A DNA stretch of 64,000 bases, taken from assembly GCA_000827495.1 (NCBI GenBank), contig KN817545.1, forward strand, positions 328,640 through 392,639. Reading direction: 5' to 3'. Below the pieces are notes generated by a model. The model searched no databases, was not told the origin of the DNA, and saw only the letters and a list, made by a program, of their open reading frames with translations. Each line of letters begins with the position of its first letter. The stretch's first letter is position 1. Positions 1 through 64,000 of this stretch are shown here, in pieces. Made by a program: the position numbers and the translations under genes. The DNA is from Hypholoma sublateritium FD-334 SS-4. Lineage: Eukaryota; Basidiomycota; Agaricomycetes; Agaricales; Strophariaceae.

Positions 1-3000
1 CTCATATGTCCATGAACATTAGATTTTGAACGCTGAGTATCGGGCGCTGAGCTGATATTAATTGGTCGAAATTCAACTGGTAGAAGAATATAGACTGACT
101 CAGTAATCTCCGGCGTCCGTCACGGTAGTACATCATTTCTATTTCTTCATCTTGATGCAAGCAAACTTTCCAGTCCGAGTGGATAAGGTTTAGATAATCT
201 GTCGGAGTTCATAGCAGGGCTACTAGTATAGCATAAGATCTTGCGTTTCCCGATTACCAACCGTTGCGTTTCCGTTGGCACCATCCCACTCTCACAAGAA
301 GTGATAAGTGAAATCCATTGCCCACACCATCTATCGACCTCCATCCGAACCAAGAATATAGGCACCGGGCTCTTTCTTTGGCCCACACAAAATACCCTGG
401 CAATAATCAGTCCAACAGCTCAACTGAGAACCGACATAGCAGGGAGGAGCTTTAGATAAATGCAAAGATGATCACCCTGGGCCAGTGATTAGCAGAGTTC
501 TGGTGTATTTAGAAACCAATGCCTCGGATCTTTTCAAGCTTCTGGCCAAGTTTGTGACACCGACATGTGAATTTCCGCTCACTACATATGCATCGAATCC
601 CAAGTGGTTGCCAAAAATAAGAATAAACCCCCGACACGGTTAATCAGTCCGTTGTCAAATCATCTAAGTACTTATGCTGTGTCGATGAGGTCATTCAAAT
701 AGCTTCTATGACAGTTGCGCGACAAACGACAGAAGTCTTCATCCCAATCCGCCATAAGTATTTCTGTGATAGCACATACTTAATATGTTTGAAAACATAT
801 CTAATCCGTAATAGTCGCACATGATAAAATCTCGATGAATTCGTTGACAGAGAACTACCTTGTCTTTAATCTTTAGTTAACAAACGGTATATAGAATGAT
901 TAATGAGCTCAGATGCTTTCCAGCTCTGTTGCTAGTGAGCGTGATGGAAACATCTTCGACGGTGCCCATTTAAGTCAGCCTGCCATTGGTTACATTAGTA
1001 TGCCCGTCGATCCGCGCTCAAATTAGTGATCATTGATAAACCAATGAGACCGTCCAAAATTTTCTCTCACAGAGCAGCTCGAACGGTAGACAATTCGACT
1101 CATCTTTGACAAATCCTGTATGGCTCATCCACCCCTCGAATTTAAAATGACCTCGACAAGTACTGCTGCAATCAATATTACTGGCCCATCGCACTCAGAA
1201 TGAAATTAGGCGTTCGTGGCAAGGCCCCGACGAGACCATTGGCCCGGCGGCTCGTGCGGTCAACATTCTCCGAATCCACAATATTTACATCTCACCTGAT
1301 GTTACTTACCGTGCCGTCTACCAGTCCATAATTAAAGAGAAATGGAATACACATCCTACGAAATACGTTGCTGAGAAGCTCTTTTTTCGTTGCATCGCAA
1401 CACTGTCATGTACTCCACTGACTTTAAGGATATCAAGAACTCGTCTCGACTCGCTTTCAGAGGTTCGTCTTATTGTGTCCGATTTATTGCGTCCGTTCTA
1501 TGATTATGTTCTCTATACAACGGACCATGCTTGTCTCAAAATGACCATGCCTGCTTGCCAGGAATGGTTAGGAAATGTTCCGCTCTTGTGCTATCACAGC
1601 TGCACTATTTATACACGCGTAGATCTCTAGGCTTTATCGATTATCAGCCACACATCGTCGTTATCTACCTAAGTATGTCGAGAAAGGACTTCAATGTTGC
1701 TTCGATGAGGATTGTTCAATTTGTTGCGACACTTGTGCGACACGAAAGATATGTTTCAGAACCTCAGAGGCGTCCATTGTGATCATCGTCTTCTCTTTGA
1801 TCCTCAGTCCTCGTTCCCCGCACTGGTTCTTTTATGGTCCTATGTCGCACAGGCGGATCACGAAAAACCTGGGGGATTTCATCGTCCGGAGGTTTCAATC
1901 ACGCCGTCCGTCCGTGATAAGATGTGACGTCAATTATAACGGCGGCTGTGCCAGCAGCTATGAATAGATTGACCCACGGTGGGCGCAAGGTGGGCGAGGT
2001 CTTCCTAAGTATAGGACTCGTGTAAGATACTTATATTGCCACTAAGAGCCTTAATCTGTATAGAGGAGGCGAAGTTCCTCGATATTCCCATCTTATTATC
2101 TCTGTATTTCTAATGCATCCGTATAACTAACCAGGAAAAGCGGCGTCTGACAGAGTAAGTGGAATTAGTGATTTTTGCGAGCGTGCGATTTGTTGGCGAT
2201 TTGCTCTAATAATGCCCTGTGCGCTGGGTGCGGCACGCTTACTTTTGATCGGATATTGCGCAAAAGTTGGCGAAGGCCATTCGGCTGAGCGCATTGGCTG
2301 TGAGATGGATTTGCCACTTTCGGATGTACTCACTTACGGACTCGGAGGATGCCCGAAAACATAGATCACGGAATCGATTATCAGAATACAGTTTCAACTT
2401 GCTATGAACTTCGCATGGGATGACGCACATTGATCAATCTATAACACAGAGCTCAGGGCTTCTCCACAACACGCCTCTTTGGAGAGGAAATAGGCGCACT
2501 CCGAAAGTTACGATGGATATAGTTCTGCATATGGCTGAGAGCGCTAACTTGAATTTGTGATAGCTGAGCATCCTCTCAAAGCATCTATCACATCACATAA
2601 ATCTTTCTTAGCATTGTGTCTCATCAAATATTCATGACAAGCAAGGTCGAATTATCAGCAGGTCATCGATTGGCTCGCCGCTCGTGTTGCAGATGCCGTA
2701 AAATACCTCGGGAACGGGCGTGGATCGATGATCTCGCCTCCGAGTTCAGTCTGAGCCGGCTTGCTTGAACCAGTTGGTACGACGCCCGGGATGCGGCCCC
2801 AGCAATATAGCAAGTTCCGTGAAGCCTCTTGAACCCATCCTGGCGAATGAACGTTGAACTCGCCGATGCAGCATCAAGTGATGGCGATCCCACCATGACG
2901 CACTATAGTATAAGTGCCGGGTATGTCGGTCCGCCTATTCCCCGCCCCCCCTCCGAGCAGTTCACTGCAAGGCGATGCGCGAAGATTCTCAATCACACAC

Positions 3001-6000
3001 GCGTAGCTACTGCGCGCAGGTGAGTGTGTACATATCAAACAGACAAAAGGAAGGTTCTGATTTCAACGAACTTTGTGCTGGCATCGGCTAAGATGCCCGT
3101 TCTGCTCCTGTGGGTTGTAATTTTGGCACACCAGGTGGTCCCCAGCACGCAGAGGCGAAGGCTGATTGGCAGAAGCCTTCGGGGAAAGAGGGCTGTGGAA
3201 CACCCGGAATTGTTGATGTTTCGAAGTTCCCCCGCCCCAGCAAATTGCAGTCACCGTCGACCGCGCGGATAGCCGGCTTTGGCACCTCGCACCCTGCTGG
3301 AAGGCGAGAGGTACTGCTGCTACTTATTATTAGCGCCCTCGAGTTGAGTCTATATCTCAGGGTTTAATTGAGTCTGACTTCAGTGGCAGATCGCAGTAAC
3401 CAAGATGTTATAATGCACACATTCTCTGGCATCCCGCGATTGAAAATTATCATAATGGGAGATTGTGGGAGATCTATGTCTTATTTAAGACGCGTGCTTT
3501 GGGAATACTCGGCAGAAGCGTCTATTTCCGTTCTTGTGTCGAAGATCCAGCTCACTCACTCATGAGTATTTTGAGGTATTCGGCGAATCGGCGAAGCGAA
3601 GTGCATCACGGAGACGTCGTAAACTTACAGAGCTCCCGTTATCTTTCCCGTCTGCTCTATTCAGTGCTTGACGTTTGCATAAATGATGAATTCTACTGTG
3701 CGGGTCACCACTTGAGCCATTGCTGACGGCGATTTTACGCAGGACCGACACTTAGATTAAATCCGTCGGCGTAATGTGCACGATCGTGAAAGGTGCCCAT
3801 TGGTACGACATAGCCTATAGCATCCTTATGCTTCCATACATGAGAAGTGCGCGTCCCCGATGAACCATGCGACGGAGTTAATCACCGACAACCTCGCACG
3901 GGCGTCAATCCAGAGGAACGGCTTCCTCGATTAAGACCCAACTCCGCGACGATTGTGTCCTATGTACGTGCTTACTCTGTCTTCTACAATGCCGTCAACA
4001 AAATCTAGCTGGCCTGTTTAGCTTAGCCTGGGGAAAGCTAACATGCCTCCCTCGCGAGCTACGCTTCAGAGGGTTGCTCACATGGTGTCGCAGAACGCAC
4101 GGACGCTATAAATCTCCGTACACCGCGACTCCCTTGAGCATTGAGAACTCACGGCAGCTTCTTGTCTATTTTGTTGTGTTCATGACCGCGGCTTTCGGTG
4201 TAATGCGAGCGTATGCTGGTGTCTTCGACCCGCGAAAAGTGTCGTCCTTTAGTACATAATGGAAAGTTTGACTGTACAGCAGTGCACACCTCTGACAATG
4301 GAGTAGTACGTACACAATGCCGCGCGCCCTCGAGGAAACGACTTTTCCTTTTATTATTGACGAAGTGCACGCGCACGTGCACCAGTCAATATTGCTTTTT
4401 TGGCCCTATAAAATTCATTGCGCTATAGCGCTTCTAGTAATTAGTAAAGAAGTTAGATATACCGAAGAGTGTCCGCGTGTCCGCGTTTGACTGCGAGTAT
4501 TGTCATGACCTAAGTAAACACAACCCCAGAATACGCGTCTTCACGCTGTCCCTGCGGCATTAAATATCAATCACACAGAACAATTACAATAGTCAGTACC
4601 GTGTCAGCGGTACGTTGAAGCACCTTTAAGTACATTAAACGCTAGTGTGGACACTCGTGTGCCCGCACGAAGCGCTAGACAGATATGTCGCGCGTTTCCC
4701 GCGAACGCCGACTGTAAATATAGGCGCGCATAGGCGCCCCCGGGCATCCCGATGTGGGGACGCCCGATGCGGCATAACAACGTGTCTCTAAGCCGCATAC
4801 AGACAAGCGCCAGCTGCGGGAGCGCGCTGTCGAAGGCTGTCGTACGCCAGTCTAGACATTTTTGGCAGACTTGCCTGTCCCAGTGGAAGGGAACGGCGCG
4901 TCCTCGTGCGCTTCTCGTGCGATTGTTGCTACAAAATGAGCACGTCAACAAGACAGACGCCGAGGATAAGCATAGGTCATACTCATGTATGTACGCAGAA
5001 TTAACCGGAGTGCCGGCGCGCCAACCCCGCGCACATTGCGCACCATATATGCAACCGTGCCACCGTCCGCCTCGCGACGCCTAGCAACGGGTACAGAACT
5101 CCACAAGCAAGCATCCTACCCAGACGTGTCGACGTCATATATGTCTCCTCCGTGACCCGTCTCGGAATCGCGCGCACGCCGCACGCTTAACGAATTGAAT
5201 CAGCAGACCCAGGACTGACGACGCCCGCCACCTACTGGCGGGTACGCATAGCAACCGACGTCTGCTCAGCCGGCGCGCCGGCGTTCGCCGGAGCGTCGCT
5301 CCCGACGCGCGCCGTCCCTGCCACTCCCGCACCCTAGGTGGCTGTAGTGTGCAGGGCACGGCGGTGCTAGTGCGTGCGAGCCCGGATCGCGCGTCGCGGT
5401 GAACTGGGCGCGGAGGCGAACCGCCGCGCGCAATGACGCACGCATGACGTCACGCTGACGTCGCCGAGTCGCGCCGGCGCGTCGCGAGCTGTTGCCACCA
5501 CTCATGCATGCATGCAGTGCAACTGCGGGGCGGCCGGTGAGTTAACTCGTCAGGGGGCTGTGAGTGTCCTAGATAACAAACAGACTGCCACGACAAGCAT
5601 AGATAGTTGAAAGCACTTGTAATAACTTAGGCAAAAAGATGTATGTAGCGCTATGTATTCAAATCGATAAATATCCCCCTCGCACGCGAGTGTATGATGC
5701 TAGATCTTTCACGGTCCGAAGGGTATGTGAATGAATATGCGAGTTCCCAATATCCCAACAATAAAATTAAATGAACCACAAAAGCCAATAAGTAACGAGG
5801 GACATAAGGAGAAAGACGAGAGACGTGCGATGATGACGGGAATGGGAATGGGTGTGAAATGCGAAAAGACCAGCAAAGCAGATTCAAAACAGTGATACCA
5901 TGAGTGGAGCCAAGATATGAGAAGAAGAGTGAGGTTGCGAAGCGCGTCCCGTGGCCGGTGTCAGCATGCGGTTGGAAGTGCATTGCTTTCGAAAGGGTGG

Positions 6001-9000
6001 CACAAAGGCATCCGGCGAGGAGAGCGAGAGATAAGACGCGATGTTGTCGTGAGCGATTGCCCCCAGGCATGGCGTCAAGTTCCTCCGGGGAACATCCATC
6101 TGCGAGGCAAGTATCGATCCCTGCTTTTCGCGTGTCGGGTTTGCGATGGCTATTTGCGGCACTCGACGGAGCATCGTTCAACTTTCAGTGATCGACATCC
6201 GAAGTGGCCGAGCATGTGTGGGGTGGTGGCTTGTGTGTACATGAATAGTTGGGATATGTGAGATAGGGCGAGCGGCAGTGGTCGTAGCGAAGATGCTGGC
6301 AGAGGTGGTGTGAAGCTGGACGAGCGATGCGGGGATGATTTAGGCGTGCTGGGGAGCAGTGCAATACACCGGTGGTAGTGGATGTGAGCCGTCGACTATC
6401 TCCTCGTTATGTATCGCCAATATGAAGCGTTTGGGGGCTATACGGATGGAAGCAGGCGATTAAAACTCAAAAACGATGACACCAAGGATATGACTACACA
6501 CCTGCGTGCCAACTGTGGAATCATCTAGAAAGGACACAAAAAGGACACCAAGAGTCAGACGCTCGTCTAATCGGACCCAAGACATGATTCATGACACTCA
6601 CGGTCGCAGATGCACTCCCAGATGTCAACGCCGCGCCCGCGGGGGTCCCATATGCCACATTGGCTGTATAGAGGCCAGTGGACGTTGACCTCCCAGATAC
6701 GGGTGGCGTTCCCGACAGCGACGCGGGGCATTTTTGAGGATGTAGGAGCGGGAGCGCGGGTGTTGTGGTAGGACGCCATGGATATAGATGAGTAATGGTT
6801 AATGAAGGACAGAGGCTTGGATGAGGGTCTTTATATTCGGCGGCCCAGCGCGCAACATGGCCCCGATCCGATCGTGAACCTGGTGAACCGGCTCGTCTTA
6901 CGATCCATATCGGGGAATTGATCTTGCTGGGCTGACATCACAGTTAACGAGGCTTGGAGTACGACTCCTGCTCCCAGCCGCTGCTCTCACAAATGATGCT
7001 CGCTGCACGGCCCACCGCCGATCTTTGTTGCGAATACTCGCGAGCGGGAGAGGACTGCCTGCGCGTATGCCTATGTTTTCGGTGCATACCTCATTTTCTT
7101 CGATATGGTTGGTCATGTGCTCGGAGATGGCGAGCGATATCGCTGTGATAGAGAATCAACGGAACAAAGAAAATCGCTCTTTCACACTCGTGGCTGCGAT
7201 GTGCCTGCGGTGAGCCTTCACTATCTCGGATCGCACCCCGGACGCGTTCTGCTCACAGAGTAGCGCGCACGACAGGAACGACCGGAGTTGCTCCGAGGGC
7301 GATAGTGGGCCTTCAAAGCTTCAACTTTGGTTTTAAACTTCGCCTCGGACGCAGAGCCTATTAACTGAGCGCTCATTATCGCCAAGTTGTCAAACGGAGA
7401 GCCCGTGGCATTGGCTCAACCTCCGAGCTCCTCCGAGCCAAAGTTGACTCGAATACCGCCGACCCTCGCCGACCCGTCTCGTTAGGCGCCGTGGGCCGCC
7501 GATCGTTGCTCTAGGTTACGCGTGCCACATATGCATGCCACAAAATTAGGCGGAATTATTTAATCTATCAGTCCAAGTGCATACGTAGCAGCATCTTTCA
7601 GTAGATATAATTTTGTCTTTGTTCACGGAGAAGTGAAGCCGTGGTATAACGTCGGATGCGGGACAACAAAGCGCGGGATCTCCAAGCTCTTCCAAGCCAT
7701 CTGCCAACAGTCTCCTTCACAGACCAACACATAGCGATGACAATGAGCGATGACAATGGAGAAATGCTGCGGCGGTCCGGGCCAGCGAGCGGCCGGTACC
7801 GACGCGAAATTGATCGACCAAATAATATATCGCCCGCCAAACCAACGCCAAACACCAAGATCTCTCTCATACTTACACCGCCACTACCACCACTCAACAA
7901 CGCCTGGGCCAGCAGCAAAAGCCTGACTATGGCTGATTATATGCGCATACACTCAGCTGTAACTGCACGAGATCCAACCTACGGCGCCTCTATCGGCTTC
8001 GGCGCCGGTATGGGATACTTACGAGGCGCATTGCTCTTGCTCGCCGCCTCGGCGTGCCCAGCCACTCACAGTCAACAGCCGATCACCTGTTTCCGCAGCG
8101 CGCCCATTGGCTTCTGGCTCCAGCGGGACGTGTGTTCGACTTCTGGTATTTTGTACCAACCTGCACCGGTACCCCTGCTGGCTGGTGCTCTGGGTTTGGG
8201 CCCTATATTGTCACGGCTATTCATCTTGTGCCTTGCAAACTCATCGTCTGGGCTGGTGCCTACCGTCTTATAGCTGACAGGCCGGAGGAACCTCACCCTC
8301 TATCATTGTCACATACTTCAGTTGATGCGCCTCACCCCGTCTCCGCCAGCAGCTCTATTCACCGCCGGCCTGCCTTCCCTGCGACTATATGCGCCATTTT
8401 GCCTTTGCCCCTTTCATCGGCAACCTCAAGGTGGACTGCACTTCGCCCACGACTAATATGCACGTCTGTATGCGTTTGCATGTGCATATATGCTACCCTC
8501 GGATGCATTTTGCTCGCAACCATATCCGCTCATATGGGTCTATATGCGCACATTTGCATTCCTCACGCCAAAACACGCCGCATTCGGGCGAGATGTACTC
8601 TACGCAAATACTCACCCCCACTTCGCGACACAGCCTGCTGCTTCGTGCTTCTGGGCTGACATCTAGTATGACTTTCGGCGACGGGTACGTGTCCATCTGG
8701 GACAGCACGCTAACCTTTGGCTGGCTCTCTGGTCCCTTGGTCTCTCGGTCCCCTGATCCCTGTCTCTGGACTCGATTCAACATCCCGTGCGCTTGGCAGA
8801 TACAGGTCGCTCGAGGTGCTTACATTTGACTGGACGATACAACCTTATCCGCAATCACTGACACGATCGGCTCAAATTCTTCTTGGTGCGTGAAGTATTG
8901 GCCACCGCGCGGGGTGCGTACAAAAATAAAGCGCCAGCTCGCTGCGCAGAAATAGCCCGCCTCGAAATATCCGCGCTCGACCTGGGTTCGTACGGTCCTG

Positions 9001-12000
9001 CCTTCTTATGCCTTCAGCTACGATTTGCGGAGGAGGGCGCAGTGTGGCTCGGGCTGCAAGAAGAAATATGGCCCCTTACATTGTCCCCGATACCCACCGC
9101 CCAGTGTCGAGGTAGTACGCGAAGACCTGTCGTGTCACTGGGCTTGGTGGGAATTGGGGACATCGCCCTGCTTGGAGCAGCGTTCGACTCATTCTGAAAT
9201 TATCAGACGGTCGTCCGTCATTCTGGCCAAATCTTGTATTTCCTGTGGTTACTTTTCTGGCAGCTATGAGCGAGACAGTCCACAGTTCTGTGGGCGCTGA
9301 TTTCACGGCTTTGGTGATGCGTGTCGCAATCCCCGGCCTTCAACTCTACCGCACACAGCGCCATTGCCACCCCCGCTGCTGCTACTCGACGTCACGCTCG
9401 CACGCACAATCACACGCATGTCAGTGCCACTGTCTTTCAACAAACTTTGTGGACCATTACGGGACGCATTGCGTGCATAGCCCAGGCACGCGCTGTGATA
9501 CCGGAAAATATGCGTCCCCGCTTGTCGAGGTCGGTTTCAGCGCTGATCATAATAAACCAGATCGTCTTCCCCTGATGGCGGGGCGATGGCCTACAGATGA
9601 TCAAGACCAGTTGTTCGCGTCTGCAGAAATGAATGGTGAGCCGCGGGTAATCTCGAGGATGGCACATCCGGGGGTATCGACGCTCAGCTGACGACCGAGG
9701 GTTCTATAGTAAAGCTGTTCTTCTTATAGGGTGCACTTGTCCATATGGACGCTTTATATTTGCCACGACACTCGAATTGACGAGATACTAATCTGTCCGC
9801 CGACTTGCGCGCCCATTCGCTGATACCAAAAGAAAATAGACACACTTGCTATGTATTCTTTCTCCGGTTCGTAACTAGGTGCGTCTGCCCAAGCGAAAGG
9901 CTCAGATTAACACTCATATCCCTGCGTGAGCCGACGTAGTGGAAAATAAAGACATGGACCAGGTGCGTCCAGATTATATCAGCCCGCCACATTACGAGCG
10001 CGGCGGGTCATTCCAATTTCGATCCCCGCGAGACAAGCAGCCCCGGCTCTACACATAATCTGCGGACACCTTGTGCACCTCCTGCGTGCCTTCCTTGAAT
10101 AAATGTGGCGCACCCGCGAGGGCGACTGACGCCTCTCTATGCCCGCACTGTCCCGTCGGATTCGCGCACGGCGATAGCGTTTACAAATTACACATTAACA
10201 TCACATAACGCGCTGGCCCTTCATCTCCGGACGCACGGCGCAGGTACATTATACCTCTCATTCGAGGCGCCTGATGTGCGTGGTGCTTCGCCCACGTTGC
10301 CGGGCACCAGAGTGCCCGTGCGAGTCGACTACCTCGCCGCCGCGGGCAGAGTATTGCCGTGCAACGGCCCAGACCGCCGGAACGACCAGTGCGCCGAGCG
10401 AAGCACGCGGGAAAGTTGGATATGAGGCCCATGAAGCCCAAACCCGAGGGCACGCGACTCGGCCAGCTGGCGGTAATATTGATACGGACCCCAATAATTG
10501 GGGTGCGAATTGGTGAGCATGGCTTGCTCAGGGCCGCGCGGAATGCGTTGTATGGATCTGGCAATTGTATATTATGCAGCCAGCTGGGCGCCGCGGAGGC
10601 GCGCCGTGCGTGCCCGGCGGCACTCCTCCAGCACGGCCGGTATCTAACTTCATTCCGAGGTCGGAGGGCGAGACACGGCCTGGGAGGCTAAAAATAGAAG
10701 ACGTGTGCGCTGTGGATCACTGTGGATGTGAATGCCATTCTATACCTCATGTGGACGATCGCATTCACTGAATTTTGGAAACGGTCGCACGTCCAACCAG
10801 TTACAACACCGGCGTTTCAACGTTCAACGATCAGATAAGTAGACTGAGTATCTTTGCCGCTGCAATATACTGCGTATAATATTGACAAACTAGGCGGTTC
10901 CGCGTTTTGCGAACGAGCTCCAGAGTCGGTCGAGGCCCTTTTATTAGTAGGTACAGAAGGACTCACCTTTCAAAGTTACCTACGCGCTGGGTATTCTTGC
11001 GTACTTGGAATATTCTGAAAATAGGTACCGTCTGGGGGGTGTATCGGCAGATTTGATGGTTCAATTTGTGTTTCGAACCTGTCGCTGGAGGGTCGCAGCA
11101 CAAATCGACCGGCGCAGCCTGCACCACACATTGGGTATATTCATACTAGGTGCCTTTTAGAATAACGACTGCGAACTGATCGCGCGCAGTCGCGCGCGCT
11201 GCATGTGCAAGGCTCGAGCTCCGCCCTTTCCTTGTGTTCAAATAGATAATTACTCAGCCTTTACCGGCCCCGGATGGTAATCAAGTTGCGCGATATTGCA
11301 GCGCTCATTCCCGGTGACCGTTGTACGGATTGAGGCGATTAGTAGGCGTAATGTCGGGCGTCACGCAACAATTTAGGAGAGGTTGCGGGGCAAGTGCTTC
11401 TTGAATACCGTCGCCTTTGGGCGTGCAAAGAGACAAAGAGACAATACAAGTATTCACGTAATACGAGTACAATGATTTGTGTTAAACTTTGTGGGTATGA
11501 GCCATCGGCGAGTAACTGTAAAGCTCCATTCAAAGGTCCTCTCGTCGGTTCAGAATTCAGACTGCTAATACTGCAGTGAGGACTTGTCCAAGATACTCTA
11601 GTAATAACGTAACAAAAGGCAATTATTGATACATAACCTTTTGGATCGACTTTTGAGTGCAGTTTATCTTGGAGTAAACCAGTACCTTATTAGACTTATT
11701 CCCCGGAAGCTGACATCTTCACTGACGATTTGGAATAGCATAGGGCCTGGGCCCTAGCGAGTATAAATAGGCGCCCGCCGGTCGTAGATAGTCCTCGTTT
11801 AGAACTCAAAACGAGGACAAGTTCAAACTTCAGAAGCCGCCTGCCGCTGTCAAGCCCGTCGTACAGGGCGGTAAAAAGCGCAGTTTACCGACTTTATTCT
11901 ATTATTGGGGTAATACACTTTATATGCTGCCAGTGAACAAGGCAAAAATTGAGATATAAATGGGTAGACACGCGAAGCACGCACGCTGCGAAACTGGCGA

Positions 12001-13909
12001 ACCGATCAATATCCACGGCGGACGAACTGGCCAGTGAGCCTAAATGCACATACTTAGCCCATTAGTATCTTGACCTACCAGTGGAAGAAATTGCCAACGG
12101 GGAATAGAAATCGATTTTACGCTACATAATGAAACACACGTTGTATTACTCTGGTGCAGAGAGTCGAACTGTCGGAGAACGCTCGGGGAGTTCGCGGGAT
12201 GGCAATCAAGCTACCTGGTATGAGCTATGAAATATTCTTGGCGTTTTGTTCCAATGGAACGTCCGATTTCATATCATGTAGAAGTGCGCGCCTGCAAAAC
12301 AAAAGCTAATCCAGGGTAATTCATGTGCATGCGCTCCAAGTGGCACCCTAAATGCAGCCGGTTGAATTTCACCAGTCGGAGATGACGCTGTATGCACATT
12401 GAGAATGTCGATGTTCGTAATCACCCTTTCACAGCGATACGGATTTAATTCATATTGCTACGAGAAGGCCCTGTTGCCAATTGTATTTTTGTCTATGACC
12501 GATGGAAAGAAACTGGCGGCTGTTCTGGAGTGATGCCTTCCCATCCATTAGACAAAGGACAGAGATAGAAAAGGTTTAGACAAGGTGCATAAAAGTGCAC
12601 GAGCCAAGGCAGTCCAAGTCACGGTTGACTTGTTATCTGGTCAAGCAAGACGTCAAGGTGGGACGTTGAGTCGTTGACTAGCAAAGTCAATTCCAGCAAT
12701 TCGGTAAAGTTAACTTGTCATCCGGTGAGAATGGTCTGCCTCTCTTCGTGCGTCGAGTCGTGAGGGTGGTCGCTAGCTCGAATCCAGATGGAGAATGATA
12801 TGATGAGGGTAACTAATGTGCTCCCTGAACATGGCCTCGTTCAGTGAATCCATCAACACGAGTCAAGACAGCGGGTGAAGATCAGACGATGTGAACGGTA
12901 CCAGAAGATAGCAGCGCATGCCTATACAAAAGGCCCAGGCGAGAACAGAAGAAACTTCTGCGCTTCGTGGCCGAGTGAAAAAGCAGACCGTCGGAGATGA
13001 GTAGCGAGTAATTCTGGGCTCTCAGAATTATAAGCCATCCATACTCGGTAGCCAATACTTTAGTAAGAACCTAAAGCAGTGGGTTTTAGGGCGTTACTAG
13101 CATAACCAAGTCACGGATCTCCGGTGGAAGGGTCGCCTGCAGTGGTAGTGCACCAATCGGTGAACGTGAATTCGATAGAATCGCTTTCGACGAGCAGCCT
13201 GGGATAATGAGTAAGATGCAAGTTTAGAAGTATGCGGAGCTATTTAATTATTCCTGCTTCGACTAGATTTGCGCGTAATGAGCTGCATCACTGGAGCCTA
13301 GAAGGAAGAGTGCAACAGTGCTCAGATTCGGACGGTTCCTATAGAGAAGGTGGTGAAACGGCGAGGTTGACTTCCGCGTAGGATGAGATGCGACGTACCA
13401 GCAATCCCATACCAGTCATATATTAAAAGATGCTTACAAAACTAAGGGAACGAACAGGAACGTGCCTAGGGCCTGCGATGTTCTCGGGGCTGAAGGCGGC
13501 GTTGCAATTTGGAGAACTGACCCCAAATCTTGCACTGATCTTGAAATGTTACCAAACTTCCAGAGACGCTTAGAATCTTCTTTTTTGGTTGTATAGCTGA
13601 TCTGGGAGGTAATGGTGCTTTGAGGGCAAACTCAATAGGCTTGTCACGGTCGGTTGCAAACAGATTGGGCTTTGGTCAAGTTTTGGTTGAGTTTAGAGTA
13701 GACTGTCGTGAATCGTGTGCACCCAAGCGAGTCGCCGGGCCGACAGCCACGTGTTTTGTACCCGAACTGTTAACTTTCCAAGATGTTCAAAAGTCAAAAC
13801 TGATGTAATAACAGCTCAAGCGCTCAAGTTGCGCACTGAGATGACATTGAATACTACATAGACATTACAATAAACAGTCAGACGCAAGTCAGACGAGCAT
13901 CAAATTAGA
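1..13909. other. Gene-poor region, no recognisable gene
   Basis: I find no gene with a recognisable domain here. Frames are short, overlap on both strands and lack a consistent exon pattern. One ATG-less frame on the plus strand is open from about 1151 to 1630 and reads like protein, but I cannot match it to a family. The stretch 5.1-5.5 kb is strongly CpG-rich and holds a TGACGTCA palindrome at 5445-5452. Frames at 5651-6181 (minus), 7656-8273 and 8054-8659 (plus) begin with ATG but are low in information and overlap each other. The region could be decayed mobile-element sequence, but I see no terminal repeats, integrase or reverse transcriptase motifs that would support that. Confidence 0.5.
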
Positions 13910-16900
13910 TCACTTCGTAAAATCCTCCTCAAATAGCAATCGTGCCTGAAGAACCTTTCCCAAGTGCGTCGACTGGAAGCTCATACCCTTCCTCCTCAAG
14001 CCGAGCAGCTTCTGAAGGACAAGCACAGGGCTCTTGTCAAATAGGCACACCACGGACATCTCCGCCGTCCTCTCCCCACTGGGGACAAATCGATCACGCT
14101 CTATAGCCTGACTACCATCCGCCGACTCACTCGACGAGATACCAAGGAGTAGGCAGGTGCGGAGGTACGCCTCGTAGTTATCAAAGTACAGTTGGCCCGC
14201 CCAGATGCTGAGTTGATAACCAGCGTCATTGAGTAAGGATCCCTGGTTCATAGGCTCGTGACCCAGTGGCGGGAGGCAATAGAATGCGAGGTCATCGAAC
14301 GACTTCATCGACTGTGAGGTGCGTGGGGCGTAGACGTGCAAGCGGACGTGGCGGCTCTTTCGAATATCTTCAAGCAAAATGTTGACTTCATATGGACTCA
14401 TCACAACCAGAGTCAAAGTCCCATCTTCACCTCTATGGGAGACAATCCAGTTGATGGGCCGGAGGTATTCGGTGAGGGTGGACCTCTCATTTTTGCTCAG
14501 CGTTGTCGTCATAAAGTCCCTAGTGCCCAAGAGTAGTTTACTCCTTGCACTCCAGCGGCCCAGATTCTGTGAGAACAACGGCGATAGCAGTGGTTGGAAG
14601 GCCGTGGAAAAGGGCGATATGGCGCCGCACTTGACAAGTCTCTGTACATCCGGATGCAGCTCTTGCACAGCAGCCGGGAGCTCGGGTGTTCGTTCCTGGT
14701 GAGGCTCCTCCTCTATCTCATGGCTCACTTCCCGTTCCTGCTCTTCTGCCATCATTGTATTGTAAAATTTCGCGACACCGAGCATCTTGAGGCGGTCAGT
14801 CACGTCTGGAAAGTTCTTGGCCGCATCCATCATGCCTGAATCCTCGGTATCGTGGCCACCGTACATGTCATCCAAGTCTTGTGCCGCGGATTCAAGCCAA
14901 GTACTGCGTAGAACCTCGATGTTTTTATCCTGGGAACTGGAGAAGGTAGAATAGGCAGCTTGTCGCTTGTGATAGTGGACTCCCTGCTGAATAAAATGAG
15001 GTATGTGGTCTTTGATGTCAGTGCACGTATTTGACATTGCCCAGATGAGGATATCGACGACTTGAACTGAGGCTGATGATTCAATCATTTCGAGCCTTCG
15101 TATGCGCCTATCGACTTCAGGAGGTGCACAAAACATAATGGACTGGCCATGCCCCAAATTTCGCATCCTCATACAGCCTATCAAGATGTATCAAATTATT
15201 AGATTACCAACTGAGACAAACTGTGTTCAACATACTTACCCTGAACAAGTTTATCCTTCGTGACCTTAGGCCCGAGCGTTACCATGGCCCGAAAATCAAG
15301 GGGAAGCTTGAGATCGGTGCCTCTGGTGTGCGCATCATCGAGATATATGATGCACTGATGTAGTCGTTGGATGAAAGGTGACAAGTGGAGAGGTTGGACT
15401 AAGCCAGAGCGTGTGAGGACGGATAAATTGTCCTCATCATCGAAGAATACCCCGGCGACAACATCATCCGCAGAAATCAGAGATAACCAGTATTCAACCA
15501 ACTGTCGGTTTGTCATCTCCAACATCTGCCATTACGACTTTCAGTTGCTGGTCGGACTGTGACAAAAAGAACTTACCTGTGCGCCGACGTCGAGCAACAC
15601 TCTGATTTCTATTGGTTCTTCAACCAGTACGTGCAAAAGCTCGAACGCAGAGCACGGCTCCCCATTTCTGCCCTGGATACACAGATACCTGTCGTTTTCA
15701 GGTTGTAGTAAGAATGCCAGAACCTGAGCATTTGTTCGAAGCTGATTAACGGGGTCACTATGTGTGATCGAAGTAGGCAGTAGGTCGGAGTTGTCGTTCG
15801 TTCCACTGAATCCAGTGGTGAAATTGAGTTTTGATTCAGCTAAGTCCCAACCAGTAGTTCGTAGTTTGAAAGGAAACTCTTTGGCCTCTTTCGGAAACAC
15901 GACGCGCGAGAGATAGAAATCGATAACACCTTTGTTGTGTTGGAAGACGGGAGCGATTTGCGTGGTGAACGTATCAATATCCATCACATTAACCCCAATG
16001 ATTTGCCGAAATGTAGGAGGAATGCTGTCCCCGCCTCTTTTGACCCAGGTTTCATACTCGAGTGATGGATTGTCGAGTTTATTAAGCAATTCAAAGCATG
16101 TATTCACTTGCTCTGATGTGAGACCTCCATAATAATATGTCAAACAAGTCAGGCAGACAATGATATCGGGGTGACCAAAATCGCTTCGTAAGCTGGGTAC
16201 ATCCTACAAGTGATGATGAGCAATGATTAAGCATAGAAATATTGTATGTACCTTAGCCCTGTATGGAACAGCAAGCAGTGAACGCTTGAGATCGAGACCA
16301 TAATCGACCCGCCAGCGCCGCGAACTTAGAGAATATTCCAGGATACCATGCGCGAGGAGTCCACGAAGTACAAGAAGGCCTTTCCAAACACCAGTCTTCT
16401 CATAGGCCTTCCTCACTGTACGAAGCGCATGGGGGTCAACATCACGCATTGTTATAAAACTGAATAGGTGCGACCGAAGCGCAACCTGGAAGCCGAGGCC
16501 AACAAAAGTGATGTTTTCAAGTCTTCCGTTCAAAGCATCCCGAGCAATCCAAGAGACGAGGGCTTTTGCAGCGGAGAGCCCTAGTAAGCGAAAATGAGGG
16601 AAATTCATGCCACCTGCCGTGCGACGGTGCCTAATCAACTCGACTTCCTCGGGATATTTCCGATGAAGCAAATCCATGTATTGGTTCACGAGATCAAAAA
16701 CCTTTTGTGTTGTAAGCCATCGATCTGGGCTACCATCAAGAGGCCTTTGCTGATCTTTGGTGTAGATGAGTTGATATCGGACGTGCAGGAGTTCATCACT
16801 CTCATCGAGGATATCGCGAGAGGCTGAATGAAGCCATGTCTGGGTCGCTTGCAAATCCTGGGCATTTTGGTCATAATCTCCTTCCAAAGTGAGTGTCCGG

Positions 16901-19900
16901 TCAATGACCATTAATCGGAATGAAAGGATATGTTCTGGTTGAGCAACCAGGATCCCTCCCACACGGGCACACTCTTCGAATAACATTCGAATTTTCTGCG
17001 TGGTTTCAGAGGATGTTTTGACATCGACATCACGCGAGAACGGGAGGTAGAAGACGCGACGATTAGGAAGACCAGAAAGACGCTCAACAAGGAGTTGGAA
17101 CATTTGCTTCGCTAATGGTTTCAAAACAACGACGCGAACGAGCCTTCGAGAATCTGCCAGAGCAGCTGCCACAAGAGGTACGATGACGTAGGACTTTCCC
17201 TCGCCCATGTTGAGCTGTAATAATGTATTCTTGTCTGAAGAGGGTGATATCATTTCGTGTGCAACTTGAGATTGAAGTGGACGCGTTATGAAATTCCCTT
17301 GTATCTGAAAATATGTTAACACTCTGGACGAGAAATTGTATTTGGTTCTTACTTGTATCAGTAACCAAATGGGGTATCTTTTTGCGTCTGACCAGTTGAA
17401 CGACGTGTTATCAAGCTCTTTGAAAAAATTGTGGACCTCTGATCGAAGGGAAAATTCGACGAGGCGTTGTGAGTGCTGATACTCAATGAATGCTTCAGCA
17501 AAATAAATTAAGATATTCGGCCAGTTTCCGGAAGAATGAAGGCACGCTGAAGAGCCCAACAATTCGAGCACCGTACGTCGCGAAATGGACGGCCAGAGCC
17601 CTGCACTCCTGAGGATATGTTCAGCGGGAGTGATTGGCATAAGAGCCTCACAGATCAACGAAAAAACGTAGGACAAGCGATCTTGTACCCTTGTGCGATA
17701 CTTCATACAAACACTAAGGGCGGGTGCGCACTCATTGGGTATGGCTAATGATCGTTGACCACGTAATTCATTTCGGCTGGTTTCGAGGCGGTCTTGATAC
17801 ATGTGATGAAGCGCAGTGGTATGGGTGCGTTCAAAACGTTTGATAAGATTTCCCAAGGCAGAGGTATCAATTGGTAATCCATGTCGGCGGGTAAGTGCAT
17901 GGTTTTCCATTTCTCCAAATTTGTGGGATGCAGGTTGGGCCGTAGGTGCATCACGACTTCGCAGAAGCATCTCGAGCGTAAGGATGGGGTCGGAAATCTG
18001 CACTGCGTCCGACTGCGGTAGAAATTGCAATTTAGGAAGGGTGTGCACGTTTATAGCAATACTAGGCGTGCAACTCCTCTGAAGAAGGACCGTAGAGACC
18101 CTATATGCAAATAACTGAAGCTCCATATTGGCAAAACAATTTGCAAAGTAATTCCTGACAGTTTTCATGATCATCTCGATCTGAAACCACTCGTTTGAAT
18201 CCGCCTCATCGAATGGTGATTGTGGATTGTTACATGGCCACTGGTTCATCAATCGAACTACAGCATCTTCGATTTTACGTTGGGACAAAGTCACATAAGT
18301 CCTGCTGATACGGTTCCTGTAACCTTGGTGGTCTTCGTATGGTAAATGGGCGAGACGTCCAGCAGGGCTGCTTTCGATGCTGAATATGTAAGAGCCGACA
18401 ATCGATGATACATTGTTTCGAAGTGGTTCATATCCGTGGCTCAGATTATAGGAGGTATACATAGGCGGAGGAGCCATCAGCAACGAACTGTGGATAGTAG
18501 CACATGCGAGCAAGACGGGTATGTGGAACGCGAGATCGGGTTCATTTCGAAAAGCCAGAGCAGCGAAAGAAAATATTAGCGTAAACTTTGACCGAGGATG
18601 GGTAGATTTACGACAGGATTCATAAATGCTGAGCCACTGCTGGGAAAGGTCGAAGGAGAGCCAGTGGTGTGAATATGTTAGCGATCTTTGTGGGTCCAGT
18701 CCATGCATTGTACCCCATTTTTCGAATATGCCGTAGAGATTGGTGAGCGAAAGAGATTTGATGGTGAGACCCACATGCGACACATACGCCAAACGCGAGG
18801 TTTTCAAGGCCTCCATTTCAGCATCCGGATTCCGTACACAATCTCTGGAGTGATATCTCCTGTCGGTATCCGATGAGCAGCCGATGTCTCTTTGATAGTA
18901 GATGGCATGTCGTCCAGCGCGCGCCGCCAATATAGGATCACTGCGGCTCTGCCACCGGGATGTGACTGCTTGACACAACTCCGGAAAGATGGACAAAGAA
19001 AGACTATGATCTATGATTTTGGAAACGGCGCTGTCGAACAATCTATGCTGGGATAACACCGGCAGACGCGAAGACCATTCGGTAATCTGCATTGCGCGAA
19101 GATGCGGGGGGTAGTAGCGCCGAATCGGACTGATTTCTGCAATGAGTCGGAGAAGCTCGATATCCGCTTTTCCCAACTCCTGAAATGAGAAACATCCAGC
19201 ACCCTGCAGCTCTTGTAGCGCGTGATCGGTGCCCGTCTGAGAGGTTAACGGGTCTGCAAGGGAGTGGCTGCACAAAGCGTGGAGGTAAATCTTGAATAGG
19301 CGGCTTGTGAGGCTGAAATTCCCAACCAAATTCCCGAGGTCGGTGTCAATGTCATACTTATACCAAGTAATTTGACGCTGAGAATTGCAATCGGTGTCGA
19401 TACTGACGGAGACATGATCCTCGTTTGGGTGGAGAGTAAATTGAACCTTGCCATGGGGTATTATCACCAGGCGCAACCGCGGAAGACTGGCGAAGTTGAC
19501 GTCCTTGTGGCGAAGAACTAATTGATTACGAAGCCCAATCATAGTCCCTGTGCACTGATTGCTGTCGACGATCATATTGTGCATATTGTTCGATTCCATT
19601 TCACTGTTTTCGTTCAAGAAAAAAGAAAGCCCGAATCGGGGCAAATCGATCAAGATGCGAATTGGTTGGCAATCCAAGTCCAAGACAGCTGTGAGATGTT
19701 CTAAATGTTCCAAAGGATAGAAACGATTAGCAATGCTATGAAAGGTCAAACTTCCGAAATCGATAAGCTTTTGTCGTCGCTTTTCTCCATGTGACATCGT
19801 AGAAGCGCCGTTCGGCCAGAAGTCGAGCCGCCAGTCCGAGGAGGTGTGCTCCCACATCCGATTAAGAGGACGGAATTCAATCACACCAGTAGCAGTATTC

Positions 19901-22900
19901 ATCCAGTGGGTATAATCCTCAGTGAAATGGCGCGGGAAATCCTTGGCCAATATAGCAGGAGGAATCAGTTCGAAGATATTTCCCGACTGATCTTGTGCAC
20001 GGATGATCAGATGTTTGACATCATGTTGCAGGACTGCAAAGAAAACCTGCCGTTTTTAACGTCAGAACATTAATTAATGATGAAAAGGGCGGGCTGGAAT
20101 AGTATACCTGAAAACCGTGGATCAGGTGTCTTGTTGCGTAATCCATGCCGTGTATATTGGCTGGAACAACATCAAGAATTTTCTGGACGGAAATTATTAG
20201 CTATGTCAAGCGGTATAAGATACATACGAACCCGACCAAAAATTCTCTGGTAAGTAGAATGTGCAAGCATCTGATTAGGAAGGCGGCCCAATGGCTTTCC
20301 GTCTATCAAGAGTCTACCAGAGAGTAGGTTGTAATGAACCTGGCGCGAACATTGATTACGCTCTGGGTTGGTGAATGACATTACCCAACGTGCATTCGGC
20401 TCGGGCAAGTGCCGCCACTGGTCACGATCGCCGGGTTGATACGTCGGCCAGACCGACGCAATAGCAGCGTCCAGGCCACTTCTATTTGTGCGGATGAGTG
20501 TTGCCAACCTCGATTCCAGGAAATGAGCTAGCCTGCAATCACGGCGAAGAAGCTTCTGAAGATTGAGCGACAAGGTGCTGGATGGCGGGGTGTAGTCATG
20601 GATCACGATGCTGCACTCGACAAGGATGGCGACGTCTGAGGAGGAAGACAACAGCGCGCTGAGATGGTTCCCTGGGTCAACGTCAAAGGTAGCTCGACAG
20701 ATGGCGGCTATCTCGCAGGCTCGTATTTGCAGTTCGCCGATAGTCTTCTCCTTATCGATGATGGTTTGCAATTTGTACAGGATCTGGCGCATCCACTCAT
20801 AGGTTATAGTCCGAGCACGCCGTAGCAGAGCATACCCGTTTTTGATCACTCGCGAATCAGTGGCGGAGACGAGCAATCGGCTCGCGAGATAAACTGCGAG
20901 AAAATTCAGGTCTATGAATGCAGTGGAAGACAAAAACCGACGTACTGAGAGTTTTGACTGTATTCCCTTCCATCCAATTACTACCGACTTGCGACAGAAG
21001 ATCGGCACTCTCTTGAATCAAAGTTAAGCCAAACCCTTCAATCTCAAGTTCCGAGTGCCAGATTCGGAGACGGCCGTCGCTCGCCAAGGGCCCGATTTGC
21101 CACGCTGCTTGCATGAGAAGGATATGCACCTCTTCGCGCGAGAATGTTAGCGTCTTGGTGCGCAGCTCGCGAACGATGTTCATCCACTGAAGTTGGGCTC
21201 CGCAGCGCAGATTGGAGAATGCAAGCTGTTCGTGGACGCTAAGGGAAGTCGGGCAGTCTCCTTGCTTCACAATTGTCGAATTGTGCGAGTGCGTCGAATG
21301 CGAGACAGCGTATTGCAGATGGCTATAATCGCTCTCCTTGTCTGGGAGAAGGAGCGTACAATACGGGTGGAGGTCAATGGCGAATGATGTATGCGCCGGT
21401 TCCATGAGAAGTTTGTCGTACAGCCTGAAGTTGAGGGCGTTGTTGACACAAACGTGCTGATCTGTGTTAGGTATCTTGGCGGCGCGGTAGTGTGATGAAA
21501 GGAACGACTTTGTTATTGAAGCAGACGTGATTCTGTCTGATGTCGTGCGTCCATTCCACGCTCGCAGTCCCGCGTAGTCCTCAAGTGCGTATACAACGGT
21601 GGTCTTCGGGCCGATGTGCGCCATGCCAATGTCGCGTAGGACCTGATATGTCATAGTTCTCCAGATTGAAAACGCGGGTGGGCAGTCGAGTTCGAAAATG
21701 GTCGCAGCGGCTTCCAATCGTCTGCTTGACAGCGGCCATTCATGCACGCCGATAGTCATGGCCTCCGCTCGCTTTTTCAGCATGCACTTTGCACAATTAT
21801 TCCGGGCGTGGGTTAGCCGGGAGTATCCATTGCGATCGATGTGGTTGTTGAAAGTGCAGTCTAGTGTAGCAATCTGGTGTAACAGCTGACCATGCTGTTC
21901 GTTTCGATCACGCAATTGCGCTAGCTTCACTCGCCGCTCTTCGGTAGCAGCGAGCTCAATGGCTGATCTGAGATCGTACATCTTCAACGACTGCTCAAAA
22001 TAGCGCACTGCGAACGACGTTTCTGTGATGTCGGTGGCGTATATAGAGGTGAATGCGCTGTTAGCATTTGCGATGGAGTGCCGTTCGCGAAGATGCCGTG
22101 CTATTGCAGCAGCACGATTAAGAGACACCGAGCTGCGAACAAGGAGCGGATCCAGAATGGTGGCCGGGATCTCAGGAGAGTACGAACGAAGAAGCGGGTA
22201 TTGAGCACACACGACAACGTCTAGAGCAACCCACAAATCAAGAATCGTCAGGATCATTCTCGATTGGTCTTCTGCGTTCGATGCATAATGTTTCTTGGTG
22301 GAAATCACGTATTGGTCGATGCAGGACTTCAAAATATGGCTGGCCAGTTCGTTTCTAGAGTTAGCTTGAGCCCAGGCACTCGACTGGGCCTCAACGATAG
22401 CCTCGAAATCGGCTAAGGCAATATAAGGATCGGCTTTAACGGCGTGGATGAGGACATCGGGATAGATGGCGGAAATGGAGAAGTCCCGCAGGCGAGGCGG
22501 CTCGTTCAGTGTAAAGGATTTCAGGGTGCCACGGGTAGAATCTCTACGCAAGACAGCAGTGAGATATGTGCGAGAATTAACAAGAGAAAGTACAGTGTCC
22601 CTTTCTATAGCCAAAGGGTCTACCGCAAAGGGAAGAGAAAAGGCCTGGATACGCTGTTCATGAACCCATCTTTCTTGAAGTCGAAGCTCGACTGCTTCGT
22701 TAACGTCCTTCACCGTCTGCAAGAGGAGCGGAGACGCTGGGTGTCTGAGTTTATAAGCGCGGCGGCTCGTCTTGACCCTGGCGGTTTGTAAAATATCGCT
22801 GGAGAAATTGTTGTCGAGAAATTGTTGCAGAAGACGAGCATGCAGGAAGAGCATCCACTGTTTATAAACGTCGGTAGATCCAGACATCCTTTGCGCAGCT

Positions 22901-23705
22901 ACGCGAAGCACCAACCAGAGTGGTGACCTTCGCCAGGGGTTCAGGGCGTTTTTCCAGCAAACTTCATCGGCAATACGCTTGGTGATGCGTTGCACGTTGG
23001 CCTCCCGACCCATGCCATGAAGAATTGCGATAAGAAGTTGAGTGATGTATTTTGGATCGTTTGTCCCTCGCGTTTCTTGCACCGTAGAACCGGCCTTAGT
23101 TGTTGTCTGTGCCGAATCCAGTTGATCGACGTCCATGTTGCCTATGAATGAAACAAGCTCCTCCACGAACAAGGGGTCTTGAGAAGTGACGAGGGGAACC
23201 TCAATTGCAGGGCCAGGATACGAGCAAAGCAATTTTCCTGCTTCGCTCATGACGTGCTCGGGAGGGGGTGACACCTCGAAGGCTTCAAAAACAATGTATT
23301 CTGAGTTCTTGCGCAGTAAAAGACCAGCATTCTGGGCGCGAATGTTAAAAGCCAAAGCATCTATACATATCAATTTGGTGAGCCACTGACATAATCTTGC
23401 CTTGAGAAAAACCAACCTCCAACGCGCATGTTTAGGATCTTATCAATCTGGTCCTGCTTTTCGAAGACTCTTGTAGTATCCAGCAGGTGTCCGAGCATCT
23501 TGATCACGACAGCCCATTGCAATTGGTACTGTTCGGAGAGGTACTGTGGGAATAGAACGGCGGCGTCATACGCTAGCTCACACAGGGTGATGGCACCCAG
23601 GTCGGCCCCAGGGCCGGTGTCATGCTCTTGGGGTAGCTTTGGGGGCAAAAAGACATGATTCAGCACGTAGTCGAGCTCTTTGGTAGACGTCTTCTTGATG
23701 TCCAT
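13910..23705 (-). CDS. Giant DUF6606/DUF3638/DUF3645 SecA-like ATPase, copy 1 (intact)
   Basis: Nine exons on the minus strand: 23417-23705, 20946-23360, 20232-20893, 20108-20182, 17353-20046, 16252-17304, 15577-16203, 15240-15525, 13910-15177. They give 3,122 aa with no stop. The start is set by a 5' context shared with the paralogue at 50946. The N-terminus (NHVFLPPKLPQ) is DUF6606-like. Near residues 597-622 lies a conserved C-x15-H-x4-C-x2-C cluster. The C-terminal third carries motor motifs: GEGKS (2079-2083), VAQPEHILSF, DESDE (2212-2216), GFSGT (about 2530), TRGTD (about 2672-2676) and QGCMRMRNLG (about 2700). This order resembles superfamily 2, especially SecA. VPYRAKDVPS followed by TYYYGGL fits DUF3645. 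From memory, databases often label such proteins ubiquitinyl hydrolase, but I see no clear protease triad. The biological role is unknown. Nearest neighbour is the divergently transcribed GT32 gene. Confidence 0.9.
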
Positions 23706-24730
23706 GGTGGTCGTAGATTGAGTTGGAAAGAATGAAGGGGACCGCAAACGGGAGGTCCGAGTGGCACACAAGCGTCATTGCAACAACAGTGGGCCAGATT
23801 ACAAAATACCGATCGGCATTTCAAAGGCATCATAGGCAGACAAAAACAAGGATTCGCGGAAGCAATGCACTCCAGGGCCCTGCCGAAACGTGCAGGTAGC
23901 ACCCTGATGACTGTGAGTACATGCATTATGACTTTATCATACAAGGCCGTTCTCACCAGGAAAAGGCCATAAACACCGAATAGATCCTGGTAAAAAATAA
24001 TGATAACAGGACTGTCGAACAGCTGTCCCGAAACTATGATTCGTTGGACGCAGGTCGGATATATGTTATCCATTATATGCAGAGCTCCCAGTTCGTTTTC
24101 ACGTTGTTTCCTCTGAATTAACGACGAGTCGAGCCGCTTCTTGTCGTGTCACTTGTCGATGTGAAGAATCCTTGAATCCAGTGACGAATTAGTTCCGGCT
24201 TCGGGAAGACACTGTATGGGGTCACGTTGGCAGCTGGCTATGTTGCAGTTACTGAGCATTCTCGTTGCATCTAGGAGTCGTCGACCAAGCGTACAGACGA
24301 CAGTAAGTTTGCAGTAAGTAGTTCACAAGCACTGATTGATGGCAAGCGTCAAGCAGGCAAGCTCCGGCAAAGCCCGAGGGTCGCCGGCGCGGCGCTCCGA
24401 CGCCGTCAACGACTGGCAGCAACGCGGAGTCCGGACGCTGGTTGGCTTGCTGCGCCGACATTCCACTTCTCCCTGCCTTCCCAGTGAACTCGACCAAGAT
24501 TTATGAACTTATAGGGCCCTCAGCTAGTAAGAAAGTCTTTTGAGCGTCGCATCATCTTGCTAAAGTGCAAACGTCCCTAAAGCACTACCTCCGATTTCCT
24601 TCGAGAGTCAAAGTGGTGCACCTGCGCCACGCATAGACAATATCTCAACATCGTCACTTCGCTCCCCACGACCTAACAGTATACGAACTTTGTAACGAAA
24701 CCTGCTGAAAACCAAAGTTCAATCACCATA
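23706..24730. promoter_or_regulatory. Divergent intergenic region between giant ATPase and GT32 gene
   Basis: About 1 kb between two divergent start codons, so it must hold both promoters. Next to the ATPase start, a 22-nt stretch ending in ACCACCATGG (minus strand) is nearly identical to the stretch before the start of the paralogue at 50946, with one mismatch, and it gives a good start context. I see no convincing TATA box and no gene inside. Confidence 0.45.
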
Positions 24731-26086
24731 ATGTCAAGAGCAGGGGACTATGAGCGCCTACCAATGTACGCCGCTTCTGCATCCTCGCAACGGCGGCGTT
24801 CATCATCATCCTCACCGACCCTCCCGCCAGACTCTCCGCGTTCCAATAGGCAGCACGGAAACCCCAATTCTAAAAGCAGCAACCGCTTTCTACTTAGACC
24901 ACGGCACATCTATGCCTTCATCAAGGTTGCTCTGCCCGTCATGTTCTTCCTCCTTCTCTTGGGATTTTACTTCTACGAACCACACGTCGAATTCGCGTTC
25001 TATGACCGGAACTGGGTCTCGAAACATATCGACCCCGTTGAACCGTTGGCAGGGTGCTTCGACGCCACGAGCGTCAGCGCAAGCTACAACGTATCGGAAT
25101 ATGTATATGGGCCGAAGTTGACAGAGGTGCAGGCAGGCATGCCGATGCGCATGGGCATGGACTGCTACAACTTTGCGGGGACGATCAAGGCCGCGCCTCA
25201 GCTCAGTGGACAGTCGCTGGCCCCAGCAGTGCGCACACAGTACCATACATACTGGCGAAACGATCTAGCGCCGTTTGGCCCACGACAGGAATGGATGCTC
25301 AAATCCTTTTTCGCGACGCAGGACACGGCAACGTCACGGTTGACGTTGTGGTCGAATGGTGACCTGGGAATGAACAACGAGATCCTGCAGACGTACCTGA
25401 AGCGGTTCCCAGATGCATTCGCGATCGACATCGTCGACATTCCCGCGCTGGCAAAGGGCACCGAACTCGAGGGCAGTAATCTACTGCAAAGCAAGGACGC
25501 GAAGGCGTGGGTCGACGGCGACCTCATCCGGCTGCTTCTTCTGTGGAACTTTGGCGGTGTATGGGTGGACATGGACTCGCTCCTCACGCGCGACCTTGCA
25601 CCACTCTTTGAGCACGAGTTCGTCACGCAGTGGGACTGCTACGACAAGCTCTATGTACCCCTCAACGGCGCGCTGATGCGCTTCCGGCAACACTCACCAT
25701 ACCTCTGTGAAGCATTCCACGTCATCGCGACCGCGCCGCCGCCGCGCGCGGGCTCGACCGATTGGGGCGCGACGCTCTACCTCAAGCTCTGGCGCCGCCT
25801 GATCGCCGCAGGTGTCCCGCCATTTAAGGTCCTCCCATTCTGCTTCAGCGACGCGCGCTCGTGCCGCCTCGATAACCGCCTCCCGGACCCGTTTGTGCCC
25901 GATAACGCCAAGGGCCTGTGGACCGGCGGGCTCGGTCTGGAAGCGGGTGGTGGGCTGGACAAGGTCTTGAGCCAGATCTTCGGCGTGCATCTGCATAACC
26001 AATGGGAAAAACCGTACCCCGCCGGCGGCTGGGTAGAGAGGTTGCTGCTGACACGGTACGATGCAAAATTAGGAGGTGGGGCGTAG
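24731..26086 (+). CDS. GT32-family glycosyltransferase, type II membrane protein
   Basis: Single-exon gene of 451 aa. The N-terminus is cytosolic, Ser-rich and basic. A membrane anchor follows at about residues 62-82, giving a type II Golgi/ER topology. The catalytic domain contains the DXD-type motif in VWVDMDSLLTRD (D280/D282), preceded by the run WVDGDLIRLLLLWNFGG, which is typical of the DXD sugar-binding region (PF04488, GT32). Family members bind Mn and a nucleotide sugar and act in protein O/N-mannosylation or glycolipid synthesis; the donor and acceptor here cannot be told from sequence. The C-terminal FGVHLHNQWEKPYP segment is the conserved His/Asn/W region seen at the end of such domains. 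The gene is GC-rich compared with its flanks and intron-free, unlike most neighbours. Confidence 0.85.
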   Translation: MSRAGDYERLPMYAASASSQRRRSSSSSPTLPPDSPRSNRQHGNPNSKSSNRFLLRPRHIYAFIKVALPVMFFLLLLGFYFYEPHVEFAFYDRNWVSKHIDPVEPLAGCFDATSVSASYNVSEYVYGPKLTEVQAGMPMRMGMDCYNFAGTIKAAPQLSGQSLAPAVRTQYHTYWRNDLAPFGPRQEWMLKSFFATQDTATSRLTLWSNGDLGMNNEILQTYLKRFPDAFAIDIVDIPALAKGTELEGSNLLQSKDAKAWVDGDLIRLLLLWNFGGVWVDMDSLLTRDLAPLFEHEFVTQWDCYDKLYVPLNGALMRFRQHSPYLCEAFHVIATAPPPRAGSTDWGATLYLKLWRRLIAAGVPPFKVLPFCFSDARSCRLDNRLPDPFVPDNAKGLWTGGLGLEAGGGLDKVLSQIFGVHLHNQWEKPYPAGGWVERLLLTRYDAKLGGGA

Positions 26087-26946
26087 TTATTTGTCTTTTT
26101 TTGCGTTTATCATACACCTAATGCTTAATCCAACTAAAATACGCGCACACAGGCTACTAGAGACCTTCGCCGGATTTTCCTTCGTTCTGCACGAACTGAT
26201 CCTGATTGATTCTCAAAGTCAGACTTCCGCACGCTGCGGAGTGCCAATGTTGTGCCAATGCTGATAAAAATCTACATGCACCGGCCGACGATCACTCGCC
26301 CGCCTGACCGACGCTGCCTCGAGCTGCACCAATAGGAGGAGCTGTAGCACGCACGTCCGTCTACTTTCACTAAGACTTCAAAAGGCAAGAAGCAATATAG
26401 CCCCGCAGCCTTGTAGGGGCTCTTACACGCTCGTACATCAGCTGACTGCGCAATTACATTGTCCCCAGAGCGCGTTGGCACTGTCAGTCGCTCCTGGGTC
26501 TGTCCTGAGTACCGTGGCCCATTTCGGCGCGAGCTGTACATCTAGCATAAAGGTAGAATTACCAGACAAAACATACTTTAGTCTTCTAACAGCGGAGGTG
26601 CGGCAGCTCGCCAACGCGTTTTTCTCGGTGCGTCGCTATAAACTACATTGGGTTGCGTTGTCTGAAAACTGATGTCGACTGCGTGTCTTACAGAGCTCAT
26701 CAGTCAAAGGTTTCATCAGTGGCGCTGTATGCCCGCCCGCAGTGATCAGGGAAAGGACGGACTGCGTCTGGGATATGACGACTGCCTCGCACTAGATCTG
26801 CGTATGCTGTGCTACCGCTTCTAGCGACGAGGCATTAATTGAAGATGACTGTCAAACTGCAGACCCCTCGCGCGGGGCGTATAAAGGCGCCCTTTTTTCA
26901 GCTCGAAGTCTCTATTCCAAAACAACGAACACCTTAATTTCTTCTA
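26087..26946. promoter_or_regulatory. Upstream region of sedolisin-like gene A
   Basis: No gene seen. The last 350 bp resemble the region upstream of sedolisin-like gene B at about 30.35-30.68 kb. Shared blocks include CGGTGCGTC near 26624 and near 30400, and GATCAGGGAAAGGAC near 26743 and near 30547. The promoter was therefore duplicated together with the gene. Confidence 0.5.
26880..26886 (+). promoter_or_regulatory. TATA box of sedolisin-like gene A
   Basis: TATAAAG lies 61 bp before the proposed start codon at 26947. The paralogue has TATAAAG at the equivalent distance (30681-30687, start 30747), which supports both the promoter and the start choice. Confidence 0.6.
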
Positions 26947-29469
26947 ATGCATATCCACCGCTCTCCAGCAGCGTGGGTGTCCGCCGTCTTCGCCTTCCTG
27001 GGAACTCCCGCGGTCGCCGCCGCCCTCGTCCCGCGCTGGGGCCCCGCCGTTGTACACGAGCGCCGCGCCGTGCATCCGGGCTGGGAAGATTCGCACCGTC
27101 TTCCCGCGGGCGTTCCCGTTCCTCTGCGTATCGCGCTTACACAGCAGAATCTCCACGCGCTGCCGGACAAGCTCCTCGCCGTGGCGAACCCGGAGTCTCC
27201 TACATACGGCGCGCACTGGTCTGCCGCGGACGTCGCCGCGGCGTTCGCACCTGCGGACGAGGCGCGCGTGGCCGTCACGGAGTGGCTCATCCACGCAGGC
27301 TTCGCGGCTGAGCGCGTGAAGGCCAGCTATAACAAGGCTTGGATCGAGGTGGACGGCGCTACGGCGGCGGAGGTCGAGGCACTTCTCGAAACTGAATACA
27401 GGATATTCAAGAGGGACGATGGCGAGGAGCATGTTGGTGAGCTATTTCTGTATATTTTCTCTCTGAAGGCGCACACACTGATGCGGTTCGGTATTTGCAG
27501 CGTGCCATAACTACTCTATCCCGGCCGCCATTGCAGCGCACGTCGACTTTGTGCTGCCGACAGTGCAGTCGAATGTCAAGCTGGTCAAGGTCCAGAAGCG
27601 CAATGTATTAACTCGCAGACAAAGTGTGGATCCTACTACCATCGGTGTTAATGGCTCGTTAGTGGGCTGTGATACCCTTGTTGTTCCTGGATGCCTGAAG
27701 ACGTTATACAATATGACCTACAAAGCCAAAGCCACGGACCGCAATACCTTCGGGATAGGTGCTTCTTCTCGGATGTCATATATAACGGAATGTCTTCTGA
27801 TCAATATGTTCAACCACAGTCAGTTACTATTCCAACACATACCTACAATCTGACCTAGACACATTCTTTGGCAATTTTTCGCCGGCACTTGTTGGGACTG
27901 CACCAACCCTAGTATCTATTGACGGAGGCACGAATTTATTCTCCACTTATGTTATATTGTTCTAACGCCTTGTCTTTTTCCAGGAACCATTGCGCTCGAT
28001 CCAGACTCCAGTGTCGGGGAGGATGGCTGGATCCTGGAGTATGCTATGACCCTTGCCGCGCCTCAGCCCGTGCAATTCCTGAACGTCGGAAACGAGCAGA
28101 TCGGCCAGTTCTTCTCCATGAACGAATGGCTCGACGCCGTTGATGGTAGTTACTGCACGTCCGGCGGTGGCGACGACCTCACCTTCGACCCGCAGCTCCC
28201 TAACCCGCTCCCGGGAGGTTTCAAGGACCACTCCTGCGGGACGGCGAAGGTGCCCAACGTGGTGTCCAATTCTCAAGCCGTCGACGAGCACGCATACACT
28301 GCCTTTTACAGGCAGCGCCAATGTAACGAATTCGCGAAGCTTGGGTTGATGGGTGTCACGGTTCTCTACGCCGCGGGAAACACCGGTACATCGGGGACCA
28401 ACACCGGCATATCGGGGACGCAGAGTGGATATTGCATCGACGACAATGGTACGTGTGCCTTTCATACTCTTAGAACAGAACTAAATAATTATCAACAGGT
28501 TCTGTTAATTTGAATGCGACGAACTTTAACCCTGCCTGGCCCGCTTCGTGCCCCTGGATTACCGCGGTGGGCGGCACGCAGGTGAAGGCCAACGCGACAA
28601 TTGGGAATGCGCCAGAGGAAGTCTGGAATCAGGATATGACAATGGGCTTTTTCGTGTCCGGCGGGGGCGGTTTTAGCAACCATTTCCCTACACCTGACTA
28701 CCAGAAAACGGCTGTAGCCAACTATCTCAAGTTCCTCGCCAAGAACGACCCCACCACCTTGCAGCATTTCAACACCAAAGGGGTGCGGATAATTATCTTG
28801 TTGGCGATACACCAGGAGCTAACACATGTTCACAGCGCGCGTATCCCGATATCAGCGCTAACGCGTAAGAGAGTTCCATAAATTTTCTGGACAATAATAC
28901 TCATGCGGTGCTTATAGAAACTCGTTCTTCAACATCGGGGATGGCAGTGTCTCCGTAGACAGTGGTACATCAGGTGCAACGCCCACCGTGGCAGCAATCA
29001 TCACCCTCGTCAACGATGCCAGGATATCTGCAGGAAAGAAGCCTGTCGGTAAGTAGACTGCTTCCATAAGCTTTATTATTCGTGGCTTATGCATCCTACC
29101 ACAGGTTTTATCAATCCCATGGTTAGCCTTATTCCTGGATTTTTTCACACATGACATAATTATGTCCCTAGATATACTCCAGTGGATTCGCCAGTGCTTT
29201 CAATGACATAACGGACGGGTCCAATTCTGGGTGCAAAGGCTGTAAGTGTCCACGAACGTTGAGATTTCAAAACTAACCAGCCCCTCTATCCAGTGCAAGG
29301 TGTCCGTAATGGCGGGTTTAAAGCGTAAGTCTGATTTAGCATTTCAAGTTCCTTGTCTGTGGGCTTTCCTCATCGTTGGATTTACAGAACTTCTGGATGG
29401 GATCCAGCGTCAGGTGTGGGCTCGCCTAACCTTGGCAAATTGATCGAGAAGTGGCTTGCGTTGCCCTGA
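26947..29469 (+). CDS. Sedolisin-like (S53) secreted protein A, probable pseudoprotease
   Basis: Eleven exons: 26947-27436, 27501-27758, 27820-27927, 27984-28448, 28499-28782, 28836-28864, 28918-29048, 29105-29121, 29172-29241, 29294-29324, 29388-29469; 654 aa. A signal peptide (about 1-25) is followed by a pro-kumamolisin prodomain and the sedolisin domain. In active S53 enzymes the triad is Ser-Glu-Asp with a further oxyanion Asp. Here Glu298 and Ser563 (SGTSGATP) remain. The triad Asp, four residues after Glu, is Ile302 (GEDGWILEYA), and the oxyanion Asp of SGDxG is Asn418 (AAGNTG). The C-terminal NDITDGS and GWDP segments of the Ca site remain. The fold is thus kept and catalysis probably lost. 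Intron 3 (27928-27983) starts with GC instead of GT. This may reduce splicing, since the paralogue has GT there. The twin gene lies 3.8 kb downstream. Confidence 0.85.
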
Positions 29470-30746
29470 ACAAATATCTGCAATGTGATACATGGAGACT
29501 TTACTCCACCGGACATTCTTTATTACTATAGCATTCCGCTTTACACTGCCAAGTTGGAGGGCGGTGGAAGGTTGTGACATTTTCTATATTTAGTCAATAT
29601 TTAGTGCTTAATCAAATTGGATTAGGCGCACAAACTTTGGCCTGCTCGCGAGCCGAAAGTTCCTGTTCGAATGATTTGTGTCATACAAGGGCACGCTAGA
29701 GCAGACATGTACCGTGTCAATTCTGGCCAAGCATTCTCCTTTTTGATTCTCTTGAAATCCGCACATCGGCTACATTAAATCTGTACTCCAAATTATGCCC
29801 TAAGTATATGAAAATGTGTAAGAAGAATTTACGAGTACAGGGAACAGAATATGACGCGACCGTGCTTATTGAGTCAAGATTGAGTACTATTTATGAAGGT
29901 ACTACTCAGTGACATTGCGCGCGAAGCTGCGCGAAGACTTAGATAGGCGATGGCTTCATTTAATTTACACCGACGTGCCGCGGCATCTAAATATGCCGTT
30001 TTTTGCCGCGGCTGCGAACATAAGGTAGAGTCGATCACAGGTTGCTTACTACTTTCTCCAACTTTCCCCCAGTTTTCAAGTTCCCTGTACCTGTCCCTTG
30101 AACGACGCTAACAGCGATGGTAATGTCTTGCAGCCATGTAGCGGGTCGAGCATGGCTGACTGCGCACATAATCATACTCTAGATAATTTGTCCCAGGTTT
30201 GCGGAGGTTCGCGGCGCGCGCTGTCAATCTCAAACAGCCATTCATGTCGAACTGTGCCATGTGGACCTTGGGGAGTCGTGATTAGCAACCCTCAGTAGCA
30301 GCTGGTAAAGGCTGCGCGTGTCCAGCGTCGATGCTTCAGATTCAGCAAATATAGCGTTTTCACAGCGGCGGAGGACGGTAGCCACCGGCGCGTTCGCCTC
30401 GGTGCGTCACTGCAATATTCATCGTGCTGCGCCTGTCTGGAGCTGACGTCTGTATTCTAAGTTTTGCTGCGTGTTCTATAGGTTTAAATCAGTGAAAACC
30501 TTTTATCCATCCAATGAGCGGGGCCTTATGCGCGCCCGCTGCGCAGATCAGGGAAAGGACAGACACCGCCTCGCGCTAGACTTGCGTATTTGGCGTAGGC
30601 TGCCTCGTACAGCTCCCAGAAACGAAGCGGAAATTTAAGACTCGGATGAATATCAGACTACACACTGCTCAGCAGACGCCTATAAAGGCACCCGCTCCTT
30701 TAGCAAAAAATCTGTGTCTAAACAACGAGAAAGACAAATTCCTGCA
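29470..30746. promoter_or_regulatory. Spacer and promoter between tandem sedolisin-like genes
   Basis: It holds the 3' flank of gene A and the promoter of gene B. From about 30350 onward the sequence resembles the promoter of gene A. TATAAAG lies at 30681-30687. No other coding region is supported. Confidence 0.5.
30681..30687 (+). promoter_or_regulatory. TATA box of sedolisin-like gene B
   Basis: TATAAAG lies 60 bp before the start at 30747, the same spacing and context (followed by GGC-GCCC or GGC-ACCC) as in gene A. Confidence 0.6.
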
Positions 30747-33290
30747 ATGCATCTCCATCTCTCTCCTCTTTCGTGGGCGTCCGCCGCCCTAGCCGTCCTC
30801 ATTACGCCTGCCGCTGGTGCAGCCCTCGTCCCGCGCTGGGGCCACGCCGTCGTCCACGAGCGCCGCTCCACACACCCGGGCTGGGAAGACGCACGCCGGC
30901 TCCCCGCTGATGTTCCTGTCCCACTGCGTATTGCGCTCGCACAGCAGAACCTACACACACTGCCAGGCCACCTGCTCGCCGTGGCAGACCCAGAGTCCCC
31001 CACATATGGTGCGCACTGGTCTGCCGCGGACGTGGCGGCGGCGTTCGCGCCTGTAGACGAGGCGCGCGTGGCCGTCGCGGAGTGGCTCGTCCACGCAGGC
31101 TTCGCAGCCGAGCGCGTGAAGGTCAGCTATAACAAGGCGTGGATTGAAGTGGCCGGCGCTACGGCGCAGGAGGTCGAGGCCTTGCTTGAGACTGAATACA
31201 GGATATTCAAGCGTGAAGATGGCGAGGAGCACGTTGGTGCGCTATTTCTGTTTATTTTTTCGAAAGGATGTTCACTGACGCTATTTGCAGCTTGCCACAA
31301 CTATTCTATCCCGGCTTATATTGCACCGCATATCGACTTTGTCCTGCCGACAGTGCAGCCAAATACAAGACTGGTCAAGGTCCAGAACCGCGATGGATTT
31401 GCTCGCAGGCAACTTTCGCCAGCTCCAAATGTAAACCCCACCACCATCGGTCTTAATGGCTCGTTGGTTGGCTGCGATACTCTAGTTGTTCCGGGATGCC
31501 TTAAGACTTTATACAATGTAACCTACACGCCCAATGCCACGGACCGCAATACCTTTGGGATAGGTAATTTTTATCGTTTTTCATTGAAAGCGGATGTCTT
31601 CTGACCGTTTGTTTGATTATCATCGTCTTCAGCCAGTTTTTATTCTAACACATACCTACAATCTGATCTGGACGCATTCTTCGCCGACTTTTCGCCGGCG
31701 CTTGTTGGGACTTCTCCAATCCTCGTGTCTATCGACGGAGGTATGTGTGCTCAGACCGATTCATACCGATTCACGAAATCACGTTCTGACCTCGCCACCT
31801 TTTCGCAGGAACCATTGCGCTCGACCCGAGCTCCTCCGTGGGCGAGGACGACTGGATCTTTGAGTACGCGATGACGCTGTCCGCGCCGCAGCCGGTGCAG
31901 TTCCTCAACGTCGGCAGCCAGCAAACCGGCCAGTTCTTCTCGCTCAACGAGTGGCTTGACGCCGTTGACGGCAGCTACTGCACTTCCGACGGCGGCGACG
32001 ATTTCACTTTCGACCCGCAGCTCCCTAACCCGCTCCCGGGCGGATTTAAGGACCACTCTTGCGGAACGGCGAAGGCGCCGAACGTAGTGTCCAATTCGCA
32101 GGCTGTCGATGAGCACGCGTACACTGCATTTTACAGACAGCGCCAATGTAACGAGTTCGCGAAGCTCGGGCTTATGGGTGTTACTGTACTCTACTCCGCT
32201 GGCAACACCGGGACATCGGGCACCAACACCGGTTTGTCAGGGACGCAGAGCGGATATTGCATCGACGAAAATGGTACGTACGCTCTTCGTTTTCTCGGAG
32301 CAGAGCTGAGTAATCATGAACAGGCTCTGTTAATCTGAATGCAACGAACTTTAACCCTGCCTGGCCCGCTTCGTGCCCCTGGATTACCGCAGTGGGCGGC
32401 ACACAGGTGAAGGCCAACGCGACAATTGGGCATGCGCCGGAGGAGGTCTGGAACCAGGATTTGACTATGGGTTTCTTCGAGTCGGGTGGAGGCGGTTTCA
32501 GTAACCATTTCCCCACACCGGACTATCAGAAAACGGCCGTAGACGCCTATCTCAAATTCCTCGCCAAGAACGACCCGACAACTTTGCGGAATTTCAACAC
32601 CAAAGGGGTGCGGATATTTTTGCCTCTTTTTCAAGCCTTTGGACATTGAAATATATTCATAGCGCGCGTACCCTGATATCAGCGCTAACGCGTAAGAGCG
32701 AATCAATACCTTGTGCAGACGGTGCTCATTTGCTCCTCACAGAAATTCCTTCTTCCACACTGAGAATGGAAGTGCCGCAATAGACAGTGGTACATCAGGC
32801 GCGACGCCTACTGTGGCATCAATCATCACTCTCGTCAACGACGCGAGGATATCCGCAGGAAAGAAGCCTGTCGGTGAGTGGTTTCCACTGGTTCGCTTAT
32901 TTGTTGCTCATGGATCATGTTAAAGGGTTTATTAATCCTACAGTCAGTCTTATGCTTTCATCGTTTTCGCGCGTTGTGTAAAGCCATCCCCAGATATATT
33001 CCATTGGATTTGCAGGCGCTTTCAACGACATCACGGACGGGTCCAATACAGGGTGCAAAGGCTGTAAGTTTTCATCGGCGTTGAGATGTACACAGCTAAC
33101 AACCAGCCTATCTTTCTAGTACAAGGTGTTCGTGATGGAGGGTTCAAAGCGTGAGTTCGACTCATTAAACTCTTTGCCCCTGAGCTTTCCTCATCGTTCG
33201 ATTTACAGAACCTCTGGATGGGACCCAGCGTCAGGCGTGGGCACGCCTAACCTTGGTAAATTGATCGAGAAATGGCTAGCGTTGCCCTGA
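30747..33290 (+). CDS. Sedolisin-like (S53) secreted protein B, probable pseudoprotease
   Basis: Eleven exons: 30747-31236, 31291-31563, 31633-31740, 31809-32273, 32324-32607, 32663-32691, 32743-32873, 32926-32942, 32994-33063, 33120-33150, 33209-33290; 659 aa. Nine exons have exactly the lengths of gene A, and all intron positions and phases match, so the pair arose by tandem duplication. A signal peptide, prodomain and sedolisin domain are present. The same two residues are missing: the triad Asp is Ile307 (GEDDWIFEYA) and the oxyanion Asp is Asn423 (SAGNTG). Glu303 and Ser568 are kept. The same losses in both copies mean the change predates the duplication and has been tolerated or selected. 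Intron 3 here has a normal GTATGT donor. Intron 7 uses a weak AAAG acceptor at 32925. A binding, inhibitory or structural cell-surface role is inference only. Confidence 0.85.
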
Positions 33291-33805
33291 TCAAATATTT
33301 TGAGCTTACTTTTTTCTGCACCAAACTTTTACTATAACACTGCCTGTTACGCCGATTTTTTTTCAGCATGTTCCTGTTGTGATCTCTCCTGCGTCACCGT
33401 GTTGTCCAGGGTCCTTCGATGTGTTTGTAGCAATGCGACTATACTCCCGCTGTAAGAATTGTAATCTATGCCTCAGGGGAAATAGACGTAAATGGTCGGA
33501 GGCATGTAAAGAGATAATCGAGTCTGTACACATTTCGGAACGGCTCTACGGGAGCTCGTATGCTTGCGAGCGGCAGGCACGACCCTGGTATGACATTACC
33601 GGCGGCAAATTGATTCAGACTCGACTCGTCCCTCTTCCAAGCAATCAAAAAGTCGTGAACACAAATATTGTGTTTAGATAATTTGAACAGAGCGACGGTA
33701 AGCAGCAGCCTAAGATTCGTGATGAGCGTCTGACTAGTCGAGTCGTAATATTTCGTATTAGCGTCCGACTATCTACATACTTTTCGCAGTAATATTGCGG
33801 GGCGC
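33291..33805. other. Convergent spacer, nothing recognised
   Basis: This is the spacer between the 3' ends of sedolisin-like gene B (plus) and SDHAF2 (minus). I see no coding region or repeat. It should contain both 3' UTRs. Confidence 0.4.
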
Positions 33806-34354
33806 TCACAGAGAAGGCATCTTGCGCACGACCTTCCCTTCGTTGCGTGCATGCACCGAGAGCTGCTCGAGTAGCGGCGACCCTGCCCAACGCTCCGGGG
33901 GGGTCCGCTCGCCCGTCGCCCAATAGTAGATGTCCCAATCCGGCTCGTCCAGTAGCTAGTAGATATCGCACCGACCGTCAGCTAGCCACCACATCGGCAC
34001 GCCACACGGTGCAGCAGCGAGACGCACTTTGTCGTACTCCTTCATCTCCTCATGTGTCATCTTGCCAAGGAAGTCGCGTGCGAATGTGCTCAGCAGCAGG
34101 TCGCTCTCCAGTGTGCCGCGCTTGCGCGACTGGTAGACGAGCCGCGCGCGGAGCGTGTCAATTGGCTCATTGGGGCGTGGTAGGGGTGGCATGGGTCGCG
34201 CGTCGGCCGGCGTTGAGGTTTGCGCGATGTGCTCCGGCGTATGGGGTAGTGGCCATGGGTCGCCACACCGTCTCGAGGTTGACGATAGCGCCCGCCTGAA
34301 TGTAAAAGCGCTTCGGTTTAAGCATAGCGAACGTCGGGCGAGGTGTTGTAGCAT
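33806..34354 (-). CDS. SDH5: Succinate dehydrogenase assembly factor 2 (Sdh5/SDHAF2)
   Basis: Two exons, 34028-34354 and 33806-33955, give 158 aa, the usual size. The family protein acts in the mitochondrial matrix and promotes covalent FAD attachment to the flavoprotein subunit of complex II. The first 30 residues are Arg/Ser-rich and without acidic residues, as expected of a mitochondrial targeting sequence. The family signature [22 protein letters not shown] lies at about 71-92 (the segment shown is split by no intron), and [13 protein letters not shown] follows in exon 2 at about 112-124. The splice joins phase-0 codons ...YDK and LLDEPDW..., which restores the conserved core. The intron (33956-34027) has donor GTGCGT and acceptor CTAG. 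The gene faces away from Dhh1. Confidence 0.9.
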
Positions 34355-35564
34355 ATTGTAAGATGCTTGGGTGGAAGTTGGGTGGAAGTCTGGAGGGTCT
34401 CGGGATCACCTAAGCGACTCAGACGCGCACGAACTCATCATAGCCGGACCGGCGAACACCGGCCGTATGGCACACTGCAGCGGCTTTCGGAAAAACTGAC
34501 GAAAGTACTTCAAGGCATCAAGGAGTAAATCTGCTATGAAATTAACTGCCAGCTTGTCAAGGCATACTAGAAACACAGCAGCTACTTTGTAACGGGATCC
34601 TCTTTAAAAATTGTTTTCTTCAACTGACCGTCCACCTCCGCATCATCTCCAATCTCTCCTCTTCCAACCTTCGGCTATGTGCTTTCATCATCACCACCAC
34701 CATCAACAGAGGCTGCCACCGCAGTCTCAACAATACGAAAACACGTCAAACAAAACAGAAGAAATACAATCAGGCGGCTTCAATATGGAGTTATAGCAGA
34801 AAGATTAGAGTAGGGTCGACAGGGCCCCGCCGTGTGGCCCCCTGCAGCGGCGGACAAGGACATGACTAGACGAAGGATAACGCAGGTAGGGCAGGACGGA
34901 GGAATGGTCGTTGTTTAGTGGTTCAGGAATGGAACTAGAGTCTGGGGGGGGGGGGGTTGTATTGCAGCAAGTGGGCGGCAAGCGGTTGCTTAGGTGTGAT
35001 ATGGGACAGGATGGAAACGGCCGCGGAACAGGTGGATATATGTATTGCGGTGTGTGGCGACGATGGGCTGGTCGCAGCGGGTGAGATGATAGTTGTGTGG
35101 TTTGCTGGTTGCGTGCGTGCGTGGATTGGGTTGCTTAGTAGCAAAATACGGGCCAGCGAGCAGTCGGCCAAGAATAAGTACGAATGGGTAGCTGGACGGG
35201 TGTAGGCACAATGAGCGCCAATAAAAAGAGACAAAAGACAGAAAATGAATAGCTCTCGCGGTGTTCTCGTTCGTTCGTGCTTGCGTTCGTTCGTTACGGG
35301 CAGGGCAATGGGGTATGCCTCGGTTCTTGATGGGAATACGGTTTTCGGGTCGTCCGTTGGTTCGTTCAGTCTACGGAGCAGCCGGACGCGCGGTAATGTT
35401 GGGATAGATGGGTGAATGGGTGATTGTGTCGTAAATGCTGAATGTTTTTAATTCGCCCTCTGGGCACTTCTCTCTCCTCTCCGCCGCCCTATATCTTCTA
35501 CCAACCTCTGGCGGCACTCCTTTATCCCCTCTTCTCTCCTTTCCCTCTCCCTCTCGCGCCACAC
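34355..35564. other. Upstream of SDHAF2 and 3' flank of Dhh1
   Basis: No gene is supported. A run of 13 G lies at 34944-34956, and short CT-rich and GTTC-rich simple stretches occur. The segment nearest 35565 is probably the 3' UTR of the Dhh1 gene on the minus strand. A His-codon-rich frame near 34.6-34.8 kb is simple sequence (CATCATCACC) and not a gene. Confidence 0.4.
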
Positions 35565-37212
35565 TCATCGGTATACAGGTGCGCGGTACTGCGCGGCAGG
35601 TGCACCGTTCTGATACTGAGGTAGCTGCTGCTGCTGCTGTTGCTGAGGCACCTGTTGCTGATGACCATTCCTATGTGATGACGCGCCCTGGGCCTGCTGC
35701 CTCTGCTGTGGTGCCGGCTGGGGATGAGGCTGCTGCTGGAGCTGCTGCTGCTGTGGTGCCCTTTGCACTTGGCTCTCCTCGCCCCCGCTCGGCGCAACGT
35801 ACAAACCGCGATCGATGCTCTGCGGGATCGGCTGGATCTCCGTACCGAGCTCCTGTTCGATCTTGTAGAGGTTGAACCGGTCCTCGTAAGTGACGAGGTT
35901 GATCGCGAGCCCCAAGTGTCCAAAGCGACCCGAGCGACCGATACGGTGCAGGTACGTCTCGCTGTTCTTGGGGAAGTCAAAGTTGATGACTACGTTGACG
36001 GCCTGGATGTCGATACCGCGAGTGAGCAGGTCCGAGCAGACGAGGTTGCGACAAACACCGTTGCGGAAGTCGTGGAATACGCGGTTGCGGTGCGACTGCA
36101 GCATTTTCGCATGCGAGTAGAAACATGAGTAACCGAGCTCGGTCACTTTTTTGGCGAGGAGCTCGACACGGTTTGTGGAATTGCAAAAAATGATGGATTG
36201 GTTTATTTGCAGCTTCAAAACGAGTCAATTTGGTTCATGAGAATGTTAGAGTTGGGATGCACCTTTGAAAACAGGGTATTTAGGCAGTGCACTTTCTGTC
36301 GTTCTTCTACGTATGCGTAGTATTGAGTAACACCACGGAGAGTTAGCTCGTCCATGAGATTAATCTCGTATGGCGATTTCATGTGTTTCTCCTAAAAAAG
36401 AACATGAGTAAACGCAGGGTCAAAGCGATACATCACACACCTTAAAGTCCTTGACAATCATCGGGAAGGTAGCACTAAAAAGCATGACTTGACGGTCATC
36501 GGGGAGGAAAGAGAGTAACTGCTCCATAACGGGGGCAAACTCTGGGGACAGAAGCTTGTCTGCCTCGTCCATGACGAAAACAGGGCATTCACTGAGATCT
36601 GCAACTCCCTTGCCGGCTAAATCAAGGATACGGCCGGGAGTGCCGACAAGTACGTGGACAGTCTCGGACAGACGCAAAATGTCGTCTTTTAGGGTGGTTC
36701 CGCCGGTGGTCACCATGACCTGGAGTCCCATGTGTTTGCCGAGAATTTTGCAAACTTGGGAGGTCTGCAACGCGAGCTCACGGGTGGGCACCAGCAGAAG
36801 TGCCTGGATCTTGTTTTTGCTGAGGTCGACTTGCTGAAGAGAGGGAATGACGAAGGCGGCTGTCTTTCCGGTACCATTCTTTGCGCGCGCGAGGATATCG
36901 CGCTTAGCGAGGGCGACGGGGATGGCTTCCTCCTGAATGGGGGATGGTTTTTCGAACCCGGCTTCGAAGATGCCCATGAGCAGCTCGCGCTTGAGGGACA
37001 TGTCCTCGAATTCGGTGCCTTTTGTCGCTGTTACATCTTCCGTTTGTGGGCGATTATCTTTTTTGGGCCGTTGCAGACCTGCTTTCCATGAATCGTTGGT
37101 TAATGCCGGTCTGTTTATGGAACCCCCCGTTTTTAGCATTCGTGGCCCAATATATGAAGTCCAAGCTGAACACGATTACGCACGTAGACGACGAGGATGT
37201 TGCTTGAGACAT
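35565..37212 (-). CDS. DHH1: DEAD-box RNA helicase Dhh1 (DDX6/Rck family)
   Basis: Four exons: 37184-37212, 36441-37110, 36263-36391, 35565-36212; 491 aa. Dhh1 acts in cytoplasmic mRNA decapping and translational repression in P-bodies. All helicase motifs are visible: Q motif (GFEKPSPIQ, 61-69), motif I AKNGTGKT (86-93), Ia [18 protein letters not shown] (191-194), SAT (222-224), TRGID and HRIGRSGR (365-372). The N-terminal peptide [10 protein letters not shown] and the [12 protein letters not shown] run are typical of Dhh1. I chose a 29-nt first exon (ATGTCTCAAG...) because it restores a normal N-terminus; a start at 37139 without that intron would give an odd Gly-rich one. The C-terminal 75 residues are rich in Gln from CAG-type repeats. 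Introns are 73, 49 and 50 nt. Confidence 0.95.
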
Positions 37213-38281
37213 GTTGTCGGACTGCTTTATCGGCGAATGTCAGGGGGTGCAATAGACGTGGCCAATTGATTGTACTGGGGAGAAATGCAGATGAGTGTGG
37301 ATATCTCGCAGTATGGGCGGCGATGAGCAGGTCAGTAGGGTGGTATGTTCAGGTTCCGGGATTTGGTTTCGAGTTGTGAGCTTTGCAAAGCTGGCAAGGT
37401 AAAAGTAGAAGGACGAGCAGCGATGGGGCGTGTTGTTCGGACACAAAAAGACATATCCCTATTTCACACGGTCCAAACAGTCTTGCCAGTTGGCCACCAA
37501 ACGTCCTCATTCTCTTTTGTTTGCAGCGATATTAGATATAGAAAAAACCGAACAATATACGTATGACTTCTCTTCGATCGAGGCTGTGATACTCACCAGC
37601 TCGACGGAGTACCTTGCTCGACTGCTTGGCGGCGGGCACAAGAGCCTCCTATTCCCGCTGGTTTCAAGTTGCGCGCTATAGCCATAGGCTCACCGTGCGC
37701 ACCCCAACTCCGAATCTCTCTCTGGCGAGTAGACTCTGCCGCAATCCGAGAAGAATATGGTCGCGTCTCCCGTGCCCCCGCCAGGTCTGGCGACGTCCCT
37801 GAGGCGCCCGTCGACACTAGGTGAAATCAAACCGTGACCATTGAACGAGCTGGCTTAGCGGGCTCATTGTGGTGTTGTGCAGTGCGGCGGGGCGATACAT
37901 TACGGGCTCAACCCTCTTAAGGAAGGTGCACATTCTCTGGGAAAACTGGCAGTATGTATGGTGCAGGTGGTCATTATCGGTAGGCGTTTCAACCAAGTTG
38001 CAATAAATCCATGGAATTCCATTCTTTCTTGTTGAAACACTGGCCTCCAAAGTTTCGCAATAGAATAACGTGAGCGAGAACCCACATAGCTAAACCTTCA
38101 TGTTGACAAGGCCATGACGTAGATACAAAAATGGATGGATACTGGGCGTCGTCGATAAGTGCTCGGCAAAAGAAGGTAGCGAAGCGAGTGTTCAAGTTCA
38201 ATCTCTCTTCAACATTTGTGCTATGCTACATTGGATTTTATATGGCTTCTGTAATTCTGATTTCCAACTGCTTACCCGCAA
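37213..38281. promoter_or_regulatory. Dhh1 upstream region and 3' flank of glutathione transferase
   Basis: Both neighbours are on the minus strand, so this holds the Dhh1 promoter (near 37.2-37.5 kb) and possibly the 5' UTR. I see no gene, repeat or clear TATA box. Confidence 0.35.
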
Positions 38282-39727
38282 TTACAGGGACAACGGAAGT
38301 ATACTGGGGATCGGACCCACAGGTACGATACGTGTAGGGTTGCTCTAAAGTTGATGAGGATTCGTGAATATTATATTATACTATGTTTCGACTTACAGAC
38401 TGTGGCCAGTAATAGCCCACTTTGATGTGCTCGAAATTGGTCGACTCCTTGAAGGAGGAGTTGTTCCAGTACAGCTTGTGCAGCCAGCTGGAAGTGGAGA
38501 CTATTGAATTTTGTTCAAATCGACGAAGAATCAACCAACAGACCTGTGAATAGCTGGGTAACCACTTCGAATTGTACGGAAGTTGCATTTGAAGAGGCCG
38601 TGATAGACTGGATCGAAACGGATCTGATAGACAAGTGAAGTCAGCCATGCAATTCGCAAACACCGATCTCAGATGGAAGATTTGACCCACAATGGTGACC
38701 CATAGGCGGATATCGGCTTCCGTGAGTGTGTTGCCAACGAGGTAATCTTTGCCTTCCAGCACCTTCTCGACTTTGTCGAGCGCAGCAAATACATCGTTGA
38801 CAGCGCGCTCATATGGCTCTTGGGCAACTGCAAATCCCGCCCTATAAACACCATCTGTACGGGTAATTTAGTGAGCATCGAACAAAAACAATTAGACTTG
38901 TGCACTTACTGTTGATATTGGGATAGATCCAGTCATTCAGTTCATCAATCTGAGCCTTCAGATCTTCTGGGTAGTAGTTGAGCGCCGCCTTCTCTTTCGG
39001 GAGGAATTCATTGAATGCAGTGTTGAATATACGGATGATCTCCGAGCTCTCGTTGTTGACAATTGTGTGCAATTTCTTATCCCACAGGACGGGGACTGTG
39101 AACCTACGTGAAAGAGATAAGCCATTAACAACTCGGCGCGAGAGTAGAAAAATGGTTGGGTACAAACCTGCCGCTGTAATTTGGGTCGGCTCTAAAGTAT
39201 AGGTCCTTGATATGCGCCGATTGGTAGAGCGGGTCTTCCTCAGCGCCCTCAAATCTATCGACCGAACCAAACGCCCATCCATTTGGTCCAATGCGGGGAG
39301 ACACGATCGTTACAGCTGCGAGCTCCGTGAGTCCAACGTTACATGTTATTAATATTATAAAATATAGAACGTACGAATAATAGAATCCAATCCTTTCAAT
39401 TTCCGGACTATGAGTGTTCTGGTGGCCCATGCTGAAAAAACAGTTGAATATTTGTATTAAATGAATGAGATGAATGAGCGAAGGAACTTACGGCACGAGA
39501 ATGCGACATAAAGATGGTAGCGACCTGCGGCGGATAAATCGATAAGTTCATGCAATGCAAAATCTGCGGGCAATGAGCAAGTGCGACATGCCTTCCTCCG
39601 GTGTAAACCTTCCGCCTTTCTCGATGACATCCCTGAACGAGGAATCTGGGCGTTTGAACGAGCCGTCGGGCTCTCTCTTCATTAAGCCGACATCTGATTG
39701 CGACACGGAGTCCTTGGGGGTTGACAT
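38282..39727 (-). CDS. ECM4: Ecm4-like (Xi-class) glutathione S-transferase / glutathionyl-hydroquinone reductase
   Basis: Nine exons: 39592-39727, 39492-39524, 39375-39431, 39168-39315, 38910-39103, 38691-38854, 38544-38623, 38397-38487, 38282-38344; 321 aa. The family reduces S-glutathionyl hydroquinones and other glutathione adducts in the cytosol. The catalytic Cys56 sits in the conserved CPWATR motif, preceded by RYHLYVAFS and followed by TVPVLWDKK, NNESSEIIRI and the C-terminal helical domain (TEADIRLWVTI, RFDPVYH, CNFRTI, NFEHIK). The tail NPTRIVPVGP is typical. The micro-exon 39492-39524 ends one base after the catalytic Cys codon. Intron 1 (39525-39591) uses a GC donor (AAG|GCATGT), the only in-frame solution I find. 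The start is set by MSTPKDS, 105 bp after a minus-strand TATAAAG at 39832-39838. An upstream in-frame ATG at 39865 lies before that TATA box. Confidence 0.88.
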
Positions 39728-39831
39728 GATGATGAACGTTTGGAAAAGTGTTGAGGTGCTTCGAAAATTGGGGCTTTGCAAGGTCTTTCGAGAGAATAGT
39801 CCGCTACCAGTAATACCAACGCCAATACCCT

Positions 39832-39838
39832 CTTTATA
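39832..39838 (-). promoter_or_regulatory. TATA box of the glutathione transferase gene
   Basis: TATAAAG on the minus strand, 105 bp upstream of the chosen start at 39727. It argues against the longer in-frame start at 39865. Confidence 0.45.
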
Positions 39839-42617
39839 GAGGGTGGCGAGGTGGCGAATTTGCACGTGAAATGACGCTCAACGTTTATGAGTAATCCATT
39901 CTTCAGAAGGGTATTGAATGATTGAATCGTGGTGGAAGTTAAAGTCAGAACGCATTAATCAGAATTTGGCGTTAAGTACTGCTTACATTCCAATGAGTCA
40001 GTCTCCAAGAAAGTGTATCTGACTGGGGCGGCTGAAGGTAAGTTTCCTGCATTGAACCTGGAGATGCTTTTTTGTGCTATGAATTTGCATCGTGAGGTGA
40101 TGTTGACTGCCAGGACCGTCGTGGTCGCTTTCCAACTGGCAACTTGTTTCCAACACATTTCCAACATCTCGTAATTGGCGCTTACATAATTCGCGATGAC
40201 ATCTGCCAATTGGTCACCGTGATCGTTCAGCTCACCCCATTACGACATCGGACAGACTACGACTCAAAGCAAACTCACAGGCTCAACAATTCAACTTTCT
40301 TGTAACAATCTTATTATTATAGGCTTTTCTGAACATCAGCATAGCAAAGTGCAGCTTCTCTAAGAGCTCTTTATCCTCTCCATTGGCAAATGCCTAGATT
40401 TTTCGTCGTATTTATTACCTTGGTCAAACGCGGCACGCAATAGTAAGTATCCTAGAACACGGATTTACTGCTGCGGGCGCATCAAACTCACTATAGTTTT
40501 GATATTCTGGACGCTTGTTGGGCGCATGCAGACATTTAGGTCAAGTCACTAGAGCCTGTGTAAATCAGGCTAAAGGAGATAATCCGATTGACGCGACTCC
40601 GAGTCCGCCAGGCCCCATAGTGCCCCAAATCAGGTTAGAACCTGGCGCATGTGGAGCAGCGAGTGCATCGCTTTCAGGCGACGTTCTTTTAGATGAGTCC
40701 AATTTTAAATAGGCATTTACGTTTAATGCTCAATGACCGACTCTCAAAAAGTACTAAATGCTTGCAGAGCGCGCGAGGCAGATATATTTATATCGTCACA
40801 AGCAGACTACCATTACTATTCAGTATACTTTTCAAAGACAAGTCAGGTAGATATAAGCAAATTACGACCAGAATTACTAGGAATGGCCCTTTTCCTGATT
40901 TAAGCGCCCACTACGAGCACCGTCTGGGCCAAGCGCGGGACTTCGTAGAACTCGGTATCTATCTCCCACGGACGGGTAAAGCTTAAAGCCTCACTGACGC
41001 AGTTTGCTTGATGCGTGGCGACAAGCGATGGAGTTCCCGTCGACGGTCATCTTCAGTGCAGAGGCTGGATTGATTTTTCCAGATGTTCGAACGGTAATCT
41101 GGGTTCATACGGTATGAACCCGGGGCCTGAGCCTCCCACTTTTCAGACTGCTCGTACACCGACATTTTGACTGGCGCAACATTTTCTTCCACGGTATTTC
41201 CGCAGGCCCATTTTTTATGTTCCAAAAAATAAAGATCGCAAGCGGATATATGTAACCTCCCGCACATATCCCGACGGCGAACTGAGGTGTATGCCAGTGG
41301 ACATCAATTGGCCATCGCCGAATTGTTCGGCGATCAGAAAATGCGAAAGCTGGCTTTCGGTCGGCGTCCCCTCTCATTTTCCCATTGCAATTCAGACTAT
41401 TGGAGGGAGAATGGGCGCTTGTGCCGCCAGTACATGCGAGGTTCAGGCAAGTTTCGCAGCTCCAGTGGGTAGTTATAATTTGAAAAAAGCTTTTATGTAT
41501 CTCCTTTGGTTTTTGGGGTGCTCAAATGTTTTATTCTGGGAGCCACATCTATAGTCTTCTATAGTCCTAAACAAGCCTGTACAGCCAACTTGACCCGACC
41601 ATAATGAGGGTGCTGTTGTGGTGTTGATGATCATCAATAACTCTAAATATAAGTGTTGAAGTCATCATTATAGATGTCTAGAGGAGGTTGCTTCTTATTT
41701 TAAATAACTGTATGAGCAGTGTTCATGTAGTAGCGGAAACATCTACCATACCGGTGCATAATATGCTTTGTATCTATGTAGGGAACTTGAACATGCCGAA
41801 TGATTTTATCTCATAGCATGTATATGTGGACGAGCTAATGACGTCTCGAAGTATCGTACTGCCGTATATCTGCTGAGACTATATATATTGTGACCCATAG
41901 GTCTTACATACTATATGATGATAGAGAACCTGACACAGAGCACAGTATTCTTGAAACGCCCGAGGCGGATCCTGCCGGCACTGCACTGTAATTTACTGGA
42001 ATTCAGATCATTGAGCAAGTATTGCAGTAAGAACGAAGTTGGCGGGGAGAAAAAATTGAATACATGAGCTCATGTGCGTTTATACGGGCTTCCTAGTTCT
42101 TCTACAGTGACCCAGAAATTACTGTGTGGTGAAGTTGCGTGGAGAGGGCTTTGGAGAAGCACTGCAAATATGTGGCATGTTGTTGAGCACGCGCGTCAGC
42201 CCGAGGTGATCGATTGATGAGTGATGGTACCTATCATTTGCCGATAGCCGGTGCTCCCAAGCACTCGGTAAACATTTCTATTGGTGTTCGTGACTACTGC
42301 GTTCTATCAGACAAATCAAAAAATATACACTCACACTGTCTGTCGGGAGATGTAGCCAGCGACGTCGTTTACTCACTGACTGACGGCCACGACGAGTCCC
42401 CTTGAGTTTGTCTCGCTCGCAGGCGCCTCCCCCTTCACTCTGTCACTCTGTGAGTTCAAACCCTCTTTTCTGATAGACATAGCTTTGCAATACTCATTCA
42501 GTGTGTAGGTGAAGCTGTGATATCACACGTTTCGGATTCGCTTCTATCTATCCATACATTCTTTGCCCTTCACATTCTTTTAACAGATCTTTCGAGATCA
42601 AGGCTATATATTGCCTT
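39839..42617. other. Intergenic, no supported gene
   Basis: I see no recognisable gene in 2.8 kb. A minus-strand stretch at about 40983-41377 has two overlapping frames with protein-like composition (one with a hydrophobic segment, AGGYIYPLAIFIFW), which may be a remnant or a small split gene, but I cannot assign it. The part 41.6-42.0 kb is AT-rich. The last 100 bp before 42618 are the promoter of the next gene. Confidence 0.4.
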
Positions 42618-43907
42618 ATGTTCACACCTCCGCCTTCCCCTCTGCCAGCTCGACAGAGTGCGCCTTCTCTCCAAGAGCCCGAGCCCCTCTTTCTCGAAGA
42701 CGAGTCCAAGCAGTCTACAAAGAAAATCATTGGGAGGAGGTTTCGTATGGCCGTGATTCTGATACCTCTCCTGGTTATCTGCATCACCGCGCGCATTGGC
42801 TATGTGTCAAGTCGCGCAGTTGAGCCCCAACCCAACCTCGAGCTCCCCCTCTCGTGGCATGGAATAAAGGAGGACTCAAGTTGGCGGCACCACAAGCGGC
42901 AACCTGAACCTGAGCCCCAGACGGTGTCGGGTGGCCTGAGCTTGAGTTCCGCCGCACCCACTTCGACAACTGCAGCTGCGAGCCCTACCCCCTCGTCGTC
43001 GTCGATCCCAGTATCCCTTCAGCCAATTCCGACGGTCCCTTCAGCCCCTCCAACGTTACCGACTCCTTTCCCGCAGACGTTCGATGCAGGCATTGCTCAG
43101 AATTTCTCGAGTATATCGTGCTCTAACTTCTTCGCCAATATGACCAATTCTGCGCCCTACCGATCCTGCCGCCCGTTCTCGGTACTGCTGGAGAATTCCG
43201 CTGCTTTCATCAACGTATGTATCAGATTTACACCCCCATCAATATATACTGACGGCCACTTACAGGCCCAGTCGAATCTTACTCTGATGAATTCGATTAT
43301 TTGGGGGACATGTAACACAACGCTTGGGCTCTCGCAATGTGAAGCGAACATGGACTGGTTTACAGATGCATTACAAACGGCCTGCACCGAGGAGCTGAAG
43401 GATAATAACGCCATGACCGTGGCTACCCTGAAAGGTCCGTCCTAATTCCCAATGATGTTATCAATATATGGATTGATTTTCGTGCGGTTAATAGCTCTGC
43501 AGGCATTCAGCATTATGTATGACGTGGCTTGCCAAGTGGACCCGACAAGCAACACATACTGCTATCTAAACGCTGTCAGTAACTCGAATCCGGTCGATTC
43601 GTACTACTATGCCCTACCGTTGGGCATTCCTGTTCCGTCATCAGCAGTTCCCACATGCTCAACATGCTCGAAGAGCGTTATGGGCGTGTACTCTGCTGCC
43701 CTTGAGAACTCGACAGAAGCATCGCAACTAAGCGGTTTACAAGAGACATACGAAGCGACCGCAAAGCTCACGGTTCAATACTGCGGCGCAAGTTTTGCGA
43801 CAACCGGTCTCGGCAGTTCCGCGATGTCTTCCTTGATGCGGCCGTCATGGATGGTAACGGGAAGCCTCGCAATATTTGCGTCGGTTCTTCTAGGAAGCGC
43901 TCTGTGA
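42618..43907 (+). CDS. DUF7729-like Ser/Thr/Pro-rich membrane or GPI-anchored protein
   Basis: Three exons: 42618-43214, 43266-43434, 43495-43907; 392 aa. A short cytosolic N-terminus and a membrane segment (about 43-60) come first, then a Ser/Thr/Pro-rich stretch likely to be O-glycosylated. A Cys-rich extracellular domain follows, with the pattern CSNFFANMTNSAPYRSCRPF and paired Cys (CNTT, SQCEANMDWF, ACTEEL, VACQVDP, YCYLNAV, CSTCSKSVM, QYCG). This pattern is what I know from fungal DUF7729 proteins. A C-terminal hydrophobic tail preceded by small residues suggests a GPI signal or second anchor. Acceptor choice at 43494 restores the LQAFSIMYDVAC core; the next AG downstream breaks the frame. 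Function is unknown. It is probably exposed at the plasma membrane or cell wall. Confidence 0.8.
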
Positions 43908-45711
43908 GCTCCCCAACTACAGGCCACGGATTAACGCATTGTCCCTTTCTGTGTTCTGGTTTCCGTTCGGGGTTTTCGTCGAATTGGATGTAGTTTTTTC
44001 AGTTGTTAGGGCTTTGCACACACTATCTCATTCTTTCTATTGTTTTACTAGAACACTCTAATTTGGGCCCGCAGGTGCATGGGAGCACACATGGGATTCA
44101 TTGGCAAATTCCGACGCTGCATTTTATCTCAGATATTCCTAACTTTTTGCTACTATTTATTACTTACATATCTTCTATACCAGGCCCTCCCACATCTCCA
44201 CATTTTTATAGGAGACCCCCCACCGCCTTCGTTGACCGGATATACATATCCCTACCCACTCTGCTCACGAACACCCTAACCTGACGCCTAGGCCCCCATT
44301 TCACTTCGCCTACCCAGACCGCACCGGATCTGCCACACATACTGCTGTCTTTCCGCGTGCACCGGGCTCTGGCGTCGGTTATCTTGCCTGAGCGCTCTGA
44401 ACACCCATGTTGTCTGTGTCTTTATGCGCCCAATAGCCATTTTCACGCCAGTCTTGCCGCCGCTATATCCGTATTTCTGACCTGTATACACAACGACGCA
44501 CACCCGGTCCCTAAAAGGTATTACAATATATACGTATTATTTGCCTCGCCATTACCTGCCTATGCAGGTTGCTTCCATTTTTGTATTCCCTTGTCCGATA
44601 GCTGAACAACGCTGTCGTATGCCCCCAGCTAATCTGCAGGAAGCGTTGAGCGTTGTGACCGAACGTGAGAGTGCGCATTGTGTGTTGGAGATGTCGGACT
44701 TTGCTTCTGAAGCTTCTGCCTGCTCAGCGTGGCACGCAAAATCATTGATGGAAGGTACATGATGATGCATGATGCATGATGCATGATAATAATACTGATG
44801 ATCGTAATGCGTACTGTGTCTGGCTCACTTTTGGAATATTCGGCGGCCGACCATAGTATCCTTAAGCAATCCCTGAGCAATCCTTAAGAGTTAAGTCAAC
44901 CTTGGTCCTTGGCTGGGACGTTAAGATATCATACTTCTAATATTTTTCATACCTTATATAAATCGGGACACGCAGTGAGAGAACGAGAAATATCATGTAT
45001 AATAAATACTTCCAGTCAACTTGACCTTGCAACAGAATTGCAGTCAGACGGCGTCGACTTCGTGCTTTTCCCATCGTTGCGGACAGAAAATTTGGGTTTT
45101 TCGTGCTTCTTCAGAGAAGATAGAAAAAAACTTACATAACAGTATCGACGCAAGACAAGGCGCTGTTGTTCGCTGGTTGCTTGATCCCGTTCAAATGCTG
45201 AATATTTAGGTGAGGAGGACCGGTGCTTCGTGGCCGGACCTGCGGATTGGTAAGCAACTCGACGTGCCTATCGGAACTTGAACTGGGCCATGTATTTTCA
45301 ACTTATCCCAGTGCGCCGCCTGCATACATAAACGAGCTATATTGCATTGTTCAGCACACACACATTCGAAGGATTTGAAGTTAATGGCTTTTTTCTCAGA
45401 GGAATCTCTGGAATTGGGGGAAATTGGGCAAATGAGTACGTACTTTACTTTTTGTTCCATTCCTTCCCCCCGCCCATATGATGCGAAATCACACCCTGGA
45501 GAGGACACACGGATTTCCGTGCCCTCGTTGAAACCCCAGACTGCGCGATCCATCCTGGTATACTCTTGGAGGAACCGTTTGGACCCCGGTCAAGAACGGA
45601 AAGCTGATGGAATTCAAAGTCTGTATTGCTACCTGTATACACTGACACTCTTTCCTTAGGGCCAACGGTATTTGCATACGATCTGTGCATTCGTTCATCC
45701 GACTGTTGAAC
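43908..45711. other. Convergent spacer with small microsatellite
   Basis: This is the 3' flank of both neighbours. It contains a short TGATGCA-type tandem near 44758-44790. I see no gene. Confidence 0.4.
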
Positions 45712-46758
45712 CTATTTTCCAATTTTTCCAAGTTCTTCTTCCACTGCATCGGCCATCTCCCCCAACGTTTCGAACCGCCACGTCCATTTCGGCTTTGCAT
45801 CAAGACCTCCAGGTGTAACATTGCAAGTCACTGCCGCCTGCCTGTCGATCCAGACGCTCCGCATGCCCAGCCGACTCGCAGGCTCGTGATCGTGCGGCAG
45901 GCTCTGCGCCACCGAAAGCACCCTGTCCTTGACCTCCTCGCCGGGCCGCAGCGAGAGGTCGCCAAATAGCTCTGGGTGCGCCCCGAAATATGCGAGCGCT
46001 GCGCGGAACCCGCCCAGTGCGGGCTTGTAGCACCCTGTATCCTGCGCGGTCATCACCAGTGTGAACGGCGACTGCGAGCCCGGCGCGTCTTGCGGGTGCC
46101 AGTACTGGTGGGGGTTCGGCACGGGGAACGTGTATGTTTGCAGCGCGACGCCGTCCGCGGGTGCACCTGCGAGCCGGGCATGTGTGTGGCTGAAGGAGCT
46201 GCGATCGACGTTGGAGAGCACGACGAGCTTGAAATGCTTCGCGAGGCGACGCAGCGCGGCGACGGTGTCAGGGAACACGGGCCAGTGCTCGATCGAGTTT
46301 CCAAACCTTGTATGCGCGTTCTGCGCGCCGTCACCTGCGGCAGCGGAGGTGGACGCACCGGCGTCCGTGGTGGCGGCGGCGGCTGGGTCTGTGGCGGCCA
46401 CTGAGGCTGAGGGGGTAGCGCCTGGCTGTTCGCCCGAGAGGGTCTTGAGCCGCTCTTCCAGGATTTCGTGCACCTTCGCCAGGAGTTCATTGTAAAGCAT
46501 GTCCGGGTATTGTGCTTGGAGATCGCCCTCGGCCGCCATAAACGCAGACAGCGCATCTTTACGTGACCAGCTTTTAGATGCGGGGTAGCGAGCGAGTAGG
46601 GGCTTCAGCGCGTCGAACAGCCCCGATTCCCAGTCCTATGAGAGATCTCGCGTAAGCGATGCCGCGTTGGTAAATACAGAAAGATATACCGCGAGAGTGC
46701 CGTAGACGTCAAATATTAGAATCTTGTGGTCTGTAATCTTTGGCGTCGGTGCAGACAT
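45712..46758 (-). CDS. Type II haloacid dehalogenase-like HAD hydrolase
   Basis: Two exons, 46690-46758 and 45712-46635, give 330 aa. The HAD nucleophile Asp17 is in motif I (FDVYGTLADWE; the intron falls between Ala and Asp of LA|DWE). Motif II is LSNVD (Ser164, Asn165), the motif III Lys is in CYKPALGGF (Lys227), and the late acidic motif is SLPHDHEPA (Asp272), which is the pattern of 2-haloacid dehalogenases. A family enzyme hydrolyses a C-halogen bond or, in many fungal members, an unknown phosphate or acid substrate; the substrate cannot be told here. Compared with the usual size (about 230-260 aa) the cap region carries a low-complexity Ala/Thr/Pro insertion at about 88-131. The N-terminal exon is short but fits perfectly in phase 0 (54-nt intron). 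Confidence 0.88.
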
Positions 46759-47169
46759 CCTAGTGTCAGTCAGTGGACGTGTGGACGTGTTGGCTTTCAG
46801 GTTAGGCTGTGATACTGGATTGGTGTTGGCCTATAAAAGTATGTCGTGATGGTGTGGTGAAGGAAGCAATATGAGTCGATGATGCTCAACGATGCGGAGC
46901 CGGTGACTCGTCTGATCATGATCGCCGCGGGAATCGCGTTGAGATTAATGCCACTGCTCGTGCATCTCTCCTTGAGCTCTCCCTTACTCCACGGGATTCA
47001 ATCATGCAAATGTAGATGCTACTTATTGAAGTAATCGCCGCCACCAAGTGGGTCATTAAATTGGCACTACTTAGAAAGTTGCAAGCTTTGAATTCCACTG
47101 TATGTACATGCGGTAAGACTGAAAAACACATAGAAATTGTCCAAGTGGACCCCGGGCTAGTGGTAGAGA
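46759..47169. other. Upstream region of HAD gene, 3' flank of H3 variant
   Basis: Both neighbours are on the minus strand. The segment holds the HAD promoter and probably the 3' UTR of the histone gene. No coding region is supported. Confidence 0.35.
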
Positions 47170-47971
47170 TTAAAACGACTTGTCTCGGAAGATATCACCG
47201 CGAAGGCGTCGCGCTAGTTCCATATCTTTTGTCTGGATTGTCACGCGCTTCGCGTGGATGGCGGCCAGGTTGCAGTCTCCGAACAGGTCGACAAGGTAAG
47301 CCTCGGAGGCCTCCTGTAAGGCCTCCAGTGCCGAGCTTTGGAATCTGATGTCGTGCTGAAAATATCAACTCATTGGTGTCTGCCGAGAAGCATACAAAAA
47401 TTATTGGACAAACTTACTTTGTACTCTAGAGCAATCTCGCGGACAAGTCTTTGAAATGGGAGCTTTCGAATGAGCATGTCTGTCGACGACTGATAGTGTC
47501 TAATCTGCCGGAGAGCTTGCTCTCCCGGACGGTATCTCGGACGCGGATTAACCATATCCTCAACGGTTTCCATAGAGGTTCTGCCAGTCTAATAAGTTCC
47601 ATAATCGTCAGTACTAGAGTACTTAATCGACATATTCATAAGCAATCCGGGGGCTCACCAAACCACCATGTTGAGTTTTTTTCCTGCCGACTTGGAACCC
47701 AGGAACAAGCATATTTATGTGTAGTTCCCTCTAGAATTTGGTGATTATCTGTAAGCGAAAAACTTGATTCTGGGCAGTGAGTGGATTCAAATACTCACTG
47801 GCTGTTGAGCAGGCTTCTTGCGGCCCGTTTGCCCCATTTCAGGCAATGTTTTTAATGCTGTAGTTGTAGATACAGAACAGGCCAATGAATTTAATAGTGA
47901 GCATGGTAGAGAGTAATCTCGGTCCACTTACCAACAATACTTTTTCGAGCGGTTTGCTTTGTGCGGGCCAT
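47170..47971 (-). CDS. Divergent histone H3 variant, CENP-A candidate
   Basis: Exons: 47932-47971, 47799-47857, (47659-47730), 47418-47588, 47170-47355. They give 175 aa, or 151 aa if the bracketed exon is skipped; both keep phase. The N-terminus [11 protein letters not shown] equals canonical H3, but the tail after residue 12 is unrelated. The histone fold begins at [16 protein letters not shown], continues [19 protein letters not shown], then [19 protein letters not shown] and [13 protein letters not shown]. Departures from H3 include LEYKHDI for QDFKTDL, LFGDC for [17 protein letters not shown], and a C-terminal extension DIFRDKSF. The KDM.LARR ending and divergent tail recall yeast-type CENP-A. 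Loop 1 has no insertion and FQSS is H3-like, so a non-centromeric variant remains possible. Canonical fungal H3 is 135 aa. Confidence 0.8.
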
Positions 47972-48395
47972 TGCGATGAAGTGGGGTTCGATGGGCCAGC
48001 CTTGCTCTGAATGATAGTAGGGTGAGTCCAGGAAGAAGGACGTTAGACCTATGGGTTGAAGCGTGTCGTGCTTTTTATTATTCGGAGCTGTGACCTCCTT
48101 CTAGATCAAATTGAGGCCAAGTCACCGATGAATCGCTAATTCACGCAAAAGGTTATCTGAACATTGATGTCCTTCGGGGACGACCGAAATTTGAAGGTTG
48201 GTTCCAGGAATAGCAATAATATGTCTGGTTGGATGATGATATTGCGGATGCGCGCAGCTTCAGCCGGTACACCAGGAACTGTGAGTTTCGCTCGCTCTTG
48301 CAGACACAAGGTGCGCGCGACAGCGTGGCTGCCAATGCACTTCCCGCAAGGTGAATGGCGAGGGGATTGACAGCCGCGGGTGAGGGACGCGCCGA
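47972..48395. other. Upstream region of H3 variant
   Basis: Promoter side of the H3 variant, up to the inverted-repeat arm. No gene is seen. Confidence 0.35.
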
Positions 48396-48789
48396 CTACG
48401 GTAGACGAGAGCTACGAGGTTCAAATTCGGATTTTGCGATCAGCTACGTGGCTCGGGTAAGTCAATGATGGTGATCTAAGCATCTTATCTCATCATTTTA
48501 TAGTNCTCAGGCTAAAAAACTGAAGGCATTCAGCGACGTATCTCGCTGGTCATACTCATATTTGATCATTTTAAGCCTGNAATANNGTTTCAATAATCAT
48601 ATTTGAGGCAAGTAAAAAGGAAGAAGGGCCCNAAAACGAAGAAAACGGACAGTCACGTGACGTACCTCACCGAACAAGGCGCCAATTTCATTTTTCAGAC
48701 GCACTTACTTTCCTCGCGCGCGCTCGGCCAAGCGCTCATGCACCTTATGCGCTTATAAGAGTTCTCTCTCGAAACGGTGGCGCGGAATA
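48396..48789 (+). repeat. 394-bp inverted repeat, left arm
   Basis: Reverse complement of 49326-49719, matching along its whole length apart from ambiguous bases. It begins CTACGGTAGACGAGAGC and ends GGCGCGGAATA. It contains Ns near 48505, 48580, 48584-48585 and 48632, where the right arm is mostly resolved. The arm carries the exon end, intron and short terminal exon of the small frame seen at 49600-49928, plus a GTCACGTGAC palindrome. A 4-bp CCGA lies just outside both arms, which could be a target-site duplication or chance. Confidence 0.85.
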
Positions 48790-49325
48790 TCAGAGTGTCC
48801 AATGAGTAAGTATAACACAGATGAAACACAGAGTCGGCCATTGTAAATTGTTGGTAAATTGTAAGTAGTCACATTTCAAGCACGGGAACCTGGAACTGTC
48901 TTTTTGCTGTCGTTTGGCTTCCGTTATATGTCTGATGCCAAAATCAAACGCTCAGATGGACAATATGAAGGATGTGAGTGTGAAAATATTATTCCGTAAC
49001 TATCCGTGCCATATTAAATCTTTTNAAGTTTTGTGGATCGCGTCAAAGAAAGCACACAAAATATCCGCGAGAAAGAGCTTCGCTAATTGGAATCATACTC
49101 AATTACCCAAGTAGGTAGTCGGTCATTCCACCAGTCGCGAGTACCTTCAGGACTCGTCTATTACATTCTTACATTTGTATTTACAGCCTGGCCGAAGCCA
49201 GCTTACAACACACACCCTGTGAGCGCTCATTTTGAGTCCCGACTCCCATGGTGCACGCGCACTTGACGCGCCTCCGCGATACGCCTTCTCCACACGTGCC
49301 TATTATCCCCCGATTCCCCTCTATT
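48790..49325. other. Spacer between inverted-repeat arms
   Basis: 536 bp of unique sequence with one N near 49025. A 66-codon frame at 48914-49114 has no recognisable motif. No transposase is seen. Confidence 0.5.
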
Positions 49326-49719
49326 TATTCCGCGCCACCGTTTCGAGAGAGAACTCTTATAAGCGCATAAGGTGCATGAGCGCTTGGCCGAGCGCGCGCG
49401 AGGAAAGTAAGTGCGTCTGAAAAATGAAATTGGCGCCTTGTTCGGTGAGGTACGTCACGTGACTGTCCGTTTTCTTCGTTTTNGGGCCCTTCTTCCTTTT
49501 TACTTGCCTCAAATATGATTATTGAAACCCTATTTCAGGCTTAAAATGATCAAATATGAGTATGACCAGCGAGATACGTCGCTGAATGCCTTCAGTTTTT
49601 TAGCCTGAGCACTATAAAATGATGAGATAAGATGCTTAGATCACCATCATTGACTTACCCGAGCCACGTAGCTGATCGCAAAATCCGAATTTGAACCTCG
49701 TAGCTCTCGTCTACCGTAG
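49326..49719 (-). repeat. 394-bp inverted repeat, right arm
   Basis: Reverse complement of the arm at 48396-48789. It overlaps the 3' half of the small minus-strand frame at 49600-49928 and continues into it without a break, so this side looks like the original context and the left arm like the copied one. One N remains near 49483, opposite the N at 48632. Confidence 0.85.
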
Positions 49720-49928
49720 CCGACCATGTGGTCCATCTGAAAACCAGCATGTTCCGCCTCCTCGGCAGAGGTATAGTATTTCTCGACGAGTGCTTGAATC
49801 CATGTGGTGAACGAAGACCTACGACGCGGAAGATTCGGAAGAACAGCAGACAGGCGCACTGCGCCAACGTGTGAACGTCCGGGTCCAGGCTGCCGAATCC
49901 GGCCTCCGACGTTCACACTCTTTTCCAT
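49600..49928 (-). CDS. Small hypothetical protein, partly inside the inverted repeat
   Basis: Proposed exons 49659-49928 and 49600-49611 give 93 aa ending YVARCSG. The reading frame has protein-like composition (TTWIQALVEKYY, EEAEHAGFQMDHMVGYG) and ends at a good GTAAGT donor. The acceptor TTTATAG follows 41 nt later. I do not recognise a family. It may be a fragment of a larger gene whose 5' part is lost, or of a mobile element. Confidence 0.3.
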
Positions 49929-50945
49929 CTCACTGGCTGCGTTGACTGTTTAGAATTTTACACGGGCATTGCATTTACGAACCTCTCGAATACCTTGGTT
50001 TCACAGTTAGGTGGGCACTTCAATGGCCACTCATAGTTGCCTGACAATCCCGAAGCACCCTGCACGGTTTTCATATAGGAAAGTAATTCCCTTCCACCAA
50101 CTTCTCTTCTTCAAGTTTGAATGCTAAGAAGGAACTTTCAGGCCCTTGCCGGTGAATTGAAATGCTTGACCCTACCCGCGGCCTCTAGCGTAACGTTAGA
50201 GAATAGGCGGCGGTGCGGATATGAACGTCGTGATTGGGGGCATTGACAAGGCCCCTTGAACAAGACAAACTCAGCAACGGCGAAAGGAGGGGGCGACCTA
50301 CGGCTTGTGGCCCGTGCATTTATTGTATAGATAATGGCGGTGGCTGTCGTGGTCAATTTCCGCCCTGGTTCGTCTGGCTTCGGTCGCGCTGAAGGCTTCG
50401 CGTCGGGCGTCGGGCGCAGACGCCGCGTCGTACTGATGTTGTTACAATGTTTCAAGCTTAAGACTTTAAGCTTCAAGATGTAACCGACTTGTGACCAGTC
50501 CAAGGTAAGCAATGCATAACCACAGTCCTTCAAACAGCATCTCTGAAGAAACGCGCAGCGAAAGTACCTGACGTCATATCATTCGCCGAACCCAACTGCC
50601 ACTAACTATCATGCTTTGCGAAGTGCTTACCTGTTACGATGTGCCAGGACTCAGGTGCGTCTCTTACCTATGGTAAGATCAGTATGTAATATAATTATAC
50701 TCATTCACGCCGTTTACGTTGCTAGCCTAGCCGCGCTGTCGGGCTATGCACTTCGCTAGGTTCCGAACGCCTTTGTATATTGTTACCATTATTCATAACC
50801 TTTGTATTCGGACAGGTTGATTGATATCAATAGGATAGCACTTACAAATTGGCCCACGATCAGCCCTTGATCCACGATAAGCGCCCACAAGTCACGACGC
50901 CTCGTTTTCAACCCTCTTGAGTTACTGACTCAATCTACAACCACC
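49929..50945. promoter_or_regulatory. Upstream region of giant ATPase copy 2
   Basis: No gene is supported. The last 22 nt before the start codon match the equivalent region of copy 1 with one mismatch (ACTCAATCTAC-ACCACCATGG). No TATA box is evident. Confidence 0.4.
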
Positions 50946-53900
50946 ATGGACGAACTTCAATATGCCATGAACCATGTGTTCTTACCCCCGAAGCTTCCCC
51001 AAGAACATGATCCAGGCCCCCAGGCCAGCCTCGGCGACATCGCACTGTGCCGATTTGCATACGAAGCTGCACTCCAATTTCCGCAGTACCTTGCTCCGTG
51101 CCACCAAACACAGTGGAATGTGGTCACCAAGATGCTCAAAAATTTACTCGACACCACGAAATTTTCTACGAGGGATGATCGTGTTTCTAGAATTGTGAAG
51201 TTGCGGGTCGGAGGTCGGTTTTTCCAAGCTCGGAAAATGTCAAGTTTAACCAATCCATGTTATACAGAGGCACTTGCTTTTCATATTCGAGCACAGAACG
51301 CTGGCCTTTTACTCCGCAAGAATTCAGGGTCCATAATTTTTGAAGCTTTCGAGGTATCGCCGCCTCCTAAGGACGTGATGAGCGAGGAGGGGAAGTTGCT
51401 CTGCTCTTATCCCGGTCCTGCCATTGAAGTTCCCCTCGGCACCTCTCAAAATCTCTCTTTTGTGGAGCAGTTTGTTTCCTTTATCAGCAACATGGACATT
51501 GACCAGTTAGATACCGCTCAGACAACAACCAAAGCGGGATCTACAGTCCAAGAAACACGAGGGACAAACGATCCGAAGTACATCACTCAGCTCCTCATGG
51601 CTATCCTCCACGGAATGGGTCGAGAGGCTAGCGTGGAGCGCTTTACAAAGCGTATTGCCGATGAAGTCTGCTGGAAGAGTGCTCTGAACCCTTGGCGGAG
51701 GTCTCCGCGCTGGCTGGTGCTCCGTGTAGCCGCACAAAGGATGTCTGAATCGCGCGGCATCTATAAGCAATGGATGCTCTTCTTTCATGCTCGTCTTTTG
51801 CAACTGTTTCTTGACAACAACTTTTCAAGTGATCTTTTGCACGTGGCTCGGGTCAAGACAGGTCGTCGTGCTCACAAACTCGGAGATACCGCGCCTCCAC
51901 TGCTTTTGAAAATGGTGAAAGATGTTGTCCAAGCAGTCCAACTTCAGCTTCAGGAGCGGTGGTCTGAAGAGCAGCAGGATCAGGCTCTTTCACCTGCATT
52001 CGTTTCAAACGCTTTGGCCACCGAAAGGGACACCAAGATGTCGCTTGACAATTCTCGTGCATATCTCTCCGAAGTCTTACTCCCAGAACGATCCAATGGA
52101 CTGCCGAGCCCATTTGAACCGACCGAAAAGCCTCGTCTGCGGAGTCTCACCATTGACACTATCTTCCCTGACGCCTTCACCAGAGCCGCTCAAGCTGATC
52201 CATATGTCGCCCTCGCCGACTTCGAAGATCTTGTTCAGGATCACCTAGACTCCTGGACTCAACAAAATCTTCGGGAAGAATCGGCAAGCATAACATTGAA
52301 GACATGTCTCGAGCAATACATGTCCGCCGCAAAGCACCATTATGGATCGAATGCAGAGGACAAATCTCGGATGCTCTTAGTAATAATGGATCTCTGGGTC
52401 GCTCTTGACGTTGTTGTGTGCTTCCAACACCCCCTTCTTCTGTCTTACTCTCCGGAGATCCCAGCCTCGATTTTGGAACCACTGCTTGTCCGCACTTCCA
52501 TTTCCTTTGATCGCGCTGCTAAAATAGAAAGATACCTCCTTGCCCGACACGCAGATGTCGACAGGACATCGACCTCCATATACGCCTCCGAGATTACCTC
52601 GACCACATTCTCTGTGCGCTATTTTGACCGCACGCAATCAATGCAGGCCCTCAAATCCTCGATCGAAAGTACTGCTACTGCGCAGCGTGCCAGCAAGCGT
52701 GCAGAACTGGGTGATCTCAATGCCGAGCACACCAAACTGATGCGGCAGATTGCCTCAATAGATTGTACGTACTACACCACCACTGATCGGTATGGGTTCT
52801 CCCATGAGAGGCATGACAATCGCTGGTGCCAGAAGTGCAAACTTGAGAGGCAGGCGAATTCTATGCACATTGATGTTCATGAATGGCCTCTGTCGGACAA
52901 ACCTCTTGAGGCCAAAGCAACCGTTTTCAAACTTGACTGCCCATCGGCGTTCTCGATCTGGAGGACGCTGACGTACCAGATCCTGCGCGACATCGGTATG
53001 AGGCATGTCAACGTTGAAGGTACTGCAATGTACCCTCTCGGCGACTACGCTGGACTGCAGTCATGGGCGCGAGGGAAAACTTCAGCTAGAATCACGTTTG
53101 CATCCACAACGAAGTCATTCCTCGTATCGCACTACCGCAAGACCAGCATACCCGCCACAGAAAAAGATGTATGCGTCAATAATGGCCTCAACTACAGACT
53201 GTGCGACAATGTGAACCAGGAGGTGACACGCATGCCATTTGTCATCGATCTCTACCCATACTGCACCCTTCAACTTCCCGAAAGAAATAGTGCATACTCC
53301 CTCCTGCAGTACGCCGTTACGCACACGACACACTCACACAACTCCACGATTGTAAAACAAGGAAACTGTCCGGTTGATCTTAGCATTCATGAGCAGCTGG
53401 CCTTCACCAACCTCCGCTGCGGAGCCAATCTGCAGTGGATGAACATTGTGCGCGAGTTGCGTACCAGGACGCTGACATTCTCGCGCGAGGAGGTGCATAC
53501 TCTTCTCATGCAAGCCGCGTGGCAGATGGGACCTTTGGGCGGCGATGTAAACCTCAGAGGTTGGCATACAGAACTTGGTGTCGCGGAATTTGGTTCTGTC
53601 TTGATCCAGGAAGCAACAGATCTTTTATTGCATGTTGAAAGTAACTGGATGGAGGGAAACACAGTAAAAACCATCAGTATGTTTATTTCTATTGTCTCGG
53701 TTCATGGATCATGTGTAATTGAATTGCATAATCTCTCAGTTTACCTCACAAGTCGACTGTTGGCTTCCGCCGCTGATGCAGAAGTGATCTTGCATTGCTA
53801 TGCACTTCTGCGGCGCGCTCGCAAGACAACACACGAATGGATGCGCCAGATTGTGTGCAAGCTGCAAACTGTTACTGACAGCGAAGCTACTATCGGCGAA

Positions 53901-56900
53901 ATGCAAAGACGGGCCTGCGAGATGGCCGCTATTTGCAGAGCCAGCTTTGACGTCGGCGCCCGGGATCATCTCGATGCTCTGCTGTCTTCTGCCGCTGATG
54001 CTGCTATTCTCATCGAATGCAGCATTGTGATCCATGATAACACCCCACACACCACCTCAGACTCGCCCCTCGGTTTTCAGAAACTCCTTCATCGTGATCG
54101 GCGACTGGCCCATTTCCTGGAATTGAAGCTTGCGAGACAAATTCATACCAACGCCCGTGGATTGGACGATGCTGTTGCGTCCGTTTGGCCCTCGTATCGG
54201 CCGGGAACAGGAGGCTGGCAAAACCTGCCCGGGCCAAATGCACGCTGGACGACTTCATTCACTGACCCCAGGCCTAATCAGCGTTCCCAGCAGGTCCACT
54301 ATAACCTGCTGACCGGAAAACTCCTGATAGATGGGAAACCATTAGGGCGCCTTCCACATGAGATACTCGGACATTCAACTTACCAGCGAATTTTTGGCCA
54401 GGTTTGCAAACATTTCATATCGTCTTGCATACTCCCAGGCTGATTCCTTTACTCCCAGAAAATGTTTGGCGTCATCCCCGCTAGTATGTATGGAATGGAT
54501 TATGCAACAAGACACATGATCCATGGCTCCCAGGTAGAGTTTTGAGCATACCTCTATTGTCTACTTTTTTTTAACCTCAAAAACAACAGATTTTCTTCGC
54601 GTTTCAGAAACGTGACTCGGACGTCAAACATTTAATCATCCGTGCGCAAGATCAGATGGGCAGGACATTGGAGTTGATCCCCCCCGACATCCTTGCCAAT
54701 GATTTTCCCCATTTTCTTACTGAGGATTATGCTCATTGGATGGACACTGCTACTGGAGTAGTCGAATTCCGGCCCCTCAAGCAACTATGGGAATGTACCT
54801 CCCTTGATTGGCAACTTGACTTCTCACAGGATGCCCCATCTATGATGTTCCACGGAGAAAAGAGGTTACAAAGGCTTATTGACATCAGAAGCCAGACATT
54901 TCAAGGCATCGCTAATCGTCTCCATTCTTTAGAGCATGCTACACACCTTACAATCACGCTTGACATGGATTGCCAGCCAGCCCGCATTTCAATCGATCTG
55001 CCCCGATTCCGCCTCTCATTCTTCTTGAACGACAACGGCGAGCTCGAGTCATGCAACATGCGCAATATGGTTATCGATGGCAACCAATGTACGGGGACCA
55101 TGATCGGACTGGAGAACCAGTTAGTTCTTCGTCACAAGGACTCAGACTTTGCGAGGCTTCCGCGGTCGCGCCTGGTAATCATCCCTCATGGCACGGTCCA
55201 ATTCTTACTGAACAGAAACCATGTTTCCGTCACCATCGACACCAATTGCCAGTCTCAACATCAGGTTGTCTGGCACAAGTATGACATTGATACCGATCTT
55301 GGGTTACTGGTTGGCGGTGTCAACCTCACAAGCCGCCTCTTCAAGATATACCTCCATGCTCTGTGTAGCCACTCGCTCCCGGACCCCCTGACAAGTCAGA
55401 CAGGCACCGACCACGCGTTGCAAGAGCTGCGGGGTGCCGGATGTTTCTCGTTCCAACAATTGGAAAAGATTGACATCGATCTGCTCCGACTCATTGGAGA
55501 AATAAGTCCAACGCGATGCTACTACCCGAAGCATCTTCGCGTAATGCAGACTACAGAATGGTCTTCGCAGCTGCCAGTACTTTCCCAACACAGATCATTC
55601 GACAACGCAGCCTCCAGAATTTTGGATTATGCCCAATCATTGGCTATATTCCCCGAACTGTGTCAAGAGGTCAGCTTGCAATGGCGGGTCCGTAGCGATC
55701 CTGTCTTGATGGCGCGTGCAGAACGACATGCCATATACTATCAAGGAGACATTGGGTCTTCATCTGATTCTGACAGGAGATACACCTCTAAAGATTGCAT
55801 ACACAACACAGATGCTGAAATGGAGGCTCTGAAAATCTCACATCTGGTGTATACTTGGCCTGTGGGACTCACTGTTGAGCCCTCTTCGTACCCTAACCTC
55901 CAGGGTATTTTTGAAACATGGAACATAATGCAGGGACTCGATCCAGAGAGATCACTTACGTATTCTTGAAATTGGTTGTCTTTCAATCTTTCCCAGCAGT
56001 GGCTCAGCATATATGAATCCTGTCGCGAAGTAATGCACGTGGGGTCAAAGTATGCCTTGATTTTCTCATTTTCCGCATTGGCCTATCGAAATAAACCCAG
56101 TCTTGCATTCCACATACCCATCTTGCTAGCATGTGCCACCATTCCGAGCTCGCTTTTGGATTCACCTCCGCAGCACGTCTCTTATTCACTGGATCAGGGA
56201 TACGAACCTCTTCGAAACAAAGTACTGTCGATTGTCAGCTCCAACATCTATGACGTTGATGATAGCCCTGCGGGGTGCCTCAGCCGTTCACCAAACGAAG
56301 AATACTATAATTTCAAAGCACGTCTTCAAAGACATTATCAGGATCTGTCTGGCCCCAGGATCAACGATGCTGTAGACCGTTTGATGGCCCAGTGGCCCTG
56401 TTATGATCCTCAAACACCGTTTCACAGCGAAGATGCCAGTCAGTGGTTCCGAACCGAAGCCGTTATTTCTGCTGCTAAGAAGTACTTTGCCGATTGCTTT
56501 GCTAATCGTGAACTCAAAGCATTTGTCTCAAGGCTTTCAAGGGTTCTTCAGCAACATTGCATCCCATCCCCTCTAAATATCCACAACCTTTCTAGTTTGC
56601 AATTCTTACCACACTTTAACCCCGCCCACATCTCTGACTCGTCACAGCTTACTCTGGAATTGGTCTTGTCCAGTCGTGATGCGCCGTTGCCGTATCGGAT
56701 TCGGGCTTCCCACAAATTCGGCGAGATTGGAGCACAGTCACTCCCTAGAGGCCTTGGACAGCCTGTGGATACTACGGCTTTGGGCAGTCTTATTGAACAA
56801 TTTGAGTCCAACCATACCACCGTGCTTCATCAGGTATACCGAGACCGTCTCACAGCAAGTCGACATGAATTACATGGCCGGCGGAAATCATCTATACCTA

Positions 56901-59900
56901 ATGAATGTACACCCTCGATCGGTGTCTGCATTGAATATCGCACAAGGTCTCAAATGCGCATGGCTAGCATCTTCTCTTCATTATGCGACACATTGTCACC
57001 TATCACTCATGCAGAAGAAATCCTCAAGGACGCAGGGCTCTGGCCACCCATTTCGCTGCGTACAGTGCTCGAGCTTCTGGGATCTGCAACATGTCTACAG
57101 TGTTCTACGGAATGGACTGAAATCTTGATTGGCTTTGCTGAAGCAATCATCGAGTACCAGCATGCGCAACACCTAGTCGGATTTGCGCTTCGTTCAGAAG
57201 TTCATAATTTCTTCAAAGAACTCGATAATGCCGCATTCAACTGGTCGGATGCACGCGAATATCCCATCTGGCTACTGATACAGGTAAGTTTACATGTGAA
57301 TATTTTTGCTAGAAGATCTAACCCTGTTTTAAGATACAGGGCAACTTTATAACACGTCCTCTTCAGTCTCAGGTGGCAAGGGAAATGATATCACCATCAT
57401 TGAATAAGAATACAGTTCTGCAGCTGAACATGGGCGAAGGAAAGTCTCATGTTATTGTACCTCTCGTGTCAGCTGCTCTGGCAGATTCTCAAAAACTCGT
57501 GCGAGTCGTCGTTCTGAAGCCCTTGGCCAAGCAAATGTTCCAACTTCTCGTCGAGCGCCTATCAGGTCTTCCCAATCGCCGTGTCTTCTACCTTCCATTT
57601 TCTCGTGATGTCAAAGCGACCTCCCAGACAACGCAAAAGATTCGAGGGTTGTTTGAAGAGTGCGCTCGGGTAGGAGGAATATTGGTAGCACAGCCTGAAC
57701 ACATCCTCTCATTCCGCCTCATGGTTGTTGACCGAACACTTTCGTCTGAAGGATCTCTCAACCAAATTGCTCGTGAATTGCATGCGACCCAAGGTTGGCT
57801 TCATTCTGCTTCTCGAGACATTCTTGACGAGAGCGATGAACTCCTCCATGTCCGATATCAACTTATCTACACGATGGATCAGCAACAGCCCCTTGATGGT
57901 AGTCCTGACCGCTGGACCATTGTAGAGAAAATATTCGACCTTGTACAGCAACATATGGATATCCTGTGTGCTGAATTTCCCGAGGAGGTTGAACTAGTGA
58001 ACCACCGAAGTACAATAGACAAAGCAAATTTCCCGCATTTTCGTCTACTAGGCGCCTCCGCTGCAAAAGCACTTGTCTCACGTGTTGCCAACGATGTGAT
58101 GAACGGAAGAGTTGAAAATGTGACTTTTGTCGGCCTTGGCTTCCAGGCTTCCCTTCGTTCTCGTGTGCTTTCTTTCATGACAATCCGTGACCTTGACCCT
58201 CCTACCCTTCGTACGGTGAGGGACACCTATGAAACGACTGGCCTTTGGAAAGGCCTTCTTCTGCTTCGTGGGCTCCTTGCACATGGAATCTTGACATATT
58301 GTCTGAACTCACGGCGCTGGCGGGTTGATTATGGCCTTGACCCCAAACGTTCCATGCTTGCCGTCCCTTACAGAGCCAAGGTACTATCTTCTTTCTTTGT
58401 TGTCCAATGTCTTTTCATTAATTATATATGTTTTATACAGGACGTTCCAAGCATGCGGAGTGAATTTGGTCACCCGGACATCGTTCTCTGTTTGACTTGT
58501 CTGACCTATTACTATGGGGGTCTGACTTCTGATCAAGTCACGGAATGCTTTGAACTGGTCAACAAGCTTGATAATCCATCGCTTGAATATGAAAGCTGGG
58601 TTGAACGAGGCAGAGAAGGTATTCCTCCTGCAATCCGACAGATTATAGGGGTGAATATGAAGGATGTGGACACATTCAATACAAAGATTATTCCTGTCTT
58701 TCAGCACAACAAAGGCACAATTGATTTCTACCTTTCGCAAGTCGTCTTCCCGAGAGAGGCCAAGGAATTCCCGCACAAACTAGGAACTTCCGGCTGGGAT
58801 CTGGCGGAAACAAAGGTCAATTTCACCACTGGCTTCAGTGGAACCAACGACAACTCCGATTTGCTACCTACCACAATCTCTCAGAGTGACCCAGTCAATC
58901 AACTTCGCACAAATGCACAAGTTTTGGAGTTCATACTTCGGCCAGAGAACAATAGGTATTTGTGTATGCAGGACGGAAGCGGGCAGCCATGCTCCGCGGC
59001 TGATCTTTTGCATAAATTGGTGGATGAACCAAAGGAAATCAGAGTTCTGCTTGATGTTGGTGCCCAGGTAAGCACTTTTTTTTTGTAAATGCGACCAGTC
59101 CCTCAAAATTGTCATGTTAGATGTTAGAAATGACGAATCAACAATTAGTCGAACATTGGCTATCGTTGACCTCTGTCGATGTTGCCGCTGGGGTATTCTT
59201 TGATGATTCGGACAGTTTAACCGTCCTCACCCACACGGGATTAGTGGAACCCCTTCATTCATCAACCTTCATCCAACGACTCCATCAGTGTATTGTATAT
59301 CTTGACGACGCGCACACCAGAGGCACAGACCTCAAGCTTCCTCCTGATTTCCGGGCCATGGTAACGCTCGGGCCCAAGGTCACCAAGGATAAGCTCGTTC
59401 AGGGTATGTTGAATTGATTCTGTCTCAGTTGTAGTATAATGATTTGATCCATTTTCTTTCTAGGCTGCATGAGGATGCGAAATCTGGGATACGGCCAGTC
59501 TGTCGTATTTTGTGCACCTCCTGAAGTTGATAGGTATATACGAAAGCTCGAGAAAGTTGAAGCATCAGCCCCGGTTCAAGTAGTCGATGTTCTCACCTGG
59601 GCAATGTCGAATACGTGCGCCGATATCGAAAACCATGTACCCCATTTTGTCCAACAGGGAGTCTACTATAACAAGCGACAAGGCGCATACTCTGCATTTT
59701 CCACTTCACAGGTTGAAAATATTGAGGCTCTCCGTAACTCTTGGCTTGAACCCGCGGCACGAGAGCTGGACGACATGTACGGCGGACATAACACCGAGGA
59801 TGGGAACATTATGGACCTGGTCAAATCCTTCCCGGCAATGCATGACCGCCTCAAGATGCTCGGAATCACTGAGGTTCGCGACAGATCGATGGCCGAAGAG

Positions 59901-60740
59901 CAGGAACGAGAAGTGAGCCACGAAATGGAGGAGGAGGCTCAGCTGGAACGACCGCCCGAAATCCCTGCGGCGGTTCACGAGCTGCATACCGATGTACAGA
60001 CTTTTGTCCGACGTGCCACCATATCCCCCACTTCCAAAGCCTTCTTACCTCTTTTGTCTCCCCTGTTTTCAGCGAATCCCGCACTGGGCTTGCAGAACCG
60101 TGTGCGAGCAAAACATCTCCTGGGCACCAGGGACTTCATGACAACAACGCTAGCCAAAAACGAACAGTCTGGCCTCACCGATTACCTTCGACCAATCAAC
60201 TGGATTGTATCTCACGTCAGTGAAAACGGGACCTTGACTCTGGTGGTGATGAGCCCACATGAAGTCAACCTCCTGCTTGACGATATCCGAAAGAGACGGC
60301 GTGTCCGCTTGCACGTCTATGCACCGCGCACCTCACAATCGATGAAGTCTTTCGACGACCTCGCGTTCTATTGCATTCCGCCACTTGAACACCCACCGGC
60401 GGGCGGCGCGTCTTTGCTCAACAATATTGGGTACCAACTCAACATCTGGGCGGGCCAGTTATATTTTGACAGCTACGAGGCATACCTGCGCACCTGCCTA
60501 CTCCTCGGTATCTCCTCCAGTGATTTGGCGGATGACGGCGAGGCTGTGGGACGTGATCGATTCGTCTCTTTCGATGGGAGGACGTTAGAGATGGCAGCGG
60601 TATGCCTGTTTGACAAGAGCCCTGTGATTGCCCTCCAGAAACTGTTTGGCCTGAGGAGGAAAGGCATGAGTTTCCAGTCGACGCACATGGGGAAGGTTTT
60701 GCAAGCGCGCCTGCTTTTCCCGGACGAATTTGCAACGTGA
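50946..60740 (+). CDS. Giant DUF6606/DUF3638/DUF3645 SecA-like ATPase, copy 2, interrupted by one TGA
   Basis: Nine exons: 50946-51213, 51268-53676, 53740-54401, 54459-54533, 54590-57283, 57334-58380, 58441-59067, 59121-59403, 59464-60740. They give 3,113 codons before the stop, with every intron position and phase as in copy 1; exons 3, 4, 5 and 7 have identical lengths. All motor motifs are kept: GEGKS, AQPEHILSF, DESDE, GFSGT, TRGTD, QGCMRMRNLG; so is the C-x15-H-x4-C-x2-C cluster near residues 588-613. Codon 1598 (55967-55969) is TGA where copy 1 has His (TYS-stop-NWLS versus TYSHHWLS). Either the gene is a young pseudogene, or the base is a sequencing error, or an unusual 48-nt intron (55960-56007, GTATTC...CTCAG) removes the stop in frame. 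Introns 1, 2 and 6 (54, 63, 60 nt) are stop-free multiples of three. Confidence 0.85.
55967..55969 (+). other. In-frame TGA inside giant ATPase copy 2
   Basis: The TGA follows TAT TCT in the frame that is open on both sides for hundreds of codons. It is the only disruption in the 9.3-kb CDS. It separates a 1,597-residue N-terminal part (DUF6606 and Cys/His cluster) from the C-terminal part with the ATPase motor. Confidence 0.85.
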
Positions 60741-62926
60741 TTTGGTTCGACGCAACTTGTGGATTGTGCTCAAATTGTGCTGTGTGCGAAATTAGTACGA
60801 ACGTTGAAACATAGCCGGTGTAGACATTTTATCTCCAGATTGTGAATGGAATGTACATACTTGAAGCTTCCGCCACAATTTTGATTTTTGTACTGTTAAA
60901 AACATAGATCTAGGTTCCGAATACTTTGTGTTGAAAATAAGTATGTGATACAACTGAATTTATCTTTCCAAAGACGATAATTCTGGCGCGCAGCCCAGTT
61001 GTTTTATTTGGACCGTGTTGGTAGAACGTTGATATTCTACCACCACATCCATCTTCCTTGCAGGCGGCGTATGTGATTAGCAGCAGCTCTGTTAATGCGC
61101 ATCCGCCTCGTCGCCGCTACGACCATTCGCAGGTCCGCAGCACAGTGCCATTCCACGAGTACACGAGGCCCGCTGCCATGCTCTGCGGTGGGTGATGTTG
61201 CTCACTTAATGTCACCCAGCAACATATCTGCGACCATCGCTGCCATAGCCCACTGGCGCCCAAGACGGTCAACAAACGGTCGGCGGCGGTTCGTAGTGCA
61301 GCAGAGCTTCGTTGCAAAATGTTGGTTGGCCAACCATGGCGAGCTCATAGACACGTTGACACCTGTCTCTATTCGTATTTGTCTTTCATTATATACTCCT
61401 GGCTAAGTGTCTGAAATTTGCGTTGAAGTTGCACTTTAAGGTGGAACGTACGGGTGAAACAAGATCGCCTGCTCTTAAGCTGCGGCACCTAGAGGTACGC
61501 AGAGTTCCTTATTCTTCAATTTTTTTGATCTCGATAAGAATTAGTTCCAAGGAACTCGGTACCCGTAGTCGTGTATTCATGGTTGGCTTCGGACTCACGT
61601 CGACCACTTCATTCCGCCCCTGAACATGAATAAGAAAAATACTCCGTGGAGGAAATATTCCATGAAGGGCGCAATAGTTGTGGAGAACGTGTGCGGGGTG
61701 GTAAGGGAGCCCGGTGGGTTGAGCGGTCACCATAAATGTATCGGCGGCGTATCAGGGGAATCGGGGTTTGCGCTGAGCGTATGTGTAACGGTGCATTACA
61801 AAGAGTACGTCCCGCAGATTTTGCGCAGTTTCGGTAGGTATGCGTTTGGCTGGCGCATGACGAGCGGGTCTGGAAGGAAGTACGAGGAAGTATGCGCGGG
61901 GTTGTGATCATCTGAGTAGTCAATATGAATATCGGTGACCAGATAGAAGGCAATCTCACATGTGCGTGAATCTCCCAGCGATGATACTCTTCCTATCATA
62001 TACTCCCATTCGACGTCGAGCACGCAGTCTGAACAGCGCAGTGGGCGCGTCGGGAGCAAGTGGGTCGCGGTTGGCACACCCAGGACGAGTGCCTCGAATG
62101 ACCACTGCGAGCGTGTGAGGAACGCGCCGCGGGAAGAGGCGCGTGAGGCGACGCACATGCCTACGGGTATCCATGGAGGGATCCAGATGCCAACACGAAG
62201 GCGCCCTATGGCAGCGCGTCGGTGTACGTGCCCTCATGCAAGTGCGCGGTGAGGAAATACTCTGGCGGAGCCGTGGCAGCACACCTGGCCACGCGATACA
62301 TCAGCGCGTTGATTTTGATGTGTGTTTACTGCGATGAGCACGAATGTCAGGTCGGCCGCAGGGAGGCATGTGCACTGCGGAACATCAGTAAAAGGTAGAA
62401 AAAATGCTTTCACGTTTCAACTCCGACACCTAGGTGGCGGTGTTAGGGTTGTATATACTGGCTTATGGGGCATTATATGGAAATTATCAGCACGTCTTGA
62501 ATTCCAAAGGAGGGGACACAACGATAGTAGATAATATATATACGACGGGCTGCTGTGTACCATATATCGTATGTATAATCTGATATAATAAATTGTGTAG
62601 AAATATACTCTGAGTATTAGAATGATGAAATGGTTAGAAAGATTGTAGATAATTACAGGAGATGGTAGGGATGTAACAGTCTGCTGTATACTACATATCT
62701 TAGGTATAGATTGACATCGTTTTTTGTGTCGAATTCTCGGCAGATATAGAATGGTTATACAAGATGATATGCGTGTAGCAGATCACTCTGAAATCTNGTA
62801 ATCGCGTATAGCAATTGGGAGGATATATACATCATTGATATTACATTGAGCACAAAAACATGGAGGTATATACAGTTGGTAGAATATGGTACATTACAAG
62901 ACAATCAGAACAACTAGTACATGGAA
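60741..62926. other. Intergenic, possible decayed coding remnant
   Basis: No intact gene is recognised. On the minus strand at about 61980-62310, frames with protein-like composition (PPEYFLTAHLHEGTYTDAL, LTRSQWSFEALVLGV, CVLDVEWEYMIG) are separated by stops and frame changes, as in a decayed gene or one with introns I cannot place. 62.5-62.9 kb is AT-rich with imperfect internal repeats and one N near 62797. Confidence 0.35.
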
Positions 62927-63486
62927 TCAAATATCAAAAGGGCCCTAGAAAGACGTCAGTTGATAATAGAGAGAAGTAAGAATACAAACTCACGGAGACT
63001 TCTCTCATTTCGAGAGTTCCCAGATTGCGTCGNCGCCTCTTCGTGCTCTTCCCGTAACGAACGCCGACGACGTTTCGGTTTTCGTCGACGTACGCGTGGA
63101 CGAACCAGCGCTCGCGGTGAAGCTCCTCCGGGGAGCGGTCGCCGTTCACGCGAGAAAATCCAAAGAAGGTGTAGTGTGGGTTGGGGTCGCCNTAAGAAAT
63201 ATGTACGTCTTGACTGAAAGTCGATGCCTGGTTAGAGACCGAGCGCAGAATTAGTGAAAGACTCACTAAATTACGACGCGCCAGGCACGCGAGATTTCGC
63301 ATGCGTTCACGTCCTCGCTTGCCATGCGCATCGCGAGCTGGACGTTCGAAATCGCCTTGTCGCGCCTTTCTTCGTTGCTTGACAGCAGGGTGTGGTGTAG
63401 ATAGATAGAGTAAGTAGGTCCTATGAGTATAATGTCAATTCAGAGTCAGAGGAAAGTATAGGGAGCTGATACTCACTGCTGGCCAT
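62927..63486 (-). CDS. Small hypothetical protein, four exons
   Basis: Proposed exons 63477-63486, 63267-63420, 62994-63213, 62927-62944; 133 aa, in phase throughout. The start MASRPTYS is 40 bp after a TATAAG (minus strand, about 63528-63533). The best-conserved-looking parts are SNEERRDKAISNVQLAMRM, EISRAWRVVIYQDVHIS and GDPNPHYTFFGFSRVNGD, then RERWFVHAYVDENRNVVGV. I do not recognise the family. Two ambiguous bases (near 63033 and 63192) fall in exon 3; neither forces a stop. Acceptor choice at 63213 avoids a stop that the first AG would create. The last 6-codon exon is uncertain. Confidence 0.45.
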
Positions 63487-63615
63487 GAGGAGAGAAAATG
63501 AAGTACCATCAACTTCAAATTTGTGACTTATAAGGATTGAGCCAAACGAATGACAACGATGAGTCGTTCGTTTATATTATTACCTGATCTCATTCACCCC
63601 TGCTCTCGTTCACCC

Positions 63616-64000
63616 CGCCTCTCGAAAGCCGCGCGCGCGATATTTGGCGCGCTGGGAGGGGGGGCACGCCCTATGCTGGCCCATAAACCACGTACGCGCC
63701 CGAGCTGGACGGGCGCACACGCCCTTTCCGGCGCCGCAAAGGCGTGCATGGCCATCTGCGCGGCTCAAAGCCACGCGCAGACCGCCCGCACCATGGCCTC
63801 GAGGGCTATGTACGCCCGCCCCCGCCTCTCGAAAGCTGCGCGCGGGGTATTTGGCGCGCTGGGAGGGGGAGCGCGCCATATTCTGGCTCAGAAACCGCGT
63901 GAGCGCCTGAGGTGGAGGGGCGCGCACGCACTTTCCGGCGCCGGAAAGGCGTGCATGGCCATCTGTGCGGCTCAAATCCACGCGCAGACCGCCCGCACCG
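63616..64000 (+). repeat. 207-bp GC-rich tandem repeat, running off the window
   Basis: CGCCTCTCGAAAGC recurs at 63616 and 63823, and ACCGCCCGCACC at 63781 and 63988, which gives a 207-bp period. About 1.9 units are present, with scattered substitutions. The unit includes GCGTGCATGGCCATCTG and TTTCCGGCGCCG. The array continues beyond the window edge. Long frames on both strands here are a by-product of high GC content and not genes. Confidence 0.85.

Follow-up and report, generated by a model that had tools for sequence, protein, structure and literature searches.

A predicted SecA-like superfamily 2 motor in the C-terminal third of two giant DUF3638 proteins of Hypholoma sublateritium

Two giant paralogous proteins encoded in the 64,000-nucleotide stretch of Hypholoma sublateritium DNA analysed here (contig KN817545.1; hereafter, the window) carry in their C-terminal third what we predict to be a SecA-like, tandem-RecA superfamily 2 (SF2) motor, probably pulling polypeptide; we give this overall reading a probability of roughly one half. 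We describe the predicted domain as SecA-like and place it in SF2, but do not count it as SecA itself. That it is an active SF2 motor, which would hydrolyse ATP, is very probable, and SecA is likely to be its closest characterised fold, with a modest lead over other SF2 proteins. A polypeptide is slightly favoured as the substrate, for two reasons: no solved structure matches better than SecA, and an insertion lies between the same motifs as the SecA preprotein clamp.

Results

Gene models and motif positions

The sequence-only reading had described six motifs in the same order in both paralogues, and translation and splicing of genes A and B bore this out (Table 1). Exon limits in both genes were set from GT-AG junctions and from agreement between the two paralogues. 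Position 17304, which that reading gave as an end coordinate, is an exon start in gene A.

Table 1. Features of the two DUF3638 genes in the window
Feature	Position	Strand	Basis or remark
Gene A, giant DUF6606-DUF3638-DUF3645 protein	13910..23705	-	stop at 13910; reading ambiguous near 23440-23380
Gene A, start codon	ATG at 23705	-	inferred from likeness to gene B
Gene A, C-terminal exons	20055-17353, 17304-16252, 16203-15577, 15525-15240, 15177-13910	-	GT-AG junctions, A/B agreement
Gene A, motif I, GEGKS	17191..17205	-	translation/splicing
Gene A, motif Ib-type segment, VAQPEHILSF	16918..16947	-	translation/splicing; strand then helix in P0003 model
Gene A, motif II, DESDE	16792..16806	-	translation/splicing
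Gene A, II-III insertion	15814..16791	-	310 residues after splicing
Gene A, DUF3645	16147..16293	-	Pfam; intron 16251-16204 splits the domain
Gene A, motif III, GFSGT	15799..15813	-	translation/splicing
Gene A, motif V, DDAHTRGTDLKLP	15301..15339	-	translation/splicing
Gene A, motif VI, QGCMRMRNLG	15152..15243	-	split by intron 15239-15178
Gene B, inverted paralogue	50946..60740	+	in-frame TGA at 55967-55969, upstream of motor
Gene B, motor exons	57334-58380, 58441-59067, 59121-59403, 59464-60740	+	GT-AG junctions, A/B agreement
Gene B, all six motor motifs	57433..59489	+	translation/splicing
Gene B, GEGKS	57433	+	
Gene B, VAQPEHILSF	57685	+	
Gene B, DESDE	57826	+	
Gene B, GFSGT	58831	+	
Gene B, DDAHTRGTDLKLP	59304	+	
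Gene B, QGCMRMRNLG	59400-59489	+	
Gene B, II-III insertion	57841..58830	+	modelled alone; spans inferred in-frame 60-base intron 58381-58440

Aligned over 1,520 positions of their C-terminal halves, the two proteins were 71% identical. Across 1,509 codons, dN was 0.183 and dS 1.38, and across the 703 codons of the motor the values were 0.124 and 1.45, respectively; dS is near saturation, which makes the dN/dS ratio a rough one. The comparison of A with B clearly indicates that purifying selection has maintained the motor. At least two DUF3638 matches were present in the 46 Mb genome, and the two that were reported both lie in the window, inverted and about 27 kb apart.

Domain content and relatives

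Both proteins belong to the DUF3638 family (PF12340), with scores of 273.9 bits (A) and 285.9 bits (B) for a cut-off of 31. In the Pfam layout, DUF6606 (PF20255) is N-terminal and DUF3638 covers motifs I to II. DUF3645 (PF12359) comprises 33 residues, in gene A residues 1255-1268 of one exon and 1-19 of the next; it lies within the insertion between motifs II and III, so that motifs III to VI fall in neither DUF, a correction to the sequence-only reading. The DEAD family (PF00270) remained below its cut-off of 26 in both proteins (A, 23.2 bits, E 6.5e-5; B, 22.0 bits, E 1.5e-4) and matched weakly, with E values down to 2.3e-5, in 34 of 44 relatives at a threshold of E <= 10. SecA Pfam families matched none of 44 relatives at E <= 10, although HMMER's own filtering discards the majority of matches with E greater than about 0.1, and at E <= 1 they matched none of ten pieces of the window.

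Among the best 120 of 3,059 database matches, every organism-named entry was fungal, and the relatives were labelled DUF, "hypothetical protein" or "ubiquitinyl hydrolase". The seven top-scoring relatives of the gene A motor were Ceratobasidium, Rhizoctonia and Lactarius proteins with 53-54% identity, in line with a basidiomycete host, and shorter metagenome fragments reached at most 59% (best 120 listed). One relative, P0224, is from Schizophyllum commune. Structure matching against BFVD retrieved nine giant-virus proteins (E 7.1e-28 to 2.7e-14). Seven carry the label DUF3638 or ubiquitinyl hydrolase 1, and four of the seven belong to Hokovirus; for the nine proteins, fold and database labels suggest that they are homologues.

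Searches for PF12340 in sets of 4, 398 and 288 prokaryote genomes, the two larger sets being drawn from two prokaryotic phyla, gave no match; the positive control was silent too, so that these counts do not establish absence. With the relative P0003 as tblastn query, neither plasmids nor phages had a match at E <= 0.01. DNA patterns matched 2 and 18 times in viral contigs and 12 times in genome contigs, and tblastn confirmed none of these. The pattern KDxP...FGHPD had no match in viral contigs; its four genome-contig loci were unconvincing by profile, one 15-residue stretch giving E 0.0051, and none of the 15 viral loci with the pattern LNMGEGK had a profile match. The single NCBIfam match looks like chance (12.3 bits for a cut-off of 625, E 0.049), and PADLOC yielded none. 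Against solved structures, a window exon had three matches by sequence, the best being a MIC60-MIC19 fusion (E 0.015), and the sole match by profile was a designed protein (E 3.2); all of these candidates were rejected.

Conservation of the motifs

Conservation was described from an alignment of 101 of the 230 proteins fetched, namely those 2,900-3,250 residues long; they come from best-120 lists, and the counts therefore describe fungi rather than the whole family. Motif I read GEGKS in 97 proteins, GEGKT in 3 and GEGKL in 1, and motif Ib (residue 2135) read QPEH, QPDH, LPEH and QPGH (59, 23, 18 and 1 proteins, respectively). Motif II was DESDE in 100 and DECDE in 1, GFSGT of motif III was present in all 101, motif V was HTRGTD in 94, HTRGVD in 4 and RTRGTD in 3, and motif VI was QGCMRMR in 88, QACMRMR in 7 and QGCMRLR in 4, with 2 others. 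The motif I lysine (GEGK) and the first DE of motif II were found in every one of the 101 proteins. Because they are nearly invariant in these full-length relatives, the motifs are not a product of chance.

The mean frequency of the commonest residue was 0.62-0.71 in the four 100-residue blocks bearing motifs and 0.69 in the DUF3645 block, versus 0.31-0.59 across the N-terminal 2,000 residues. In the numbering of the relative P0147, blocks 2001-2200 and 2301-2700 had 22-34 columns per 100 conserved at >=95%, block 2201-2300, in the insertion, had 4, and the blocks of the N-terminal 2,000 residues had 0-16.

Predicted structure of the motor

The AF2 model of the relative P0003 (pLDDT 84.3, pTM 0.79) exhibited two RecA-like domains in tandem, with motifs I, Ib, II, III, V and VI in order at strand ends, where SF2 motifs are expected; the assignment of the six motifs made from the letters was thus upheld, and the outcome that would have spoken against it, a lack of tandem RecA folds or misplaced motifs, was not what this relative displayed. 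GEGKS (86-90) follows strand 79-82, QPEH (172-175) follows strand 168-171, and DESDE (216-220) follows strand 211-215. GFSGT (524-528) is on strand 523-526, strand 658-662 precedes HTRGTD (666-671), and helix 690-697, which includes Q695, is followed by strand 707-713. A 42-residue helix (735-776) comes after the second RecA domain.

In this model-based comparison, the closest solved fold was SecA. The first Foldseek match was SecA 6itc (E 4.5e-7), ranks 1-19 of the VIA structural ranking were all SecA, and SecA accounted for 25 of the 50 matches listed, its lead over DEAD-box proteins being a small margin. The first 19 SecA rows aligned over 403-531 residues versus at most 361 for DEAD-box proteins among the matches listed, and two truncated SecA entries aligned over 341 and 349 residues. 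In 18 of the 25 SecA rows listed, the alignment ended at model residue 812-820, as judged from row ranges; with the 42-residue helix, this makes a SecA-type helical scaffold with two-helix finger a candidate feature of the motor. The best rows among the matches listed were SecA, DEAD-box, RIG-I-like, DinG and SNF2 proteins, all of which we take to be SF2 proteins.

The insertion between motifs II and III

The long insertion pointed out from the sequence is real and is found between the same two motifs as that of SecA. The spacing was 281-337 residues (median 304) in 101 of 101 full-length relatives, versus 176 in SecA and 26 in RhlE (DEAD to FSAT). The gene B insertion was helical when modelled alone, in a model that contains a 20-residue read-through of the inferred intron. 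The DUF3645 loop, though conserved, was poorly predicted. A fold search with the insertion gave no known-fold match, which is no proof of a new fold, and the SecA preprotein cross-linking domain was absent among the matches listed. The insertion appears from these models to be the DUF3638 family's own.

Sequence comparison with SecA

When single sequences were compared by hhalign, E. coli SecA gave P values of 0.13 and 0.096 (two comparisons), and the controls RhlE (0.063), UvrB (0.062) and DinG (0.022) were all better. The core profile of the 101 relatives, compared with nine SecA or SecA-like sequences, gave P 0.011 and a score of 28.5. Scores from 60 column shuffles averaged 17.2 and did not exceed 26.4; such shuffling is a soft control, as it also removes any SF2 likeness. 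Single-sequence scores in the core comparison were 22.4 for RhlE, 19.3 for UvrB and 15.7 for DinG; in the full comparison, DinG (P 0.022) was nearly level with SecA (0.015-0.018). The default core alignment covers motifs I to II. Under very permissive settings the alignment was colinear, pairing GEGKS with GEGKT, DESDEILH with DEVDSILI, GFSGT with GMTGT and RGTDLKL with RGTDI.L, and left motif VI unpaired.

Judged by sequence, kinship to SecA is weak, and the profiles do not decide the matter. Given this profile result and the 44 relatives without a SecA Pfam match, we do not class the motor as a SecA. The initial proposal of a SecA-like motor is retained for its architecture, on the structural ranking.

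Discussion

We propose that the C-terminal third (about residues 2000-2720 of 3,087 in P0147) would form a tandem-RecA SF2 ATPase core of SecA-like architecture. In its first RecA domain, motifs I, Ia, Ib and II would precede a helical insert of about 300 residues, DUF3645 included, and motif III after the insert would finish the domain; motifs V and VI would belong to the second RecA domain, after which the long helix comes. Binding of ATP in the cleft between the RecA domains would draw them together, and with hydrolysis the inserted domain and the long helix would shift and so pull on the substrate, presumably a polypeptide that may be pulled, unfolded or remodelled. The N-terminal part of 2,000 residues may be a scaffold. 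In SecA, the insertion between motifs II and III is the preprotein clamp, and a long helix likewise comes after the second RecA domain.

The same core could belong to a nucleic-acid enzyme, an RNA or DNA helicase or translocase of RIG-I-like or DEAD-like type, with an unrelated insertion and a likeness to SecA that reflects shared SF2 ancestry. We hold this to be an appreciable possibility: the structural scores of such proteins are near those of SecA, and PF00270 matches weakly. It is opposed by the longer structural alignments with SecA than with DEAD-box proteins, by the long insertion, present in SecA and missing in RhlE, and by three full-length relatives that had no nucleic-acid-binding Pfam domain at E <= 1.

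A deubiquitinase with a purely regulatory ATPase core, which is what the automatic UniRef name "ubiquitinyl hydrolase 1" would imply, seems improbable. Two giant-virus homologues and many relatives in the lists bear this UniRef name, and there are conserved Cys and His residues outside the motor (e.g., C614, C617, H715, H781 and C793 in P0147 numbering); however, the same three relatives had no deubiquitinase Pfam domain at E <= 1, and conservation is much lower in the N-terminal part, which might harbour a cryptic protease, than in the motor. Still less probable is a catalytically dead scaffold, in which motif-like sequence is kept for folding only. Although motif VI departs from the usual pattern and gene B has an in-frame stop, the motif I lysine and the first DE of motif II persist throughout the alignment, and purifying selection appears to act on the motor.

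A more speculative extension, which we regard as doubtful, is that the family shared with giant viruses is a SecA-type polypeptide motor independent of any Sec pathway, which would translocate or unfold proteins in the cytosol and, at about 3,100 residues, use a clamp of its own instead of that of SecA. A role in biological conflict would be in keeping with the family's expansion in some fungi, described in one paper, and with its four Hokovirus entries.

In the literature searched, which covers few subscription journals, we found no published link between DUF3638 and SecA and no mention of PF12340 or DUF6606. A DUF3638 gene is included in a list of lineage-specific genes of A. oryzae (PMC6237848), and nine DUF3638 genes are expanded in Hypomyces perniciosus (PMC6627653). 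By the papers' own statements, relatives occur in a ciliate and in microsporidia: two new DUF3638 genes, with mechanisms called undefined, are given for Tetrahymena (PMC12615304), and the legend of a figure on microsporidian gene families uses a letter code for DUF3638 (PMC5423893). In the amoeba symbiont Amoebophilus, "SecA-like helicase-related domains" are named among the effector domains, with no statement on whether they are DUF3638 (PMC3482391), and SecA-like ATPase domains are mentioned for actinobacterial secreted proteins (PMC8195603).

Proteins hitherto named by DUF or as "ubiquitinyl hydrolase" thus become a testable ATPase family, whose most conserved part is the predicted SecA-like SF2 motor. 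The assignment tells which residues to mutate, and it prompts one to ask whether eukaryotes have a SecA-type protein motor at work in their cytosol.

Among known systems, A and B are members of the DUF3638/DUF3645/DUF6606 proteins, and no feature was found that sets the two genes apart from these. With DEAD-box and RIG-I-like SF2 helicases the motor has in common two RecA domains and the motif series; RhlE differs in its short II-III spacing, and the structural overlap is shorter. SecA, the bacterial and plastid preprotein translocase ATPase, shares the tandem RecA core, the order of motifs, the long II-III insertion, the signatures GEGK[ST], DExD, GxxGT and RGTD, and the long helix after the second RecA domain. 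In contrast to SecA, the DUF3638 motor lacks a SecA Pfam match and has a different motif VI; its insertion is longer, helical and without a fold match; and the proteins, which are eukaryotic, add an N-terminal part of 2,000 residues and a further C-terminal part.

Conserved regions within and outside the motor

The DUF3645 stretch, located in the insertion between motifs II and III of the predicted SecA-like ATPase core, was among the most conserved in the protein. Its certainty was among the lowest in both models, namely the AF2 model of the motor of the relative P0003 and the separate model of the gene B insertion; in the latter, part of this was read-through of an inferred intron.

Outside the motor, a CxxC motif was conserved in the N-terminal part of the relatives (residues 614 and 617 of P0147, a full-length relative of 3,087 residues), as was an acidic EEQERE stretch C-terminal to the motor (P0147 residues ~2812-2817). 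Many relatives among the matches listed bear the UniRef name 'ubiquitinyl hydrolase 1'; despite this name, no deubiquitinase domain was found in the three full-length relatives scanned.

Reading frames of the two paralogues and neighboring genes

Close to the N-terminus of gene A, a frame change was observed at 23380-23440, for which no explanatory intron was recognizable; the homologous stretch of gene B, its inverted paralogue, was open. Gene B exhibited an in-frame TGA at 55967-55969, 5' of the motor, in a region where the two paralogues are otherwise colinear. This stop codon may represent an assembly error or a recent inactivation.

A typical DEAD-box helicase N-terminal domain was encoded between the two paralogues.

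Features identified in gene A and in other genes of the window
Feature	Position	Strand	Details
DUF3645 of gene A	16147-16293	-	intron-split
Glycosyltransferase sugar-binding region with DXD motif	24731-26086		E 2.1e-5
Pro-kumamolisin activation domain	30714-31604		E 1.8e-32
DEAD-box helicase N-terminal domain, typical	36420-37139		PF00270, E 7.5e-45
DUF7729	42618-43907		two adjacent ORFs, matching consecutive portions of DUF7729
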